Part shown: one piece after another, positions 1 to 64,000 of the stretch | How the letters are laid out: each line of letters starts with the position of its first letter | Position numbering within the stretch: the first letter of the stretch is position 1 | Source of the DNA: Prevotella intermedia ATCC 25611 = DSM 20706 | GTDB lineage: Bacteria; Bacteroidota; Bacteroidia; Bacteroidales; Bacteroidaceae | Reading direction: 5' to 3' | DNA length: 64,000 nt | Assembly (NCBI RefSeq): GCF_001953955.1 | Contig: NZ_CP019301.1 | Location: forward strand, 264,501-328,500 | Position numbers and translations under genes: made by a program | Notes under the pieces: generated by a model | What the model was told of the DNA's origin: nothing | What the model saw: only the letters and a program-made list of their open reading frames with translations | The model's database searches: none

Positions 1-51
1 AAACGTGGCGAAGAAGAAGTTGCAGTCGATGATACAGGCGATGTAGTATAA
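1..51 (+). CDS. C-terminal end of an unidentified protein
   Basis: The first 16 codons read in frame 1 give an acidic tail (KRGEEEVAVDDTGDVV) and stop at TAA, positions 49-51. The gene starts outside the window. A strong terminator follows 32 bases downstream, which supports this being a real gene end. The tail is too short to name; acidic tails like this occur on many proteins. Confidence 0.55.
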   Translation, partial: KRGEEEVAVDDTGDVV

Positions 52-83
52 AATATTTTTCTTTTAAAACAGAAGATTTATTG

Positions 84-132
84 AAAATCCACGTTTTGAT
101 AGGGTATTATCATAACGTGGATTTTTGTTTTT
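84..132 (+). terminator. intrinsic terminator of the gene entering the window
   Basis: Perfect 12-bp stem, AAAATCCACGTT (84-95) with AACGTGGATTTT (114-125), followed by a T-rich run to 132. The A-rich left arm means it could also work on the minus strand. Confidence 0.85.
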
Positions 133-234
133 GCCTTGACTTATGCAATATTTCGATGATATAAAAGCCATAAACACTATTTATCATAATACCCATTAGT
201 TTATAAAAGTAAGGCTTTAAAACTGCAGGAAACG

Positions 235-420
235 TGTAAATATTTTTCACAACAATAACTATTGTGTATCTACTTCTGTATCAATGCTTTGTAAAACCTA
301 TTGTTTTGCATTCCAAAAGCGGCTGTTTTACACGGTAAAAGCGTAGGTTTTGCGTTGCAAAAGAGCCGCTTTCGCAACGTCAAAACGCAGTTATCACTTT
401 TTAAGGGAATTATTTTGACA
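235..420 (+). repeat. dispersed 186-bp repeat, copy 1
   Basis: Starts TGTAAATATTTTTC and ends GAATTATTTTGACA. Module order is Z-X-Y-X' (Z AAAACCTATTGTTTT; X AAAAGCGGCTSTTTT; Y AAAAGCGTAGGTTTT; a prime marks the reverse complement). It lies between convergent genes (51 and 499) and fills most of that 447-base gap; nothing else is seen there apart from the terminator. The right end (TTATCACTTTTTAAGGGAATT) is shared with copy 7. Confidence 0.9.
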
Positions 421-498
421 AAACGAACGATTGCTTCTCGTATTCTGCTGATAATTTTCTATACGGAAACAAACGGTTGTTTGCTTTGCCTTGCGTGG

Positions 499-1035
499 TT
501 ATCGGTCGATGCCTTCGCGCGACAAAAGTCCTTTGTTGGCATAGTAATGCTTCACTTCCTGCATATCGGTTACAAGGTCGGCATAGTCGATTAGCCTCTG
601 CGGAGCGTATCTGCCAGTCAGCACAACTTCCGTTTTAGTGGCTCTGTTGTCGAGTGCTTTTATAAGTTCTTCGATACCAATAAGTTCCATATTCAGTGCT
701 ATCGTGATTTCATCGAACACCACCATGTCCCAATCGCCCGACTTCAAGCACTCCGCACACTTGCGTAAACCTTCCTGCGCACGCTGCTTGTCCGCCTCGT
801 CGGGTGCGCGCATCAGCATACAACCACAGCCAAACAGCTCGACAGATATATTCTCGAAGAAATCTGCAATGCGTGTTTCGTTATAGCGCATCGATTTAAT
901 GAACTGCCCTATAAATACTTTTTTGCCAGACATACAGGCTCTCAGAGCCAGTCCAAAAGCTGCTGTCGTTTTGCCTTTGCCGTCGCCCGTGTAGACATGT
1001 ACCTGTCCACGGCTTACCATTTTCTTTGCACTCAT
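499..1035 (-). CDS. cobO: cob(I)yrinic acid a,c-diamide adenosyltransferase (CobO/BtuR family)
   Basis: Probable ATP:corrinoid adenosyltransferase, which puts the 5'-deoxyadenosyl group on the cobalt of corrinoids in the cytoplasm. The 178-residue length fits the CobO/BtuR family. The P-loop is GDGKGKTT at residues 17-24, followed by FIGQFIKSM, and an acidic Walker-B-like VVFDEI stands near residue 107; the ending (VKHYYANKGLLSREGIDR) is family-typical. The start could also be Met6. A TAnnTTTG box lies about 105 bases upstream on the minus strand. It stands alone, with no other cobalamin genes and no cobalamin riboswitch visible, so salvage is more likely than a full pathway here. Confidence 0.9.
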   Translation of the reverse strand: MSAKKMVSRGQVHVYTGDGKGKTTAAFGLALRACMSGKKVFIGQFIKSMRYNETRIADFFENISVELFGCGCMLMRAPDEADKQRAQEGLRKCAECLKSGDWDMVVFDEITIALNMELIGIEELIKALDNRATKTEVVLTGRYAPQRLIDYADLVTDMQEVKHYYANKGLLSREGIDR

Positions 1036-1139
1036 GTGGTTAATACTTATATATTTTAGGTTTCCAAATTGCTTTTTTCCACCTTATTATATATAGTAAG
1101 TTAATTCTTATCTTGCTTTAATAGACTTAATTGTGAATG

Positions 1140-1147
1140 CAAAAGTA
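1140..1147 (-). promoter_or_regulatory. candidate -7 box of cobO
   Basis: TACTTTTG on the minus strand matches the Bacteroidota -7 consensus TAnnTTTG. It is 105 bases upstream of the cobO start; the -33 element is not clear. Confidence 0.4.
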
Positions 1148-1317
1148 TAAAATTAAATAGGAAATAACGAAAGAAAGAACAATAAAATTGCTGCAAAACC
1201 GAAAATCTGACGAATAAAGACCTATCGGTTAAGGGTTTCTTTCGCCACTTAACATACTTTGGCACACTATTTGTAAAACTACAGGCAGATAGAAATTAAC
1301 AAATAAAACATACAACT

Positions 1318-3375
1318 ATGCAAAAAGGTAAAATAGGTGTAACAACAGAAAACATCTTTCCTGTTATCAAGAAATTCCTCTATTCCGACCACGAAATCTT
1401 CCTTCGTGAGATGGTTTCCAATGCTGTCGATGCAACACAGAAGTTGCGCACACTCGCTACAACGGGCGAATTTAAAGGCGAAACCAACGACCTTAAAGTC
1501 AGCATAAGCCTCGACGAAAAGGCAGGAACGCTCACCATCAGCGACAACGGTATCGGTATGACAGCCGAAGAAATCGACAAATACATCAACCAGATAGCCT
1601 TTTCGGGCGTTACAGACTTCTTAGACAAGTACAAGGATAAGGCAGAAGCCATTATCGGACACTTCGGTCTCGGTTTCTATTCAGCCTTTATGGTGTCTAA
1701 AAAGGTGGAAATCATTACGAAAAGCTATCGCGACGATGCGCAGGCAGTGAAGTGGAGCTGCGACGGAAGCCCAGAGTTCTTGCTCGAAGATGCAGAGAAG
1801 GCGGGTCGTGGTACGGACATTGTGCTCTACATCGACGACGATTGCAAGGAGTTTTTGGAGAAACAGAAGATTGAGAGCCTGCTCAACAAGTACTGTAAGT
1901 TTATGGCTGTGCCCGTTGTATTCGGCAAACGCACTGAATGGAAGGACGGAAAGAACGTTGAAACCGACGAAGACAACGTTATAAACAGTGTGGAACCACT
2001 GTGGGCAAAGGCACCAACGGGATTGAGCGACGAAAATTACAAGAGCTTCTACCGCACACTTTTCCCAATGAACGACGAACCTTTGTTCTGGATTCACCTT
2101 AATGTGGACTACCCTTTCAACCTCACAGGTATCCTCTACTTCCCACGTGTGAAGAACAACATAGAACTTCAGCGCAACAAAATACAGCTTTTCTGCAACC
2201 AAGTGTTCGTTACCGACCAAGTTGAAGGCATTGTGCCAGAGTTCCTTACCCTACTCCACGGTGTCATAGACTCGCCCGATATACCGCTGAACGTAAGCCG
2301 CAGCTACTTGCAGAGCGATGCCAACGTGAAGAAAATATCTACTTACATCACCAAGAAAGTGGCTGACCGCCTGAACGGAATATTCAAAGAGAACCGCAAG
2401 GAATACGAAGAGAAGTGGAACGACCTGAAGCTTTTCGTGAACTACGGTATGCTTTCGCAGCCCGATTTCTACGACCGTGCAAAGGATTTCTCGCTCTTTA
2501 CCGACGTAGACGGCAAGAACTTCACATACGAAGAGTACCGCACACTCATCAAAGACAACCAAACCGACAAGGACGGAACGCTGATTTACCTCTACGCAAC
2601 CGACAAGGAGGAGCAGTATTCGTATATCGAGGCGGCACGTGCAAAGGGTTATTCCGTTGTCTTGGCAGACGGACAGTTGGACGTTCCTGCTGTTTCGATG
2701 CTCGAACAGAAGTTCGAAAAGTCGCGTTTCGTACGTGTAGATTCTGACGTAATCGACCGCATCATCGTGAAAGACAACGCCGACAACGAGCAGAAACTTG
2801 CCGAAAACGACACCGATTTGCTTACGCAGGCTTTCCAATCGCAGGTGCCTAAGATGGAGAAAGCTGAATTTATGGTGGCAGTAGAAGCGTTGGGCGAAAC
2901 CGCACAGCCTGTTGTGGCAACGCAAAACGAATATATGCGCCGTATGAAAGAGATGAGCCAATATCAGCAAGGTATGGCTTTCTATGCGCAAATGCCTGAC
3001 ACTTACACTATTGTGCTGAACTCTGACCACGCACTTGTGAAGCGAATACTCGAAGAAGGCAATGCCGAGACAGCCGAAAAGCTGAAGCCTATCCTCAGCG
3101 AAATAAAGGGCTTGCAGGCTCGTGAAGCTGCTTTGCGCCAAGAACAAGGCAAGAAGAAGGCAGAAGAAATTACGCAAGAAGAGAAAGACGACCTCAAGAA
3201 TACGGAGGAATCGCTCAGCAAACAGCGCACCGAAAAGAACGATGTAATCGCCAATTACGCAAAGGGCAACAACGCCATACATCAGCTTATAGACCTCGCA
3301 CTCTTGCAAAATGGTATGCTGAAAGGTGCTGCGCTTGACAAGTTCATTAAGCGTTCGGTGGATTTGATAAAGTAA
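1318..3375 (+). CDS. htpG: molecular chaperone HtpG (Hsp90)
   Basis: Cytosolic ATP-dependent Hsp90 chaperone. The 685-residue length is typical for Bacteroidota HtpG. The GHKL ATPase N-terminus is visible: EMVSNAVDA near residue 31, DNGIGMT near 76 and GHFGLGFYSAF near 114. The middle domain includes the family segment LNVSRSYLQSD. The C-terminal third is lysine/glutamate-rich. It has its own terminator at 3444. A stretch of about 280 bases upstream separates it from the divergent cobO; no clear promoter box was found in it. Confidence 0.97.
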   Translation: MQKGKIGVTTENIFPVIKKFLYSDHEIFLREMVSNAVDATQKLRTLATTGEFKGETNDLKVSISLDEKAGTLTISDNGIGMTAEEIDKYINQIAFSGVTDFLDKYKDKAEAIIGHFGLGFYSAFMVSKKVEIITKSYRDDAQAVKWSCDGSPEFLLEDAEKAGRGTDIVLYIDDDCKEFLEKQKIESLLNKYCKFMAVPVVFGKRTEWKDGKNVETDEDNVINSVEPLWAKAPTGLSDENYKSFYRTLFPMNDEPLFWIHLNVDYPFNLTGILYFPRVKNNIELQRNKIQLFCNQVFVTDQVEGIVPEFLTLLHGVIDSPDIPLNVSRSYLQSDANVKKISTYITKKVADRLNGIFKENRKEYEEKWNDLKLFVNYGMLSQPDFYDRAKDFSLFTDVDGKNFTYEEYRTLIKDNQTDKDGTLIYLYATDKEEQYSYIEAARAKGYSVVLADGQLDVPAVSMLEQKFEKSRFVRVDSDVIDRIIVKDNADNEQKLAENDTDLLTQAFQSQVPKMEKAEFMVAVEALGETAQPVVATQNEYMRRMKEMSQYQQGMAFYAQMPDTYTIVLNSDHALVKRILEEGNAETAEKLKPILSEIKGLQAREAALRQEQGKKKAEEITQEEKDDLKNTEESLSKQRTEKNDVIANYAKGNNAIHQLIDLALLQNGMLKGAALDKFIKRSVDLIK

Positions 3376-3443
3376 AAAACAAGGTTTATCATATACGGCT
3401 GCTTTCTGATTTTTTATCTGAAAGTTACAATATGTGCAAATAT

Positions 3444-3480
3444 AAAAAGGTGAAATCGTTGCTGATTTCACCTTTTTTTA
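3444..3480 (+). terminator. intrinsic terminator of htpG
   Basis: Perfect 14-bp stem AAAAAGGTGAAATC (3444-3457) with GATTTCACCTTTTT (3464-3477), a 6-base loop, then Ts. Probably bidirectional in form. Confidence 0.9.
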
Positions 3481-3527
3481 TTAAGTTTGCACAGTAACCC
3501 CTACCCTTTTACGAAACAGGAACGACA

Positions 3528-4874
3528 ATGAAGATAGACATAGACAACATAAAATACTTCTTGACCACAGGAATGTGGCTGAAAACAGAGCAACGCTCGA
3601 AACGCAGGAACATAGTTATCAGACAGCTGCAAAAGCTCTATCTCGCCATAAAATTCTTCTTGGAACGCGACCATATCGCAGCTACGACGCAGCTTTCGTT
3701 CTCTACGATAATGGCAATAGTGCCCATTGCTGCTATGATATTTGCGATTGCGAACGGCTTTGGCTTCGGTAAGTTCATCGAAACACAGTTCCGCGAAATG
3801 CTGTCGGCGCAACCACAAGCCGCCGATTGGCTGCTGACGCTCACCCGTTCTTACCTTTCTCACGCCAAAACAGGCATCTTTATCGGTATCGGATTGGTGA
3901 TTATGCTTTACAGTGTATTCTCGTTGATAAACACCGTAGAGCGGGTTTTCGACAGTATATGGCAGGTAAAGGACACACGCCCCTTCAGTCGGGTGCTCAT
4001 AGACTACACCGCTATGATGTTCTTCGTGCCCATTGCCATCATCATAATGTCGGGTTTGAGCATCTACTTTTACAGTTTTATGGAAAATCTGAACGGTCTT
4101 CGTGTTCTTGGAACCATTGCCCGCTTCTCGCTCCGCTACATTGTGCCGTGGATAATTCTCACCCTTATGTTCATCGCGCTTTATGTTTTCATGCCCAATG
4201 CGAAGGTAAAAATCTCGAAAACCATAGTGCCTGCAATGATAGCCAGCCTGCTGATGCTCTGTCTGCAAGCGGTTTACATTCACGGACAGATATTCCTTAC
4301 AAGCTACAACGCCATCTACGGCTCGTTTGCAGCACTTCCGCTGTTTATGTTGTGGATACTTGCGTCGTGGTATATCTGCCTGTTCTGCGCCGAACTCAGC
4401 TATACCAACCAGAATTTGGAGTACTACGAGTTCCTTGTAGAAACGAAAGACGTGTGCCATAACGACCTTCTCGTGATGAGTGCCACCGTGTTGAGCCACA
4501 TCTGCCAACGCTTTTCAGACGGCGAAAGTCCCTACACGGCATTGGAATTAAAAACGCTGACACGTATTCCGCTGCGTGTTACGATGGACATACTCCACAA
4601 ACTGAAAGAGGTGGAACTTATTTCGGAAAACCATTCTACTGCCACCGACGAGGTAACCTATACGCCTACACACGACACAAGCAACATAACTGTGGGCGAA
4701 ATGGTAGCCCGTTTGGAAGCCGCACCTGCTTCTAAGTTTGCCCTTTTAGGCATTTCCCCCAACAATGCGTGGGACAGGGACGTATATAATAAGGTGGAAA
4801 AGGCGCATGCTGCCTATCTGAAAGAATTGAAATCTATCAACATAAAGGAACTTACAAAGCGACAGAAAGACTGA
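3528..4874 (+). CDS. YihY/BrkB family inner-membrane protein
   Basis: Polytopic membrane protein of the YihY/UPF0761 family, whose function is not settled (the old names BrkB and RNase BN are not reliable). It has 448 residues. Family signatures include AATTQLSFSTIMAIVPIAAM near residue 52 and FGSFAALPLFMLWI-type sequence (here YGSFAALPLFMLWILAS) near 265. About six hydrophobic segments are followed by a roughly 150-residue soluble tail that looks like a small winged-helix region (residues 320-380) and a charged end. It lies 48 bases after the htpG terminator, so it is probably transcribed separately. Confidence 0.9.
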   Translation: MKIDIDNIKYFLTTGMWLKTEQRSKRRNIVIRQLQKLYLAIKFFLERDHIAATTQLSFSTIMAIVPIAAMIFAIANGFGFGKFIETQFREMLSAQPQAADWLLTLTRSYLSHAKTGIFIGIGLVIMLYSVFSLINTVERVFDSIWQVKDTRPFSRVLIDYTAMMFFVPIAIIIMSGLSIYFYSFMENLNGLRVLGTIARFSLRYIVPWIILTLMFIALYVFMPNAKVKISKTIVPAMIASLLMLCLQAVYIHGQIFLTSYNAIYGSFAALPLFMLWILASWYICLFCAELSYTNQNLEYYEFLVETKDVCHNDLLVMSATVLSHICQRFSDGESPYTALELKTLTRIPLRVTMDILHKLKEVELISENHSTATDEVTYTPTHDTSNITVGEMVARLEAAPASKFALLGISPNNAWDRDVYNKVEKAHAAYLKELKSINIKELTKRQKD

Positions 4875-5058
4875 AAGATAGCTTTAAGCACAGTGGCAAC
4901 CAATTAAAAACATTTGCTTGAAAAGAAACTTTGCAACCGCATGTACTTACTGCAAGCAAGCGCATAGTTTCGTCTTTCCGAATCGGAAGAATCCTTTACT
5001 GCCCTACTCCATTTCGCTCACACACCTTATTATATAGGTGGAAAGCAGGCAATAAAAG

Positions 5059-5244
5059 TGTAAAGATTTTTTATAAGCACAAGTGTTGTATAACATTCCC
5101 ATTATCAAAGCTTTGTAAAACCTATTGTTTTGCATTCCAAAAGCGTAGGTTTTGCACGATAAAAGCGGCTGTTTTGCATTGCAAAACAGCCGCTTTCGCA
5201 ACGCCAAAGCGCAATTATCGTTTTTCTTCGGAATAATCTTTACA
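5059..5244 (+). repeat. dispersed 186-bp repeat, copy 2
   Basis: Module order Z-Y-X-X'. Slots 3 and 4 make a perfect hairpin (AAAGCGGCTGTTTTGC / GCAAAACAGCCGCTTT). It lies between convergent yihY and lolA. The left flank carries CACACCTTATTATATA (5021-5036), which has a relative beside copy 6. The rest of the 450-base gap (4875-5020) shows nothing recognisable. Confidence 0.9.
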
Positions 5245-5260
5245 AATTCAAAGCGAATTT

Positions 5261-5295
5261 TCTAGTTCTTCCTAGTACCCCTAGAATTCCTAGAG
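5261..5295. repeat. CTAG(A/T)-rich array beside repeat copy 2
   Basis: Three or four CTAG units spaced about 10 bases apart, just outside the right end of copy 2. The same kind of array sits on the same side of copies 3, 5, 9, 10, 11 and 12. Confidence 0.7.
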
Positions 5296-5324
5296 AAACT
5301 AAAAAGAACAACCAAACACCGCCT

Positions 5325-5936
5325 TTACCGCAAATCAATAACCTCTGCCGAGGGCGCATCGGAATGCTTGAAACGGAAATTAGAGTTAGCCTGCGAGGCA
5401 GCACGGAAGTTGCTGATGTTAATCGTTACCCACTTCTTGCCTTGCAGCATCTTTATCTGTTGCGGATAGTAAGCCTTCGAAACGGTAACATAAAACTCCT
5501 GCATACTGCGTGCAGGGTGAATGGCTTGCAAGTGAACAATGTACGAGTCGGTAGTTGTTTTCATTGAAAGGCGGTAGCCACTTTTGTACATTGTAATGAA
5601 AGCATAGGGGTTCATCGAAAGGCGTTGCGCTTCGTTGGGCGTGGAAATATTCACCTCGTTCGTATTCTTCATATATGCCCACTGCGTCTTACCGTCGAAC
5701 CAAATGGTGGTTTCGGGCGTTACTGCCTTGAATTTGTTGTTCTTAATGGCAATACTGCCCGATGTTCTGCCCATCTCTCCACCAGTGATTGAGAAGTTGG
5801 CAGCGGCTCCGCCACGGCGTCCAACGATGGCAGCGGCATTGTCTAACACTTTTTTTGCATCTGCAGAACTTTGTCCGAAAGCATTGACACCCAATAGGAA
5901 TGCCAAAGCGAATAAAATGTAACGTTGTATTTTCAT
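5325..5936 (-). CDS. LolA-like outer-membrane lipoprotein carrier
   Basis: A 203-residue protein with a signal peptide (MKIQRYILFALAFLLGVNAFGQ). The body fits a LolA/LolB-like half-barrel of alternating beta strands: a short SGSIAIKNNKF / WFDGKTQWAYM / NEVNISTP pattern is typical of the fold. The role would be carrying lipoproteins across the periplasm. It follows ftsK by 23 bases in the same direction, and the ftsK-lolA pairing is known from other bacteria, which supports the call. Sequence identity to proteobacterial LolA is clearly low, so the exact cargo is inferred. Confidence 0.8.
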   Translation of the reverse strand: MKIQRYILFALAFLLGVNAFGQSSADAKKVLDNAAAIVGRRGGAAANFSITGGEMGRTSGSIAIKNNKFKAVTPETTIWFDGKTQWAYMKNTNEVNISTPNEAQRLSMNPYAFITMYKSGYRLSMKTTTDSYIVHLQAIHPARSMQEFYVTVSKAYYPQQIKMLQGKKWVTINISNFRAASQANSNFRFKHSDAPSAEVIDLR

Positions 5937-5959
5937 TGTCTTTATACCTCCTTCTATAT

Positions 5960-8407
5960 TTACTTATGCAATGTTGAAAGCAACGAGTCAAGACTCGTTT
6001 CATCGCTGATGAGCACTTCGCGGGGCTTCGAACCTTGTGCTGCACCTACGATACCAGCCTTCTCCATCTGGTCCATCAGGCGACCAGCACGGTTGTAGCC
6101 AATGGCAAAGCGACGTTGTATCATACTTGTAGAACCCTGTTGGGTCAGCACAATGGCACGGGCAGCGTCTTCAAAGAGCGGGTCGAGGTTCTCGTCGAGG
6201 CTTCCACCAGCCATTCCTCCCTCATCGGTAGCAGGTTCAGGTATCTCCAACGGTGCAACAGGACCAGGCTGCGTGGCAATGAACTTCGATATATCCTCTA
6301 CCTCGGGCGTGTCTACAAAGGCACACTGCACACGGGTTGGCTCGCCTCCGTTAAGGTAAAGCATATCTCCACGACCTACAAGCTGCTGCGCTCCGGGGCG
6401 GTCGAGAATGATGCGAGAGTCCATCATGGCACCCACTCGGAAAGCTATTCTGCCAGGGAAGTTCGCCTTGATGTTACCTGTAATGATAGATGTGGTTGGG
6501 CGTTGCGTCGCAATAATCATGTGAATACCAACGGCACGTGCCAGTTGGGCAATACGTGTGATTGGCATTTCAATCTCTTTTCCAGCGGTGAGGATAAGGT
6601 CTCCGAACTCGTCGATGATAACAACGATGTACGGCATAAACTCGTGGCCATTCTCAGGGTTAAGCTGGTGGTTCAGGAACTTCCTGTTATATTCCTTTAT
6701 ATTGCGTGCTCCTGCAACCTTCAACATATCGTAGCGGCTGTCCATCAGCGCACAAAGACCTTTCAGCGTCTTCACCACTTTCTGCACATCGGTAATAATC
6801 GGTTCGTCTTCGTTCTCTTCTACCGCTGCCATAAATGGTTTGGCAATAGGCGAATAGATACTGAACTCAACCTTCTTAGGGTCTACGAGCACTATCTTTA
6901 AGTCGTTCGGGTGCTTCTTATACAGCAGCGAAGTGATGATGGCGTTTAGTCCTACCGACTTACCCTGACCCGTTGCACCTGCCACAAGCAAGTGTGGAAT
7001 CTTCGCCAAGTCCACCATATACACATCGTTGGTAATGGTTTTACCTAACGCAATTGGCAATTCCATCGTACTTTCTTGGAACTTTCGTGAGTTCAGAATA
7101 GAGAACATCGACACGATAGAAGGCTTTGCATTTGGCACTTCTATACCAATAGTACCCTTGCCAGGCATCGGTGCGATGATACGAATGCCGATGGCAGCAA
7201 GACTGAGCGCAATATCGTCCTCCAAGTTCTTAATTTTTGAGATGCGCACACCTTGTGCAGGCGTGATTTCGTAGAGCGTAATGGTAGGTCCGACCGTAGC
7301 ACGAATGCTGCGAATTTGTACACCGAAGTCGCTCAACACCTTTATAATGCGGTTTTTGTTCGCCTCTAATTCTTCCTTGTCCACGAAGTTTACGTTGTTG
7401 TCCGAGTCGTATTGCTTCAGCAAATTAAGGGTCGGATACTTCCAACGTGTAAAGGGTTCGTGCGGATTAATGGGGGTAGAAAGGTCTGTTGCGCCTGCCA
7501 CTACCTTGCCTTGTGCCTTCTCTTGTTCCACAGGAATGTCTACCGTCATACCTATTTCAGCATCGGCAGCATCTTCTGTTGTGCCCGTTCTGTTGGCGTT
7601 TTTGCCTTTCGTGCTTGGCTTTATCATCGCTTCGGGCAGGTTGTCGTCGAGGAAATCCACCGTCTGAGGCTCGGTATTCAAGAATTTTTCCACCGCTTCT
7701 TCGTCCATTCCATCGGTGTTTTCGGTTATTTCCTCCTTACCGTTGTTGTGGTGAACAATCGTAAACTTCACCTTGTTGCGCAGATAACCCACTGGGTTCA
7801 GCATCTTCTTCACCACCGTAATGGTTTCTGAAGTAAGGTAAGTAAGGAATGCTATCATCGTAACGGCGAGGATTGCAAGCAGCCCTGGCGAACCAATGAT
7901 GTTTTCAACATACTCTACAACGAACTTTCCGTGGTCGCCTCCAGGGTTGAAAATGTTTTCGCTCATCAGCGGTGTCAGGAATTTGGCAAAGGTAACAGAA
8001 CTCCATATCATCACCAAAGCCGTTCCGAAGAACCATTTCCAAAGGTTTACTTTCTCGTAAGCCTTCATCATTTTCACACCGCAAAGTATGATATATAAAG
8101 GTATAAGAAAAGCGGGAATACCGAAGCAACGCGATATGAGGAAGTAAGACAGCAACGCTCCCACAGAACCGCAATAGTTCTGAAACTCTTTTGCACTGTT
8201 TTCTATCTCACCGGGGCGCAGCGACGTAACCAGACTTTGGTCGGCTTGCCCTGTTGAGAAATAGCTTACAAAGGCAAAAATTATATAGACGGCAAGACAA
8301 AACAATACCAAACCAAATACAAAGCCTGTCTTATCGTTTATTATATAATGTGCGCCAATAGCCTCACTAAATGTTTTCGGAGTTCTTTCCGTTTTCTTTT
8401 TTGCCAT
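5960..8407 (-). CDS. ftsK: DNA translocase FtsK/SpoIIIE
   Basis: Septal DNA pump that clears chromosome ends during division. From the chosen start (MAKKKTERTPKTF) it is 815 residues. Four or five membrane segments lie in the first 200 residues, followed by an acidic linker and the motor. Walker A GATGQGKS is near residue 475 and Walker B VVIIDEFGDL near 590; the C-terminal gamma winged helix includes FAIGYNRAGRLMDQME. The longer reading from 8464 is rejected because the promoter box at 8430-8437 lies inside it. lolA follows in the same operon. Confidence 0.96.
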   Translation of the reverse strand: MAKKKTERTPKTFSEAIGAHYIINDKTGFVFGLVLFCLAVYIIFAFVSYFSTGQADQSLVTSLRPGEIENSAKEFQNYCGSVGALLSYFLISRCFGIPAFLIPLYIILCGVKMMKAYEKVNLWKWFFGTALVMIWSSVTFAKFLTPLMSENIFNPGGDHGKFVVEYVENIIGSPGLLAILAVTMIAFLTYLTSETITVVKKMLNPVGYLRNKVKFTIVHHNNGKEEITENTDGMDEEAVEKFLNTEPQTVDFLDDNLPEAMIKPSTKGKNANRTGTTEDAADAEIGMTVDIPVEQEKAQGKVVAGATDLSTPINPHEPFTRWKYPTLNLLKQYDSDNNVNFVDKEELEANKNRIIKVLSDFGVQIRSIRATVGPTITLYEITPAQGVRISKIKNLEDDIALSLAAIGIRIIAPMPGKGTIGIEVPNAKPSIVSMFSILNSRKFQESTMELPIALGKTITNDVYMVDLAKIPHLLVAGATGQGKSVGLNAIITSLLYKKHPNDLKIVLVDPKKVEFSIYSPIAKPFMAAVEENEDEPIITDVQKVVKTLKGLCALMDSRYDMLKVAGARNIKEYNRKFLNHQLNPENGHEFMPYIVVIIDEFGDLILTAGKEIEMPITRIAQLARAVGIHMIIATQRPTTSIITGNIKANFPGRIAFRVGAMMDSRIILDRPGAQQLVGRGDMLYLNGGEPTRVQCAFVDTPEVEDISKFIATQPGPVAPLEIPEPATDEGGMAGGSLDENLDPLFEDAARAIVLTQQGSTSMIQRRFAIGYNRAGRLMDQMEKAGIVGAAQGSKPREVLISDETSLDSLLSTLHK

Positions 8408-8429
8408 TATCAAATGTTTAAACCAAATG

Positions 8430-8437
8430 CAAAAGTA
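8430..8437 (-). promoter_or_regulatory. candidate -7 box of ftsK-lolA
   Basis: TACTTTTG on the minus strand, 23 bases before the ftsK start. It decides the start at 8407. Confidence 0.55.
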
Positions 8438-8482
8438 GTAAAAATTTGCCATATAATCGGGCATATTTTCAGAAGATTTTGC

Positions 8483-8490
8483 TAATTTTG
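8483..8490 (+). promoter_or_regulatory. candidate -7 box of the exonuclease operon
   Basis: TAATTTTG on the plus strand, 19 bases before the ATG at 8509, back to back with the ftsK box. It rules out the earlier in-frame ATG at 8446. Confidence 0.55.
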
Positions 8491-8508
8491 CAAAACGAAA
8501 CAGACATC

Positions 8509-9192
8509 ATGATTACTAAATTATACAACAAGTTCGATAAAAAGAGCATTCCAGACCTGCCCCGTGTTACCTTTCAAGGTAAGATAGTGGTGGTTCTTAA
8601 CGAAGAAGAAGCCAACAAAGCCGTTGATTATTTGCTGTCGGCGGACATTCTTGGAATTGATTCCGAAACGCGCCCTGTATTCAAAAAGGGGCAACATCAT
8701 AAGGTTGCGCTGTTGCAGGTAAGCACGAGAGATATTTGTTTTCTCTTCCGTTTGAACCTCATCGGTATGCCGCCGTGCATCATTCGACTGCTCGAAGACA
8801 CCACCGTATTGAAGGTTGGACTGTCTTTGCACGACGATTTTATGATGCTGCACCAGCGTGCCGAATTCAAGAAAGGGCGGTTCATCGACCTTCAAGACAT
8901 CGTCAGTCAGTTCGGAATAGAAGACCTTAGCTTGCAGAAACTGTATGCCAACCTCTTCCACGAACGCATTACGAAACGCCAGCAGCTGTCGAACTGGGAA
9001 GCACCCGTACTGACAGAGCAGCAGAAAACCTACGCTGCAACCGATGCGTGGACGTGCATTCAGATTTACGAACGACTGCAGGAACTGCACAATACACAGA
9101 ATTACGAAACCGTAATAGTGCCCGAACCACAACCGAAAAACGCCGAAAGAATCGGTGAAACCGACACTGACGGCACACAAAAGAACGATTGA
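8509..9192 (+). CDS. 3'-5' exonuclease domain protein (RNase D-like)
   Basis: A 227-residue protein carrying a single DEDDy-type 3'-5' exonuclease domain. Motif Exo I is LGIDSETRP near residue 49, Exo II VGLSLHDDF near residue 103, and the tyrosine motif is in TYAATDAWTCIQIYE near residue 174. It has no HRDC domain, so it is shorter than RNase D and is like the stand-alone 3'-5' exonucleases of Bacteroidota; the natural substrate is unknown. The tail is charged and probably disordered. The next gene begins 1 base after the stop, so they are translated together. Confidence 0.88.
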   Translation: MITKLYNKFDKKSIPDLPRVTFQGKIVVVLNEEEANKAVDYLLSADILGIDSETRPVFKKGQHHKVALLQVSTRDICFLFRLNLIGMPPCIIRLLEDTTVLKVGLSLHDDFMMLHQRAEFKKGRFIDLQDIVSQFGIEDLSLQKLYANLFHERITKRQQLSNWEAPVLTEQQKTYAATDAWTCIQIYERLQELHNTQNYETVIVPEPQPKNAERIGETDTDGTQKND

Positions 9193-9193
9193 T

Positions 9194-10402
9194 ATGTACA
9201 AGAAAATAGTTTTAAAGAAAGGAAAAGAAGAGAGTTTGCTGCGCTTACACCCTTGGGTATTCTCTGGTGCAATCCTTAAAATGGACGAAACACTGGAAGA
9301 AGGCGAACTCGTAAAGGTCTATACGCACGGTGGAAACTTCATTGGTGTGGGGCATTTCCAAATCGGTTCCATCACCGTTCGCATACTTTCGTTTCACGAT
9401 GGGTCCATCGATGCCGACTTTTGGCAAAGCCGTTTGAAGGCTGCCGTGGCGGTACGGGAGGCGATTGGTGTAATCCGGCCTGAAGAAAGCGTAGCTGCAA
9501 CTGGCGAAACCGTTAATACTACCTATCGTTTGGTGCATGGTGAGGGCGACAATCTGCCTGGATTAATCGTCGATGTGTACGGAAAGACGTGCGTATTGCA
9601 GGCTCATTCGGTGGGAATGCACGTCGCTCGCTACGAAATAGCTGATGCCTTGCGTGCCGTTTTGGGCGAAAAGATTGACAGCATCTATTATAAGAGCGAA
9701 ACTACGCTGCCGTTCAAGGCTGACTTAGGACAGGAAAATGGCTTCCTTTACGGCGATACCGACAACAATATTGCCATTGAAAACGGACTGAAGTTCCACA
9801 TTGACTGGCTGAAAGGACAAAAAACAGGCTTCTTTATCGACCAGCGAGAGAACCGCAGCTTGCTCGAGTATTATGCAAAAGGACGTTCGGTGCTGAATAT
9901 GTTCTGTTATACGGGCGGCTTTTCGGTCTATGCGATGCGTGGCGGAGCAAAGATGGTGCACTCCGTAGACAGTTCGGCAAAGGCGGTGGAACTCACCAAC
10001 GAGAACATTGCATTGAACTTTCCGAACGACAACCGACACGCTGCCATTTGCGAAGATGCCTTCAAATATCTTGACGACAACGATGGAAAGTACGACCTAA
10101 TCGTGCTCGACCCTCCTGCATTTGCCAAGCATCGCAGTGCATTGAAGAACGGATTGCGTGGCTATACCCGACTGAACGTGAAAGGTTTTGAACGCATTAA
10201 GAAAGGCGGCATATTGTTTACATTCAGCTGTTCGCAAGTTGTTACAAAGGAAAGCTTCCGTCAAGCTGTGTTTACTGCTGCTGCTCAAGCAGGTAGAAAG
10301 GTACGCATACTGCATCAAATACACCAGCCTGCCGATCACCCTATTAATATTTATCACCTCGAAGGCGAATATTTGAAGGGGTTAGTACTCTATGTTGAAT
10401 AA
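9194..10402 (+). CDS. rlmI: class I SAM-dependent rRNA methyltransferase (RlmI-like)
   Basis: Probable 23S rRNA (cytosine-C5) methyltransferase. The 402-residue protein has an N-terminal PUA RNA-binding domain (HPWVFSGAI near residue 18) and an EEHD-like middle. The Rossmann methyltransferase domain has the SAM loop NMFCYTGGFSVYA near 235, VDSSAKAVE near 257 and the catalytic DLIVLDPPAFAK near 300. The start at 9194 is chosen because it follows the exonuclease stop by 1 base and begins the conserved MYKKIVLKKGKE. It overlaps tilS by 11 bases. RlmI specificity is family-based, and related family members modify other sites. Confidence 0.88.
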   Translation: MYKKIVLKKGKEESLLRLHPWVFSGAILKMDETLEEGELVKVYTHGGNFIGVGHFQIGSITVRILSFHDGSIDADFWQSRLKAAVAVREAIGVIRPEESVAATGETVNTTYRLVHGEGDNLPGLIVDVYGKTCVLQAHSVGMHVARYEIADALRAVLGEKIDSIYYKSETTLPFKADLGQENGFLYGDTDNNIAIENGLKFHIDWLKGQKTGFFIDQRENRSLLEYYAKGRSVLNMFCYTGGFSVYAMRGGAKMVHSVDSSAKAVELTNENIALNFPNDNRHAAICEDAFKYLDDNDGKYDLIVLDPPAFAKHRSALKNGLRGYTRLNVKGFERIKKGGILFTFSCSQVVTKESFRQAVFTAAAQAGRKVRILHQIHQPADHPINIYHLEGEYLKGLVLYVE

Positions 10403-11804
10403 GGTAAAAACATACATCGACACCCATAAACTGCTTCGCCCAGACGGTCGTTACATTGTTGGACTGTCTGGAGGGGCAGACAGTATTGCTCTCTTGCTTA
10501 TACTCAAAGAGTTAGGTTATTGCATTGAAGCAGCACATTGCAACTTCCATTTGCGTGGCAAAGAGAGCCAACGGGACGAAGAATATTGTATAAACCTATG
10601 CAGGGAACAAGGTATTAAATTGCACTCAACTCGCTTTGAAACAGTAGAATATGCAGAAAGGCATAAAGTAAGTATTGAAATGGCAGCGCGTACACTGCGC
10701 TACAACTATTTTGAAACCTTACGACAAGATATTGGTGCCGATGCTGTTTGCGTGGCGCACCACCGAGATGATTCGGTGGAAACAGTGCTCTTGAACCTTG
10801 TTCGTGGTACTGGCTTGCGCGGATTGATGGGCATTCGCTCTCGCAACAAACACATTATACGTCCCCTTCTTGCTTGTTCCAAAGCCGATATAGAGGCTTA
10901 TTTGGCTGCAAAAGGACAAGCCTTTGTTACCGATAGCAGTAATCTTGTAGCCGATGTAAAGCGCAACAAACTGCGATTGGAGGTTGTTCCAACGCTGAAA
11001 GAAATCAATCCGTCGTTCGACGAAACCATTATGAAAATGTCGGAAAGCATCGGCGAGGCGCAGAAAATCATCAATGCGTCGCTGAAAAGTGCCTTTTCAA
11101 GTATCGTGTCGGTAGAAAACGGCGATGCAGACACTTTGTTTTCGCAACTCCAAGACGGCACGCTCAAACAGGCATTGCCCAACCTTCGCATCGACATTGC
11201 AGCACTGAAAGCCTATGTTTCTCCCGAATATTTCCTCTTTTATCTGCTCATTCCCTATGGCTTTACTTCGCCACAGGTAAGGGGTATCGCTTCTTCGCTA
11301 TCATCAGGAAGCGGAAAAGAATACATAACAGATAGTTACACGCTTCTGTTCGATAGAAAAATGATGCTTGTTTCGCAGCGTGAAAAGACTGCTCCAAAAC
11401 CATTGGAACTGCCCGAAACAGGCAAATACATCTACTCGGAGCAGTGCTGTATTGAGATAAAAGAAGAGACGGTAGACAGCAACTTCACCATTCCTACCGC
11501 AATAAACGAGATAGTTGTAGACAAAGCAAAGGTGCATTTCCCACTCGTTTTGCGCCGTACAGCAACGGCAGACCGTTTCCGTCCTTTTGGAATGAGGGGC
11601 TCAAAGCTGGTCAGCGACTACCTTACAAACTTGAAAGTAGATGCCGTAAGCAAGCGCAAACAGCTTGTATTGGTCGATGGAAACGGCGAAATTATGTGGT
11701 TGGTGGGGCGTCGCTCAAGCGAAACATACCGCATCGGCAGCACCACTACTACGGCATTGCGCATTCGTTTCTTATCATCTGAGACGACCGATATTTCGTG
11801 TTGA
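10392..11804 (+). CDS. tilS: tRNA(Ile)-lysidine synthetase TilS
   Basis: Makes lysidine at the wobble C of the CAU-anticodon tRNA-Ile, using ATP and lysine, which changes it from Met to Ile decoding. It has 470 residues. The PP-loop SGGADS is at residues 26-31 and AHCNFHLRG follows near 51; VAHHRDDSVETVLLNL stands near 119 and a TilS C-terminal domain includes RFRPFGMRGSKLVSDYL. It overlaps the upstream methyltransferase by 11 bases and is the last gene of the three-gene operon. Confidence 0.95.
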   Translation: MLNKVKTYIDTHKLLRPDGRYIVGLSGGADSIALLLILKELGYCIEAAHCNFHLRGKESQRDEEYCINLCREQGIKLHSTRFETVEYAERHKVSIEMAARTLRYNYFETLRQDIGADAVCVAHHRDDSVETVLLNLVRGTGLRGLMGIRSRNKHIIRPLLACSKADIEAYLAAKGQAFVTDSSNLVADVKRNKLRLEVVPTLKEINPSFDETIMKMSESIGEAQKIINASLKSAFSSIVSVENGDADTLFSQLQDGTLKQALPNLRIDIAALKAYVSPEYFLFYLLIPYGFTSPQVRGIASSLSSGSGKEYITDSYTLLFDRKMMLVSQREKTAPKPLELPETGKYIYSEQCCIEIKEETVDSNFTIPTAINEIVVDKAKVHFPLVLRRTATADRFRPFGMRGSKLVSDYLTNLKVDAVSKRKQLVLVDGNGEIMWLVGRRSSETYRIGSTTTTALRIRFLSSETTDISC

Positions 11805-11840
11805 TAGCTTATTTGATATGCGAAAAGAAGGCAGTAACGC

Positions 11841-12026
11841 TGTAAATATTTTTTACAAGCATAGCTATCGCTTAACTACTTGTGCATCAACGCTTTGCAA
11901 AACCTATTGTTTTGCGTTCCAAAAGCGGCTGTTTTGCACGGTAAAAGCGTAGGTTTTGCATCGCAAAAGAGGCACTTTCGCAACGCAAAAACGAAATTGC
12001 CATTTTCCTTCAGAATTATCTTTACA
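11841..12026 (+). repeat. dispersed 186-bp repeat, copy 3
   Basis: Module order Z-X-Y-X', with the last module decayed (AAAAGAGGCACTTT). It lies between the convergent ends of tilS and mutS2 and fills most of that 320-base gap. Confidence 0.9.
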
Positions 12027-12054
12027 AAGTTGCGAGGTGTTTTCAACTTCTTAA

Positions 12055-12090
12055 ATAGAATTACTAGAATTTCTATAGGTTCTAGAAATC
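12055..12090. repeat. CTAGAA-type array beside repeat copy 3
   Basis: Units ATAGAATT, CTAGAATTT, CTATAGG, CTAGAAAT at 9-11 base spacing, outside the right end of copy 3. Confidence 0.65.
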
Positions 12091-12124
12091 CTATGCAATA
12101 TTACCCTACAAACCTCCTTTGAGC

Positions 12125-14758
12125 CTATAATTCCACCACCGTTATGCCTGCTCCTCCAAACTGAACGTGCTCGTCTCGGCAGCTTTTTACGTTTGGAACA
12201 GAGTTCAGATACTGCCTAATCATGGTGCGCAGAATGCCATTTCCCTTGCCGTGAAGTATGCGCACTTGGCTTACGCCCACAAGTATGGCGTCGTCGATGA
12301 AGTATTGCACTTGGTTCAAAGCTTCGTCGGCACGCATACCCCGCACGTCTATTTCCTGTTTAAACTGATTGCGATGTTGGTCAATGGTCTCGCATGTCTG
12401 TCGGCTATAATTATAAGCTGTGAACTGCTTTTGACTTTCTTTCACTGCAGCATCGTCGGCACGTTCTAACCGAGAAACCGCCATTTTGGTGCGCATACCG
12501 CCGAATATCACCATTGCCTGCTTGCCATCGGTCGATTCAACCTCGCCTATGGAGGTCAGACCCTTTATGCGCACCGCATCGCCGATACCGATTGGGCGGT
12601 TTTCGGCACGTTTCTGTGTTGCCGCTTTCAACGCTTCGGCAGCATTCTGCTTGCGTTCTTCCTTTTCTTGCAAGCGGCGTTCGTGGCGTTCTTTCCTATT
12701 CTTTATCTTCTCTATCTTTGCTTTCAGTTCCTCGTCGGTCATCAAACCGTCTTCGCGCATTGCTTGCTTGTTGGCTGCTTTCTTCGCTTTAGTCTTGCTT
12801 TTATTGTTTAAAGCAGCCATAGAGTCGTTGAGCATAGCTTCCTCGTATTCAGCAAGTTCTTGACGAAGTCGTTTTGTTGCTTCCTTTTCCGCTTGTTGTT
12901 CGCGTATTTCTCGTATGACGTTTTCAATGCGCTTGTTGCTTTCTCGGATTATTTCCTCAGCTTCCGCCTTTGCTTTCTTGATGATTTCCTTACGGCTTTG
13001 GCGCAACTCTTCCATTTCCTTTTCGTATTTGGCAATGGTTCGTTCCAACTCCTTTTCGTGGCTATGTACGGTTTGTCGCTTGGTTTCCCAATAACGTTTA
13101 TCTCTAACAATATCCTGTAAATACTTGTCGCTCTGTATGTAATCAGAACCAACAATAACAGAAGCGTCGCTGATAACTTCTTCTGGAATACCCGTTTTAC
13201 GTGCTATCTCTATGGCAAATGAACTGCCCGGTCGCCCAATAGCCAACTGGAAGAGCGGCCGCATCTCGTGGCGGTCGTACAGCATTGCACCGTTTACCAC
13301 GCCTTTGTGGTCTTCTGCGAAATGCTTTAGGTTCTGATAGTGGGTCGTTATCACCGCCCACGCCTGCTTTTTCCAAAACTGTCTCAGCACCGATTCGGCG
13401 ATAGCACCGCCTATTTGCGGCTCTGTGCCCGTTCCAAATTCGTCGATTAAGATGAGCGTGTGGCGGTCTGCCTGCTTCATCATGTTCTTCATGTTCATCA
13501 AATGCGACGAATAGGTACTCAAATCGTTCTCTATGCTCTGCTCGTCGCCTATGTCAATCATGAGGTTGCGAAACGTTCCTGCGGTGGAACGCTCGCTCAC
13601 TGGGATTGAAAGACCGCACTGAAGCATATACTGAAGCAGTCCGACGGTTTTCAGACAAACCGACTTTCCGCCTGCATTGGGACCAGAAATAATGAGCAGG
13701 TGTTTCTCTTTTGTGAGTTGAATGTCGAGCGGAACCACTGCCAAAGGGGCATCGCTGTTCTCTGCCGTGCGCTGTTTCTTCGATAACGAAAGCTGCAGTA
13801 GCGGGTGAATGGCACGAATGAAGTCTACGTAAGGTTCTGTTCCGACTTCTGGCTCAATGGCTTTGAACATACGAGCCAACTCTGCTTTTGCACGAATAAA
13901 GTCGATAAGTGCGAGGAAATGATACGAGTCGAGGATTTCGCGAATGTGCGGACGCACCAGTTTGGCAAACTCTCGGAGTATGCGGATAATCTCTTTGCGT
14001 TCCTCGTTCTCAAGTTCGCGTATCTTGTTGTTGGCTTCCACCACCTCGGTTGGCTCTATGAAGACCGTCTTTCCTGTGGCACTCTCGTCGTGAACGATGC
14101 CCGATATTTTGCGTTTCATACCCGGTGCAACGGGGATAACCAGTCTGCCGTCGCGCATCGTCGGCGTAACATCACGGTCTACCACGCCTTCGCTCTGCGC
14201 CGATTGCAAGATACGGTTCAGCGTGCGTGATATACTGCTTTCCATATGTGCCAGTTCTCGGCGGATTTGGAGCAAGTCGGGCGATGCCGAATCGCGCATT
14301 TTGCCGAATTTATCGATGATTTGACTGATGCGTTGCACCAATATAGGGAATGTAGCCACGCCGTCGGCAAGGGCATAGAGGGCAGGATAAGTGTGCTGAA
14401 TGTCGCCATTGGGCAACTCGTCGCCTGCGCTTAGGAATTTCACAATCGCAATGATGGTTTCCAACGAACGCTTCAAATCGAAGAGTTCGCTCTCTTCCAT
14501 ATACGTGCCTTCGAGGCGAATGCGTGCCACACTCGCCCGAACATCGAACACATTATCGAGCGGAAAGGCTTCTGCACCTTCCTGAATGCGGCGAAACTCT
14601 CGCACTTCTGCCAACCAGCGGTTTACTTGTGTGGTGTCGGTAGAGAACTCCATACTGTCTACCTGCTCGCGTCCGAGCGTGGAAAGACAGTGCTCGTGCA
14701 AGAGTGTGCGTATTTCGTTGAAACCTATTTTCTGCTCAAAATTGTTGGGGTATATCAT
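12125..14758 (-). CDS. mutS2: endonuclease MutS2
   Basis: MutS2-family ATPase/nuclease; in other bacteria it limits recombination or rescues collided ribosomes. From MIYPNNFEQKIGF it is 877 residues. The core and clamp are followed by the ABC-type ATPase with Walker A GPNAGGKS near 357 and LILIDEFGTGTEP near 435. A long Lys/Glu-rich coiled-coil region spans about 520-760. The C-terminal Smr domain has DVRGMRADEAL and HGKGNGILR. An alternative start is Met at 14785 (9 codons earlier). The still longer frame to 14887 is excluded because the promoter box at 14815-14822 lies inside it. Confidence 0.95.
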   Translation of the reverse strand: MIYPNNFEQKIGFNEIRTLLHEHCLSTLGREQVDSMEFSTDTTQVNRWLAEVREFRRIQEGAEAFPLDNVFDVRASVARIRLEGTYMEESELFDLKRSLETIIAIVKFLSAGDELPNGDIQHTYPALYALADGVATFPILVQRISQIIDKFGKMRDSASPDLLQIRRELAHMESSISRTLNRILQSAQSEGVVDRDVTPTMRDGRLVIPVAPGMKRKISGIVHDESATGKTVFIEPTEVVEANNKIRELENEERKEIIRILREFAKLVRPHIREILDSYHFLALIDFIRAKAELARMFKAIEPEVGTEPYVDFIRAIHPLLQLSLSKKQRTAENSDAPLAVVPLDIQLTKEKHLLIISGPNAGGKSVCLKTVGLLQYMLQCGLSIPVSERSTAGTFRNLMIDIGDEQSIENDLSTYSSHLMNMKNMMKQADRHTLILIDEFGTGTEPQIGGAIAESVLRQFWKKQAWAVITTHYQNLKHFAEDHKGVVNGAMLYDRHEMRPLFQLAIGRPGSSFAIEIARKTGIPEEVISDASVIVGSDYIQSDKYLQDIVRDKRYWETKRQTVHSHEKELERTIAKYEKEMEELRQSRKEIIKKAKAEAEEIIRESNKRIENVIREIREQQAEKEATKRLRQELAEYEEAMLNDSMAALNNKSKTKAKKAANKQAMREDGLMTDEELKAKIEKIKNRKERHERRLQEKEERKQNAAEALKAATQKRAENRPIGIGDAVRIKGLTSIGEVESTDGKQAMVIFGGMRTKMAVSRLERADDAAVKESQKQFTAYNYSRQTCETIDQHRNQFKQEIDVRGMRADEALNQVQYFIDDAILVGVSQVRILHGKGNGILRTMIRQYLNSVPNVKSCRDEHVQFGGAGITVVEL

Positions 14759-14814
14759 CTTTGCTTGTAAAATTGTCGTTGTCATGCGCCTTTGACAAGG
14801 CGTGTTTGGAGCGA

Positions 14815-14822
14815 CAAAGTTA
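14815..14822 (-). promoter_or_regulatory. candidate -7 box of mutS2
   Basis: TAACTTTG on the minus strand, 57 bases before the chosen mutS2 start. Divergent to the crcB box. Confidence 0.5.
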
Positions 14823-14874
14823 CTATTTTTCTTTTTAAAACCGATGCGAGTTTGTTTATTAATTGCATTTTTCG

Positions 14875-14882
14875 TATTTTTG
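14875..14882 (+). promoter_or_regulatory. candidate -7 box of crcB
   Basis: TATTTTTG ends 14 bases before the crcB ATG, with a TTTG at 14851-14854 in the -33 area. The short leader leaves no room for a fluoride riboswitch. Confidence 0.55.
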
Positions 14883-14896
14883 CACATAAAAAACAG

Positions 14897-15271
14897 ATGT
14901 TCAAAAACATTATGCTTGTGGGCTTCGGCAGCTTTTTCGGTGGCGTTGTTCGCTACCTTGTAACACGTATGTTGTCGGTTATGGTGGTTTCTCCCTACCC
15001 TTTTGGCACGTTTGCCGTGAATGTTCTGGGCTGCTTCGTCATTGGTTTTGTTTCGGCTTTGCCCATTGGCTGTTTGCTCAGTCCTAACACTCGCCTGCTG
15101 CTGACAACAGGATTATGTGGCGGCTTTACCACTTTCTCAACCTTTATGAACGAGAATGCCACGCTGTTGAAAGAAGGAATGCCCACCACGGCGTTGCTTT
15201 ATACCTTTGCCAGCCTTCTTGTTGGCTTCCTTGCAGTAATTGGAGGACAGCAAGTGGCACGCATCTTTTAG
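14897..15271 (+). CDS. crcB: fluoride channel CrcB/Fluc
   Basis: Small four-helix membrane protein that dimerises to form a fluoride exporter. It has 124 residues from MFKNIMLVGFGS. Signature pieces are GGVVRYLVTR near 14, GTFAVNVLGCFVIGF near 39 and the selectivity region GLCGGFTTFSTFMNE near 76. The start is fixed by the promoter at 14875; the earlier in-frame ATG (14792) lies upstream of that promoter. It is transcribed alone, divergent from mutS2. I see no fluoride riboswitch. Confidence 0.92.
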   Translation: MFKNIMLVGFGSFFGGVVRYLVTRMLSVMVVSPYPFGTFAVNVLGCFVIGFVSALPIGCLLSPNTRLLLTTGLCGGFTTFSTFMNENATLLKEGMPTTALLYTFASLLVGFLAVIGGQQVARIF

Positions 15272-15337
15272 TATGCTTTGGCTTTTACAAGAACGCTTAG
15301 AAACTTTAGAAACAATACGTGAAAATCGCTTTGATTT

Positions 15338-15523
15338 TGTAAAGATAATTCGGAAGGAAAACGGTAATTTCGATTTGACGTTGCGAAAGCGTAGGTTTTG
15401 CAACGCAAAAGAGCCGCTTTTGCAAGGTAAAAGCGGCTCTTTTGGAACGTAAAACAATAGGTTTTACAATGCGTTGATAATAAGGCTGTTATGCGGTAGA
15501 TACGCTTGTAAAAAATATTTACA
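15338..15523 (-). repeat. dispersed 186-bp repeat, copy 4
   Basis: Read on the minus strand the order is Z-X'-X-Y', so slots 2 and 3 form the hairpin. It lies between convergent crcB and the TonB-type receptor. A weak CTTAGAA/TTTAGAA remnant of the array stands at 15297-15315. Confidence 0.9.
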
Positions 15524-15547
15524 CATTTATGGAGTCCTTCTTCGGCT

Positions 15548-18103
15548 TTAGAACCTGAACTCAAAGGAAAGTATCAGTTCTCGTGGGCGCAGTTCGTAGC
15601 TGTTTGTAAAGATGCCCACACCACTGTATGATGTTTCTACATAGTTGCGTTTGTTGAATATGTTGGCAAGCGTAGCAAGCACAAGGAAGTTCTTTTGTCG
15701 CCAAGTTACCTTTGCATCGGCAAGGAACGTGTTGAGCGTTGCGCCCTCAAGCTGGTTGTGATAGTAAATACCCGACAGCGAAAGGTCTACTTTCTGAATG
15801 GTGGAAGTAAGCGTCAGGCTCTGTTTCCAATTGAAACGTGATGCCATAGACGCATTGTCGGACATTGATTTGCTGAGAGTGAAGTCGCCACTGTAGGTTA
15901 CAAATGCCCACGAAGGCGAATAAGTGAGCGATGGCGAAAGCATTAATGAACGGTATTTGTAGCCCACCACCTTGCCTGCGGTGTATTGTTCGCCGTCTCC
16001 ATAACTTGCCGAAATGCCGCACGATGTCTTGAAATGCTGTTTGTAGAAGCCTTTTGAAAACCAGAAACGCCCCGTTAAATTAGTGTTTTTCGTGTTGTGT
16101 TGGGCATACGTCATAAGGTAGTTGCCATTGCTAATCTGCATATCCACCACCGAATTGCTCCACATGCGGTTTGCCATAAGCGAGAAGTTACTGAAGAATT
16201 CCTTTACTACACGTTTGTAATTGTGTGTAAAATTGAAATTTAGCGAATGGGTACGAGGCATAAACGTGGGCGATACTCGCCACGTGCGGTAGTTGGTTTG
16301 GTATCTGTCGAGGGCGAAATCGGACAGTCCTTGTATGGATTGGTTGTAGCCAAACGACGCATTCGTTTCGGTGCGACTGCTCTTTTTATAGTTTGCATAC
16401 AGTGATGGCGACACAAGGAAGTACCACTTGCGCTGCTGTGTGAAATACTTCAATGCCATTCCCTGACGCACCGAGGCGCGCCACTTGCCTTTATTGTAGG
16501 TGAGCGATGGCGATGAATTGAAAGCCAACAGTGTGTGTCCGTTGCGCACATTCAGGTGTTGGAAGTCTACATCGAAGTTGTATTTCTGCGTAAAACCATT
16601 CTTTGTAGTTCGCCAAGCCACTTCACTGTTGTTGTGCCAAAGGTTCGATTGAATGCTCTCACGGTTAGTATTGATATACAAATCATTGCGTGCGTGGTGA
16701 TAATCTACGATGGTTTGCAGGGAGAGTGTGCCACACTCACGATTTTGCGTGGTGGTAATGTAGCCTTTCACGTTCGCTTCTGGCGTGCGAACCCGCTGCG
16801 AAAGGTTGGCGTGCCCTGTGCTTTCGAGTTCCGAGAGGGCATCGTCCTGCTTGGCATTCACACTGAAACGCATCGAACCATAGTGCTTTTCGGTGTTTAT
16901 TTTCTTGTCTATGCTGAAGTTGAAGACGTCTTTCTTCAGCATCATACGATGCTTTTCGGTGGTGGTTGTAGGCGTTTCGGCAAAGTAGTAAGTAGAGCTG
17001 TTGGCTGTGTTTTGGCGAAGAATGTTGCGGAAATAGTCGGCAGATATGCGCACTTGGCTATCGTTTTTCGTCTTCACCAATCGGCTGATGCTGTAACTCT
17101 GCGACGTGTTGAAACGCAGGCGGTCGGCTTCTATCGGTGCTTTAAGCGTAGGAACGGAGTACCACGACGAGAGGTTTGCAGGCTGCGGTGCCATATAGTC
17201 GGCGACAAAAGCAAAGCCCGACTGCGCCACATCTCTGCCCCGACGGTCGTATATGGCATCGTACATCACCTGCCTGCGCTTACCTATGCTTATTGCATTG
17301 GCAGAACCTGCCACGTGGGTAGGCTTTCCGATGGCAAGATAGGGGCGCAACGTTACCGAAAGACGGTCGCGTGCATCGTCCTTCAACGTTACGTTCATCG
17401 CTACATTGTCGCTGAAAACCTTGTTCCGCAAAGCCTTAATGGGTTGGTCGTGCTCTATTACCTCTGCCTTTTTCACGTCCTTTGCCTTTATGTTTTCGGT
17501 GAGTTTGTTGTACCTTCCGTCGCTAAGGTCGAGCCCTTCTACCGTAAAACGGCTGATGTCCTTGCCGTTTACACTTATCTTTCCGTCGCTTCCGACATGC
17601 ACGCCAGGCAGTTTTGCCAACACATCTTTCAACGAATTGTCCCTTTCTGATGCGAAACGGGTGAGGTCGAACGTAATGGTGTCCTTGCCACCCGTTATCG
17701 GTCCTGCCTTCACCGTTATCTCTTGCATCTCAAAAACCTTCTGCGCCATTGCTATGCGGTTGCCCGTTGGGGCGGCAATGCGTATGCGTTTCCTCTCGTA
17801 TTCCAATGCTGTGGCTTGCAATTGAAGTTCTTTCAGGTTGGCAGTGCTGTGCGAAAGGCTGAATTCGCCCTTATCGTTGGTGCGGCAAAAGGTAACAACC
17901 TTGCCGCCTTTCAGCAACATTACGTTGGCTTTTACGATGGGTTTATGGGTTAAAGAGTCCACGACAACGCCCGAAATGCGGTCTTGTGCCGATAAGGAAA
18001 GGGTGAAAATAAGGAATAGGAAAGATACAATAGCCCTCGCCCTGCCCCACTTCGACGAAAGCAGGAAGGTTGTTTGGGCGGTGGCTGTCGGTGTTGTTTT
18101 CAT
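15548..18103 (-). CDS. TonB-dependent-receptor-type outer-membrane barrel with carboxypeptidase-like regulatory domain
   Basis: An 851-residue outer-membrane protein. The signal sequence ends in LSLSAQ (near residue 39). Next come a CarboxypepD_reg-like domain (RISGVVVDSLTHKPIVKANV) and a plug-like domain (LKDVLAKLPGVHVGSDGKISVNGKDI near residue 160). A long beta-rich barrel follows and ends in RELILSFEFRF, a C-terminal aromatic typical of barrels. It is the last gene of an operon with an ABC exporter and two GLPGLI proteins. Substrate is unknown; the operon suggests that it works with the GLPGLI proteins at the outer membrane, possibly on a peptide or metal complex. The 124-base gap upstream holds an imperfect hairpin (about 18151-18190). 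Confidence 0.82.
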   Translation of the reverse strand: MKTTPTATAQTTFLLSSKWGRARAIVSFLFLIFTLSLSAQDRISGVVVDSLTHKPIVKANVMLLKGGKVVTFCRTNDKGEFSLSHSTANLKELQLQATALEYERKRIRIAAPTGNRIAMAQKVFEMQEITVKAGPITGGKDTITFDLTRFASERDNSLKDVLAKLPGVHVGSDGKISVNGKDISRFTVEGLDLSDGRYNKLTENIKAKDVKKAEVIEHDQPIKALRNKVFSDNVAMNVTLKDDARDRLSVTLRPYLAIGKPTHVAGSANAISIGKRRQVMYDAIYDRRGRDVAQSGFAFVADYMAPQPANLSSWYSVPTLKAPIEADRLRFNTSQSYSISRLVKTKNDSQVRISADYFRNILRQNTANSSTYYFAETPTTTTEKHRMMLKKDVFNFSIDKKINTEKHYGSMRFSVNAKQDDALSELESTGHANLSQRVRTPEANVKGYITTTQNRECGTLSLQTIVDYHHARNDLYINTNRESIQSNLWHNNSEVAWRTTKNGFTQKYNFDVDFQHLNVRNGHTLLAFNSSPSLTYNKGKWRASVRQGMALKYFTQQRKWYFLVSPSLYANYKKSSRTETNASFGYNQSIQGLSDFALDRYQTNYRTWRVSPTFMPRTHSLNFNFTHNYKRVVKEFFSNFSLMANRMWSNSVVDMQISNGNYLMTYAQHNTKNTNLTGRFWFSKGFYKQHFKTSCGISASYGDGEQYTAGKVVGYKYRSLMLSPSLTYSPSWAFVTYSGDFTLSKSMSDNASMASRFNWKQSLTLTSTIQKVDLSLSGIYYHNQLEGATLNTFLADAKVTWRQKNFLVLATLANIFNKRNYVETSYSGVGIFTNSYELRPRELILSFEFRF

Positions 18104-18227
18104 TGTAAATAACGTTATAAATGGTTTGGTAGAATAAGTTTTGTGTGCTCGGAGAAGGCTTGCTGCAGTGGCAACAAGCCCTTCTGAGCCTTATAGTGGG
18201 CAAGTCTTGCATATCCGAAAGAGCAAA

Positions 18228-19079
18228 TTAGTACAGCTCAAGTGGGTTACTGGGCTGCGGTTTCGCCAATAATTGCTGCACTTCCGATTTCATTTCTTCG
18301 GACACTTCTATCTTTATTCCTTTCGCTGCAAATATATCTTCGGGCAGTGCCTTGCGCTGATAATCTATAAATTCTTTCATTGTTGAAGTACTATACTTGT
18401 CAAACTTGCTGTCGTAAATAATGTTTTCGCCTTCTCCAGCCTGCTTCATACCGACGCAATCGAAGATGTATTGCTGCTTGGCATCGTAAGCACGGAGTAT
18501 CAATCCTGGCAGTCCGCACAGCTTCCAAGGTCCGTTATCCAACGGAATATCGGCAGCAAACCATACCGTCCATGTGCGTCCTTTGAACGTACAGCGCGCC
18601 ATTTGGCAATCGTAGTTGAGAATTTGCTTTGTGCTATCGGCTATAATGTCCCACTTCGGTTGCTCCAAAGGCTCCGTGATGCGGAATTTTTCGCCAAGCA
18701 CCTCGTCTAAATAAGTAGACTTTCCTGTCGGGTAGCCACGATAAAAGTCCATCGAAAGGTTGCCACGCGCGGGGTTTGAGCCTTGTATTTGAACGCTTCT
18801 TCCATCAAGAGACTTCAGTAAATTCTCCATATAAGCGCGGCGGGTGGCACTGTAAAAGTAGCTTACCTTCTCGCCAACTTCGAGCTGCGTATCCTCGTTT
18901 CCGTAGTTATAGCGACCCACCGAGTCGAGTTTTGTGGTGTCGCGTACGCTCTTTGTCCGATAGGTAATGGTGTACTTGAGTTTGTCGATAACTTTGTTTT
19001 CGTCCTTTTTGTTAGGCTTTGCACTCATAGTAAGCACTGCAAGGGCGAGTGCTGCCGATGTTAAAATAATACGTTTCAT
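18228..19079 (-). CDS. GLPGLI family protein (second copy)
   Basis: Secreted or periplasmic protein of 283 residues with signal peptide MKRIILTSAALALAVLTMSA. It carries the family hallmark as NGPWKLCGLPGLILRAYD near residue 190 and FDCVGMKQ after it. Function of the family is not known; members are commonly beside TonB-type receptors in Bacteroidota. Its ATG overlaps the stop of the upstream paralogue by 4 bases (ATGA), so translation is coupled. It is clearly a tandem duplicate of the next gene. Confidence 0.88.
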   Translation of the reverse strand: MKRIILTSAALALAVLTMSAKPNKKDENKVIDKLKYTITYRTKSVRDTTKLDSVGRYNYGNEDTQLEVGEKVSYFYSATRRAYMENLLKSLDGRSVQIQGSNPARGNLSMDFYRGYPTGKSTYLDEVLGEKFRITEPLEQPKWDIIADSTKQILNYDCQMARCTFKGRTWTVWFAADIPLDNGPWKLCGLPGLILRAYDAKQQYIFDCVGMKQAGEGENIIYDSKFDKYSTSTMKEFIDYQRKALPEDIFAAKGIKIEVSEEMKSEVQQLLAKPQPSNPLELY

Positions 19080-19948
19080 AATCTTTCTATTGGGTTTTGT
19101 GGTTGTCTTTTCTGCATTTGCTTGCGCATTGACTCTTGCTGTGCTTCGGTTAGCTTGCCATGAACATTGCCGCTTACTACCTTGAACGTTACATCTTTGC
19201 CACTTCTATTCATAATATCCATAGGCGTGGTGTTGGCTTTGAGTCGCTGCAAGTTGCGCATAGAGGTTTCCTCGTAGCTGTTAAAGCGGTCATCGAACAC
19301 TATGTCGCGTGTGCCGTCGGTTTGCTTTAAGCCTACACAATCGAAAATATAGTGGCGGGAATTGTCGTATGCACGGAGCACAAGTCCCGGTAATCCGTCC
19401 AATTTCCACGGTCCGTTGTCGATTGGAATATCGGTTGTGAACCATGCAAACCATTGTCTGCCTTTGTAATTGCAGCATGCCATCTGGCAGTCGTAGCCGA
19501 GAATGCGGGCTGTACTGTCGGATATCAGCTCCCACTGGGGTTGTTCTATGGGTTCTACAACACGAAATCCATCACGGAAAACATTGTCTACGTAAGTTGT
19601 TTTGCCTGTTGGGAAGTTCTTGAATAGCTTCCAATTGATGCTTCCACCTCGCATATTAGGCACTGAAAAGTTGCCTTTGTTCATCATTTCGATGCGCTGT
19701 TGCTCGTAGAGAGCGTTGGAATAACTATAAAAGAAGCTCACCTGCTCGCCCACCTCGAGTCGCATATCCTCCTCGCTGTAGATGAAATTGCCGAGCGAAT
19801 CGACCTTCGTGGTGTCGATAACGCTTTTCGTACGATAGGTAATTTCGTACTTTACCTTGTCTATTTTCCCTCCTTCTTTCGGCTTTGCATAAGTAGAAAG
19901 TGTGGCAGAAAGGCAGACGAAAGTAGTTAAAAGCATTCTCTGTATCAT
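19076..19948 (-). CDS. GLPGLI family protein (first copy)
   Basis: A 290-residue paralogue of the following gene, with signal peptide MIQRMLLTTFVCLSATLSTYA and the hallmark NGPWKLDGLPGLVLRAYD near residue 182. Shared blocks include KYEITYRTKSVIDTTKVDSLG and GYDCQMACCNYKGRQW. The C-terminus differs from the paralogue and is Gln/Lys-rich. It sits 32 bases after the ABC ATPase gene. Confidence 0.88.
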   Translation of the reverse strand: MIQRMLLTTFVCLSATLSTYAKPKEGGKIDKVKYEITYRTKSVIDTTKVDSLGNFIYSEEDMRLEVGEQVSFFYSYSNALYEQQRIEMMNKGNFSVPNMRGGSINWKLFKNFPTGKTTYVDNVFRDGFRVVEPIEQPQWELISDSTARILGYDCQMACCNYKGRQWFAWFTTDIPIDNGPWKLDGLPGLVLRAYDNSRHYIFDCVGLKQTDGTRDIVFDDRFNSYEETSMRNLQRLKANTTPMDIMNRSGKDVTFKVVSGNVHGKLTEAQQESMRKQMQKRQPQNPIERL

Positions 19949-19980
19949 ATCTTTATTGTATTATGTTCCTGCCGTTGCGC

Positions 19981-20685
19981 CTACATTCCTTCGAAATAGC
20001 TTTGCAATTCCTTGGCTGCAGCTTCGTCGGCGTTGGTTAAATCCTTCAAGATAACACCCTTTTCCATTAATATAATGCGGTTGCAAATTTCGGAAATGAA
20101 GTTTAGATTGTGGCTCGAAATCAGCACGGTGGTGCCGTGTTGCTGGTTTACCTCGTGTATAATGCGTGCTATGTTTATCTGCGACGAAGGGTCGAGATAG
20201 TTGAAAGGCTCGTCGAGAATGAGTATTTCGGGGTTCACAATCATTGCTCCGATGATGCCAATCTTCTGTCGGTTGCCTTCAGAGAAGTCGCGAATAAGTT
20301 TCCCTGTGCTCATAATCTCGTCGCGCATCAGCGATTCAAAGCTGTTCAAGCGTTCTGCAAGCGTTGTGTCGTCGATGCCGTAGACGCCCGCAACGAAGTC
20401 GAAGAACTCTTCAGGCGTATAGTAGTCGATGAGGAAACCTTTATCAATGAACGACCCTGTGTATTTTTTCCACTCGAAACACTCGTTTGCAGGACTGCCA
20501 TTAGACAGCACTCGCCCCTCGTTGGCACTGATAAGGTCGAGTATCAGACGCATCAGCGTGGTCTTTCCTGCCCCATTATTGCCCACCAATCCTATGAGTT
20601 CGCCTTTGTGTAGCGTCAGTTCGGGTATGTCTATCACGGTGTTCTGTCCGTAAATCTTCTTTAAATTCTCTATCTTTATTTCCAT
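19981..20685 (-). CDS. ABC transporter ATP-binding protein
   Basis: A 234-residue ATPase of the exporter/bacitracin-resistance-like class. Walker A GNNGAGKTT is at residues 35-43, the signature motif is a variant (DFSEGNRQKIGI near 132 instead of LSGGQ), Walker B is ILILDEPF near 157, followed by a D-loop (NYLDPSSQ) and a switch histidine (ISSHN). The partner permease is the gene upstream. The substrate is unknown; linkage to GLPGLI proteins and an outer-membrane barrel is the only clue. Confidence 0.93.
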   Translation of the reverse strand: MEIKIENLKKIYGQNTVIDIPELTLHKGELIGLVGNNGAGKTTLMRLILDLISANEGRVLSNGSPANECFEWKKYTGSFIDKGFLIDYYTPEEFFDFVAGVYGIDDTTLAERLNSFESLMRDEIMSTGKLIRDFSEGNRQKIGIIGAMIVNPEILILDEPFNYLDPSSQINIARIIHEVNQQHGTTVLISSHNLNFISEICNRIILMEKGVILKDLTNADEAAAKELQSYFEGM

Positions 20686-20742
20686 ATTCGGCTATTGTTT
20701 TCTTATGTTTTATTTTTCTTGTATAAATGTTTTGTTCCGCTG

Positions 20743-22119
20743 TTATTTGCTTCTGTAACGTTCAAAGTGTTTATAGCGGTTTGCTTCGTAGCGGCGTGCT
20801 ATCCATGCAATAGCGTATCGGTGTGCAGAAAATCCGACTATGCCCAGTGCACTGAGCAAGATACAATAAACGTTTTCAGGTAAAACGTTTATCAGCAGCA
20901 TTGGTCCCAACATCACCGTGAAGGCGATTGCAAAGCTCGAAGCACTGAAATCGGTACCTTGTGTGTTTATAAAACCCGACGCAAAAATATCCATTGCCTT
21001 GGTTCGGAAACAGTAAGTGAGCATAACAAGATTGGCAAAGCCAATCGAAAAGAGCATACTGCTAACCAGTATAAAGAGGTTTGTATCGAACAAGAAGTAA
21101 GTGGGGAGCAGCAACAAGAAACTACCTACCGCCAACGGAGCGGCTGTATAGTATTTGCGCAACAGCAGTCGCTCAATGCTTACAGGGCGTGTCCACAAAC
21201 CATCGAAGTAGTTTCCTTCCAGCGCAAACGTAAGTTGCAGCATCACAATGGGCATTATGATAATGGCAAGGGGTAGAAACAAGTTGGTATTAATTGTATC
21301 AGGTTCTTCGTAACCAATAGATGCGTACCAAAAAGTCTGCGCGATAAACAGAATCGGAAATATAACAAGCATACGCAATCGCTTGCCACGAAGGAAAGGA
21401 CGCATCTCTATAAAGAACGCCGAACGGCGCGACTTGCTTACGTTTTTCTGCTTCCGCTTGTTCTCGTCGTAGCTGCGCAAATAGCCCAAATAGTAGAGTT
21501 CGAGATAGAGGGCTATAGCGATGAGCGCAAAGAAATAGGCAATGTGTATGCCCCACGACATTCCAAAGAGGTTCAGTCCGTGTATAAATGCCAATGGCGA
21601 CCACATAATCCAGCCCACTATTACTGCCGACTTCCACTCCCAACCCTGTGCGGTGCGGAGAGCAACGATAGCCAAACTGTTTGTGTATGATGCGGAAAGC
21701 AACAACAATGCCGATGCTAAGGCTGTGCCGAAAGGCATTGCAAAGAAACAGCCGATGGCAGCAGGCAGTGCCCAAGCCATTGTCCAGAAGTCTGCAAGGT
21801 GGGTAATGGCGACGAAGCGAATCCACGTTCGTTTGCTCACAGGGCGCGACTTAATGTAGGCGTCCATAATGGCAGAGTCCGATTTGAATATCAATTTCAT
21901 TATTATATCGGGCAATAGCATCATTGAGGCGATTACGGGGACAATGCTTTCCCACTTCAGTTCCGCCAACATCTTCCATACTTCATCGCCTGCACCTGCA
22001 AGCGAAGAAACAAACACTATGGCTATAAGAGCATAAAAGTAGGCAGCGAGGAAAAAGTTTTTCCACTTAAAATTGCGGCGTTTCTTCGTTATCTGCAGCT
22101 GAATAAGTAGTTTTAACAT
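20743..22119 (-). CDS. DUF5687-type ABC transporter permease
   Basis: A 458-residue polytopic protein with about eleven hydrophobic segments, matching what I recall of the DUF5687 permeases of Bacteroidota. These have no known substrate and are paired with an ABC ATPase. The N-terminus (MLKLLIQLQITKKRRNFKWK) is basic and cytoplasmic. It is the first gene of the operon: a TAnnTTTG box lies 38 bases upstream of the ATG, and the ATPase follows after 57 bases. Confidence 0.8.
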   Translation of the reverse strand: MLKLLIQLQITKKRRNFKWKNFFLAAYFYALIAIVFVSSLAGAGDEVWKMLAELKWESIVPVIASMMLLPDIIMKLIFKSDSAIMDAYIKSRPVSKRTWIRFVAITHLADFWTMAWALPAAIGCFFAMPFGTALASALLLLSASYTNSLAIVALRTAQGWEWKSAVIVGWIMWSPLAFIHGLNLFGMSWGIHIAYFFALIAIALYLELYYLGYLRSYDENKRKQKNVSKSRRSAFFIEMRPFLRGKRLRMLVIFPILFIAQTFWYASIGYEEPDTINTNLFLPLAIIIMPIVMLQLTFALEGNYFDGLWTRPVSIERLLLRKYYTAAPLAVGSFLLLLPTYFLFDTNLFILVSSMLFSIGFANLVMLTYCFRTKAMDIFASGFINTQGTDFSASSFAIAFTVMLGPMLLINVLPENVYCILLSALGIVGFSAHRYAIAWIARRYEANRYKHFERYRSK

Positions 22120-22156
22120 TTGCTTATTATAGGATTTATTATTACGTTTTCAGTTA

Positions 22157-22164
22157 CAAAGATA
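22157..22164 (-). promoter_or_regulatory. candidate -7 box of the ABC/GLPGLI/receptor operon
   Basis: TATCTTTG on the minus strand, a perfect match to TAnnTTTG, 38 bases before the permease start. Confidence 0.6.
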
Positions 22165-22264
22165 ATAAATAAATAGATAGCAGCCCAAAAGTTTTTACGT
22201 TTTTATTGTGCTTTTCGTAGAAAATAACACAGTAAGGCAGCGTTTGGAGGTGTGCGGAATGTGG

Positions 22265-22304
22265 TGGGTAGTGCTCTTGTGGTAGGGGTTTGAGGGGGTT
22301 GGGG
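22265..22304 (+). other. G-rich run, possible G-quadruplex
   Basis: Four G tracts at 22265-22267, 22285-22288, 22294-22298 and 22301-22304; the last three are separated by only 2 to 5 bases. It lies in the 608-base divergent gap between the ABC operon and the inositol-lipid operon, beside a CTAG array and repeat copy 5. Confidence 0.4.
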
Positions 22305-22314
22305 CTTATAGTTA

Positions 22315-22359
22315 TTCTAGGATTTCTAGATTTTCTAGACCTCCTAGAAATTCTAGGAT
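22315..22359. repeat. CTAGAA-type array beside repeat copy 5
   Basis: Five CTAG units (TCTAGGAT, TCTAGATT, TCTAGACC, CCTAGAAA, TCTAGGAT) at 9-11 base spacing. This is the clearest array in the window. Confidence 0.75.
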
Positions 22360-22383
22360 AACACGTGGAAAACGCTTCGATTT

Positions 22384-22569
22384 TGTAAAGATAATTCTGA
22401 AGAAAAACACTAATTTCGATTTGGCACTGCGAAAGCGGCTGTTTTGCAACGCAAAACCTACGCTTTTACCGTGCAAAACAGCCGCTTTTGGAACGCAAAA
22501 CAACAGGTTTTGCAAAGCCTTGATAAATAAGCAGTTACACAACAGCTATGCTTGTGAAAAATATTTACA
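22384..22569 (-). repeat. dispersed 186-bp repeat, copy 5
   Basis: Minus-strand order Z-X-Y-X', with Z slightly changed (CCTGTTG). It lies between divergent operons, an uncommon place for this family. The remaining gap contains the G-rich run, the array and the promoters of both operons. Confidence 0.9.
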
Positions 22570-22671
22570 CTATTCTTGGCTCTCTTTCAGCCTTGAAAGA
22601 AGAATTTAACCTTATTTTTTATATAATGTAAAAAACCTCTTTTTCGGTTCTCGTTTTCAATTAAAAAGGCG

Positions 22672-22679
22672 TATCTTTG
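22672..22679 (+). promoter_or_regulatory. candidate -7 box of the inositol-lipid operon
   Basis: TATCTTTG, 48 bases before the ATG at 22728. A T-rich stretch about 18 bases upstream could be the -33 element. Confidence 0.6.
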
Positions 22680-22727
22680 TAATGTAAATGAAATAAAAGC
22701 AATTTTCGTCAAGCAGAAAAACAGACA

Positions 22728-23465
22728 ATGAAGTATGCCATTATTGCCGCAGGAAACGGCTCGCGACTTGCAAAAGAAGGCGTAACAGCACCGAAACCAT
22801 TGGTGAAAGTCAATGGCGAACGGCTTATAGACCGCCTTGTTCGGGTGTTCTGCAACAACAATGCCACCGAAATTGTGGTTATCTGCAACGAAGAAATGAC
22901 CGATGTGCAGGAGCATCTCGCCCATATTCAGCAACACGGATTGGCTGGAAAGGACGTTCCGTTGCGCTTTGTGGTGAAATCGACACCCAGTTCTATGCAC
23001 AGTTTTGCGGAGCTAAGCCAATGGCTGACCGACGAACCGTTTGTGCTGACAACGGTAGACACCATCTTCCGAGAAGACGAATTCAAGGCATACATCGACG
23101 CTTTTACACAGGCAACAGCCAACGGCGTGCAAGCCTATATGGGCGTAACTGCCTACATAGACGACGAAAAGCCACTCTACGTGGGCACCGACGAGCAGCG
23201 CAACATAACGGGTTTCTACGACCAAAACGAGGCTGACTGCACCTATATATCGGGCGGCATCTACGGATTGCACCCACAAACGCTCCGCACGCTCGATGAT
23301 TGTATGCAGCGAGGCGAAAGCCGAATGCGCAATTTTCAGCGAGCACTGATTGCCGACGGACGCAAAGCGGTGGCGCACCCCTTCACAAAGGTGCTCGACA
23401 TCGACCACGCTTCCGACATAGAAAAGGCGGAACAGTTCTTAAACGGCACCGTATGCGGACGATAG
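22728..23465 (+). CDS. NTP-transferase domain protein (sugar/inositol-phosphate nucleotidyltransferase-like)
   Basis: A 245-residue GT-A type nucleotidyltransferase. The N-terminal signature is AIIAAGNGSRLAKEG at residues 4-18 followed by PKPLVKVNGERLIDR; a metal-binding Asp lies in LTTVDT near residue 107. It is first in an operon with inositol-3-phosphate synthase and a CDP-alcohol phosphatidyltransferase. An inositol-phosphate cytidylyltransferase-like role is therefore plausible, but the substrate cannot be read from sequence. It overlaps the next gene by 13 bases. Confidence 0.8.
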   Translation: MKYAIIAAGNGSRLAKEGVTAPKPLVKVNGERLIDRLVRVFCNNNATEIVVICNEEMTDVQEHLAHIQQHGLAGKDVPLRFVVKSTPSSMHSFAELSQWLTDEPFVLTTVDTIFREDEFKAYIDAFTQATANGVQAYMGVTAYIDDEKPLYVGTDEQRNITGFYDQNEADCTYISGGIYGLHPQTLRTLDDCMQRGESRMRNFQRALIADGRKAVAHPFTKVLDIDHASDIEKAEQFLNGTVCGR

Positions 23466-24241
23466 CCATACAGCGCGACCCACGCTTTTCGCCCAATTCG
23501 GTAGAGAAAGACCTTGCCATTCTCACGGCGGTGGCACTGCCAATGGGGGGCAGAATAGTAGCCGAAAGTCAGCTGACGGTGGGCGATGTTGCCGAAGCAG
23601 ACACGATATTGAATATGGGACGAATGCCCCAGACACTGTCTTTGCTCGAAGAATACGCAGCAGGAAAGTGCATCGTGAACCCCGCAGCAGGCATAAGGAA
23701 CTGCCAGCGCAGCCGAATAACGACACTGATGCGCAATGCCGACATTCCCATACCGCCCCAAGAGGGCGGAAACGGCTATTGGATAAAGCGTGGCGATGAG
23801 ACTGCTCAGACACGAAACGACATTCGGTATTGTGCCAACGATGCGGAACTGGAAGCTGCAAAGGCCGATTTTCGCAGTCGGGGCATTACAGACATCGTGG
23901 TGCAGGCACACATTGAGGGCGACCTTGTGAAGTTTTACGGGGTCGAGGGTACGGCATTCTTCCGCTACTTCTACCCCACCGACGACGGCACGACGAAGTT
24001 CGGCGACGAGCAGCGCAACGGCATTGCCCACCATTACCCCTTCGATTTGGAGGCATTGGCAACGACCGCCAACCGCCTTGCCGCACTTACCGAAACGCCT
24101 GTGTACGGGGGCGACGCCATAATAACGGCTGACGGAGCGTTCCGCATCATCGATTTCAACGATTGGCCGAGCTTCTCACGGTGCAGAGATGAGGCTGCAA
24201 GGGCGATCATAGCCTACGTTGCAGCACGGCAGAAAATGTAG
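23453..24241 (+). CDS. ATP-grasp-like protein of the inositol-lipid operon
   Basis: A 262-residue protein beginning MRTIAIQRDPRF. The second half looks like an ATP-grasp fold: IVVQAHIEGDLVKFYGV near residue 147 and GAFRIIDFNDWPSFSRCRDEAA near 228, where DFND would hold metal-ATP. It could ligate or phosphorylate an inositol-containing intermediate; this is inference. The start lies inside the upstream gene, in another frame, so the two are coupled. The region has higher G+C than its neighbours by eye. Confidence 0.7.
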   Translation: MRTIAIQRDPRFSPNSVEKDLAILTAVALPMGGRIVAESQLTVGDVAEADTILNMGRMPQTLSLLEEYAAGKCIVNPAAGIRNCQRSRITTLMRNADIPIPPQEGGNGYWIKRGDETAQTRNDIRYCANDAELEAAKADFRSRGITDIVVQAHIEGDLVKFYGVEGTAFFRYFYPTDDGTTKFGDEQRNGIAHHYPFDLEALATTANRLAALTETPVYGGDAIITADGAFRIIDFNDWPSFSRCRDEAARAIIAYVAARQKM

Positions 24242-24286
24242 GGACGGGACGCATCAGTTTCGTTTCCGAACTGTAAGAAAACGAAT

Positions 24287-25240
24287 ATGAACATAGAAAA
24301 CAAATTATTCAGCGAGCTGTTGAAAGCCTCTATGAAGTCTGACGAAACGGAGGAGTGGCTCGATATATACTTCACACGACCTGTTGGCTTGGCTTTTGCC
24401 TTGCTGTGGTATCGGTTGGGCGTTACGCCGAACACCATTACCATCTTGTCAATCTTCTTGGGTGTGGCAGCAGGAGCTATGTTCTACTTCCAAGATGTGT
24501 GGTATAATATAATAGGTGTAGTGCTCTTGGTGCTGGCAAACCTCTGCGATTCTACCGACGGACAGCTTGCCCGACTCACCAACCAGCGTTCTATGAAGGG
24601 GCGATGCTTGGACGGTTTCGCAGGCGACACGTGGTTTGCAGCCATCTATCTTGCCATTGTGCTGCGCATTTGGCACCAGCCTATGCCAGGCACGACAGAG
24701 GTTTGGGGTCTTTTCGGACTTGCACTTGCAGCCATTGCAGGGCTTGTTTGCCACGCACAGCAAAGTTCGTTGGCGGACTACTATCGACAGATACACCTCT
24801 ATTTCCTCAAGGGAAAGGCGGGTTCGGAGCTCGACAGCTATGCAACGGAGCACGCTATCGTGGAGAGTTTGAAGGGTAAGAAGGGCGTGTTTTGGGACTG
24901 GGCGTTCCATTCCAACTATCAGAACTACTGCAGAAACCAAGAACGACGCACGCCAGAGTTCCAGAAACTTCGACAAGAACTCAGCGAACGCTACGGAACA
25001 GTGGAGAACATACCTGCGGAATGGAAGGAAAGGTTTCTCGAAGGCAGTCGTCCGCTGATGCCGCTGACCAACTTCCTGACGTTCAACTCGCGCGCCATAC
25101 TTCTTTATATAACGGTGTTGGCAAACTGTCCGTGGGTTTATCTCTTCGTCGAAATTCTGCTCTACACCGTCGTTTATATGTTTATGCACAAACGACACGA
25201 AGACCATTGCCGAGCAATGCGGGAACTTTTAAAAGCTTGA
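24287..25240 (+). CDS. CDP-alcohol phosphatidyltransferase (probable phosphatidylinositol-phosphate synthase)
   Basis: Integral membrane enzyme of 317 residues. It would join a CDP-lipid to an alcohol, here probably inositol phosphate given the operon. The family motif DxxDGxxAR-x8-G-x3-D is present as DSTDGQLAR (near residue 90) through G and LDG. The fourth aspartate, normally at D+4, is Gly, with Asp at D+5 (DGFAGD). Several hydrophobic helices flank the motif and there is an added soluble insert around residues 170-240. It matches the arrangement I recall from the Bacteroides thetaiotaomicron inositol-lipid locus (BT_1522-BT_1526 region). Confidence 0.85.
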   Translation: MNIENKLFSELLKASMKSDETEEWLDIYFTRPVGLAFALLWYRLGVTPNTITILSIFLGVAAGAMFYFQDVWYNIIGVVLLVLANLCDSTDGQLARLTNQRSMKGRCLDGFAGDTWFAAIYLAIVLRIWHQPMPGTTEVWGLFGLALAAIAGLVCHAQQSSLADYYRQIHLYFLKGKAGSELDSYATEHAIVESLKGKKGVFWDWAFHSNYQNYCRNQERRTPEFQKLRQELSERYGTVENIPAEWKERFLEGSRPLMPLTNFLTFNSRAILLYITVLANCPWVYLFVEILLYTVVYMFMHKRHEDHCRAMRELLKA

Positions 25241-25246
25241 AGCACT

Positions 25247-25948
25247 ATGATTAAAGGATATATATTCGACTATGGCGGAACCATAGATACGTGTGGCTGC
25301 CATTGGGGAATGAAGATTTGGCACGCCTACGAGCAGCTTGGTTTCCCCGTAACGGAGGAACAATATCGCGAAGCCTACGTTTATGCCGAGCGAACGTTGG
25401 GCAAGAATCCGATTATACAGCCCGACTTCACCTTCCGTCGCACATTGGAAGAGAAGATAAGACTGCAATTCGAGCATCTGCAACTGCAAGGACTGGTTGC
25501 TGCAACGGGCTTTTCGCTCGCCAACAACCGCGCTAAGGTGGTGGAAGTGCTCTACAACGACGTTGTCAGAACCGTGGCGGAAAGTAAGGAAGTGCTGCTG
25601 AAACTCAAGGAAAGCTATCCGCTCGTATTGGTGAGTAACTTCTATGGCAACATCGGTGTAGTGCTGCAAGAGTTCGGTTTAGACGGTATCTTCAAGGAAA
25701 TCATAGAGAGCGCAGTGGTAAAGGTGCGCAAGCCCGACCCACGCATCTATCAGCTGGGCGTCGAAGCCTTACAGTTGCCTGCCGAAAACATCGTTGTGGT
25801 GGGCGATAGTTACGATAAAGACATTGTGCCTGCCCATTCCATCGGCTGCAAAACCGTATGGATAAAAGGCGAAAGCTGGACACCCGACGAGCAGGAACAG
25901 GGCGTGGCAGACCGTGTGATAACGAGCTTGAAGGAACTGAATATATGA
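25247..25948 (+). CDS. HAD-superfamily hydrolase of the inositol-lipid operon
   Basis: A 233-residue HAD hydrolase with a helical cap. In this locus type a HAD protein removes the phosphate from phosphatidylinositol phosphate, so that is the likely role. Motif I reads FDYGGTIDT at residues 7-15: the nucleophile Asp is there, but the usual second Asp (DxD) is Gly. Motif II is LVSN near 126, the Lys is in KVRKPDP near 160, and motif III is VVVGDSYDKDI near 183. It starts 6 bases after the phosphatidyltransferase gene. Confidence 0.82.
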   Translation: MIKGYIFDYGGTIDTCGCHWGMKIWHAYEQLGFPVTEEQYREAYVYAERTLGKNPIIQPDFTFRRTLEEKIRLQFEHLQLQGLVAATGFSLANNRAKVVEVLYNDVVRTVAESKEVLLKLKESYPLVLVSNFYGNIGVVLQEFGLDGIFKEIIESAVVKVRKPDPRIYQLGVEALQLPAENIVVVGDSYDKDIVPAHSIGCKTVWIKGESWTPDEQEQGVADRVITSLKELNI

Positions 25949-26023
25949 AAAAGCTAAAAAGCATATATAGAAATAACAATAAATAGTCTAACAATCCGTT
26001 CAAAATTTTAAAACTAATAAATA

Positions 26024-27331
26024 ATGAAACAGGGAAAAGTTGCACCCGCAGAAGGTAAATTAGGCATCATGGTAGTAGGCTGTGGAGCCGTAACAACTAC
26101 ATTTATGACCGGTGTGTTAATGGCTCGCAAAGGCTTGGCAAAGCCTGTCGGAGCAATGACACAATACGACAAGATACGTGTTGGCAAAGGAAAAGACAAG
26201 AAATATCTTCACTATAAAGACATCGTACCAATTGCCGATATGAACGACGTCGTGTTCGGAACATGGGACGTGTACCCGCAAAACGCTTATCAAGCGGCTG
26301 TCTATGCCGAAGTTTTGAAAGCAAAGGACATCGAACCTGTACGCGATGAGCTTGAAGCCATTAAGCCATTGAAGGCTGCTTTCGATAAGAACTATGCGAA
26401 ACGCATCGACGGCGACAACGTGAAGCAAGGCGTAACACGTTGGGGAATGGTAGAAGAACTGCGCAAGGACATACAGAACTTCAAGCTGGAGAAAGGTGTC
26501 AGCCGTGTCGTAGTGCTGTGGGCGGCATCGACAGAGATATATGTGCCTTACGAAGAAGCGTTCCACGGCACGCTCGAAAAGCTCGAAGCAGCTATGAAAG
26601 CCGACGACCGCGAACACATTGCGCCGTCTATGTGCTATGCCTACGCTGCACTTGCAGAAGGCTGTCCTTTCATTATGGGTGCGCCAAACACAACGGTAGA
26701 CATTCCTGCTATGTGGGAATTGGCAGAAAAAACACGTATGCCAATTGCTGGAAAGGACTTCAAAACAGGGCAGACACTTGTGAAATCGGGATTCGCTCCT
26801 ATCATTAAAACACGTGCATTGGGTTTGAATGGCTGGTTCTCAACCAACATTCTGGGCAACCGCGACGGACTTGTGCTCGACGAACCTGCCAATTTCCGCA
26901 CGAAAGAAGTGAGCAAACTCTCTACTTTAGAAACGATTTGCAAAGCCGACGAGCAGCCCGACCTCTACGGAAACATCTACCACAAGGTGCGCATAAACTA
27001 CTATCCGCCTCGCAACGACGACAAGGAGGGTTGGGACAACATCGACATCTTTGGCTGGATGGGCTATCCTATGCAAATTAAAATTAACTTCCTCTGCCGC
27101 GATTCTATCCTCGCTGCACCGCTGTTGCTCGACCTTGCCCTCCTGAGCGACCTTGCTGCGCGAGACGGACGCTACGGTATTCAACGATTCCTGAGCTTCT
27201 ATCTCAAGAGTCCGATGCACGATTATACGCAAGGAGAGGAAGCTGTGAACAACCTCTTTCAGCAATACACCATGCTGAAAAATGCAATCCGCGAAATGGG
27301 CGGTTACGAAGCTGATGAAGAAATTGATTAA
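26024..27331 (+). CDS. inositol-3-phosphate synthase
   Basis: Converts glucose 6-phosphate to 1D-myo-inositol 3-phosphate, NAD-dependent, in the cytoplasm. At 435 residues it fits bacterial MIPS. The NAD loop is VVGCGAVTTTFMTGV near residue 17. Conserved pieces are VVLWAASTE near 159, GAPNTTVD near 220 and the lysine region GKDFKTGQTLVKS near 244. The 75-base gap before it is AT-rich. Its presence makes the upstream genes an inositol-lipid locus. The next gene starts 17 bases inside its 3' end. Confidence 0.93.
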   Translation: MKQGKVAPAEGKLGIMVVGCGAVTTTFMTGVLMARKGLAKPVGAMTQYDKIRVGKGKDKKYLHYKDIVPIADMNDVVFGTWDVYPQNAYQAAVYAEVLKAKDIEPVRDELEAIKPLKAAFDKNYAKRIDGDNVKQGVTRWGMVEELRKDIQNFKLEKGVSRVVVLWAASTEIYVPYEEAFHGTLEKLEAAMKADDREHIAPSMCYAYAALAEGCPFIMGAPNTTVDIPAMWELAEKTRMPIAGKDFKTGQTLVKSGFAPIIKTRALGLNGWFSTNILGNRDGLVLDEPANFRTKEVSKLSTLETICKADEQPDLYGNIYHKVRINYYPPRNDDKEGWDNIDIFGWMGYPMQIKINFLCRDSILAAPLLLDLALLSDLAARDGRYGIQRFLSFYLKSPMHDYTQGEEAVNNLFQQYTMLKNAIREMGGYEADEEID

Positions 27332-29894
27332 AAGAACACAACAGAACCGAGCAGCAAGAATGGCTTTCTTGCTACTCGGATTATTTATTGGGATAACAAC
27401 GGTAGCGGCGCAAGACTTGCACTGCACTGTAATTGATGCGCAGACGCAAGACACAATTGCGTATGCAAATGCCACATATAGAAGTTTAAAGATTCTAACT
27501 GCGGGCGACCAGTACGGCAAATTCACCATTGCAAGGCACAACGGACAAATGCTTGAGGTTACGGCAGTGGGCTACAAGCCACGCAAGATAAGGATAACGG
27601 AAAAGACACCGAACGAACTTTTAGTTACTTTAATATCAACAACGAAGCAATTGGAAGGCGTTGTGGTAAAGGCGAAACGCCGCCACAGGTATTCAAGAAA
27701 GAACAATCCAGCCGTGGAACTTATGCGAAAGGTTATCGCAGCCAAGCATAAGACCAACTTAAACAACCACGATTACTATCAATACGACAAGTACCAGAAG
27801 GTAACAATGGCACTCAACAACATCACCCAAGCACAGTTAGAGACGGGAATGTTCAAGAATGCGCCGTGGTTAAGGGAACAAGTGGAAATGTGTCCCTACA
27901 ATAACAAGATGATATTGCCTATCTCCGTAGACGAAACGGTTACGCAACACATTTACCGAAAGTCGCCAAAAGACGAGAAAGACATCATCAAGGGACAGAG
28001 CACGAAGGGTATTTCGCAACTCATACAGACAGGCGAAGCGATGAATACCATCGTGAAAGACCTCTTTAAAGACATTGACCTGTACGACGACCAGATAGAA
28101 TTGCTGCAGGCACGCTTCCCCTCTCCCATCGGTTCTACTGCCATTTCGTTCTACCACTTCTACATCGACGACACGGTAAAGGTGGGCGACGACGAGTGCA
28201 TACGCCTCCAGTTCATGCCCGCAAACCAGCAAGACTTCGGCTTCCGTGGCGAATTGTACGTGCTGAACGACCCTTCCCTGCACGTAAGACGTTGCGATAT
28301 GCAGCTCCCAGCAGGCACTGGCGTGAACTTTGTCGCAGCTATGAAGTTCAAACAGGAATACTCCAAGCTTGCAAACGGCGACTGGGTGCTCACCACAGAC
28401 GACATGATGGCAGAGTTAGAGCTTGTTACCATGCTCCGACAAGTGCTCGTTATACGCACGACAGGCTTGCAGAACTACGCATTTGAGCCGATAGACCCAC
28501 ACCTTTTCAAAGGAAAGGCAAAGAAGGCATACGACCCGAACGCGAAAATGCGCGACGATGGTTTCTGGGAGCAGCACCGCACCACTGCCCTATCGAAGAG
28601 CGAGCACAACATGGGCAACTTCATTAAGCGCATGGGGCGCACCAAAGGCTTCAAAACCGTTATGTTCGTGGTAAAGGCTTTCGCCGAAAACTTCGTGGAA
28701 ACAGGCTCTGAAAAGACAGCAAGCAAGATTGACATAGGACCTGTAAACACCTTTATTTCGAAGAACTACATAGACGGAATACGCCTGAGAGCGGCTGCAC
28801 GAACCACTGCCAACCTTAGTCCGCACTGGTTTGCAGAAGGCTATTACGCTTACGGAACGAAGTCGAAAGACCACTATTACGGCGGTAAGCTGACGTATTC
28901 GTTCAGAAAACCCGAGTACCAACCTACTGAATTTCCTGTACGCACACTCTCTTTCGAGTCGTATCGCGACTTGGAATCGCCGTCAGACAAGTATCTTGTG
29001 CACAACAAAGACAACATCTTTATGACCTTCCGCCCCGTAAAGGTGGAGAAACTCTACCTCTACAACAGGCAAAGATTGGGCTTCCAATGGGAAACCGACT
29101 ACGGTTTTTCAACACAGATACAGCTGAACACCGAGAGCCACCGCCCATTGGGAAAACTCTATTACGAACGTATGGACGGCTCGTTTGTAGACAAAGTGCG
29201 AATGACATCGCTCACCTTGGGCTTCGACTACCGCCCCGGACAAAGCTACATCAACTCGAAACAGCGTCGCTTCGAGGTGAATTTAGACGCCCCGCAGTTC
29301 ACGTTGAGCCACACTATCGGACTTAAAAACGTATTGGGCGGACAGTTCAGCTACAACCTTACCGAGTTTTCGGCATACAAACGTGTATGGCTCGGCAGCT
29401 GGGGCAAGTTCGACATGCGCCTTAAAGCAGGTGCACAGTGGAACAAAGTGCCTTACCACCTGCTCATAATGCCCCCTGTAAACACGTCGTACTTCGAGCA
29501 TCAAGGTTCGTTCAACTTAATGGAGAACCTCGAATTCCTCAACGACCGCTACGCACAGTTCAACATTGCGTGGAACTTGGAGGGCAAAGTGTTCAACCGT
29601 ATTCCGCTCGTAAAGAAGCTGAAGTGGCGCGAATACCTCGCTTTCAAGGGTATGTGGGGACACCTTACCGACAAGAATAATCCGCTGTTGCCACAGAATG
29701 CTGCCGACACAGAGCTTTACAAGTTCCCCGAAGGCACCAATGTAATGGGCAAGAAACCTTATTTGGAATTCGTAGTGGGTGTGCACAACATCTTAAAGAT
29801 GTTTGAAGTGGACTATGTGCGCCGCCTCACCTACACCGAACTGCCAGGCATTTCAAAGCACGGCATACGCTTCGGCTTCAACTTGGTATTCTAA
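27315..29894 (+). CDS. DUF5686/carboxypeptidase-regulatory-like outer-membrane protein
   Basis: An 859-residue protein. After a basic leader and a signal segment (MAFLLLGLFIGITTVAAQ) comes a CarboxypepD_reg-like domain (TVIDAQTQDTIAYANATYR). Then follows a long beta-rich region ending in IRFGFNLVF, a barrel-type C-terminus. This matches the DUF5686 proteins of Bacteroidota, which have no settled function. The start overlaps the synthase by 17 bases in another frame, implying co-translation; Met at 27360 is an alternative start. Being fused by overlap to inositol-lipid genes suggests a link to envelope lipids, which is inference. Confidence 0.8.
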   Translation: MKKLIKRTQQNRAARMAFLLLGLFIGITTVAAQDLHCTVIDAQTQDTIAYANATYRSLKILTAGDQYGKFTIARHNGQMLEVTAVGYKPRKIRITEKTPNELLVTLISTTKQLEGVVVKAKRRHRYSRKNNPAVELMRKVIAAKHKTNLNNHDYYQYDKYQKVTMALNNITQAQLETGMFKNAPWLREQVEMCPYNNKMILPISVDETVTQHIYRKSPKDEKDIIKGQSTKGISQLIQTGEAMNTIVKDLFKDIDLYDDQIELLQARFPSPIGSTAISFYHFYIDDTVKVGDDECIRLQFMPANQQDFGFRGELYVLNDPSLHVRRCDMQLPAGTGVNFVAAMKFKQEYSKLANGDWVLTTDDMMAELELVTMLRQVLVIRTTGLQNYAFEPIDPHLFKGKAKKAYDPNAKMRDDGFWEQHRTTALSKSEHNMGNFIKRMGRTKGFKTVMFVVKAFAENFVETGSEKTASKIDIGPVNTFISKNYIDGIRLRAAARTTANLSPHWFAEGYYAYGTKSKDHYYGGKLTYSFRKPEYQPTEFPVRTLSFESYRDLESPSDKYLVHNKDNIFMTFRPVKVEKLYLYNRQRLGFQWETDYGFSTQIQLNTESHRPLGKLYYERMDGSFVDKVRMTSLTLGFDYRPGQSYINSKQRRFEVNLDAPQFTLSHTIGLKNVLGGQFSYNLTEFSAYKRVWLGSWGKFDMRLKAGAQWNKVPYHLLIMPPVNTSYFEHQGSFNLMENLEFLNDRYAQFNIAWNLEGKVFNRIPLVKKLKWREYLAFKGMWGHLTDKNNPLLPQNAADTELYKFPEGTNVMGKKPYLEFVVGVHNILKMFEVDYVRRLTYTELPGISKHGIRFGFNLVF

Positions 29895-29912
29895 AAACGA
29901 CGACCTAAAAAG

Positions 29913-29953
29913 AATGTAGGGGCAAATAAAATATTTGTCCCTACATTTTTTTA
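29913..29953 (+). terminator. intrinsic terminator of the inositol-lipid operon
   Basis: AATGTAGGGGCAAATA (29913-29928) pairs with TATTTGTCCCTACATT (29932-29947) with one internal mismatch pair, then seven or more Ts. Confidence 0.85.
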
Positions 29954-30130
29954 TTACCTATTGGGTGAATACACATTATTATACAGCAAATTCCTTAAAC
30001 TTTTTCTGTTATGTCTATATTATTTCAATGGCTAAGTGTTTTTGAATTTAATAACGAGCGAAAACGGTTCCAAACTTGCCTCTCTGCAACGCAAAGAAAA
30101 GCAAACAATTATCGCTACGGCTAACAAGAA

Positions 30131-30138
30131 CAAAGGTA
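30131..30138 (-). promoter_or_regulatory. orphan -7 box in a convergent gap
   Basis: TACCTTTG on the minus strand, pointing toward the 3' end of the DUF5686 gene, with no ORF behind it. It could drive a short antisense or small RNA, or be chance. Confidence 0.25.
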
Positions 30139-30187
30139 CGAAAATATTTTGTAAAGTAAATGGCTTCCACAAAATTTTGGTTCAACA

Positions 30188-30205
30188 AAGGCGGAAAACC
30201 GCCTT
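30188..30205 (+). terminator. short GC-rich hairpin before repeat copy 6
   Basis: Perfect AAGGCGG-AAAA-CCGCCTT hairpin followed by CGTTTTG. It may be a second terminator on the plus strand. Confidence 0.4.
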
Positions 30206-30210
30206 CGTTT

Positions 30211-30396
30211 TGTAAAGATAATTCGGACGAAAAACGGTAATTTCGATTTGGCGTTGCGAAAGCGTAGGTTTTGCGATGCAAAAGAGCCGCTTTTACCGTG
30301 CAAAACCTACGCTTTTGGAACGCAAAACAATAGGTTTTACAATGCGCTGATAATAAGGCTGTTATGCGATAGATATGTTTGCGAAAAATATTTACA
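30211..30396 (-). repeat. dispersed 186-bp repeat, copy 6
   Basis: Minus-strand order Z-Y-X-Y', a class where Y and Y' form the complementary pair. It lies between the convergent DUF5686 and M20 peptidase genes. Its flank (30418-30434) has the ATAAGGTGTG block seen by copy 2. Nothing else is recognised in this 668-base gap beyond the listed sites. Confidence 0.9.
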
Positions 30397-30473
30397 CACT
30401 TTTCGCCTTTCACCCCTATATACAATAAGGTGTGTGGGTGCGGTTTTATGACTCGTTGGGCGGCAATAGCAGA

Positions 30474-30511
30474 AAACAAAACAGCCACAAAGGCGATGAC
30501 CTCGTGGCTGT
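30474..30511 (-). terminator. intrinsic terminator of the M20 peptidase gene
   Basis: On the minus strand ACAGCCAC (30511-30504) pairs with GTGGCTGT (30488-30481) and is followed by TTTGTTTT. Confidence 0.75.
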
Positions 30512-30562
30512 GTGCTGTTTCTGTTGTGCGCCGATGCCGCTATCGAACGGCAGTGGCGAGGT

Positions 30563-31924
30563 TTAAAGCTTGTCGTATTCCAAGTGGAAGTTGATAACTG
30601 CCTCAATGGCTTGCCAATACATATCGAGCTGTATGTTTTCGTTTGGTGAGTGGATAAGGTTCGACTCCAAACCGAAGCCCATAAGCACTGTTTTCACGCC
30701 GAGTATTTCCTCGAAGGCTGCAATAATAGGAATGCTGCCGCCACGGCGTGCTGCGATAGGACGCTTACCGAATGCCATTTCGAACCCACGCTCGGCTGCC
30801 TTGTAGGCAGGGAGGTCGATTGGGCACACGTAACCTTGTCCGCCGTGCAGCGACTCGATGTTCACCTTCACGGTCTTGGGTGCTACTCGCTTGAAGTAAT
30901 CCACCACCAACTGTCCTATCTTCTTGTGGTCTTGGTGTGGAACAAGGCGACAAGAGAGTTTTGCGTATGCCTTTGAAGGGATAACGGTCTTGGCTCCTTC
31001 GCCCTGATAGCCGCCCCAGATGCCGCAGACATCGAAACTTGGGCGGAAGCCAGTGTGCTCTATGGTGCTGTAACCCTTCTCGCCGAAGAGTTCTTCAACG
31101 TCGAGCGACTTCTTGTAAGCTTCTTCGTCGAAAGGTATCTGTGCCACCATTGCACGCTCTTCCTTCGATACTTCTTCCACATCGTCGTAGAAGTTGGGGA
31201 ACTGTATCTTGCCGTCCTTGTCGGTAACGTCGGTTATCAGCTTGCAAAGCACGTTGATGGGGTTTGCCACCGCACCGCCGAAGTGTCCCGAATGCAGGTC
31301 GTGGTTCGGACCTGTAACCTCGATTTGCCAGTAAGCCAGACCACGAAGACCAACCGTGAGCGACGGTATGTCCTTGGCAATCATACTTGTGTCGGAAACG
31401 AGAATAACGTCGCACTTGAGCAGTTCCTTGTGCTTTTCGCAGAATGCGCTCAGACTTGGCGAGCCTATTTCTTCTTCTCCTTCGAGTATGAACTTTATAT
31501 TGTGCTTCAGCAAGTTGTTCTTAACGATATATTCGAAAGCCTTTGCTTGAATGAACGACTGCCCCTTGTCGTCGTCGGCACCACGCGCCCACAGGCGTCC
31601 GTCTTTGATAACGGGCTCGAATGGCTCGGTTTTCCAAAGCTCGAATGGCTCGGCAGGCATCACGTCGTAGTGGCCGTAGATGAGCACCGTCTTTGCAGCG
31701 GGGTCTACAATCTTCTCGCCGTAAACCACAGGGTTGCCGTCGGTGGGCATTACTTCAGCCTTATCGACGCCCGACATCAGCAGCAACTCCTTCCAACGCT
31801 CGGCACAACGTATCATATCTGCGCCGTGCTTTTCGGGCTGCGCGCTCACACTGGGTATGCGAATAAGACTGAACAGCTCTTCAAGTATTCGGTCTTGATT
31901 TTCCTTGATATACTCTTTAATCAT
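30563..31924 (-). CDS. M20-family dipeptidase
   Basis: Zinc-dependent cytoplasmic dipeptidase/carboxypeptidase of the CNDP-like branch, 453 residues, no signal peptide. Metal and catalytic motifs: LIYGHYDVMP near residue 82, RGADDDKGQ near 114, and EGEEEIGSPSL near 148; later GPNHDLHSGHFGG near 209 and the C-terminal GGSIPI near 395. It probably cleaves peptides taken up as carbon and nitrogen source. It is transcribed alone, from a TAnnTTTG box 36 bases upstream. Confidence 0.93.
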   Translation of the reverse strand: MIKEYIKENQDRILEELFSLIRIPSVSAQPEKHGADMIRCAERWKELLLMSGVDKAEVMPTDGNPVVYGEKIVDPAAKTVLIYGHYDVMPAEPFELWKTEPFEPVIKDGRLWARGADDDKGQSFIQAKAFEYIVKNNLLKHNIKFILEGEEEIGSPSLSAFCEKHKELLKCDVILVSDTSMIAKDIPSLTVGLRGLAYWQIEVTGPNHDLHSGHFGGAVANPINVLCKLITDVTDKDGKIQFPNFYDDVEEVSKEERAMVAQIPFDEEAYKKSLDVEELFGEKGYSTIEHTGFRPSFDVCGIWGGYQGEGAKTVIPSKAYAKLSCRLVPHQDHKKIGQLVVDYFKRVAPKTVKVNIESLHGGQGYVCPIDLPAYKAAERGFEMAFGKRPIAARRGGSIPIIAAFEEILGVKTVLMGFGLESNLIHSPNENIQLDMYWQAIEAVINFHLEYDKL

Positions 31925-31959
31925 AATTTTGGGTTTATAAGGTTAAATGTTTCTTGCTG

Positions 31960-31967
31960 CAAACTTA
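31960..31967 (-). promoter_or_regulatory. candidate -7 box of the M20 peptidase gene
   Basis: TAAGTTTG on the minus strand, 36 bases before the ATG. Confidence 0.5.
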
Positions 31968-32264
31968 CATATTTTTAATGTGATTAGCGAAAGAAAAATG
32001 CTAAATGTTATTTAAAGGTAGGTTCTGTAAATTCCACATTGCGATAGATTCATTATAAAACAGTTCTGCTCTTTGCGTCTTTTTGTTTTTATTCGGCATC
32101 TTCCCTGCCCTATTTCAGGCTTTCGCAACCCCTTGTGTTGAAGTGCGGCAAGCTTGCGCTTGATGGTTATCGGCGATACGGCAGTATGTTGAATCGTACT
32201 ATCTGTTGGAAGAAAGTGCCCACCACTTTGTTGCGTTTGAAGGGCGAAGAGAAAGCTACAAGGC

Positions 32265-32450
32265 TGTAAATATTTTTCACAATGGTAACTATTGCGTAAC
32301 TATTTGTTTATCAATGTATTGCAAAACCTATTGTTTTGCAATCCAAAAGCGGCTGTTTTGCACGGTAAAAGCGTAGGTTTTGCGTTGCAAAACAGCCGCT
32401 TTCGCAATGTCAAAGCGCAGTTATCACTTTTTAAGGGAATTATTTTGACA
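32265..32450 (+). repeat. dispersed 186-bp repeat, copy 7
   Basis: Order Z-X(G)-Y-X'(C): the stem arms carry matched G and C variants. The right end is the subtype shared with copy 1. It lies between two minus-strand genes. The stretch 31968-32264 before it shows no gene or structure that I can name. Confidence 0.9.
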
Positions 32451-32516
32451 AAACAAGGGTTGTGGTATGTGCTTTTGATATCTGAAATGTGGGGGCATGA
32501 CAGCCTTACGCAGGCT

Positions 32517-32554
32517 ATAAAAAAGAATCGCCACTGCAAGTGAATGCAATGGCG
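32517..32554 (-). terminator. intrinsic terminator of the M3 peptidase gene
   Basis: On the minus strand CGCCATTGC pairs with GCAGTGGCG (one G-T pair), followed by ATTCTTTTTT. Confidence 0.7.
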
Positions 32555-32584
32555 GAAAATGAACAATTGTTTATTGTAAAAGGA

Positions 32585-34732
32585 TTACAATCCTCTTGCT
32601 TTCAAGAGTCCTGAAGCGTCAGGAGCTTTCAAACCTGTGAAGTCGGAGAATATTTCCATCAAGTCTTTCTTGTTGCCACGACTGAGAACCTTGTTGCGGA
32701 AGTCGGTTCCGACTTTGCGTGTCAATGCTCCGTGCTTTGCGAAATAGTCGGCGATGTTCACTGCGAGCACTTCTGACCACAGATAACTGTAATATCCTGC
32801 TGCGTAGCCACCACCCCAAATGTGGTTGAAATAAGAGGTTGAATAGCGTGGAGGTATTTGGTTGTTCAGCAAACCAACCTCTCCCAGTGCTGTTACTTCA
32901 AAGTCTTTTGCTGCTTCGGCAGTAGGAATGTTTTTTGAATTGAGCATGTGCCAAGCCATATCTACGCTGGTTGCAGCAAGGTTTTCGCCCATTGCGTAGG
33001 CAGCGTGGAAGTTGATAGACGCCAACATCTTGTCGCGCAGCTTCGCAGGCATAGGCTTGTTGGTTTTATAATGCTTTGCGTAGTTGTTGAAAACTTCGGG
33101 TATGCTGGCAAAGCTTTCGTTGAATTGCGATGGCATTTCCACGAAGTCGCGCGATACGGCTGTACCACTGAGCGTGTTGTAGTAGCAGTTTGAGAGCATT
33201 CCGTGCAGTGCGTGGCCAAACTCGTGGAACATTGTTGTAACCTCGTCCCACGTTACGAGTGTCGGCTGACCTTCGGGTGCCTTGGCGTAGTTGCACACAT
33301 TATATATAATAGGGATTTGGTTACGCAAGCCGCTTTGCTTTGCAAATGCGCTCATCCACGCACCGCCACGCTTTGAAGGGCGGCGGAAGTAGTCGCAATA
33401 GAAGAGGGCGAGCTGCTTTCCGTTGTTGTCTATCACGTCGAAAACCTTCATGTCGGGGTGATAGGTGGGCAGGTCCTTGCGTTCTTTGAAGGTTAAGCCA
33501 TACACCTTGTTGGCTGCATAGAAGATGCCGTTGATGAGTACAGAGTCGATGTTGAAGTAAGGTTTCACCTCGTCGTCAGAGAAGTTGAACTGCTTTTTCT
33601 TCATCTTTGCAGAATAGTAGAAGCGGTCGTAAGGCTGCAACTTGAAGCTTGCGCCCTGTGTTTTGCGTGCATACTTCTCGATAGCCATCGTTTCTGCCTC
33701 TGCCTTGGGTTGGTATTCCTTGATGAGTTGCTTTAAGAAAGCATACACGTTGTCGGGGTTCTTCGCCATAGCATTGGTTAAACCGTAAGACGCAAAGTTG
33801 TTATAGCCCATCAGTTCTGCTTTTTCGGCACGCAGTTTTGCAATTTCCACAATCAGAGGGAAGGCGTTGAACTCGCCCGTGCCGTCGGTGCGGTGGATAG
33901 AAGCGTTGTAAACACGTTCGCGAAGCTGGCGGTTGTCGAGGCTTGCAAGTATGGGCTGCTGTGTGGTATTGGTGATGACGATGCAGTAAGGAGCCTTTCC
34001 GCCACGGCTTTCGGCGTCTTTCTTGCATTGTGCGATGGCACTTTCGCTAAGTCCAGCAAGTTCTTTCACGTCGTCCACCCATACGGTTGATGCCACAGAA
34101 GCCTTTGGCAGCATATTGCCGAAGTCTTGTTGCAGTTGTGCAAGACGGTTGTTTATTTCCTCCATACGTTCCATTTTGTCTTCTGGCAGCAATGCGCCCG
34201 AACGCACAAAGTTCTTGTATATTTCTTCGAGCAACACCTTATCTTCGCCCTTCAGGCTGTTTCGCTCGTTGTCGTACACATATTTCACACGCTTAAAGAA
34301 GTCCTGATTGAAGTTGATTTCGTTTTCAAACTCTGTCAGCAGTGGTATTGCAGCCTTTTCGGCAGCCTCGATTTCGGGTGTCTTGTTGGCTTCTGTAATG
34401 CAGAAGAAGATGTTTTTAACCCTGTCGAGCAGTTCTCCGCTCTTTTCAAATGCCAAGATAGTGTTCTGGAATGTAGGCTTTTGCTTGTTCGCTACAATCT
34501 GTTTTATCTCTGCACGCTGCTCCTCTATACCCATTTGAATAGCAGGCAGATAGTGCTCGCTCTTTATTTTACTAAAGTCGGGTGCGCCAAATGGTAACGG
34601 ACTTTTCTGCATTAATGGGTTCGTGTACATAGATTGTCCCCTCTTAATCTTTTGCCCTGAAGCAGGTGTTGCTATGAGCGCGGCGCAAGCAATTCCTGCA
34701 ACGAGGAAAGTTTTCTTTAAGTTGTTCTTCAT
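32585..34732 (-). CDS. dcp: M3-family metallopeptidase (peptidyl-dipeptidase Dcp type)
   Basis: A 715-residue zinc peptidase that removes dipeptides from peptide C-termini. The zinc motif is HEFGH in TMFHEFGHALHGMLSN near residue 497. A Sec signal (MKNNLKKTFLVAGIACAALIATPASG) indicates export to the periplasm, unlike the cytoplasmic enterobacterial Dcp. The start at 34732 is chosen because it begins the signal peptide and lies downstream of the promoter box at 34799-34806. With the M20 enzyme next door it points to peptide-based nutrition. Confidence 0.93.
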   Translation of the reverse strand: MKNNLKKTFLVAGIACAALIATPASGQKIKRGQSMYTNPLMQKSPLPFGAPDFSKIKSEHYLPAIQMGIEEQRAEIKQIVANKQKPTFQNTILAFEKSGELLDRVKNIFFCITEANKTPEIEAAEKAAIPLLTEFENEINFNQDFFKRVKYVYDNERNSLKGEDKVLLEEIYKNFVRSGALLPEDKMERMEEINNRLAQLQQDFGNMLPKASVASTVWVDDVKELAGLSESAIAQCKKDAESRGGKAPYCIVITNTTQQPILASLDNRQLRERVYNASIHRTDGTGEFNAFPLIVEIAKLRAEKAELMGYNNFASYGLTNAMAKNPDNVYAFLKQLIKEYQPKAEAETMAIEKYARKTQGASFKLQPYDRFYYSAKMKKKQFNFSDDEVKPYFNIDSVLINGIFYAANKVYGLTFKERKDLPTYHPDMKVFDVIDNNGKQLALFYCDYFRRPSKRGGAWMSAFAKQSGLRNQIPIIYNVCNYAKAPEGQPTLVTWDEVTTMFHEFGHALHGMLSNCYYNTLSGTAVSRDFVEMPSQFNESFASIPEVFNNYAKHYKTNKPMPAKLRDKMLASINFHAAYAMGENLAATSVDMAWHMLNSKNIPTAEAAKDFEVTALGEVGLLNNQIPPRYSTSYFNHIWGGGYAAGYYSYLWSEVLAVNIADYFAKHGALTRKVGTDFRNKVLSRGNKKDLMEIFSDFTGLKAPDASGLLKARGL

Positions 34733-34798
34733 AAATTTATATGTTTTCTTTTTTATTAGTATTCTTGTTGTTTTATGATGTCTATGTCTTAACGACAG

Positions 34799-34806
34799 CA
34801 AAAATA
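34799..34806 (-). promoter_or_regulatory. candidate -7 box of the M3 peptidase gene
   Basis: TATTTTTG on the minus strand, 67 bases before the chosen start. Confidence 0.5.
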
Positions 34807-34876
34807 AGCAATATCTTCGGAACAGCAGTTGTTTTCTGTTTTTTTAATACTTTGTTTACCTATCTCATGCAAGGAT

Positions 34877-35371
34877 TCATCGTGCTGCCTGCGGCACTTT
34901 CTTCTGCTTTCCGCTGAACTCCGTGAAGTCGATGCGTATGATTTCCACACGGTGGAAGCTCTTGTTGGCGTATTTGTCGCCTATGTCCTTGAAGTCGGCA
35001 GAAAGCTTGTCGATGAGCAGGTGCAGGGCTTTCATCTTCTCGTCGTCGCTAAGTTGGATATGCGCCGTGCCGAAAAAGAGGGCACTTTCGTACTCGGTGG
35101 TGAACTTGTCTGGCAGCAAATTCACCTCGCCGATGACGCAGAGCGACACCTTGTTGTTATCTTTCAGTGCTTCCAACTTGCGTCCTTCGGGCGCGCAATG
35201 TATATAAACGCTGTCCTTACCGTCCCAAACGTAGTTCACAGGAATGCCATAGCCGCCTCCGTCAGATACCATTGAGAGCACACCGTACTCTCCGTTTTCC
35301 AGCAATTTCAACGCCTTTGCCTCGTCCATAAGGCGGTCTTGTCGGCGTACGGTTTCGTTTACATATTTCAT
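34877..35371 (-). CDS. pyridoxamine 5'-phosphate oxidase-like flavoprotein (NimA-like)
   Basis: A 164-residue FMN-binding split-barrel protein beginning MKYVNETVRRQDRLMDE. Conserved pieces: LLENGEYGVLSMV near residue 21, GYGIPVNYVWDGKDSVYIHC near residue 38, and SALFFGTA near residue 90. The family includes the 5-nitroimidazole-resistance protein NimA and many small flavin reductases; specific resistance cannot be claimed. The start is fixed by the promoter at 35394-35401; the longer frame to 35458 spans that promoter. Confidence 0.85.
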   Translation of the reverse strand: MKYVNETVRRQDRLMDEAKALKLLENGEYGVLSMVSDGGGYGIPVNYVWDGKDSVYIHCAPEGRKLEALKDNNKVSLCVIGEVNLLPDKFTTEYESALFFGTAHIQLSDDEKMKALHLLIDKLSADFKDIGDKYANKSFHRVEIIRIDFTEFSGKQKKVPQAAR

Positions 35372-35393
35372 TTGTGTAATTTTTATTTTTCGG

Positions 35394-35401
35394 CAAATAT
35401 A
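35394..35401 (-). promoter_or_regulatory. candidate -7 box of the PNPOx-like gene
   Basis: TATATTTG on the minus strand, 23 bases before the ATG at 35371. Confidence 0.5.
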
Positions 35402-35542
35402 AAATAAAACTTTGGTATTACCAAGATTGCACATTATAAAATAACGTGATGTTAGCATAAAGAAAGCAGATTAAGAAAGGTAAGCTCGCAGATGTCTTTA
35501 AGAAAGTCCTAATGAAATAATGAGCGTTTTTCTATCCAATTT

Positions 35543-35728
35543 TGTAAAGATAATTCTGTTAAAAAGTGATAACTGCGCTTTTACATTGCGAAAGCGGCTC
35601 TTTTGCGATGCAAAACCTACGCTTTTACCGTGCAAAACAGCCGCTTTTGGAACGCAAAACAATAGGTTTTGCAAAGCGTTGATAAACAAATAGTTACGCA
35701 ATAGTTATATTTGTGAAAAATATTTACA
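35543..35728 (-). repeat. dispersed 186-bp repeat, copy 8
   Basis: Minus-strand order Z-X-Y-X'. It lies in the 680-base gap between the divergent PNPOx-like and phosphatase genes, with a separate MITE-like element just to its right. No CTAG array. Confidence 0.9.
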
Positions 35729-35764
35729 CCTTTGTTGTCTTCTTTTCGTTCAAAAACAACGTGA

Positions 35765-35891
35765 GTTCGGTATAAGAATTTGAAGGTGAAGATATTTCAC
35801 TTCTTTTTGATTATAAGCATATCAAACTATAATCAATTCTTTCTTTAAATATCTTATAAAATAATATACTGACGTAATTCTTATATCGAAC
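35765..35891. mobile_element. 127-bp MITE-like element with 3-bp flanking duplication
   Basis: Terminal inverted repeats GTTCGGTATAAGAATT (35765-35780) and AATTCTTATATCGAAC (35876-35891) match at 15 of 16 bases. TGA flanks both sides (35762-35764 and 35892-35894), as a target duplication would. Inside are further inverted repeats, including TTGATTATA (35807-35815) with TATAATCAA (35828-35836). It has no ORF, so it would need a transposase from elsewhere. It is unrelated to the 186-bp repeat by sequence. Confidence 0.6.
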
Positions 35892-35967
35892 TGATGTTGA
35901 AATAATGAAATTGCAGGGCAACGGAAAATACTTGCAGGTTTGTTACCCTTGTTTCATAATTAAATTG

Positions 35968-35975
35968 TATCTTTG
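35968..35975 (+). promoter_or_regulatory. candidate -7 box of the phosphatase/kinase operon
   Basis: TATCTTTG, with TTG at 35949-35951 at the right distance for the -33 element; 77 bases before the ATG. Confidence 0.6.
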
Positions 35976-36051
35976 CAAGAGTAAAATAACGATTGTTTGC
36001 CCTGCCAATGGTAGAGCAAAAGTTCAATTAAAACCGTTCAAATAGCTTAAA

Positions 36052-37518
36052 ATGAGAAAAATATCAGTCTTTGTACTAACGCTGTTTATGGCGATAACAG
36101 TGCAAGCTCAGGTGGCAAGACCTAAACTTATCGTGGGGCTTGTGGTAGACCAAATGCGTTGGGATTACCTCTATTTTTATCAAAACGAATATGGAAAAGG
36201 AGGCTTGCGCCGTCTTCTTGACGAGGGATTCTCCTTTGAAAACACACAAATAAACTACGCTCCTACGGTTACAGCCATAGGACACTCGTCTGTTTACACA
36301 GGTTCGGTGCCCGCAATTCACGGCATTTGTGGCAACAACTTCTGGCAAAACGACCAGTATGTGTACTGTTGCACTGACACAACCGTGCGCAGCGTAGGCT
36401 CGAACAGCAAGGAAGGACAGATGAGCCCGCACCGCTTGCTCACCACAACCATTGGCGACCAACTGAAATTGGCTACCAACTTCCGTTCAAAAGTAATAGG
36501 TGTATCTCTGAAAGACCGTGCTGCCATTCTGCCAGCGGGGCACTCTGCCGACGCAGCATATTGGTGGGACACCTCAGCAGGGCACTTCGTTACCTCTACT
36601 TATTATATGGACAAGTTGCCAGCGTGGGTGGAAAAGTTCAACAAAGCCAACCGTACAGCACCGAATTACAACATCAAGACATCGAACGAAGGTGTAACAA
36701 TGACTTTCAAGATGGCTATTGCTGCATTGGAGAACGAACGTTTAGGACAGGGCGACGAAACGGATATGCTCGCTGTCAGCGTTTCTTCTACCGACGCTAT
36801 CGGGCACAAATACGGCACAAGAGGCAAGGAAAACCACGATGTATATATGCAGTTGGACAAGGATTTGACCCAGTTCCTCAATGCTTTGGACGAGAAAGTA
36901 GGACGCGGAAACTATCTTCTTTTCCTCACAGCCGACCACGGTGCTGCCCACAACTACAACTTCTTGAAGAAGCATCGTATGCCTGGTGGGGCCTTCGAAT
37001 ACAAGAAAGCGGTGGAAGACCTTAACAATCACTTGCAAAAGAAGTTCGGTATCAAACCCGTTATGGGCGAAGACAACTATCAGTTTGCATTCAACGACAA
37101 GATGATAGAAAAGGCAGGAAAGGATAAGGACGACATTATTGAAGAGTCTGTTGAGTTCTTGAAGAAAGACCCACAATACATTTTCGTGTTCGACGAAGAG
37201 CGTATTGCCACCGAAACGATGCCCGATTTCATTAAGACACGTATGATGAACGGCTATATGCGTCATCGTTCAGGCGAGATAGGAGTAGTTACCCGTGCGC
37301 AATACTTCGGCGCAAGGAACTCTCCCGACTACATTGGCACACAGCACGGACAGCCTTATCTTTACGACAGCCATATACCTTGGGTGATGTTCGGTTGGCA
37401 CGTGAACCACGGAGAAACCACCCAAGAAGTTACCATCAACGATATTGCAGCCACCGTTTGTGCAATGCTGAAGATACAAATGCCCAACGGCTGCATCGGC
37501 AAGGCTGTATTACGATAA
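36052..37518 (+). CDS. PafA-type alkaline phosphatase / nucleotide pyrophosphatase-phosphodiesterase family protein
   Basis: A 488-residue exported hydrolase; signal peptide MRKISVFVLTLFMAITVQAQ. The metal-binding opening is LIVGLVVDQMRWDYL near residue 26. The nucleophile threonine is in NYAPTVTAIGHSS near residue 67. Further metal ligands lie in SSTDAIGHKYG (near 244) and LTADHGAAHN (near 296), and a His near the C-terminus in GTQHGQPY. It fits periplasmic phosphate scavenging as in Bacteroidota PafA. The two kinase genes follow, 14 bases later. Confidence 0.88.
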   Translation: MRKISVFVLTLFMAITVQAQVARPKLIVGLVVDQMRWDYLYFYQNEYGKGGLRRLLDEGFSFENTQINYAPTVTAIGHSSVYTGSVPAIHGICGNNFWQNDQYVYCCTDTTVRSVGSNSKEGQMSPHRLLTTTIGDQLKLATNFRSKVIGVSLKDRAAILPAGHSADAAYWWDTSAGHFVTSTYYMDKLPAWVEKFNKANRTAPNYNIKTSNEGVTMTFKMAIAALENERLGQGDETDMLAVSVSSTDAIGHKYGTRGKENHDVYMQLDKDLTQFLNALDEKVGRGNYLLFLTADHGAAHNYNFLKKHRMPGGAFEYKKAVEDLNNHLQKKFGIKPVMGEDNYQFAFNDKMIEKAGKDKDDIIEESVEFLKKDPQYIFVFDEERIATETMPDFIKTRMMNGYMRHRSGEIGVVTRAQYFGARNSPDYIGTQHGQPYLYDSHIPWVMFGWHVNHGETTQEVTINDIAATVCAMLKIQMPNGCIGKAVLR

Positions 37519-37532
37519 AACTAAAACAACCT

Positions 37533-38147
37533 ATGCACATAGCAATAGCAGGAAATATTGGCAGCGGAAAGACTACATTGACCACGATGCTTGCAAAGCG
37601 TTACGGCTGGCAGCCACGTTACGAGTCGGTGGAATACAATCCGTACCTTGACGATTACTACAAAAACATAAAGCGTTGGTCGTTCGCTATGGAGGTGTTC
37701 TTCCTGAAAGAACGCTTCAAAGACTTGTTGGAAATTAGCCAATCGAATGCTGACGTCATTCAAGACCGAAGCATTTACGAGGGAGTCTACGTGTTCACGG
37801 CGAACAACTACGCTATGGGAAACCTTGACGACCGCGACTATGAAACCTATATGGAACTCTTTGAGGATATGACAGACGCTGTCCGCTATCCTGACCTTAT
37901 GCTTTATCTGCGGGCATCGGTAAGCCATTTGGTGGAGAACATCGAGAAACGAGGTCGCGATTACGAGCAGCGTATGCCGTTAGACTACCTCGAAAACATC
38001 AACAAACGCTACGACGAGTTTATACAAACCCAGTATAAAGGACGTGTGCTGACCATCGATGTCGATAATCTCGACTATCAGCACAACCCCAAGGACTTCG
38101 GTTTCATTACCGACAAGATAGACCGTGAGCTCTTCGGACTATTTTAA
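37533..38147 (+). CDS. deoxynucleoside kinase (first of a tandem pair)
   Basis: A 204-residue cytoplasmic kinase that phosphorylates deoxynucleosides for salvage. P-loop GNIGSGKTT is at residues 7-15, the substrate/ERS-type region is IQDRSIYEGVYVF near 74, and the lid is HLVENIEKRGRDYEQRM near 131. The ATG is 14 bases after the phosphatase stop. It is a paralogue of the next gene, and pairs of this kind can form heterodimers with different base specificity in other bacteria. Confidence 0.9.
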   Translation: MHIAIAGNIGSGKTTLTTMLAKRYGWQPRYESVEYNPYLDDYYKNIKRWSFAMEVFFLKERFKDLLEISQSNADVIQDRSIYEGVYVFTANNYAMGNLDDRDYETYMELFEDMTDAVRYPDLMLYLRASVSHLVENIEKRGRDYEQRMPLDYLENINKRYDEFIQTQYKGRVLTIDVDNLDYQHNPKDFGFITDKIDRELFGLF

Positions 38148-38186
38148 TTTTACAACCAAACTTACATATACTTTATAATAAAGACT

Positions 38187-38807
38187 ATGCATATAGCAAT
38201 TGCAGGAAACATTGGAGCAGGCAAAACGACACTTACAACGATGCTTGCCAAACGATATGGCTGGAAGGCACAGTTCGAACCAGTGGACAACAACCCCTAC
38301 CTCGCCGACTACTACGAAGATATGAACCGTTGGGCATTCAATCTTCAGATATATTTCTTGAACAAACGCTTTCGCGACGTGGTGGAAATATCACGTTCGA
38401 GTGACACCGTGATACAGGACAGAACCATTTTCGAGGACGCACGCATCTTCGCTCCCAACCTCCACGATATGGGATTGATGAGCGACCGCGACTTCGAGAA
38501 CTACACACACCTGTTCGACCTTATGCTGAGTTTGGTGAAATTGCCCGACCTTCTTATATATATAAGGAGCAGCGTGCCGCATCTTATCGACCACATTCAG
38601 CAGCGTGGCCGCGACTACGAGCAGACAATGCGCATCGACTATCTGCGAGGACTGAACGAACGCTACGAGAATTGGATTAAAACCTACGAGGGTGAGCTGA
38701 TGATAGTGGACGGCGATACCACCGATTTCGCTGGTAATCCGCAAGACTTCAAGCGCATCGAGGACATGATAGACGCCCGCCTCTTCGGTCTATTCCCCCC
38801 GAAATAG
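38187..38807 (+). CDS. deoxynucleoside kinase (second of a tandem pair)
   Basis: A 206-residue paralogue of the preceding gene. P-loop GNIGAGKTT is at residues 7-15, IQDRTIFEDARIF near 73 and the lid HLIDHIQQRGRDYEQTM near 131. The opening MHIAIAGNIG is identical in both. Base preference is not visible from sequence, but the changed residues after IQDR (SIYEG against TIFED) may set it. Confidence 0.9.
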   Translation: MHIAIAGNIGAGKTTLTTMLAKRYGWKAQFEPVDNNPYLADYYEDMNRWAFNLQIYFLNKRFRDVVEISRSSDTVIQDRTIFEDARIFAPNLHDMGLMSDRDFENYTHLFDLMLSLVKLPDLLIYIRSSVPHLIDHIQQRGRDYEQTMRIDYLRGLNERYENWIKTYEGELMIVDGDTTDFAGNPQDFKRIEDMIDARLFGLFPPK

Positions 38808-38898
38808 GCACACGCCCTATCCTTTCAGAAACAATGCTTCACAGTATTGACAAATAGGAACAACTAAAAAATGACATAAAATTTGTAAAATAAACGCT

Positions 38899-39840
38899 AT
38901 GGAAAAAGTAAAAACATTAATCATAGGTAGCGGTCCCGCAGGCTACACTGCAGCTATCTACGCAAGCCGTTCAAATTTGCAGCCAGTGTTATATGCAGGT
39001 TTGCAACCCGGTGGACAACTTACAACGACCACCATTATAGAAAACTTCCCCGGTTTCAAGGACGGAATCGACGCCAACCAGCTGATGTTGGAGATGAAAG
39101 CGCAAGCTATAAACGTTGGTGCTGACGTTCGCGACGGCTCAATCGTCAAGGCTGACCTCAGCAAACGTCCATTCATCGTTGAGGACGAGCGTGGCAACGT
39201 AATCGAAGCCAACACGCTTATCATTGCAACAGGTGCGAGTGCGAAATACCTTGGTTTGTCAGACGAAGAGAAATATCGCGGACAAGGTGTCAGTGCGTGT
39301 GCCACTTGCGACGGTTTCTTCTATCGCAAGCGCACCGTAGCCGTAGTAGGCGGTGGCGACACAGCCTGCGAAGAAGCAATGTATCTTTCAAGTTTGGCAA
39401 AGAAGGTTTACATGATTGTGCGCAAGCCTTACCTCCGTGCAGCCGAAATAATGCGCAAGCGAGTAGAGGAAAAAGAAAACATTGAAATACTTTACAACAC
39501 CAATACGCTCGGACTTTACGGCGAAAACGGCGTAGAAGGCGCACATTTGGTACGCTTTAAGGGCGAAGAAAACGAAGAGAAATACGACATTCAGATAGAC
39601 GGTTTCTTCCTCGCTATCGGTCATCTCCCCAACACCGACCTCTTCAAAGGTCAGCTGGAACTCGACCCACAGGGCTTCATCGTTACCAAAGGCACGTCTA
39701 CTGCTACAAGCGTAGAAGGCGTTTATGCCGCTGGCGACGTTGCCGACCCAACCTACCGTCAGGGTGTTGTGGCAGCAGGCAGTGGTGCCAAGGCAGCCAT
39801 CGAGGCTGAACGCTTCTTGCAAGACAAGGGCGAAAAGTAA
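38899..39840 (+). CDS. trxB: thioredoxin-disulfide reductase
   Basis: FAD/NADPH enzyme that reduces thioredoxin, 313 residues. FAD loop GSGPAGYTAA near residue 10, redox pair CATC at residues 134-137 (SACATCDGFFYRK), NADPH loop VVGGGDTACEEA near 151, and the C-terminal FAD motif VEGVYAAGDVADP near 272. All parts are intact. It is followed by a terminator at 39883. The 91-base leader has no clear -7 box. Confidence 0.96.
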   Translation: MEKVKTLIIGSGPAGYTAAIYASRSNLQPVLYAGLQPGGQLTTTTIIENFPGFKDGIDANQLMLEMKAQAINVGADVRDGSIVKADLSKRPFIVEDERGNVIEANTLIIATGASAKYLGLSDEEKYRGQGVSACATCDGFFYRKRTVAVVGGGDTACEEAMYLSSLAKKVYMIVRKPYLRAAEIMRKRVEEKENIEILYNTNTLGLYGENGVEGAHLVRFKGEENEEKYDIQIDGFFLAIGHLPNTDLFKGQLELDPQGFIVTKGTSTATSVEGVYAAGDVADPTYRQGVVAAGSGAKAAIEAERFLQDKGEK

Positions 39841-39882
39841 ACCAACGTTATGGGCAGAAAGTCCCATAATGGCAGAACAAAC

Positions 39883-39929
39883 AAGGCTGATATTGTGCAA
39901 AGCAAAGCTTGCATAGTATCAGCCTTTTT
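39883..39929 (+). terminator. intrinsic terminator of trxB
   Basis: AAGGCTGATA (39883-39892) pairs with TATCAGCCTT (39917-39926), with a partly paired interior, then Ts. Confidence 0.85.
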
Positions 39930-40125
39930 CCGTATATACACTGTTGCAAGCAACAACGTAGGAACAAGCGGTTTTTAAAAAGAAAGACAGCTTTCCTTTT
40001 TCTCGCTTAAAGCAGCTTCCGAAAACATTTTCGATACCGCAAAACCATAGTTTCCATAATTGCAATTGCAGGCACAGGCGTTATTTATCACGTTCCTAAC
40101 AGCGAAGAAAAAGCAGGGTTATCTA

Positions 40126-40166
40126 TAGATTCTAGAAAAACTAGAATTTTCTAGAATTTCTAGAAC
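40126..40166. repeat. CTAGAA-type array beside repeat copy 9
   Basis: Four near-regular units (TCTAGAAAAA, CTAGAATTTT, CTAGAATTT, CTAGAACC), outside the right end of copy 9. Confidence 0.75.
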
Positions 40167-40190
40167 CGAACTTCACAACAGCCTTGATTC

Positions 40191-40376
40191 TGTAAAGATA
40201 ATTCGCAAGAAAAACCATAATTTCGATTTGGCATTGCGAAAGCGGCTCTTTTGCGTTGCAAAACCTACGCTTTTACCGTGCAAAACAGCCGCTTTTGGAA
40301 CGCAAAACAATAGGTTTTGCAAACCATTGAAAGATAACGAGTTACACAATAGATAAGCTTGTGAAAAATATTTACA
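40191..40376 (-). repeat. dispersed 186-bp repeat, copy 9
   Basis: Minus-strand order Z-X-Y-X'. It lies between tandem plus-strand genes. About 55 bases past its left end (40386-40440, including GTAGGTTGTAT) resemble the same flank of copy 12. A second weak hairpin lies at 39976-40003; the rest of the 842-base gap shows nothing else. Confidence 0.9.
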
Positions 40377-40599
40377 ACTTTATCACTTTCTTTTCGTCCC
40401 TAAAGTAGGTTGTATAATTCATTTTCCACTGTCTGATTTTAAACACCTACTCGATACCAAAGAATTTCTCATCGTCAAACAAAGCCATTCGACAAGAAAT
40501 AAAGAAGATTATACTTACAATGTAAACACATTGAGCGACCTTTTTTATATCTATGTTAAAAAAAAGCGCAATATATTTCAATATATGCGAGAAATTCAG

Positions 40600-40607
40600 T
40601 AATTTTG
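40600..40607 (+). promoter_or_regulatory. candidate -7 box of the TPR/ribH operon
   Basis: TAATTTTG, 76 bases before the ATG at 40683. Confidence 0.5.
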
Positions 40608-40682
40608 CCACGTTATATAAACTTGCCGCAATCAGCAGCATAGCAAAACAAAAGCGAAAATAATAAAAAAAGATAAACAAAA

Positions 40683-41357
40683 ATGGTAAACAAAAAAGCA
40701 GAGGGTACTTACGAAGAAACCCTCAACAAATCGGAAGCCTTCTTCGTGAAGTACGGAAAGACCGCAATCATTGCTATCGTAGCAGTACTTGTAGTAGTTG
40801 CAGCTTTCTTCCTTTACAGAACCTACGTCTCTGAACCTCGCGAAGCAGAAGCAAGCACAGAGTTGGCAAAAGCACAAAAGCTTTTCCAAATGCAGCAGTT
40901 CGACCAAGCTCTCAAGGGTTTCCAAAAGGTTCAAAGCGATTATAGCAGCACCGATGCAGGCAACCTCGCTAACCTTTATGTTGGTCTTTGCTATGCACAC
41001 CAAGAAAAACCAAACTGGACAAAGGCATTGGAATACGTGCAGAAGTTCTCTACTTCAAACGACCAAATCATCAGTCCTGCATCGCAAATGGCTCTTGGCG
41101 ACATCTACGCCAACAACAACCAGAACGACAAGGCTGTTGAAAGCTTCAAGAAGGCTGCCGATATGGCAAATGCAAAAGGCTTCGAGGGCATTAACCTCAG
41201 CGTTGCACCATTGGCTTTGAGAAAGGCAGGCATCATTCTTGAAAGCCAGGGCAAGAAGGCTGACGCATTGAAGATTTATCAGGAGATTAAGTCTAAGTAT
41301 GTTAATTCTCCTATGAGCCAAGACATCGATAAGTATATCGAACGCGCAAGCAACTAA
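40683..41357 (+). CDS. tetratricopeptide-repeat membrane protein (YfgM-like)
   Basis: A 224-residue protein with a short cytoplasmic start, one membrane helix (TAIIAIVAVLVVVAAFFLYR, near residues 28-47) and a TPR-rich body. The helix/TPR layout is that of YfgM/TolA-binding-like proteins, which act at the inner-membrane surface, often with the Sec machinery. Repeats include EYVQKF...QMALGDIYANNNQNDKAVESFKKA near 120-160. It is first in an operon with ribH, whose start is 13 bases after its stop; no functional link between them is obvious. Confidence 0.85.
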   Translation: MVNKKAEGTYEETLNKSEAFFVKYGKTAIIAIVAVLVVVAAFFLYRTYVSEPREAEASTELAKAQKLFQMQQFDQALKGFQKVQSDYSSTDAGNLANLYVGLCYAHQEKPNWTKALEYVQKFSTSNDQIISPASQMALGDIYANNNQNDKAVESFKKAADMANAKGFEGINLSVAPLALRKAGIILESQGKKADALKIYQEIKSKYVNSPMSQDIDKYIERASN

Positions 41358-41370
41358 TCTGATATAGGAA

Positions 41371-41847
41371 ATGTCTACAGCATTACACAATTTATCAGAT
41401 TACGACCTCACTTCCGTACCCGATGCCAGCAATATGTGCTTCGGCATCGTGGTATCTGAATGGAACCCAGAAATAACGGGAGCACTCCTTGACGGTGCAG
41501 TGAAGACGCTTGAGAAGCACGGAGCAATTCCCGAAAACATTCACGTGAAAACCGTTCCTGGCAGTTTTGAGCTTGTTTACGGTGCCCACCAAATGACATT
41601 GAACGGCGGATACGATGCCATCATCATACTCGGAAGCGTCATTCGTGGCGAAACGCCCCACTTCGACTACATCTGTCAAGGTGTAACTTATGGCATTTCG
41701 CGTCTCAATGCAAGCTGCGAAATCCCTGTAATATACGGACTTCTCACCACCGACGACCTGCAACAGGCAAAGGATAGAAGTGGTGGTAAGCACGGAAACA
41801 AAGGCGATGAATGCGCAATAGTAGCCATAAAGATGGCTAAGTTCTAA
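41371..41847 (+). CDS. ribH: 6,7-dimethyl-8-ribityllumazine synthase
   Basis: Penultimate riboflavin enzyme; joins 5-amino-6-ribitylaminouracil with dihydroxybutanone phosphate. Its 158 residues are the usual length. Motifs: VSEWNPEIT near residue 29, [14 protein letters not shown] near 63, [15 protein letters not shown] near 90 (with the catalytic His) and the C-terminal AIKMAKF. No FMN riboswitch is visible; it is co-transcribed with the TPR gene. Confidence 0.96.
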
Positions 41848-41869
41848 AGGAAAAGTCAGCAACGACACA

Positions 41870-42250
41870 ATGAAACTAAAAGAATACTTCCAAGCATACG
41901 AGTTTGAAGAAATCTTTCCATACATCGGACTGATGTATCCGAAGGCACGCAACCAGCGCAAAGCCTTCCAGCATGCTTACGACTTGCTGTTGGACATCAA
42001 GCCTGTTGCAACGAAAAAGTACATTCATTACCAGCTTATGGAAGACCCCGACACGAACGAAATGTTCTTCGGTGCCGACGACAGCAACTTCAACGGCCCT
42101 TGGGACGTGCTGTTGGGAAAAGATGTACGCATCGACCCGAAAGTCGATTTATCGAAAGAAGAGATTGTAGCCAACTGCCTGCTGAACACCATTCTTATAG
42201 GGCGTCCGCCTAAGCAGTTCGAGTCTGACTACAACTTTATACGCCGATAA
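41870..42250 (+). CDS. conserved-looking small protein of unknown function
   Basis: A 126-residue soluble, acidic protein; I do not recognise the family. It has no signal peptide or membrane segment. Notable pieces are FPYIGLMYPKARNQRKAF near residue 16, FGADDSNFNGPWDVLLGKDV near 69, and ILIGRPPKQFESDYNF at the end. The reading frame is well used (codon pattern like ribH) and starts 22 bases after ribH, ending at a strong terminator, so it is very likely a real last gene of that operon. Confidence 0.75.
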   Translation: MKLKEYFQAYEFEEIFPYIGLMYPKARNQRKAFQHAYDLLLDIKPVATKKYIHYQLMEDPDTNEMFFGADDSNFNGPWDVLLGKDVRIDPKVDLSKEEIVANCLLNTILIGRPPKQFESDYNFIRR

Positions 42251-42280
42251 GCAAACGAAACAAAAGAAAAAGTATATGTA

Positions 42281-42318
42281 AAAAAGGCATTCCAATGGGT
42301 ATTGGAATGCCTTTTTAT
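42281..42318. terminator. bidirectional terminator after the ribH operon
   Basis: Perfect 16-bp stem AAAAAGGCATTCCAAT (42281-42296) with ATTGGAATGCCTTTTT (42301-42316). It serves the plus-strand operon and the minus-strand lipoprotein gene. A near copy stands at 43138-43174. Confidence 0.9.
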
Positions 42319-42430
42319 GTTGTTATATCATGTATCCTATACGCAAAATGAGTTCAGTAGAAATTTAATAGAGCTATTCTCATTTTATTATTCAAGCTGA
42401 ACAATTTTGTAAAGAAACTCTCAGTGAATT

Positions 42431-42931
42431 TTATCCTTCAATCCGATAATACACGTCTTTGCTACCGTCCTTACGTGGTACAATCCTTATTTCCACCGTC
42501 TTATCAGCAGGTAGTTGTGTGGATAACTTAGAAGCAAGTTTTAATGCTTGCAGTTTACCGTTGATATTTCCAGCAAAAGTCCAACCTTCGTTCTCCATTT
42601 CTATTTTAGTTTTCTCATTATTATCTTTTACAATGTTATCATTTCCAGCATTCAGAACCTTATAAAGACTTTGACCTAAAATGAATTGCTCCTCATTACA
42701 AATTAGGCTTTCTTTAGTTGCACAGTCGTAAATAAAGTAAACTGGGTTAGAAACAGCTTGTTCTATAGCAGTTACTAAAGAATAAGTAAATTCAGAAGTT
42801 TGTTTTTCTGTAACTGTAACTTGTGTTTCGGGCATAGTTTGAATATCGTCTAACTCATCATTGGTTGAACATCCCCCAAATGTTAGACATACTCCAAATG
42901 CACAAATTGAAAATAATTTTTTAGTGTTCAT
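42431..42931 (-). CDS. putative lipoprotein of unknown function
   Basis: A 166-residue protein with a lipoprotein signal: MNTKKLFSICAFGVCLTFGG then Cys21 (lipobox TFGGC), so it is likely lipid-anchored. The body has no recognised domain; it contains FIYDCATKES and ends with KDGSKDVYYRIEG. It is more AT-rich in codons than its neighbours. It stands between two nearly identical hairpin terminators, as if inserted as a unit. Own promoter box at 42965-42972. Confidence 0.75.
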   Translation of the reverse strand: MNTKKLFSICAFGVCLTFGGCSTNDELDDIQTMPETQVTVTEKQTSEFTYSLVTAIEQAVSNPVYFIYDCATKESLICNEEQFILGQSLYKVLNAGNDNIVKDNNEKTKIEMENEGWTFAGNINGKLQALKLASKLSTQLPADKTVEIRIVPRKDGSKDVYYRIEG

Positions 42932-42964
42932 AAGATTGATTTTTGATGATTTAAATAGTTAAAG

Positions 42965-42972
42965 CAAAGATA
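42965..42972 (-). promoter_or_regulatory. candidate -7 box of the lipoprotein gene
   Basis: TATCTTTG on the minus strand, 34 bases before the ATG. Confidence 0.55.
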
Positions 42973-43137
42973 TAAAAAAATATTTATTTAGATGATAAAA
43001 TTCATTATAAAAACATATAATTAACTATTAGAATAAAAATACGTTATGTCTTTAACGAAATTAAACAATTTTCCTTTATCAATCATTATCAAGTGTTAGA
43101 TACATTACTCTATTGGAGAGCTATTAGTTAGTTTTTT

Positions 43138-43174
43138 AAAAGGTATTCCAACACCCATTGGAATGCCTTTTTTC
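43138..43174. terminator. second copy of the ribH-operon-type terminator
   Basis: AAAAGGTATTCCAA (43138-43151) pairs with TTGGAATGCCTTTT (43158-43171). Stem, loop style and the following GTTGT resemble 42281-42318. No gene ends just before it on the plus strand. Confidence 0.7.
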
Positions 43175-43253
43175 GTTGTCCTGATTTCTGTTCAGTACCA
43201 AGAAAGCGAGGCTTTCTCACCGTATGATATAAGCGAAAAACAGACAATAAAGG

Positions 43254-43439
43254 TGTAAATATTTTTCACAAGCGTATCTGTTGTGTAACTCGCTTGTTAT
43301 CAATGCATTGTAAAACCTATTGTTTTGCGTTCCAAAAGCGTAGGTTTTGCACGGTAAAAGCGGCTCTTTTGCCGTCCAAAAGAGCCGCTTTCGCAATGCC
43401 AAATCGAAATTAGCGTTTTTCCTACGAATAATCTTTACA
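43254..43439 (+). repeat. dispersed 186-bp repeat, copy 10
   Basis: Order Z-Y-X(C)-X'(G), slots 3 and 4 forming a perfect hairpin. It lies between two minus-strand genes, the lipoprotein and lplA-lipA. The rest of the 651-base gap holds the duplicated terminator, the promoter and the CTAG array. Confidence 0.9.
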
Positions 43440-43467
43440 AAACTAAAGCTATTCTCAACTTCTGTCG

Positions 43468-43509
43468 TAGAAATTCTAGAAAGTTCTAGTTTTCCTAGAA
43501 TTTCTAGAT
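43468..43509. repeat. CTAGAA-type array beside repeat copy 10
   Basis: Units GTAGAAATT, CTAGAAAGTT, CTAGTTTTC, CTAGAATTT, CTAGATA at 9-10 base spacing, outside the right end of copy 10. Confidence 0.75.
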
Positions 43510-43582
43510 AAACCTGCTTGTTCTTCACTGTTAGGAACATGGTACCCCCCACCCCAACATATAAAAAACGCTTTCGTTCAGC

Positions 43583-45406
43583 TTACATTGTTTCTGCTGC
43601 ATGGTACGAACTGCGCACCAACGGACCACTCACTACGTGCTTAAAGCCTTTTGCCAATCCTATCTTCTTGTATTCCTCGAACTGCTTCGGACTGATGTAG
43701 GCAGCTACGGGCAGGTGTTTCGATGTTGGTTGGAGGTACTGTCCCAATGTCAGACGCTTGCAGCCAGTGGCAAGAATATCGTCCATCGTTTCCAAAATCT
43801 CCTCGTGTGTTTCGCCCAAGCCCAGCATAAAGCCTGTTTTTGCCTGCACACCGTTGCGCGCAATCTCTGCCAACACCTCCAAACTGCGGTCGTATTGTGC
43901 CACGCTACGCACCGAAGGAGTCAGTCGGCGAACGGTTTCCATATTGTGCCCACACACGTGTGGCTTTGTTGCCAGCACCTTCTGTATCAGCTCTTTCTTG
44001 CCCATAAAGTCGGGTATCAGCAGTTCTATCTTCGTGTCGGGGTTCAGTTGCTGCACGGCTTCCACGGTTTTCACCCAATGGTCGGCACCATAGTCAGGCA
44101 GGTCGTCGCGGTCTACCGATGTTATCACGGCATAACGCAGGTTCAAAGCCTTTATCGACTCTGCCACGTGCTGCGGTTCGTGTGGGTTCAAAGCGTTGGG
44201 GCGACCGCTCAATGTGTTGCAGAACTTACACTTGCGGGTGCATATTTCGCCCCCTATCATAAGTGTTGCGGTGCGTGCTGCCCAACATTCTGTGCGGTTG
44301 GGACATAGTCCGCTCGTGCAGATAGTATTCATGTGGTGGCGTGCGAGAATGCCCGCCGTTTCGCCAGACGACTTTTTCGAGGTAAGATTTATCTTCAACC
44401 AATCGGGCTTCATCACGTGTGGCGGACGTCCAAAGAGCAGGCGTAGGAATTGTTCTGTCGTGAAATTGCGAATCACGTTGCCCATTTCCACACCCTCAAT
44501 CGCTGCTGCTACCGCTTCGCGTGTGAAATCTACGCCGTGCAAAAGGTCGAGCAACTCACGGTCGAGGTCGCCCGAAAGGAAGTAATCGCCCATCAGATTA
44601 ATGTTCACAATCTTCTGGTTCTTCAGTTCTATGTGAGCCTGAATGGTGCCCACATCGGCAAAACGCTTTTTCCGAACCTCCGTATATTTCGGGTTTTTGC
44701 CATATGTGAAGTCGTCAGAAGCAAGTTCCTTTTCTATTTCTTCGATATGTTTCATATCGTCGGCAGTCAGTTCCAACACCTCGTCGCCGCACATATACTT
44801 GCGTACGTAGTCCATAAACGCCTCGATGCTGAGGTCGGTATGGTTGCCCACATTGCCTACACGCTGGCTCACCGACGCCACTCCCTTGCTCTGCAACTTC
44901 TCTTTTGCGGGTGTCAGTGCTTGTGCAAGATGCTCCAATTCTGTACTGAACAAGAGCGAATTGTGCAACACGCTGCGTCCTTTCAGTCGGTAGAAGGCAC
45001 TTCCTGCAACCTTCTTTCCCTCCACGAGAATATCGTTTCTGCCTGATAGTTCAGTGTTTATGCCAAGGCTTTTTATCATATCGGCAATGCCCTGCATATA
45101 CTCTACGAAGGCATGATTTACGTTTTCGGCAAACGAAATGTAGGAGAATTGCATACAACCCTTGTCGGCATAGATGCAGCCTCCACCACTTTTACGGCGG
45201 AAAATATGTATGCCGTTGCGCTTGCAGTAGTCTATGTTCACTTCGTTTTCAGTCAGCTGGTTGCGTCCAAGCATCACCGTAGGCTCCACACGCCACGCCA
45301 TAAAGTAGTCGTCATCGGTGTATGTGCGTGCCACATATTCCTCTACGGCAAAGTAGAAAGGCAACTGAGGGGTTGTTTTTCGTTCAGGAATGATGATATA
45401 TTTCAT
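43583..45406 (-). CDS. lipA: fused lipoate-protein ligase / lipoyl synthase
   Basis: One 607-residue polypeptide with two enzymes. Residues 1 to about 315 are a lipoate/octanoate-protein ligase (LplA-like) with RRKSGGGCIYADKGCMQFS near 70 and a C-terminal accessory domain. Residues from about 325 are lipoyl synthase: auxiliary-cluster cysteines CTSGLCPNRTEC near 361, radical SAM CTRKCKFC near 388, GLGETHEEI near 512, and the C-terminal RSSY serine ligand near 599. Together they would attach an octanoyl or lipoyl group and insert the sulfurs. No break is seen at the junction. The name lipA covers only the second half. Confidence 0.92.
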   Translation of the reverse strand: MKYIIIPERKTTPQLPFYFAVEEYVARTYTDDDYFMAWRVEPTVMLGRNQLTENEVNIDYCKRNGIHIFRRKSGGGCIYADKGCMQFSYISFAENVNHAFVEYMQGIADMIKSLGINTELSGRNDILVEGKKVAGSAFYRLKGRSVLHNSLLFSTELEHLAQALTPAKEKLQSKGVASVSQRVGNVGNHTDLSIEAFMDYVRKYMCGDEVLELTADDMKHIEEIEKELASDDFTYGKNPKYTEVRKKRFADVGTIQAHIELKNQKIVNINLMGDYFLSGDLDRELLDLLHGVDFTREAVAAAIEGVEMGNVIRNFTTEQFLRLLFGRPPHVMKPDWLKINLTSKKSSGETAGILARHHMNTICTSGLCPNRTECWAARTATLMIGGEICTRKCKFCNTLSGRPNALNPHEPQHVAESIKALNLRYAVITSVDRDDLPDYGADHWVKTVEAVQQLNPDTKIELLIPDFMGKKELIQKVLATKPHVCGHNMETVRRLTPSVRSVAQYDRSLEVLAEIARNGVQAKTGFMLGLGETHEEILETMDDILATGCKRLTLGQYLQPTSKHLPVAAYISPKQFEEYKKIGLAKGFKHVVSGPLVRSSYHAAETM

Positions 45407-45520
45407 TGTTTAGACCTATATTTTTTATGTTTGTCGGTGGCTTTTCCCACCTTATTATATATATGTACCCACTCGTTGGGCGGCAAAAGCCGATGCTTCT
45501 CCACCGCAATCGAGGGCTTG

Positions 45521-45528
45521 CAAATTTA
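45521..45528 (-). promoter_or_regulatory. candidate -7 box of lplA-lipA
   Basis: TAAATTTG on the minus strand, 115 bases before the ATG. Confidence 0.45.
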
Positions 45529-45634
45529 CGAAAAAATATTGGTTCGGGCGAGCGTGGTAGTGTTTTTATTGCCAACCGTAGCATTTCCCTCCATTAAAAA
45601 AGCAAAAATGCTTCAATAAAAGAAATCTTTTTCC

Positions 45635-45642
45635 TACCTTTG
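45635..45642 (+). promoter_or_regulatory. candidate -7 box of the FMN/Fe-S protein gene
   Basis: TACCTTTG on the plus strand, 117 bases before the ATG. Confidence 0.5.
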
Positions 45643-45758
45643 CTTAATAGTTTGTGGTCAGTAGCGAGCAAGATGGCTGAAGTATAGACAAACTTCTATC
45701 TTTGTCGACGAATATCTGATGAGATTGAAAATTACGTCGGAAAGGATTAAACAAACGA

Positions 45759-46835
45759 ATGATGAAGAAACTACAACAGATTTTAATGCTTGCCACCTGT
45801 ATGCTTGTGCTGATGGTGGCAGCCATTCAGCGTGATGGAAAAGTATGGGGGCGCAGCATAAAAACGTTGCTTGCCGACAGCGTGAAGACCGCAAAGGTAG
45901 ACACAATGCGCACGCTCGACGATGGTACAAAGGTGATAAACACCACCGAACTGGGCAAAGACATCGTAGGATATAGCGGTGCTGTGCCGTTGGACATATA
46001 TATAAAAGATGGCAAAGTAGTGCAGGTGAAGGCGTTGAAGAATGCTGAAACACCCGAATTCTTCGAGCAAGTGAAGCCGTTGCTTACGAAATGGAACGGC
46101 AAAACCATCGAACAGGCACAGGCATTGAAGGTAGATGCCGTCAGTGGTGCAACATTCTCGTCGCACGGTATCATCGGAAATATGCACCGAGGATTGGCTT
46201 ATGCCGCGAAGAAAGCAATAGAACCGACCATATTAGAGCAGATGAACCTTGATGCAAAGGCTGTGGCAGGACTTCTCGTGGTGCTCTTGGCTGCCACCAT
46301 TCCGCTGTTCTATCGCAGCAAACGCTACCATACGGTGCAGCTTTTGCTCAACGTGGTGGTGTTGGGATTTGGTTGTGGCACCTTCCTTTCGTGGACTTTG
46401 TTCATCAATTTTATGTCGAGCGGCATTAATTTCTGGGCTTCTCTCGTACCGATTATTATGCTGATAACGGCTTTTGCCTACCCTCTTTTCGGCAAGAAGA
46501 ACTACTATTGCACGAATGTATGCCCTTGCGGAGCGTTTCAAGACTTAGCCGCAAAGACGAAAAACAAGAAGTGGCGTATGGGCGCAAATACGGTGAAGCG
46601 GTTGAATGCTTTCCGAAAACTCCTTTTTGCAGTGCTGTTGGTGCTCACGCTTAGTGGTATTTGGTTTGAGTGGATAGACTACGAGGTGTTCTCAGCCTTC
46701 ATTTTCCAAACTGCCTCTGTGTTCGTTTTGGTGCTCGGCGGTGTGGTGGCAGTCCTCTCTTTCTTCGTCCCACGTCCCTATTGCCGCTTTGTTTGTCCTA
46801 CGGGAACATTCTTCAAGATAGCCGAACACCGTTAG
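45759..46835 (+). CDS. FMN-binding and 4Fe-4S membrane protein (NosR/NapH-like)
   Basis: A 358-residue inner-membrane electron-transfer protein. An N-terminal anchor is followed by a periplasmic FMN-binding domain with the covalent flavinylation motif DAVSGATFSS near residue 127. About four membrane helices follow. Two cysteine clusters face the cytoplasm: CTNVCPCGAF near 250 and CRFVCPTGTF near 342, each in the CxxxCPxG style with fewer cysteines than a full ferredoxin. It probably passes electrons across the membrane to an external acceptor that is not encoded here. A terminator follows at 46869. An ApbE-type flavin transferase would be needed and is not in the window. Confidence 0.85.
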   Translation: MMKKLQQILMLATCMLVLMVAAIQRDGKVWGRSIKTLLADSVKTAKVDTMRTLDDGTKVINTTELGKDIVGYSGAVPLDIYIKDGKVVQVKALKNAETPEFFEQVKPLLTKWNGKTIEQAQALKVDAVSGATFSSHGIIGNMHRGLAYAAKKAIEPTILEQMNLDAKAVAGLLVVLLAATIPLFYRSKRYHTVQLLLNVVVLGFGCGTFLSWTLFINFMSSGINFWASLVPIIMLITAFAYPLFGKKNYYCTNVCPCGAFQDLAAKTKNKKWRMGANTVKRLNAFRKLLFAVLLVLTLSGIWFEWIDYEVFSAFIFQTASVFVLVLGGVVAVLSFFVPRPYCRFVCPTGTFFKIAEHR

Positions 46836-46868
46836 GCGATAGCAAGGAATAAACAGAATAGAAACAAT

Positions 46869-46905
46869 AAAGGTAGGGCAAAATCTAATCTTGCCCTACC
46901 TTTTG
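46869..46905 (+). terminator. intrinsic terminator of the FMN/Fe-S gene
   Basis: AAAGGTAGGGCAA (46869-46881) pairs perfectly with TTGCCCTACCTTT (46891-46903), then T-rich. Confidence 0.88.
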
Positions 46906-46963
46906 CTTTATGCTTGTTGCTGCTTTAAACCATCTTATCTATATGGAAAGAATGTTATAAAAG

Positions 46964-47149
46964 TGTAAATATTTTTTCAGAGCGTCGCCATCGCATAACT
47001 GTTTCATTATCAACGCTTTTCAAAACCTATTGTTTCGCATTGTAAAAGAGCCGCTTTTGCACGGTAAAAGCGGCTCTTTTGGCGTGCAAAACCTACGCTT
47101 TTGCAATGCCAAATCGAAACTATCGTTTTTCTTCAGAATTATCTTTACA
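46964..47149 (+). repeat. dispersed 186-bp repeat, copy 11
   Basis: Order Z-X'-X-Y', the same class as copy 4. It lies between the convergent FMN/Fe-S and panB genes; the rest of the 435-base gap holds the terminator and CTAG array. Confidence 0.9.
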
Positions 47150-47221
47150 AAACAACAGCGGTTTTTCCATGCTTCAGCTAATAATTCCCAATGGTTTCCA
47201 AAAGAACTATAATGTCTATGC

Positions 47222-47253
47222 TCCTAGAATATCTAAGATTCCTAGAAATTCTA
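47222..47253. repeat. CTAGAA-type array beside repeat copy 11
   Basis: Units CCTAGAATAT, CTAAGATT, CCTAGAAATT, CTATAA outside the right end of copy 11. Confidence 0.65.
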
Positions 47254-47270
47254 TAACCACCTGCCATTCC

Positions 47271-48089
47271 CTAATACGACTCCCCCTCATTAGGGAACGT
47301 CTGCTCCTTCACACACTTCATATAATCAGCAATTCCCTCGCTCATACACTTGCTAACATCAGCAAAAACGCGCAGAAACTTCGGCTTAAATCCATGTGTC
47401 ATACCCATTGCATCGGCATAAACCAGCACTTGTCCGTCGGTTTCGTTGCCTGCACCTATTCCGATTGTAGGGGCTTCTATTTGCTTCGACACTTCAGCTG
47501 CCAGCTTGTGTGGCACTTTCTCCAACACCAAAGCGCACACTCCAGCTTCGTCTAATAACTTTGCATCGCTCAATAGTTTAGCTGCTTCTGATTCGTCCTT
47601 TGCTCTAACGCTATAACCACCGAACTTATGCACACTTTGAGGGGTCAGCCCAAGATGCCCCACCACAGGAATGCCCGCTGCGAGAATACCTTTTATGGTG
47701 TCTATAATCTCGCTACCACCTTCCAGTTTCACGGCATCTGCACCACTCTCCTTCATGATACGAATGGCGTTGCGCACACCTTCGTCGCGGTTTATCTGAT
47801 AGCTGCCAAACGGCATGTCGCATACCACGAAGGCGTGGCTGCATGCTTTTGCCACCGATTTGGCATGATAAATCATCTCGTCTATGGTGATGGGCAAAGT
47901 GTCATCGTTACCGCACATTACGTTCGATGCCGAATCGCCTATCAAAATACTGTCGATACCCGCTTCGTCGAAAATCTTTGCCGTCGTGTAGTCGTAGGCT
48001 GTAATCTGCGCAATCTTCTCTCCGGCAACCTTCATCTCGCGGAGTGTCTTTGCCGTTATCTTCTTTTTGTCTGTTGATAAATAACCCAT
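47271..48089 (-). CDS. panB: 3-methyl-2-oxobutanoate hydroxymethyltransferase
   Basis: First committed enzyme of pantothenate synthesis; adds a hydroxymethyl group from 5,10-methylene-THF to ketoisovalerate. The 272-residue length is usual. Motifs: ITAYDYTTAKIFDEAGID near residue 27, ILIGDSASNVMCGNDDTLP near 46, VCDMPFGSY near 93, VKLEGG near 120, and GHLGLTPQS near 143. It follows a HAD hydrolase gene by 21 bases in the same direction. Confidence 0.95.
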   Translation of the reverse strand: MGYLSTDKKKITAKTLREMKVAGEKIAQITAYDYTTAKIFDEAGIDSILIGDSASNVMCGNDDTLPITIDEMIYHAKSVAKACSHAFVVCDMPFGSYQINRDEGVRNAIRIMKESGADAVKLEGGSEIIDTIKGILAAGIPVVGHLGLTPQSVHKFGGYSVRAKDESEAAKLLSDAKLLDEAGVCALVLEKVPHKLAAEVSKQIEAPTIGIGAGNETDGQVLVYADAMGMTHGFKPKFLRVFADVSKCMSEGIADYMKCVKEQTFPNEGESY

Positions 48090-48110
48090 TATGGTTTCTA
48101 TGTTTTATTA

Positions 48111-48731
48111 TCACTCTGTCAGCTTGTAGCCAACAAAGTTTGGTATTACTTCTTTTGTAAATTCTTTGATACTTTCTACCGAGTTTGTAGTTGATAGTCC
48201 AATTACTTGTGCCTTAGCAGCAAGACCTGAACGCAATCCGTTAAAGCTATCCTCGAATACGATACAGTCGGTTGGTTCTACGCCCAATGCACGGGCAGCA
48301 GTAAGGTATCCGTCGGGCGAAGGCTTGCTTTCGTGGAAGTCTTCAGCAGTAAACACGGCATCGAAAAGTTGCTTGAACGTTGCGTGTTGGCGGTAAACGT
48401 TTTCCATCTTCGATTTATTGGAACTCGTTACTATTGCGGTTTTTACACCTTTTTGCTTCAACTGTTGCACGAAGTCTGTCAAACCGTCTACATACGTGTA
48501 CTGCATTTGCCGTTCATATTCGTCCAATCGGCGTGTTATCTCTGCCTGTCGGTCGGGCTGTTCCGCAAAATAACGGTCGTAAATCTGTGTGAGTGTCTGC
48601 CCTTTTATCTTTAGTTCCAAACCTTGTTCTGCAGGATAGAACTCTTTAAAGATACCTCCCCAGAACACGGTATAAAGCGGTTCGGTATTGAAAACCACTC
48701 CATCTAAATCGAAAAGACACGCTTTTATCAT
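48111..48731 (-). CDS. HAD-superfamily hydrolase (beta-phosphoglucomutase-like)
   Basis: A 206-residue HAD protein with motif I FDLDGVVFNTEPLY at residues 7-20, a helical cap, VTSSNK near 109, the Lys region ESKPSPDGY near 145 and motif III VFEDSFNGLRSG near 168. It could act on a sugar phosphate or a nucleotide; the substrate is not visible. The start at 48731 is set by the motif and by the promoter box at 48759-48766, which lies inside the longer frame to 48962. Confidence 0.88.
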   Translation of the reverse strand: MIKACLFDLDGVVFNTEPLYTVFWGGIFKEFYPAEQGLELKIKGQTLTQIYDRYFAEQPDRQAEITRRLDEYERQMQYTYVDGLTDFVQQLKQKGVKTAIVTSSNKSKMENVYRQHATFKQLFDAVFTAEDFHESKPSPDGYLTAARALGVEPTDCIVFEDSFNGLRSGLAAKAQVIGLSTTNSVESIKEFTKEVIPNFVGYKLTE

Positions 48732-48758
48732 TTTCTTTATATTGTTATAATCGTTGTG

Positions 48759-48766
48759 CAAAGTTA
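48759..48766 (-). promoter_or_regulatory. candidate -7 box of the HAD-panB operon
   Basis: TAACTTTG on the minus strand, 28 bases before the ATG. It forms one arm of an inverted repeat with the box at 48780. Confidence 0.55.
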
Positions 48767-48779
48767 CGAAAGTTTTTTG

Positions 48780-48787
48780 TAACTTTG
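48780..48787 (+). promoter_or_regulatory. candidate -7 box of the DUF3298-rsmG-ruvC operon
   Basis: TAACTTTG on the plus strand, ending only 10 bases before the ATG at 48798, so the mRNA would have almost no leader. Confidence 0.5.
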
Positions 48788-48797
48788 TCCCATTAAT

Positions 48798-49562
48798 ATG
48801 GTAAAGAAGAGTTTTATATGCCTTTCGGTCGTTGCTGCCGCTTGTTTCTTCGTAATAAGCTGCACCGAAAAGAAAGCTAAACCGCAGTTGGCTGTGCCTG
48901 TTGATAAGGTAACAATGGACACAACCATAAGTTTCAGCAAAGACGAAGCGTGCAAAATACACATCAACTATGCCTTTCTGAAAGGCAATGAGTATGCCGT
49001 AGCCAACGATTCGTTGCTGCGTATGGGCACTTTGCAGCCCAATTACTTTGCTACAAGCCTCGAACGGCTTACGCCACAGCGTGTCATTTCGGAATTAGTA
49101 CGTCGTTATGGTAAAGAATACATAGAGTTGGCACGCTGGTTGAAAGACCGTGAACACGAGAAAAGCCAACTCAACTGGGCACTCAACATCGATACGCGCA
49201 TACTTCCGAGCAGGGATAACATCATAGTTTATATCTCCGACATTGCGATAAAAACGGGCGAAACCACCACGAAATATTCGCTGTGCTTCAATATCGACCC
49301 CAAAACAGGCAGGCAGATAACGCTGAAAGAAGCCTTTGGAGACGATTATAACGAAACACTGACGAAGAAAATCATAGCACAGATGGCGAAAAACTACGAT
49401 TGGGACGACGACAATGCGGCACAAGCGCAAAGCAAAGGTTACTTTGTGGGCATCAAGCTTTATCCTTCTGCCAACTTCATACTTCACGAAGACTCCACAA
49501 CCTTTGTGTATTCGGCAGGCGAAATCAACTCAAAAGAAGTGCGTGTAACGATAGATAACTAA
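48798..49562 (+). CDS. DUF3298/RsiV-like lipoprotein
   Basis: A 254-residue lipoprotein: signal MVKKSFICLSVVAAACFFVIS then Cys22. The body resembles the DUF4163/DUF3298 pair found in RsiV-type proteins: an N-terminal beta domain, then GRQITLKEAFGDDYNETL near residue 170, and the C-terminal GYFVGIKLYPSANFILHEDSTTFVYSAGEI. In RsiV this region binds lysozyme, but without an anti-sigma part here that role is not implied. It is first in the operon with rsmG, 13 bases downstream. Confidence 0.78.
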   Translation: MVKKSFICLSVVAAACFFVISCTEKKAKPQLAVPVDKVTMDTTISFSKDEACKIHINYAFLKGNEYAVANDSLLRMGTLQPNYFATSLERLTPQRVISELVRRYGKEYIELARWLKDREHEKSQLNWALNIDTRILPSRDNIIVYISDIAIKTGETTTKYSLCFNIDPKTGRQITLKEAFGDDYNETLTKKIIAQMAKNYDWDDDNAAQAQSKGYFVGIKLYPSANFILHEDSTTFVYSAGEINSKEVRVTIDN

Positions 49563-49575
49563 TTAAGAAACAGAT

Positions 49576-50202
49576 ATGATAGACGTTATAACTAAATATT
49601 TTCCCGAGATAACAGCGAGACAGCGAGAGCAGTTCGCAGCTTTGTACGACCTATATGTAGATTGGAATGCAAAGATAAATGTTATTTCGCGCAAGGATAT
49701 TACCAATTTATACGAGCACCACGTGCTCCATTCGCTTGCCATTGCAAAGTTCATACGTTTCAAGGACGGCACAAACGTACTCGATTTCGGCACTGGCGGT
49801 GGCTTTCCAGGTATTCCTTTGGCGATAATGTTCCCTAATGCGAACTTCAAAATGATTGACGGCACAGGCAAAAAGATAAAGGTAGCAACAGAAGTGGCGA
49901 ACGCTATTGGCTTGGAAAACGTACTTCCGCAACACAAACGTGGAGAGGAAGAGAAGGGAAAGTTCGACTTTATCGTATCAAGAGCAGTGATGCCGCTGCC
50001 CGATTTAATGAAAATAGTGCGCAAGAACATCGCAAAAGACAACCACAATGCACTCGAAAATGGTGTCATTGTGCTGAAAGGAGGCAACCTTAACGAAGAG
50101 TTGCAACCCTTTAGTAAGGTTGCTATCGTGGAAAACCTATTGCAATGGTTCACGGAAGCGTGGTTCGAGGAAAAGAATTTGATATATGTTCCTCGTGTTT
50201 AA
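49576..50202 (+). CDS. rsmG: 16S rRNA (guanine-N7) methyltransferase RsmG
   Basis: Methylates G527 of 16S rRNA using SAM. The 208-residue protein has LYVDWNAKINVISRKD near residue 27, HHVLHSLAIAKF near 49, the SAM loop VLDFGTGGGFPGIPLA near 71, and SRAVMPLP near residue 136. Length and motifs are standard. It is in an operon between a lipoprotein gene and an MBL-fold gene. Confidence 0.95.
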   Translation: MIDVITKYFPEITARQREQFAALYDLYVDWNAKINVISRKDITNLYEHHVLHSLAIAKFIRFKDGTNVLDFGTGGGFPGIPLAIMFPNANFKMIDGTGKKIKVATEVANAIGLENVLPQHKRGEEEKGKFDFIVSRAVMPLPDLMKIVRKNIAKDNHNALENGVIVLKGGNLNEELQPFSKVAIVENLLQWFTEAWFEEKNLIYVPRV

Positions 50203-50256
50203 TGTATTTATAGTTGTTCGTTAAAGTAAATAAGAAGACTCAATAAACTAAAAAAT

Positions 50257-50901
50257 ATGGTACAAGTAAAGCGGTTTGTGTTCAATATGATAGAAGAAAA
50301 CACCTACATTCTATGGGACGACAGCTTGGAATGCGTCATCATTGACTGCGGTGCTTTCTATGAAGAGGAACGCCAAACAATTGTAAACTTCATCAAGGAG
50401 AATAATCTGAAGCCTGTGCATTTGTTGGCAACACACGCTCATCTCGACCACAACTTCGGCATAAACACCATAAACGATGCTTTCGGTTTGCTGCCCGAAG
50501 TGTCTGAAAAAGACGCTCCAGCATTGCGTTCGCTCAAAGAACAGGCGCAAAATATGTTCGGAATGCAGCTAAACTACGACTTTCCACCTGTTGGAAACAC
50601 TTTCAAGGCAGGCGAAACGATAAAGTTCGGGCAACACGAACTTGCGATTATCAATACCCCCGGACACACTCCTGGTGGTGTAACGTTCTACTGTAAAGAA
50701 GAGAACATAGCCTTTACGGGCGACACACTCTTCCGTGGCAGCGTGGGAAGAACCGACTTTGAAGGTGGCAGTATGTTTCAATTAATCAGCAGCTTGAGAG
50801 AATTATCGCAACTTCCTGATAATACAGTTGTTTATTCGGGGCACGGAGAGCAGACAACAATAGGCTACGAGTTGGCACACAACCCCTATATGGACCGATA
50901 A
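50257..50901 (+). CDS. MBL-fold metallohydrolase (glyoxalase II-like)
   Basis: A 214-residue binuclear-metal hydrolase. The metal motif is THAHLDHNFG near residue 54; further ligands are in TPGHTPGG near 136 and FTGDTLFRGSVGRTD near 153, with a final His in YSGHGEQT. This is the GloB-like YcbL/RbfX type common next to housekeeping genes; substrate probably a thioester, unproven. ruvC starts 4 bases later. Confidence 0.9.
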   Translation: MVQVKRFVFNMIEENTYILWDDSLECVIIDCGAFYEEERQTIVNFIKENNLKPVHLLATHAHLDHNFGINTINDAFGLLPEVSEKDAPALRSLKEQAQNMFGMQLNYDFPPVGNTFKAGETIKFGQHELAIINTPGHTPGGVTFYCKEENIAFTGDTLFRGSVGRTDFEGGSMFQLISSLRELSQLPDNTVVYSGHGEQTTIGYELAHNPYMDR

Positions 50902-50905
50902 AAGT

Positions 50906-51487
50906 ATGGCAACGGTGCAGCAACGACCCTCGAAAATAATCCTTGGCATCGACCCTGGAACCAACGTTATGGGCTATGGCGTTATCCGAACGCAAGGAAA
51001 CAAAGCCGAAATGGTGGTGATGGGCGTTATTGATATGCGCAAAGAGAAAGACGTATATTTGCGATTGGGCAAGATTTTCGAGCGTGTTACGGGCATCATC
51101 GAAGAGTATTTGCCCGATGAAATGGCGATAGAAGCCCCCTTCTTTGGCAAGAATATCCAGTCGATGTTGAAGTTAGGGCGTGCTCAAGGGGTAGCCATTG
51201 CAGCTGCCATACAGCGCGATATTCCCATTCACGAGTATGCACCGCTGAAGATAAAGATGGCTATAACGGGCAACGGTGCAGCGTCGAAAGACCAAGTTGC
51301 AGGAATGCTTCAGCGTTTGTTGCACCTGCAAGACAACGAAATGCCGCAGTTTATGGACGCAACCGACGCTCTTGGAGCCGCCTATTGCCATTTCCTGCAA
51401 TCGAACCGCCCCGAAACCGATGCCAAACATTATGGGTCGTGGAAAGATTTCGCAGTAAAAAACAAGTCAAGAATTAGCAACAAGTAA
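50906..51487 (+). CDS. ruvC: Holliday-junction endonuclease RuvC
   Basis: Resolves Holliday junctions with RuvAB. It has 193 residues. The first catalytic Asp is in LGIDPGTNVMGYG near residue 14. The second acidic is in MAIEAPFFGKNIQS near 74, and the C-terminal acidic pair in DATDALGAAYCH near 153. The start is 4 bases after the MBL gene. It is the last gene of the operon. Confidence 0.95.
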   Translation: MATVQQRPSKIILGIDPGTNVMGYGVIRTQGNKAEMVVMGVIDMRKEKDVYLRLGKIFERVTGIIEEYLPDEMAIEAPFFGKNIQSMLKLGRAQGVAIAAAIQRDIPIHEYAPLKIKMAITGNGAASKDQVAGMLQRLLHLQDNEMPQFMDATDALGAAYCHFLQSNRPETDAKHYGSWKDFAVKNKSRISNK

Positions 51488-51564
51488 GTACGTAATTAGT
51501 AATAAATAACATACAACATTTTCAAGAATTAAACGTTTCGTTCGTTTTTACGTAAAAAGATATG

Positions 51565-51572
51565 TATTTTTG
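51565..51572 (+). promoter_or_regulatory. candidate -7 box of the 51611 gene
   Basis: TATTTTTG on the plus strand, 38 bases before the ATG. Confidence 0.5.
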
Positions 51573-51610
51573 CATTTAAAGAAATAAGATAATAATAAAA
51601 TTCAAGTATA

Positions 51611-52132
51611 ATGATTAGATTTAAGAAAACAGCTTTGGCACTCGCTGCCTTGGCATTCACAGCCACAACTTATGCACAAAAGCCACAGCGTGTGTACGAA
51701 CAGATTTACAGAAGCTCATATAAAGTAGCTTCCGACAAGAAAGAAGACACCGAAGTACGTAAGATTGCATCGTTCAAGGTAGACGCTATCGGCTATCTGA
51801 AAACAAAGACTTTGGAAGCACTTTCTGCTCCCCAAACAAAACTAACAGCTAAAGAAATCGCACGTTTGAACAGTCGGTTGGACTCAATGGCTTACTATAT
51901 GTACGACTATGTGAACCTTTATTTGAAGAGTTACGCAAAGGCGACAACAGAAAGAGAGCGGAACCGCATAAAGAAGATATTTCGTGAAGCCAGCATAAAC
52001 AACCCATTGTATGGCGACGAGAACGACGATATTATCTTGGCATACTACAATCGCGAGGACTACCCTACTCAATTCTCGCTCGACACCAATTGGATTGCTG
52101 CGCTTGTAGAAGTGAAAAAGCTGCTGAAATAA
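51611..52132 (+). CDS. exported protein of unknown function
   Basis: A 173-residue protein with signal peptide MIRFKKTALALAALAFTATTYAQ. The mature part is helical and basic, with SSYKVASDKKEDTEVRKIASFKVDAIGYL-type segments and several tyrosines (MAYYMYDYVNLYLKSY). It contains no cysteine. I do not recognise the family. It has its own promoter and stands alone, so regulation gives no hint of function. Confidence 0.75.
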   Translation: MIRFKKTALALAALAFTATTYAQKPQRVYEQIYRSSYKVASDKKEDTEVRKIASFKVDAIGYLKTKTLEALSAPQTKLTAKEIARLNSRLDSMAYYMYDYVNLYLKSYAKATTERERNRIKKIFREASINNPLYGDENDDIILAYYNREDYPTQFSLDTNWIAALVEVKKLLK

Positions 52133-52269
52133 ATATTCAACGGCAACCGATTCTTAAAGTTGATTCCTCCCTGTTGCTGAATATAGGCTGAGAAAACTTG
52201 CTTGGAATGGTTGCTGAAAGTTGCTTTAGTATTGCAGATACATAGATTTTATGCTGCGTAGTGGCAGGT

Positions 52270-52293
52270 AGGGGTGCGATAAACCGCACCCCT
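52270..52293. terminator. GC-rich hairpin in a convergent gap
   Basis: AGGGGTGCG (52270-52278) pairs perfectly with CGCACCCCT (52285-52293). No T run follows on either strand, so function as a terminator is uncertain. Confidence 0.35.
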
Positions 52294-52317
52294 AACACCG
52301 AAGAGACAGCAGTGTTA

Positions 52318-52358
52318 TCTAGAAAATCTAGGAAACTAGAACTTTCTAGAAATTCTAA
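52318..52358. repeat. CTAGAA-type array beside repeat copy 12
   Basis: Units TCTAGAAAA, TCTAGGAAA, CTAGAACTTT, CTAGAAATT at 9-11 base spacing, outside the right end of copy 12. Confidence 0.75.
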
Positions 52359-52385
52359 GACAGAACTTGAAAACAGCTTTAGTTC

Positions 52386-52571
52386 TGTAAAAATAATTCG
52401 TAGGAAAAACCATAATTTCGATTTGGCATTGCGAAAGCGGCTCTTTTGCGATGCAAAACCTACGCTTTTAGCGTGCAAAACAGCCGCTTTTAGAATGCAA
52501 AACAATAGGTTTTGCAAAACGTTGATAGCAAGATAGTTATGCGACAGTTAAACTTGCGAAAAATATTTACA
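52386..52571 (-). repeat. dispersed 186-bp repeat, copy 12
   Basis: Minus-strand order Z-X-Y-X'. It lies in the 902-base convergent gap between the 51611 gene and the HU-anchor gene. Flank beyond its left end (52580-52625, GTAGGTTGTAT-like) matches copy 9. Confidence 0.9.
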
Positions 52572-52670
52572 GCTATATACCCTTCTTTTCATTCGTAAAA
52601 TAGGTTGTATCCATTCATTTTCAATTGTTCCATTGTTGTGCTTATAGGAAGTACTTACGTACCTATAAAA

Positions 52671-52866
52671 TAAAAGCCCCACTTACTTCTATCAGCAAAT
52701 GGGGCCTTACTCTAAACCAATAAAAATGTTTAGCCGTACTAATCAAAAACTAAATACCAAATCTTAATTAAGTATGTTAAGGGGAAAAAGCCTATAACCT
52801 TTATACTAACTAATTGCCTTTGATATTCTCAATCATCAACTTTACTTATCACTACTAATACTATTA
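52671..52866 (-). ncRNA. candidate small RNA with its own promoter and terminator
   Basis: On the minus strand a perfect TATCTTTG box (52879-52872) is followed about 170 bases later by a terminator hairpin: GGCCCCA pairs with TGGGGCT, then TTTATTTTAT (about 52705-52666). There is no convincing ORF between. Pieces such as AGTACGGCTAAAC look conserved in style, but I cannot match an Rfam family. The upstream gene ends 150 bases away on the same strand, so this is either an independent RNA or a long 3' end of that gene. Confidence 0.4.
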
Positions 52867-52871
52867 CATTG

Positions 52872-52879
52872 CAAAGATA
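52872..52879 (-). promoter_or_regulatory. candidate -7 box of the small RNA
   Basis: TATCTTTG on the minus strand, with TTG 14 bases farther upstream, closer than usual for -33. Confidence 0.45.
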
Positions 52880-52938
52880 CTGCTTTCAGACAATATTAGT
52901 AGAAAGAAAGTGGAATAAATACAGCTTATATGAAGTCA

Positions 52939-53017
52939 AACGATTGCACTATGAACGGCGGTCGGCTATTCTTTCATAACCTCCTGACGAACCGTTCATA
53001 GCCTTTAACGAATCGTT
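52939..53017. repeat. nested inverted repeat after the HU-anchor gene
   Basis: Outer arms AACGATT (52939-52945) and AATCGTT (53011-53017) enclose CTATGAACGG (52949-52958) and CCGTTCATAG (52992-53001), all perfect. There is no T run. It stands 18 bases after the stop of the HU-anchor gene and 60-140 bases upstream of the small-RNA promoter. Confidence 0.6.
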
Positions 53018-53034
53018 GCTATGTTCTTGACAAT

Positions 53035-54189
53035 TTATTTTGTGCGGTATTGTGGACGGAGTTCCACTTTGGGAACTTTCATAGTGTCGCCTGCAGACAT
53101 CGTTGTGGCATTGTTCAACACTTGGAAATAGCCCACCATGTCGGGACCAAGTGCCCTACGACTGTACGATTGCATGGTCTGACCTTTCTTTAATACCACC
53201 GTTTTCTCTATGCCGACAATGTCGTAAGCACCGTAACGAATACGCTTGTCGCTGCTCATTTTCTTATACTTCTCGGCTTCGTCAGTCGCTTGCTGTGCAG
53301 CCTTGGCAGTCGTTTTTCCTGTATTGGTTGCTGTTTGCTTGGCTGTTGTCTTCGTCTTTTCGGCTAAACTGTCCTCTGCTTGGGTACGGATAGCCATCTT
53401 GTTGTCGCGAAGTGCGGCATCTTTTCCAAACTTATAACCGAAGAAATACATAACTGCTATTACGGCAAAGGCTACAGAAGACCACAGCAACCAATTTATT
53501 TTCTTGGGCTTTTCGATAGGAAAGGCATTTACTTTCGGCACTTCGGCAACTTGCTCTGGCTGTTCTTCAACAGCTTCTGCCTTTACTTCGACTACTGTTT
53601 CCTTTTCTTCAACAGCCGCTTTCTGCTCTTCTTCCCTTTCTTTTGCTATCTCTTCTTTCGCCTCGACAGCTACCATCGGGATTTCAACCGTTGGCTGCGG
53701 CACTTCCTCAGCAGGCTTTTCGTCGATGATTTCGGCGGTTATTTCTTCTTTCGTTTCTGCCTTTTCCTCATCAGAAGCAACAATTTCTTCAGCAGAAACT
53801 ACAATTTCATCGGTATTTTCAGCCTTTTCTTCATCGTCCGACTTGCTTTCTATGTCGGCAAAATCCACACCATCGTTCAATACAACCGTTTCAAACTGTG
53901 CGAAAGGCTTGTTTACAAGCTCTTTCATCGTAGCATCTGGGGTGAACGAAACCTTTTCGTGCCCCTCTATCAGCACACGTTCGCCCGTGTTTACATTCAC
54001 ACTTTCGCGTGGCTTCACGGCTTGTACCTTAAACGTGCCAAGCCCTTTTACCTTTACAAGTTTATCGGTTTTCAACCCTTCGTTCACCACATCGAAGATG
54101 GCAGAAACGAACTTTTCCGCCTCCTTCACGGTTATTTTATGCTTCTTTGCCACTGCATCGGCAATAAGCTGTAACGCTGTTTTAGCCAT
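53035..54189 (-). CDS. HU-family DNA-binding domain fused to a membrane anchor and C-terminal domain
   Basis: A 384-residue protein. Residues 1-92 are an HU/IHF fold (VVNEGLKTDKLVKVKGLGTFKV; PRESVNVNTGERVLI; HEKVSFTPDA). Residues about 105-225 are an acidic Glu/Lys/Val linker. A single hydrophobic helix INWLLWSSVAFAVIAVMYFF follows near 230-250. The remainder has an Ala/Thr/Lys-rich stretch and a C-terminal region that looks LysM/SPOR-like (VVLKKGQTMQSYSRRALG, then GYFQVLNN). DNA would be held at the inner membrane with the tail in the periplasm. Its ATG overlaps the upstream HU gene's stop by one base (TAATG). Confidence 0.85.
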   Translation of the reverse strand: MAKTALQLIADAVAKKHKITVKEAEKFVSAIFDVVNEGLKTDKLVKVKGLGTFKVQAVKPRESVNVNTGERVLIEGHEKVSFTPDATMKELVNKPFAQFETVVLNDGVDFADIESKSDDEEKAENTDEIVVSAEEIVASDEEKAETKEEITAEIIDEKPAEEVPQPTVEIPMVAVEAKEEIAKEREEEQKAAVEEKETVVEVKAEAVEEQPEQVAEVPKVNAFPIEKPKKINWLLWSSVAFAVIAVMYFFGYKFGKDAALRDNKMAIRTQAEDSLAEKTKTTAKQTATNTGKTTAKAAQQATDEAEKYKKMSSDKRIRYGAYDIVGIEKTVVLKKGQTMQSYSRRALGPDMVGYFQVLNNATTMSAGDTMKVPKVELRPQYRTK

Positions 54190-54476
54190 TATTCAGCCCC
54201 TCCTTTCTTCAGTTTCTCCTTTACCGATGCCGTTGCACGGAAGTTTAACACCAACTTTGGTGGCACAAGCATTCGCAATCCCGTAGCGGGGTTGGTCATA
54301 ATGCGTTCGAGTCGCTTCTTCACTTCAAACGAACCGAAGCCCGAAACTAATACAGGCTCTCCCGATTCAAAGTTGTCGCCCATAGCTTGCAAAGCCGTTT
54401 TCACAAGTTTTTGTGTCTCGTCTTGCGAACGACCCACCCTGTTTGCCAATGCGGTTATAAATTCCTTGTTGTTCAT
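54189..54476 (-). CDS. HU-family DNA-binding protein
   Basis: A 95-residue nucleoid protein of normal HU length: MNNKEFITALANRVGRSQDETQ, VLVSGFGSFEVKKR near 42 and MTNPATGLRMLVPPKLVLNFRA near 60, though the DNA-arm sequence NPATG is followed by a slightly unusual LRMLVPPK. It starts 58 bases after rimO and is translationally coupled to the HU-anchor gene, so the two proteins are probably made together and could form a heterodimer. Confidence 0.92.
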   Translation of the reverse strand: MNNKEFITALANRVGRSQDETQKLVKTALQAMGDNFESGEPVLVSGFGSFEVKKRLERIMTNPATGLRMLVPPKLVLNFRATASVKEKLKKGGAE

Positions 54477-54534
54477 CTTTGGGTTATTTGCTTTTTAAAA
54501 ACGTAAAGTGTATTGTCTCGACTATGCGATATTT

Positions 54535-55836
54535 CTATCCGTTTACTACATCGCCGTAGAGGTCAAACTCATCGGCAGCGGTTATTTTCACATCATAGAA
54601 GTTGCCAATGGTGAGCGGTGAATCCGCCTTTATCAGCACTTCGGGGTCTACATCAGGCGAACAGAACTCGCTTCTGCCAATGTAATATTCGCCTTCCTTG
54701 CGGTCGATAATCACTTTTAGCGTCTGTCCTATCTTCTCCGCTTCAATTTCTGCGGATATTTCCTGCTGCAATGCCATCAGCTTATCGAGTCTTTGCTGCT
54801 TCACTTCTTGCGGTACATCGTCCTCATAGTGCAGCGCACTGTATGTTCCTTCTTCGTGCGAGTAGGCGAATGCGCCCATACGCTCGAACCGTGCCCACCT
54901 TACAAACTCCATCAACTCGTTGAAATCCTCTTCGGTTTCGCCTGGGAAGCCCACCAAAAGCGTGGTGCGTATGTGCAGTCTTGGCACTTTCTCACGCAAG
55001 GTGCGAATGAAATCCATTGTTTCCTGCTTCGTTACGTGGCGGTGCATACGCAATAACATATTGTCGGAAATGTGCTGAAGGGCTACGTCAAGATACTTGC
55101 AAACCTGCGGTTTCTCTCGTATCACGTCAAGCAAGTCCCACGGAAACTGGTTAGGATAGGCGTAATGCAACCTTATCCACTCCACTCCGGGTATGTCAGC
55201 CATACGCGAAATGAGTTCGGTAATGTGGTGCTTGCCGTCTAAATCCACACCGTAGTAGGTCAGTTCCTGCTCGATAACCTGAAATTCCTTCACGCCTTCG
55301 GCTGCCAATTCGGCTACTTCCTGCAAGATGTCGTCCATCTTTCGCGAGCGATGCTTGCCCGTAATCAGCGGAATGGCGCAGTAAGCGCAATGGCGGTCGC
55401 ACCCTTCGGCTATCTTGATGTAGGCATAATGCGGTGGCGTGGTAAGGTGGCGGCGTCCGTCGCACGACGGTATTTCAGCCTTTCCGAGGTCGGTAATGAG
55501 TTGCTTGAAGTTGAATTTGCCGTAGAACTTGTCTACTTCTGGAATTTCTTTCTCCAACTCTTCCTTGTATCTTTGCGACAGACAGCCCATTACGTAAAGT
55601 TGTCTGAGCTGCCCATTCTCCTTTCTGTTCACGAATTCGAGTATCGTATTGATGCTCTCTTCCTTTGCCGTTTCAATGAAACCGCATGTATTTATAACGG
55701 CGATTTCGCCTTCTGGGGTTTCCGAATCGTGCACACAATCGTAGCCATTGGCTTCAAACTGTTTCATCAGTAGCTCGGAATCGACAAGATTTTTCGAGCA
55801 CCCCATCGTTATAATATCTATCTGATTCTTCTTCAT
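54535..55836 (-). CDS. rimO: ribosomal protein S12 methylthiotransferase RimO
   Basis: Radical SAM enzyme that adds a methylthio group to an Asp of ribosomal protein S12. It has 433 residues. The N-terminal UPF0004 domain begins ITMGCSKNLVDSE and has two more cysteines (NTCGF, GCLSQRY) for the second cluster. The radical SAM motif is CDRHCAYC near 146, and the C-terminal TRAM domain ends in FDLYGDVVNG. It lies between ftsY and HU in one operon. Confidence 0.95.
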   Translation of the reverse strand: MKKNQIDIITMGCSKNLVDSELLMKQFEANGYDCVHDSETPEGEIAVINTCGFIETAKEESINTILEFVNRKENGQLRQLYVMGCLSQRYKEELEKEIPEVDKFYGKFNFKQLITDLGKAEIPSCDGRRHLTTPPHYAYIKIAEGCDRHCAYCAIPLITGKHRSRKMDDILQEVAELAAEGVKEFQVIEQELTYYGVDLDGKHHITELISRMADIPGVEWIRLHYAYPNQFPWDLLDVIREKPQVCKYLDVALQHISDNMLLRMHRHVTKQETMDFIRTLREKVPRLHIRTTLLVGFPGETEEDFNELMEFVRWARFERMGAFAYSHEEGTYSALHYEDDVPQEVKQQRLDKLMALQQEISAEIEAEKIGQTLKVIIDRKEGEYYIGRSEFCSPDVDPEVLIKADSPLTIGNFYDVKITAADEFDLYGDVVNG

Positions 55837-55899
55837 TCAATTGTATCCCCACGCTTAGGGTTCTTGTTTCTTCTGCCTGAATACGTTGCGAAATGAGGT

Positions 55900-56856
55900 T
55901 TAGTCTTGCTTGAACAAGCTATCTACAAACTGTTCTTTATTAAATAGTTGCAAGTCTTCCATTCCCTCGCCTAAGCCAATGTATCGCACAGGCACTTTCA
56001 GCTGGTCGCTAATACCGATAACTACGCCGCCTTTAGCGGTTCCGTCGAGTTTGGTAATGGCGAGCGAGGTGATTTGTGTAACCGATGCAAACTGCTTAGC
56101 CTGCTCGAAAGCGTTCTGCCCCGTGCTGCCGTCGAGCACCAACATAACATCGTCGGGAGCTTCGGGCAGTATCTTTTTCATTACGTCCTTAATCTTTTTC
56201 AACTCGTTCATCAGTCCTACCTTGTTGTGCAAGCGGCCTGCCGTGTCGATGATAACAACGTCGGCACCGTTCGCTTTCGCACTCTGAAGGGTGTCGAAAG
56301 CCACACTGGCAGGGTCGGAACCCATCTGTTGCTTAATGACAGGCACACCTACGCGGTCGCCCCAAATCTGAATTTGTTCTACGGCAGCTGCACGGAAGGT
56401 GTCGGCAGCACCAAGGTAGACCTTCTTTCCTGCGTTCTTGAACTGGTATGCCAATTTGCCGATGGTGGTGGTTTTGCCCACTCCGTTCACGCCAACCACG
56501 AGTATAACGTATGGTTTATGGTCGGTTGGCAAGTCCCAATCCTCTGCATTCTCGGTATTATTCTCGGTTAAGAGTGTGGCAATTTCTGCCCTCAGAACGG
56601 TGTTTAATTCCGATGTTGAAACGTATTTGTCGCGTGCAATACGTTCCTCTATGCGCTGAATGATTTTCACGGTGGTATCTACACCAACGTCTGACGTTAT
56701 AAGGATTTCTTCCAAATTGTCCAAAACCTCATCGTCTACTTTCGACTTGCCTGCTACGGCACGTGTTATCTTTGAGAATACGCTTTGCTTCGTAGTCTCA
56801 AGACCTTTGTCGAGTACTTCTTTTTTCTTCTTATTGAAAAGTCCGAAAAATCCCAT
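55900..56856 (-). CDS. ftsY: signal recognition particle receptor FtsY
   Basis: SRP receptor GTPase that docks ribosomes at the membrane. It has 318 residues: short N-terminal region with MGFFGLFNKKKKE and no acidic A-domain. The GTPase has G1 VVGVNGVGKTTTIGKLA near 122, DTFRAAAVEQ near 154, DTAGR near 205 and TKLDGTAKGG near 265. It is first in the ftsY-rimO-HU operon, with a -7 box 18 bases upstream. Confidence 0.96.
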   Translation of the reverse strand: MGFFGLFNKKKKEVLDKGLETTKQSVFSKITRAVAGKSKVDDEVLDNLEEILITSDVGVDTTVKIIQRIEERIARDKYVSTSELNTVLRAEIATLLTENNTENAEDWDLPTDHKPYVILVVGVNGVGKTTTIGKLAYQFKNAGKKVYLGAADTFRAAAVEQIQIWGDRVGVPVIKQQMGSDPASVAFDTLQSAKANGADVVIIDTAGRLHNKVGLMNELKKIKDVMKKILPEAPDDVMLVLDGSTGQNAFEQAKQFASVTQITSLAITKLDGTAKGGVVIGISDQLKVPVRYIGLGEGMEDLQLFNKEQFVDSLFKQD

Positions 56857-56873
56857 AATAAGCTAATTTGGGG

Positions 56874-56881
56874 CAAAAGTA
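56874..56881 (-). promoter_or_regulatory. candidate -7 box of the ftsY operon
   Basis: TACTTTTG on the minus strand, 18 bases before the ftsY ATG. Confidence 0.5.
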
Positions 56882-57016
56882 CGAAAAAACGGCTAAAGTA
56901 GCAAATAATAAGCAGGCTAATAACGGCTTTATGGAAAAACGTGTGAAAAAGCTTAAATTATGCCCGCAATTTTGCCATAAATCCACCACGCTGATGACAG
57001 GTTTTCGATACGATTT

Positions 57017-57109
57017 TGTAAAGATAATTCTGATAGAAAACGATAATTTCGATTTGACGTTGCGAAAGCGTAGGTTTTGCGATGCAAAAGAGCCGCTTTT
57101 ACAGCGCAA
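57017..57109 (-). repeat. truncated dispersed repeat, copy 13 (half)
   Basis: Matches copies 4 and 6 from the right end TGTAAAGATAATTC through modules Y' and X, then stops at about 57109, exactly 93 of 186 bases. Module Z and the left end are missing. The break coincides with the presumed left edge of the integrated element. Confidence 0.85.
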
Positions 57110-57190
57110 CTAATCCTTGAAAATGAAGAAAAATCGAAGCTGGTGTAAACTGACTGATAATGAGCATGAAACGGAACGGTTTGCATAAAA

Positions 57191-57214
57191 CTGCCTCTTT
57201 CACAAAGAGCAGCA
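57191..57214. repeat. short hairpin near the element edge
   Basis: CTGCCTCTTT and AAAGAGCAGC arms enclose a short loop. It may be part of the recombinase binding region or a leftover terminator. Confidence 0.4.
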
Positions 57215-57216
57215 AT

Positions 57217-57347
57217 ATGCAGATTTAGGCAGAAGTTCAGTTACCAAAGCATTACCCGATTTTGCCACAGGTAACGATGAAGCAATATTCGGTAACTGAA
57301 TTATTTTCGCTCGTGTGGCTGTTGCTTCTGTCGGCAGTTTTCTGCAT
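57217..57347. repeat. nested inverted repeats upstream of the recombinase genes
   Basis: ATGCAGA (57217-57223), CAGAAG plus TTCAGTTACC (57230-57245) on the left mirror GGTAACTGAA (57291-57300), CTTCTG (57325-57330) and TCTGCAT (57341-57347) on the right. The 10-mer TTTTGCCACA occurs at about 57260 and 57375. This could be the recombinase's attachment or binding region. Confidence 0.5.
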
Positions 57348-57371
57348 AAGTGAGGAACGCTTTGATTTTGG

Positions 57372-57379
57372 TAATTTTG
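57372..57379 (+). promoter_or_regulatory. candidate -7 box of the recombinase operon
   Basis: TAATTTTG on the plus strand, 19 bases before the ATG at 57399. Confidence 0.5.
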
Positions 57380-57398
57380 CCACAAAACATCAAAGTGT

Positions 57399-58628
57399 AT
57401 GAAACACGAAAAAATGAAGGTGTTGCTCTACCTCAAAAAGAGCGGTCTTGACAAGTCTGGGAAAGCTCCGGTTATGGGGCGGATAACCATTGGGTGTTCC
57501 ATTGCCCAGTTCAGTTGCAAGTTATCCTGCAATCCCGATTTGTGGAATCCGCGTGAGAGCCGTATGGACGGCAAGAGCCGTGAGGCGGTGGAAGTGAACG
57601 GCAGGTTGGAAAACCTGTTGCTGTCCGTTCAGTCGGCTTATCAGTCCTTGCTATCCAAAGGTTGCTCATTTGACGCAACCGATATAAAGGAGCAGTTTCA
57701 GGGCAGCGTGCAGACACGGTGCATGCTCATCGAAAGACTGGACATGCTCATCAAGGAAAAAGAGAACCATATAGGTATAGACATCAAGGAAGGAGCCATA
57801 TACGGCTACCACTCCACCCGCATACACTTACAGAAGTTTATCCAACAGAAGTACAAGGTTTCGGACTTGGCATTCTCGCAACTTACAGAGGCTTTTATCC
57901 ATGAGTTCCGGCACTATTTCTTAGGTGAGTGTGGTTTTCAGGAAAGCACGTTCTATAATGTAGCCACGCATTTGAAGACGGTGTGCAGACAGGCATACCG
58001 TGAGGGATTGGCAGACACACTACTGTTTGACAAAGCCAAAATCAGCAAGGGCGACAAGAAATAGCCCAAGGCACTTGACAGGGAAGCATTGGACAAGTTA
58101 AAGGCTATCCGATTTGATGATTTGGAGGAGGAAATGGAAACGGCAAGGGACATTTTTCTCTTTGCCTGTTATACAGGTGCATCCTATTGCGACTTGATGG
58201 AACTGAACAAATCCCATCTTGTCCGTGATGACGAGGGCAGTCTGTGGCTGAAGTTCAACCGCCAGAAGACAGGTGTGCTATGCCGTATCAAGCTGCTGCC
58301 CGAAGCCGTTAGGCTAATAGCGAAGTACCGTAGCGATGAAAGGGAAACGCTGCTTCCCTATATCAAGTATAAGAACTATCAGACCTGTTTGAAAGCCCTG
58401 CGGCTTCGTGCAGGCATATCGTTTCCATTTACCACGCATACCGCAAGGCACACCTTTGCAACGCTCATCACACTTGAACAGGGCGTGCCCATCGAGACGG
58501 TGAGCAAGATGCTGGGACATTCCAACATAAGCATGACCGAACGCTATGCAAAGGTAACACCACAGAAACTTTTTGAGGAGTTCGACCGTTTCCTCTCTTT
58601 CACCGAAGATTTACGTTTAACCATATAA
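57399..58628 (+). pseudogene. tyrosine recombinase interrupted by an in-frame TAG
   Basis: One frame of 409 codons reads through as a Bacteroidota tyrosine recombinase but contains TAG at 58062-58064, between the core-binding domain (residues 1-221) and the catalytic domain. Downstream catalytic parts are intact: HTARHTFATL, LGHSNISMTERYAKV with the tyrosine. The first catalytic Arg position reads ACYTGASYCDLMEL; lack of that Arg is known for related Bacteroides integrases. Only one base change would restore the frame. Either the gene is dead, it is a sequencing error, or the two pieces (second start at 58089 possible) still act. Promoter at 57372. Confidence 0.8.
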
Positions 58629-58640
58629 AAGACAACCATT

Positions 58641-59960
58641 ATGAGAAGTACATTCAAGATACTGTTCTATATCAACAGACAGAAGACAAAGGCAGACGGA
58701 AAGACAGTCATTCTCTGCCGTATCACCATAGACGGGAAAAACTCAGCTATTACTACAGGCGAAGAGTGTAAGCCCTCCGAGTGGAATACGAAGCAGAGCT
58801 TGACAACTGACAGAAAGACCAATCAAAGACTCCATGAGTTCAGGGAACTTGTGGAAAAGACCTATCAGGATATACTGACAAGGGACGGGGTGGTAAGCGT
58901 GGAACTCATCAAATACCACCTGCAAGGCATAACAGAGAATCCGACCACGCTCCTTGCCATGAGCGGGGCGGAGCTGCAAGCCGTCAAGGAGAGTGTGGGC
59001 AGGTCAAGAGCGGAGGGAACTTATCTAAACCTATTCCATTCTGACAGAATTCTCCGTGAGTTTGTGAAAGATAAAGGGGTGCAGGACATACCCATTTCCA
59101 CCATTACGGAGGACTTGTTTGAGGAATACCGTTTCTTTCTCAAAAAGCGTGGATTGAAAGGAACGACTATCAACAACTATCTCTGCTGGCTGAGCAGGCT
59201 GATGTTCCGTGCAGTCAGTCAAAGGATTATCCGCTGCAACCCATTTGAGAATGCCAAGTATGAGAAGGAGGAAAAGAAGATACGCTTCCTGCAGAAGAGC
59301 GACGTCGCCAAGCTCATGGTAATGACAATGAATGACAGGGAAGCGGAACAGGCAAGGCTGATGTTCGTCTTTTCCTGTTTTACAGGACTGGCAATCGCCG
59401 ATATGGAGTACTTGCTATATAAGCATATTCAAACGGCAGCAGACGGGAGGAAGTATATCCGCAAGGAACGCCAAAAGACAAAGGTCGAGTTCATCGTACC
59501 ACTGCATCCCGTAGCTGAAGCCATCATCAGCCATTGCTGGAACGAGCAGGAAAGAAACGAAGAACTGCAGACGGTGAAAGAAAAAGGCAATAGCCTTATC
59601 TTCCAACCTCATTGCAGCCGTAGCGTGATAGATGTCAAATTGAGTATCGTGGGCAAGGCTTGTGGCATTAGGGAGAGATTGTCGTTCCACATGGCTCGCC
59701 ACACTTTCGGCACGATGACTCTTAGCGCAGGTATTCCCAGTGAGAGCATTGCCAAGATGATGGGACATGCCTCCATATCAAGTACTCAAGTATATGCGCA
59801 GGTGACAGACAGCAAGATTTCTGAAGATATGGACAGGCTCATAGACAAGTACAAAGCAAAGGACAAAAATACCACAAATGTAAATATGGAAGCAGCAACA
59901 GACACAAAGACAATTCCGCTTGTTGTCAAATCAAATGGTAGAAAGGAGGAAACAGTATGA
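58641..59960 (+). CDS. tyrosine recombinase/integrase
   Basis: An intact 439-residue site-specific recombinase. The N-terminal arm-binding-like part is MRSTFKILFYINRQKTK; a SAM-like core-binding domain spans about 125-215. The catalytic domain has CFTGLAIADMEYL (no Arg at the first catalytic site, as in relatives), HMARHTFGTM and MGHASISSTQVYAQV with the nucleophile Tyr. It follows the first recombinase by 12 bases and overlaps the next ORF by 4 bases (ATGA). Such tandem pairs occur on Bacteroidota elements and may act together in integration or DNA inversion. Confidence 0.92.
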   Translation: MRSTFKILFYINRQKTKADGKTVILCRITIDGKNSAITTGEECKPSEWNTKQSLTTDRKTNQRLHEFRELVEKTYQDILTRDGVVSVELIKYHLQGITENPTTLLAMSGAELQAVKESVGRSRAEGTYLNLFHSDRILREFVKDKGVQDIPISTITEDLFEEYRFFLKKRGLKGTTINNYLCWLSRLMFRAVSQRIIRCNPFENAKYEKEEKKIRFLQKSDVAKLMVMTMNDREAEQARLMFVFSCFTGLAIADMEYLLYKHIQTAADGRKYIRKERQKTKVEFIVPLHPVAEAIISHCWNEQERNEELQTVKEKGNSLIFQPHCSRSVIDVKLSIVGKACGIRERLSFHMARHTFGTMTLSAGIPSESIAKMMGHASISSTQVYAQVTDSKISEDMDRLIDKYKAKDKNTTNVNMEAATDTKTIPLVVKSNGRKEETV

Positions 59961-60373
59961 ATGCGAACAATAACTGCCAAGGAAAGACAGGCCCAAATAG
60001 TCTGCGTAGTTATTTTGATTGGGACTGCAATATGCAGGTTATCCGCAAGGGAAACGGGAAGATTGCCATGACAGAGAGTGAACTCGTGAAATTCTTCAGT
60101 GTAACGTGGAGAAAACTCAACTATAGGTTGCAAACAATAATAAAATCCTCAAACCTGCATCCCGGTGAAAGGAGTGCAGGAGAGGAGAAAATCGTTATCA
60201 ATGGACAGTTCAAAGGCTATGCACCGCTATATCCACTTCCTATCATCATCGTTCTGTCCTTTATGTTAGACAGCACGGAAGCTCATTTGTTCAGAAAGCA
60301 TATCTGTCAGGAATTGCAGAATACTGCATTCGTAATAATACCGATATTTTTGTTTGGCAATACAGATAACTGA
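59957..60373 (+). CDS. small protein coupled to the recombinases, function unknown
   Basis: A 138-residue protein overlapping the recombinase stop by 4 bases. The N-terminal half looks like a small helical DNA-associated module (MTESELVKFFSVTWRKLNYR near residue 37); a hydrophobic stretch (YPLPIIIVLSFML near 96) follows. I do not know the family. Its position suggests an accessory or directionality role, which is inference. Confidence 0.65.
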   Translation: MNANNNCQGKTGPNSLRSYFDWDCNMQVIRKGNGKIAMTESELVKFFSVTWRKLNYRLQTIIKSSNLHPGERSAGEEKIVINGQFKGYAPLYPLPIIIVLSFMLDSTEAHLFRKHICQELQNTAFVIIPIFLFGNTDN

Positions 60374-60377
60374 TTAC

Positions 60378-60454
60378 TATTTCTTTTTTCTTTCACTGAT
60401 TACATCTTACTACATAACTACACTAAGGAGTAAAATAGTGAAAGAAAAGAAATA
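60378..60454. repeat. long inverted repeat after the recombinase operon
   Basis: TATTTCTTTTTTCTTTCACT (60378-60397) pairs with AGTGAAAGAAAAGAAATA (60437-60454) with a 2-base offset, enclosing 39 bases that hold ACTAC repeats. It could be a terminator or a recombination site. The rest of the 342-base gap contains a promoter box (60555) and the leader of the sigma/barrel gene. Confidence 0.6.
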
Positions 60455-60554
60455 CTGTAGTATGTAAGAGGATTTTCTTTCTACTACTTAAAAACTACAT
60501 ATTACTTCTTTTTATAATCTTTCAATAAAAGCATACTATTTGTTATTATATTCG

Positions 60555-60562
60555 TATCTTTG
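60555..60562 (+). promoter_or_regulatory. candidate -7 box of the sigma/barrel gene
   Basis: TATCTTTG on the plus strand, giving a leader of about 150 bases before the ATG. Confidence 0.5.
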
Positions 60563-60648
60563 TAAGGTGATTTTCGAAGTAGCATAATATGTCTGCATAT
60601 TCCTTTTAAAGTTATTAAAGGTTAAAATAAAGAAGACCAATAAAAATA

Positions 60649-60663
60649 AGTGCAGTCTTTTAG
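60649..60663 (+). promoter_or_regulatory. 15-bp leader motif, first copy
   Basis: AGTGCAGTCTTTTAG, 52 bases before the sigma/barrel ATG. It is followed by a perfect hairpin CTCCTTTT-AATA-AAAAGGAG. The same 15-mer recurs at 62446. Confidence 0.55.
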
Positions 60664-60715
60664 AGCAAACAGACTCCTTTTAATAAAAAGGAGATGTTCC
60701 TTTGCTTAAAATAAT

Positions 60716-62410
60716 ATGATACAGATTGACGCTTGTAAAAATGGGGATAAGGAAGCCCTGGGAGAACTCTATACGACATACGCTAATAGACTTTTAGGCG
60801 TATGTCGGCATTATGTAAAAGATGATAATTCGGCTCACGATATTTTGCATGATGCATTTATTATAATCTTCATGTCTATCCAAGATTTGAAAGATGAATC
60901 AAAATTGGAAGGTTGGATGATAACAATCGTAAGAAATCTATCCTTAAAATATCTCCAAAACACAGAAAAAGAAGCCATACCATTATCTTGCTTGAATATA
61001 GAAATTCAGGAAGCAGCATGTGAGGAACAGAAAAAGATAGAGTTCGGACTATTGTTGTCAGCGATAGAGTCCTTACCAGAAGGGAATCGTGAAGTTTTCA
61101 AGCTCTCAGTCTTAGAAGGTCTTTCCCACAAGGAGATAGGAAAACAGCTCGGCATCAATCCGCACAGTTCTTCTTCCCAGTTGTTCAGGGCAAAGAAAAC
61201 ATTGCGTGCAATGTTGATTAACTATTGGATGCTCTTCTTGCTTCCAATTCTTATACCAGTTTATATATATATTGCTACGAGAGATAAAACTGTTGAGATT
61301 TCCGATAACGGATCTACTGCTACAAACACTCATAAGAGTCAATCAAAATATGTTCAAAAAGGATTAGGAACTCTGAAGAAAGAAGAGTCAAGATATTCTA
61401 CCTCGCCAAGTACCGCCAGTAATGCAGGAAGAGGTTCTGCCAGTGAGATTGTCCCTGAAGGAAATATTGCTTTGCAAGTATCAACAGACAGTGCTATAAC
61501 GGAACAACGAGCATTACCCTTTAATGTGGATTCCCTGCAAAAACATTTGGCTATAGGTATCGGAACTAACGATTCTTTATACTGCATTCCACAGACACCA
61601 CAAGATAAGATGATAGCATTGAATGAAAGAATGAACTTCAACGCCTGCAATAAGAAGAAATATCCGTGGACATTCAATTTTGGTTATTCATCCAATGCCG
61701 GTGCAAATGGAGCCGTGTCGAATTTGGATTATCTGTCACTTGTAGATTACGCCAACGGTGGTGCGACAGCCAAACTTTACACTTGGGCTGATTTAGAGGA
61801 TTATTATGCCCGGAATAATGCTTTGATGGATTCTGTCGAGAGAGCGAGAATGTCCTTGATACTGCGTGAACATCCAACAGATGACAACGGTTCATTGGGG
61901 GAGATCGCACATCATTGTCGCCCTAGGACCTTTGGTCTTTCCATTAATAAGCAATTAAGTCCAAAATGGACTTTCGGTACAGGTATAACTTACACCAGAC
62001 TAAAATCTGAATTTGAAAGCGAGTATAACAAGGCAAGACTGGTGAAAACCCAGAAAATAGATTATGTTGGCATACCATTGAGACTGACCTATCAAGTATG
62101 GTCAAAAGGACGGCTCAATGCATATATGACAGGTGGTATGGCATTTGAAATGCCTGTCCACAGTTCGCTTGAAAAGAAGTACATCATAACAGCCGACTCG
62201 TCGTACACGTTGAAGAGGGACATCAAGCCACGTTATCAGTGGTCTGTAAACTTAGGTGTCGGTGTGCAGTACAAGCTATTCAAGCCTTTCAGTCTGTATC
62301 TGGAACCAAACATGTTCTACTACTTCAGAAATAGCAGTAACCTTGAGACTTACCGCACAGAGCATCCGTTCATCATAACGGTACCATTCGGATTGCGGCT
62401 TACTTGGTAA
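60716..62410 (+). CDS. ECF sigma factor fused to an inner-membrane helix and an outer-membrane beta-barrel
   Basis: A 564-residue single chain. Residues 6-80 are sigma region 2 (LGELYTTYANRLLGVCRHYV; AHDILHDAFIIIF; EGWMITIVRNLSLKYLQ). Residues about 118-165 are region 4 with the helix-turn-helix (LPEGNREVFKLSVLEGLSHK; IGKQLGINPHSSSSQLFRAK). A membrane helix YWMLFLLPILIPVYIYI spans about 170-188. Residues 190-310 are a Ser/Thr/Gln-rich, probably unstructured linker. From about 312 (YPWTFNFGYSSNAG) to the end is a PorT-like outer-membrane barrel finishing in VPFGLRLTW. The chain could span both membranes. No anti-sigma domain is seen. The start is the first ATG after the leader motif. Confidence 0.8.
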   Translation: MIQIDACKNGDKEALGELYTTYANRLLGVCRHYVKDDNSAHDILHDAFIIIFMSIQDLKDESKLEGWMITIVRNLSLKYLQNTEKEAIPLSCLNIEIQEAACEEQKKIEFGLLLSAIESLPEGNREVFKLSVLEGLSHKEIGKQLGINPHSSSSQLFRAKKTLRAMLINYWMLFLLPILIPVYIYIATRDKTVEISDNGSTATNTHKSQSKYVQKGLGTLKKEESRYSTSPSTASNAGRGSASEIVPEGNIALQVSTDSAITEQRALPFNVDSLQKHLAIGIGTNDSLYCIPQTPQDKMIALNERMNFNACNKKKYPWTFNFGYSSNAGANGAVSNLDYLSLVDYANGGATAKLYTWADLEDYYARNNALMDSVERARMSLILREHPTDDNGSLGEIAHHCRPRTFGLSINKQLSPKWTFGTGITYTRLKSEFESEYNKARLVKTQKIDYVGIPLRLTYQVWSKGRLNAYMTGGMAFEMPVHSSLEKKYIITADSSYTLKRDIKPRYQWSVNLGVGVQYKLFKPFSLYLEPNMFYYFRNSSNLETYRTEHPFIITVPFGLRLTW

Positions 62411-62445
62411 ATGGAGATAATGAGTAAATAAAAAGTCATGAATAC

Positions 62446-62460
62446 AGTGCAGTCTTTTAG
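62446..62460 (+). promoter_or_regulatory. 15-bp leader motif, second copy
   Basis: AGTGCAGTCTTTTAG, 45 bases before the radical SAM ATG, followed at once by a small AGTAG-TTTT-CTACT hairpin. Identical to 60649-60663. Confidence 0.55.
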
Positions 62461-62505
62461 TAGTTTTCTACTCTTAACAATAAAAGACAAAACTCAAAAG
62501 AAAGA

Positions 62506-63573
62506 ATGTACAGTATTTATGACTACATCCACAATGGAATTGTATTTGTCAATAATGTAGTACGCAGACAGCACAAGGAACTCACATCCTTGATGATATA
62601 TTCCACAACAAGCTGTCAGTCTCGTTGCAAGCACTGTTCCATTTGGAAGAAACCTATAGAAAATCTCAGCTTAGATGACATCATCAAAATAATGGACAGC
62701 AAATGTGTAACTAAACGCACGATGGTCGGTTTGGAAGGAGGTGAGTTTATCCTCCATCCCGAAGCAGACAAGATATTAGGATGGTTTGATACTAACCACC
62801 CAAACTATACATTGCTGTCCAACTGCCTTGCTGCAAACAAGGTAATATCTGCCGTAAAAAATCATCATCCCAAGCATCTATACATATCACTTGACGGCGA
62901 TAGAGAAACCTATCGCTATATGCGTGGGAGAGATGGGTATGACAAGGTGATTAAGGTTATAGAAACATGTAAAGACATCGTGCCTGTCTCCCTGATGTTC
63001 TGTCTTTCTCCATGGAACTCGTTTGAGGATATGGGGCATGTCATAGATTGTGCCAAACAATATAACATTGATGTACGTATTGGCATTTACAGCACAATGT
63101 CATTCTTTGACACAACCAAAGATTTAATGGAATCCAATGATGCTGATTTCATCAGCCAGATACCCTCTTCCATACATCAAACATATGAGAACTTTGACTT
63201 TGTAGCTTTGTATGACGAGTGGAAGAATAATAGACTGAGACTGCGGTGTCATAGTATTTTCAGTGAATTGGTCATCCATTCTAATGGAGACGTTCCCTTG
63301 TGCCAAAACCTGGATGTGATATTAGGCAATATCCATGAGAACACACTTGACGAGATATTCAACTCAAAGGAGAGCTGCGAAGTCCAGTGTCAATACTCTA
63401 AAGCGTGTAATCAATGCTGGATTAACTATCATCGTAAATACGATATTATCCTGTTGAGAAATTTAGAAAGAATAATCCCCAAACGGCTGATAGAGTTGTT
63501 TTATGGGAAGTATCAATGGACCAGCAACAGGCAAACCACCTATAAGAAACATTTCAAGCAAATAAAAGCATAG
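62506..63573 (+). CDS. radical SAM/SPASM-like protein
   Basis: A 355-residue radical SAM enzyme. The cluster motif CQSRCKHC is at residues 37-44. A GGEF-type second motif (LEGGEF near 74) follows, and the C-terminal half carries further cysteines (RLRCHSIF; VPLCQNLD; CEVQCQYSKACNQCW) in a SPASM/twitch-like pattern that would hold an auxiliary cluster. Such enzymes modify peptides, sugars or lipids. The substrate is unknown; the next gene is a sugar-type oxidoreductase, so a carbohydrate or glycan precursor is a fair guess. It shares a leader motif with the sigma/barrel gene. Confidence 0.85.
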   Translation: MYSIYDYIHNGIVFVNNVVRRQHKELTSLMIYSTTSCQSRCKHCSIWKKPIENLSLDDIIKIMDSKCVTKRTMVGLEGGEFILHPEADKILGWFDTNHPNYTLLSNCLAANKVISAVKNHHPKHLYISLDGDRETYRYMRGRDGYDKVIKVIETCKDIVPVSLMFCLSPWNSFEDMGHVIDCAKQYNIDVRIGIYSTMSFFDTTKDLMESNDADFISQIPSSIHQTYENFDFVALYDEWKNNRLRLRCHSIFSELVIHSNGDVPLCQNLDVILGNIHENTLDEIFNSKESCEVQCQYSKACNQCWINYHRKYDIILLRNLERIIPKRLIELFYGKYQWTSNRQTTYKKHFKQIKA

Positions 63574-63578
63574 CTAAA

Positions 63579-64000
63579 ATGGGATATTTAGATAACATTA
63601 TAGACAGATATAGGCGCATACGCAGCATAAAAGAACTGCAATATACCTACACACAGCAGTATGCTCTTGTGGGGTTTGGCAATCATTGTGCAAACAACCT
63701 GCTACCCGTTATACAGTATCTTCAGCTGCCACTGAAATATATCTGCTGTACCTCTGAAAAGAAAGCTGAACTGATTTCTCAAAAGTACAAAGGAGTCAAA
63801 GGTACAACTTCTTTACAGGACATCCTGCTTGATGATACTATTTCGGGAGTCTTCGTGGCAGCTAATCCACATTCACATTTCCAGATTGCAACCGAAGTTA
63901 TAAAAGCAGGTAAATCCTTATTTATAGAGAAACCACCCTGTGAGGATAAAAGAGAACTAAAGGCTTTGACCGATACAGTCAAACTATATGGCTCACAACA
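63579..64000 (+). CDS. Gfo/Idh/MocA-family oxidoreductase (N-terminal part)
   Basis: Starts 5 bases after the radical SAM stop and runs open to the window edge (140 codons). The N-terminal Rossmann domain shows YALVGFGNHCANNLLPVI near residue 28, SLQDILLDDTISGVFVAANPHSHF near 80, and the NAD-site motif FIEKPPC near 118. The usual GxGxxG is loose (GFGNHC). Likely an NAD-dependent sugar dehydrogenase/epimerase; the C-terminal domain is outside the window. Confidence 0.85.
   Translation, partial: MGYLDNIIDRYRRIRSIKELQYTYTQQYALVGFGNHCANNLLPVIQYLQLPLKYICCTSEKKAELISQKYKGVKGTTSLQDILLDDTISGVFVAANPHSHFQIATEVIKAGKSLFIEKPPCEDKRELKALTDTVKLYGSQ

What the first reader, a model, noticed from the sequence alone, without database searches (positions are those of the whole stretch)
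60716..62410. Sigma factor, inner-membrane helix and outer-membrane barrel in one polypeptide
Sigma regions 2 and 4 are directly followed by a membrane helix, a 120-residue disordered linker and a PorT-like barrel, with no stop or anti-sigma domain between. Dual-membrane-spanning anti-sigma factors with an outer-membrane barrel have been reported in Bacteroides thetaiotaomicron (from memory, Dma proteins linked to vesicle formation). Here the sigma factor itself seems to be tied to the barrel. An outer-membrane event could release or free the sigma domain by proteolysis, a direct surface-to-promoter route. It lies on a mobile element beside a radical SAM gene.
Basis: partly seen in the sequence, partly recalled or inferred. 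Interest (0 to 1): 0.9.

Follow-up and report, generated by a model that had tools for sequence, protein, structure and literature searches.

The report
One-piece sigma factor spanning both membranes
A gene-switching protein (a sigma factor) is built into one chain with an inner-membrane helix and an outer-membrane barrel, so that one molecule could carry a signal from the bacterial surface to DNA; the same layout was recently reported in a gut Bacteroides as Dma3, and here it comes with a likely on-switch sequence that makes the idea testable.

Summary
ORF 60716-62410 (564 aa) is one intact chain: ECF sigma regions 2 and 4, a membrane helix 3-11 residues on, a disordered tether and an OmpA-like barrel. 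It is no frameshift artefact: 23 of 26 named loci carry the same single ORF, and fused sigma domains form one clade (100/100) beside two-gene sigma/Dma pairs.

The layout is already in print: Dma3 of Bacteroides thetaiotaomicron (bt_2778-2779), function unknown. I could not obtain its sequence, so orthology is untested.

Added here: (1) the 50-64-residue cytosolic segment of split Dma proteins is absent; region 4's last helix is modelled running into the membrane (moderate confidence); (2) a promoter-like core, TGCAGTC, lies upstream of 62 of 68 fused genes and of 36 of 40 following radical SAM genes, but of 0 of 35 operon-internal Gfo/Idh genes; two-gene pairs in Bacteroides carry TGCAGTATTT (19 of 24 loci); (3) partners are radical SAM/SPASM + Gfo/Idh + lipoprotein, or a methyltransferase; (4) here the operon rides a probable mobilizable element. 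Best mechanism, inferred only: sigma held silent at the membrane and released by intramembrane proteolysis.

The parts
60649..60678 (+). promoter-like element before the fused gene: AGTGCAGTCTTTTAG (-35-like TGCAGTC at 60651-60657) and TCCT at 60675-60678 (-10-like)
   Evidence: the 14-mer GTGCAGTCTTTTAG occurs exactly only twice in the 2.67 Mb genome; TGCAGTC in the 150 bp upstream of 62 of 68 fused genes, 0 on the opposite strand, background 0.010 per 150 bp
60716..62410 (+). fused sigma / membrane helix / tether / outer-membrane barrel protein, 564 aa (P0001)
   Evidence: alignment A1 of 75 sequences, the window's own included
60767..60961 (+). sigma-70 region 2 (residues 18-82)
   Evidence: PF04542, 40.4 bits
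61049..61204 (+). sigma-70 region 4 (residues 112-163)
   Evidence: PF08281, 54.5 bits; best conserved part of the family, mean majority fraction 0.75
61217..61279 (+). membrane helix (residues about 168-188), modelled as one helix with the end of region 4 (149-192, pLDDT 58-67)
   Evidence: best hydrophobic window starts 3-11 residues after L163 in 75 of 75 aligned sequences (mean hydropathy median 2.1, lowest 1.25); model
61286..61654 (+). disordered periplasmic tether (residues about 191-313)
   Evidence: pLDDT under 50 over 191-313; 91-143 residues, median 114, from helix end to column W318 in 75 sequences, mean majority fraction 0.21
61661..62407 (+). outer-membrane barrel of OmpA-like fold (residues 316-564), ends in W
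   Evidence: PF13568, model and VIA-align matches; last residue W in 68, Y in 6, K in 1 of 75
62446..62475 (+). second promoter-like element, before the radical SAM gene: AGTGCAGTCTTTTAG (TGCAGTC 62448-62454) and TCTT at 62472-62475
   Evidence: TGCAGTC within 150 bp upstream of 36 of 40 radical SAM genes in this position, of 0 of 35 Gfo/Idh genes
62506..63573 (+). radical SAM/SPASM protein, 355 aa, first gene of the associated operon
   Evidence: PF04055, PF13186; conserved neighbour
63579..64000 (+). Gfo/Idh/MocA oxidoreductase, runs past the window end (complete in L065: 9579-10643); followed outside the window by a 176-aa lipoprotein (L065: 10692-11222)
   Evidence: PF01408
57399..60373 (+). 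mobile-element module upstream: two tyrosine recombinase genes (the first in two pieces, 57399-58064 and 58089-58628; the second 58641-59960) and a 138-aa ORF (59957-60373)
   Evidence: PF00589/PF13102/PF17293; VapE-like, toprim primase, NikA-like and relaxase genes downstream outside the window

Best explanation
It is a one-piece transmembrane ECF sigma factor of the Dma3 type. SHOWN by sequence: sigma domain, membrane helix, tether and barrel in one conserved chain, no cytosolic anti-sigma segment of the split-Dma kind, one clade next to two-gene sigma/Dma pairs, and a conserved promoter-like element before its own gene and before a following operon. INFERRED: the barrel sits in the outer membrane, the tether spans the periplasm and the helix fixes sigma region 4 at the inner membrane, which keeps the sigma inactive; an outer-membrane event (ligand, damage, or failed barrel assembly) leads to cleavage in or next to the membrane helix; the freed sigma then transcribes its own gene and the radical SAM-Gfo/Idh-lipoprotein (or methyltransferase) operon from TGCAGTC-type promoters.
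For: Domain calls and model. Conservation highest in sigma r4 (0.75) and r2 (0.64), above the barrel (0.49) and tether (0.21): the sigma part is under selection. In 75 of 75 aligned sequences the hydrophobic helix begins 3-11 residues after r4; split Dma-like proteins have 50-64 residues before theirs (20 proteins). Fused sigma domains on one side of a branch with 100/100 support, in 100% of 200 bootstrap trees. Promoter-like core: 62 of 68 upstream, 25 of 30 representatives under 60% identity; before operon-leading genes (radical SAM 36 of 40, methyltransferase 12 of 18, lipoprotein 3b 6 of 18) and not before internal ones (Gfo/Idh 0 of 35, lipoprotein 3a 0 of 20); split sigma genes of Bacteroides carry TGCAGTATTT at the same place, 19 of 24 loci. 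Pro in the helix core in 46 of 75 fused against 1 of 20 split. Precedent for release by proteolysis: IutY of P. putida, Prc and RseP (PMC8999054 passages).
Against: Nothing here shows proteolysis, outer-membrane location, a signal, or transcription from the element. The helix 149-192 is modelled at moderate confidence (block pLDDT 58-67). The Pro contrast depends on the window: with a wider 22-residue window it is 62 of 75 against 13 of 20, and the sequences are related. Six of 68 loci lack the exact upstream core (five of these have a one-base variant by eye; L082 has none) and L082 and L076 lack it downstream too; 18 of 68 lack it in the 200 bp downstream. The fused gene's own element in this genome has no A-tract in register. 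This genome's own two-gene pair does not carry TGCAGT[AC]TTT. Nine of 65 loci had neither radical SAM nor methyltransferase by the rule. In B. thetaiotaomicron, deleting dma3 did not revert the vesicle phenotype of dma1 and dma2 mutants (PMC13088901), so no phenotype supports a function.
Confidence: 0.6

Rival explanations
1. The sigma domain works while still anchored in the inner membrane, as the transcription factors ToxR and CadC do (recalled); a pull or twist through the tether changes its access to RNA polymerase and no cleavage is needed.
For: No cleavage site was identified; the sigma domain has both regions needed for polymerase and promoter.
Against: There are only 3-11 residues between region 4 and the hydrophobic helix in 75 of 75 aligned sequences, and the last helix of region 4 is modelled as continuous with it (moderate confidence), so polymerase and DNA would have to sit against the membrane.
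Confidence: 0.2
2. A separate free sigma is made from the same gene by another route (a translation stop, mRNA processing, or loss of the linkage), and the full-length form is mainly a sink or sensor.
For: One relative (L025/L044, same assembly) has an in-frame stop between sigma and membrane helix; L029, L072 and L094/L133 are also in pieces.
Against: Such breaks are the minority: 23 of 26 named loci are uninterrupted; the broken cases may be sequencing errors or decay.
Confidence: 0.1
3. TGCAGTCTTT is not this sigma's promoter but a site for another regulator or a recombination site of the mobile element.
For: Two exact copies flank the fused gene next to recombinase genes in this genome.
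Against: The element is kept where no such recombinase lies near: a related recombinase was found within 6 kb upstream in 6 loci in all, 4 of the 39 with at least 4.5 kb upstream. It has a second conserved block about 14 bases on, lies before leading but not internal genes, and has a close variant before split sigma genes of Bacteroides.
Confidence: 0.1
4. The fusion is an assembly or frameshift artefact, or a decaying gene.
For: Only the few broken relatives (L025/L044, L029, L072, L094/L133).
Confidence: 0.01

Closest known systems
Dma3 of Bacteroides thetaiotaomicron (locus bt_2778-2779; PMC13088901)
   Same: Described as a Dma-family protein whose N-terminus encodes its own sigma domain instead of sitting next to a sigma gene (Discussion read). 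BT2778 is annotated as a sigma-70 family factor (PMC10434189 passages).
   Different: PMC10434189 lists BT2778 as present only in B. thetaiotaomicron among the three species it compared, P. intermedia included.
Das/Dma pairs (Das1-Dma1, Das2-Dma2; two-gene ECF21 sigma and dual membrane-spanning anti-sigma)
   Same: Membrane helix, long disordered tether and C-terminal barrel (definition: PMC13088901); the pairs that I call split by this layout are the nearest sigma relatives of those sampled, and in Bacteroides 19 of 24 carry TGCAGTATTT. This genome holds one such pair beside a NigD gene.
   Different: In pairs the Dma-like protein begins with a 50-64 residue segment before the helix (20 examined) and the sigma is a separate, dissociable protein.
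IutY of Pseudomonas putida (ECF243)
   Same: Sigma factor joined to a membrane protein in one chain, part of a cell-surface signalling system, activated by regulated proteolysis with Prc and RseP (PMC8999054 passages).
   Different: IutY carries a fused anti-sigma factor; its signal is taken up by a separate outer-membrane receptor (recalled). Here there is no anti-sigma segment and the barrel is part of the same chain.
ECF52 sigma factors (SCO4117, Streptomyces coelicolor)
   Same: Sigma with C-terminal membrane helix and an extracytoplasmic part in one chain (PMC8999054 passages; PMC5826349 seen in a search listing only).
   Different: Has a zinc-finger anti-sigma-like domain and a carbohydrate-binding domain, no barrel.

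Membership tests
ECF sigma factor | sigma-70 regions 2 and 4 with ECF-type relatives | tested here: met
   Pfam r2 and r4_2 above cut-off; TIGR02937 85.1 bits against cut-off 42.9; sequence and structure matches to sigmaE, SigW, AlgU
Dma family (two-gene type, Dma1/Dma2) | N-terminal cytosolic anti-sigma segment before the membrane helix | tested here: not met
   sigma region 4 is followed by the helix within 3-11 residues in 75 of 75; split Dma-like proteins have 50-64 residues there (20 examined)
Dma family (two-gene type, Dma1/Dma2) | membrane helix, long disordered tether, C-terminal beta-barrel | tested here: met
Dma family (two-gene type, Dma1/Dma2) | adjacent separate cognate ECF sigma gene | tested here: not met
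   none among the neighbouring ORFs 57399-63998 scanned with Pfam or in the ORF list
Dma3 | N-terminal sigma domain in the same chain, followed by helix, tether and barrel | tested here: met
   definition from PMC13088901
Dma3 | orthology to BT_2778/BT_2779 | not tested
   no B. thetaiotaomicron sequence could be recognised
ECF21 group | membership by ECF group models | not testable with these tools
   no ECF group library here; nearest sampled relatives in the tree are sigma genes beside Dma-like genes
IutY-type sigma/anti-sigma fusion | fused anti-sigma domain between sigma and periplasmic part | tested here: not met
   3-11 residues between r4 and the helix
OmpA-like outer-membrane barrel | beta-barrel fold like OmpA/OprF/NspA | tested here: met
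OmpA-like outer-membrane barrel | exactly 8 strands, closed | tested here: inconclusive

The most novel reading that the evidence does not exclude
Membrane anchorage itself is the anti-sigma device: the last helix of sigma region 4, the one that reads the -35 element, continues into the inner membrane, so the protein is silent until a signal at its own outer-membrane barrel causes cleavage in that helix. One polypeptide would then be surface sensor, trans-envelope wire and transcription factor, with no anti-sigma protein, receptor or TonB-type partner, and would control a modification operon (radical SAM + Gfo/Idh or methyltransferase, with lipoproteins) from a dedicated promoter class.
Probability: 0.45. 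Interest if true: 0.75.

Novelty: new member of a known kind. Interest (0 to 1): 0.5.

Why it matters
How a signal at the outer membrane reaches DNA is usually explained by chains of several proteins. A sigma factor that spans both membranes would do it alone. The architecture is known from one barely studied gene (Dma3). This work shows a conserved family in Bacteroidales with one clade, no split-type anti-sigma segment, a recurrent set of partner genes and a strong candidate target promoter. That promoter gives a reporter with which the signal, the protease and the regulon can be tested directly. A -35-like core shared with Bacteroides two-gene systems would also offer a reason why the dma3 locus rises in dma1 and dma2 mutants (reported in PMC13088901); that link is my inference.

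Tried and rejected
Artefact or frameshift: rejected. Recombination-site reading of the direct repeat: disfavoured. The tool's 'open_frame_aa' as proof of fusion: rejected, because split sigma and Dma-like genes gave open frames of 592-649; I counted fusions only from ORF lists, and a second fused class in Bacteroides that I first inferred was this artefact. Wider regulon in this genome: a two-part pattern gave only the radical SAM copy, control 0, and matches to the 14-mer with up to 2 mismatches (21) were no more common than the reversed control (22). Attachment repeats of the mobile element: a repeat that looked 88 bp long was put together from separate matches; one search shows a dispersed repeat; no boundary is claimed. 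No tRNA gene at 50000-64000. Fold of the 176-aa lipoprotein: model pLDDT 84.7, no PDB match under E 0.001. Families for the lipoproteins: none above cut-off in Pfam or NCBIfam. Literature: radical SAM + SPASM + lipoprotein + Bacteroidetes + sigma factor, no paper held; outer membrane beta-barrel + fused + ECF sigma + Bacteroidetes, one paper on type IX secretion, not read; 'fused anti-sigma' search none; 'membrane-bound sigma factor' one paper on methanobactins, not read. The 2024 PNAS Dma1 paper is not held, so what it says of Dma3 I know only through PMC13088901.

In one search the position rule missed L077, which carries radical SAM and Gfo/Idh genes by the clustering (its ORF runs back into the fused gene), and L062 has a methyltransferase gene on the other strand; the counts given are those.

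Full report
WHAT IS THERE. The ORF at 60716-62410 is a single 564-residue chain. Pfam finds sigma region 2 (18-82), region 4 (112-163) and an outer-membrane barrel (405-529), each above its curated cut-off. AlphaFold, with an alignment of 75 sequences, gives a sigma fold, one helix from 149 to 192 that joins the end of region 4 to the membrane segment, low confidence from 191 to 313, and a barrel from about 316 to 564 (mean pLDDT 67.8; barrel blocks 71-93 from residue 321; junction 58-67). Structure matches are sigmaE/SigW/AlgU for the first part and OprF/NspA/OmpA, and also larger barrels such as OmpT, for the last; I did not count strands. The close relatives that bear a name in the protein search are labelled Prevotella intermedia (98% and 97%) and Segatella oris (97%), so the genome (2,674,170 bases in two contigs) is probably of the P. 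intermedia group; this is an inference.

IT IS CONSERVED. A genome-contig scan gave 26 loci at 56-91% identity; 23 are uninterrupted single ORFs, one has an in-frame stop, one a frameshift, one is cut by a contig end. In a sample of 399 genomes of the same GTDB family 80 had a match at E 1e-40 or better (fusion was checked only in the loci fetched). Of 158 Bacteroides-type genomes (the genus of G392) 12 matched one of its members at 1e-45. Order and phylum samples gave 10 of 393 and 3 of 395 at 1e-60, the window's own genome counted; the 3 are in the same family, the 10 in the same order. Parabacteroides, Phocaeicola and Muribaculaceae members appear among the named protein hits. In the alignment (75 sequences, the window's own included, chosen by me as full length, some near-copies) the best hydrophobic window starts 3-11 residues after L163, the tether is 91-143 residues, the last residue is W in 68, Y in 6 and K in 1; mean majority fractions are r4 0.75, r2 0.64, barrel 0.49, tether 0.21.

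ORIGIN. This genome also has the two-gene form: a NigD gene, a 187-aa sigma and a 437-aa protein with about 63 residues, a membrane helix and a barrel. A tree of sigma domains (75 fused, 26 split, 4 other ECF) puts the fused ones on one side of one branch with 100/100 support and in 100% of 200 bootstrap trees. The program warns of long branches (this genome's split sigma with the outgroup among them). The split Dma-like proteins have 50-64 residues before their helix (20 examined). So the simplest history is one fusion that lost the anti-sigma segment. A proline inside the 14-residue core of the helix is found in 46 of 75 fused and 1 of 20 split proteins (Fisher p 5e-6; related sequences, so not independent); with a wider window that reaches past the helix the numbers are 62 of 75 and 13 of 20, so this point is weak.

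PARTNERS. I kept 68 fused loci with a single ORF of 450 aa or more, no two alike in their last 300 residues. Of these 65 have at least 1 kb downstream; 56 of the 65 have a co-directional radical SAM/SPASM gene (39) or class I methyltransferase gene (17) within 6 kb, never both by this rule. With 4 kb or more downstream (40 loci), the 22 radical SAM loci all have the Gfo/Idh gene too; 12 have the methyltransferase and 19 a lipoprotein of one of two small families. The nine loci with neither enzyme by this rule are L082, L077, L066, L026, L021, L130, L062, L060, L089, L077 does have radical SAM and Gfo/Idh, and L062 a methyltransferase on the other strand.

PROMOTER-LIKE ELEMENT. AGTGCAGTCTTTTAG occurs before the fused gene and before the radical SAM gene; its TGCAGTC begins 65 and 58 bases before the start codons. 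The 14-mer is found nowhere else in the genome without a mismatch. TGCAGTC occurs in the 150 bases upstream of 62 of 68 fused genes and in the 200 bases downstream of 50 of 68; the same word occurs 45 times in 659,690 bases of the rest of these loci (0.010 per 150 bases), and its reverse complement in none of the upstream stretches. Of the six misses, five (L048, L049, L067, L076, L078) have a one-base variant by eye and L082 has none. With representatives under 60% identity the counts are 25 of 30 and 20 of 30. The extended consensus is an A-tract, about ten bases, [GA]TGCAGTCTTT, about 14 bases, TC[CT]T, the last block being less strict. TGCAGTC precedes radical SAM (36 of 40), methyltransferase (12 of 18) and lipoprotein 3b (6 of 18) but not Gfo/Idh (0 of 35) or lipoprotein 3a (0 of 20), that is, leading and not internal genes. 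Two-gene sigma loci of Bacteroides carry TGCAGTATTT 12-58 bases before the sigma ORF in 19 of 24 loci (looser form TGCA[GA][TC]NTTT searched; background 0.015 per 300 bases; one locus left out for short upstream DNA). This genome's own pair does not carry it. The pattern is what an autoregulated ECF sigma would leave, and the variant in the sister group fits related region 4 specificity. The motif, not transcription, has been shown.

MOBILE ELEMENT. Upstream are two tyrosine recombinase genes, one in two pieces; downstream, outside the window, VapE-like, toprim primase, DUF3408, NikA-like, MobA/VirD2-like relaxase and reverse transcriptase genes. The operon therefore probably rides an integrative mobilizable element here; its ends were not found. 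A related recombinase lies within 6 kb upstream in 6 loci in all, 4 of the 39 with at least 4.5 kb upstream, so the operon is mostly not next to this module.

WHAT IS KNOWN. PMC13088901 (abstract, Introduction, Discussion and passages seen; [quoted passage not shown] PMC10434189 (passages) lists BT2778 as a sigma-70 family factor, 2.3-fold up without iron. PMC8999054 (passages) names IutY as the only ECF sigma for which activation by proteolysis of its own membrane extension had been characterised. So the architecture is known; I file this as a new member of the Dma3 kind by layout, with orthology untested.

MECHANISM. Shown: layout, conservation, one clade, missing split-type anti-sigma segment, partner genes, promoter-like element. 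Inferred: outer-membrane location of the barrel, silence by anchorage, cleavage in the membrane helix, autoregulation and control of the operon. The signal and the product of the operon are unknown; the pairing of radical SAM with Gfo/Idh, and its replacement by a methyltransferase, points to chemical modification of an envelope molecule or of the lipoprotein, but this is a guess.

Noticed in passing
57399-58064 and 58089-58628: The first of the two recombinase genes of the mobile element is in two pieces here; the related locus L012 has a single 409-aa ORF in that place.
   Followed up: no
L065: 17581-18771 (outside the window): A 396-aa reverse transcriptase (PF00078, 64 bits) near the relaxase gene, role unknown.
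   Followed up: no
L025/L044, L029, L072, L094/L133: Relatives in which the fused gene is in pieces; in L025 the break falls exactly between sigma and membrane helix. Sequencing error, decay or a natural free-sigma variant cannot be told apart.
   Followed up: partly
L029: 6001-7696: The Hallella multisaccharivorax copy is 98% identical to the window protein over residues 1-182 and 81% over 257-564, which suggests recombination between copies.
   Followed up: no
fused loci: Radical SAM + Gfo/Idh and class I methyltransferase replace each other downstream of the fused gene (39 and 17 of 65 loci, none with both by the rule used).
   Followed up: partly
L065: 10692-11222 (lipoprotein 3a): Lipoprotein family with invariant cysteines and a DCxCxxDVxFK motif, no Pfam or NCBIfam family above cut-off; a possible substrate of the radical SAM enzyme.
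   Followed up: partly
L016, L020, L022, L023, L030 upstream of the fused gene: Two extra genes (about 213 and 345 aa) directly before the fused gene look like an AbiEi/AbiEii-type pair by eye (recalled, not tested); in L020, L022, L023 and L030 they lie between recombinase-type ORFs and the fused gene.
   Followed up: no
L035: 2768-5493: The genome's two-gene NigD-sigma-Dma operon; upstream of NigD there is CGCAACCTTT, which only loosely resembles the TGCAGTNTTT core.
   Followed up: partly
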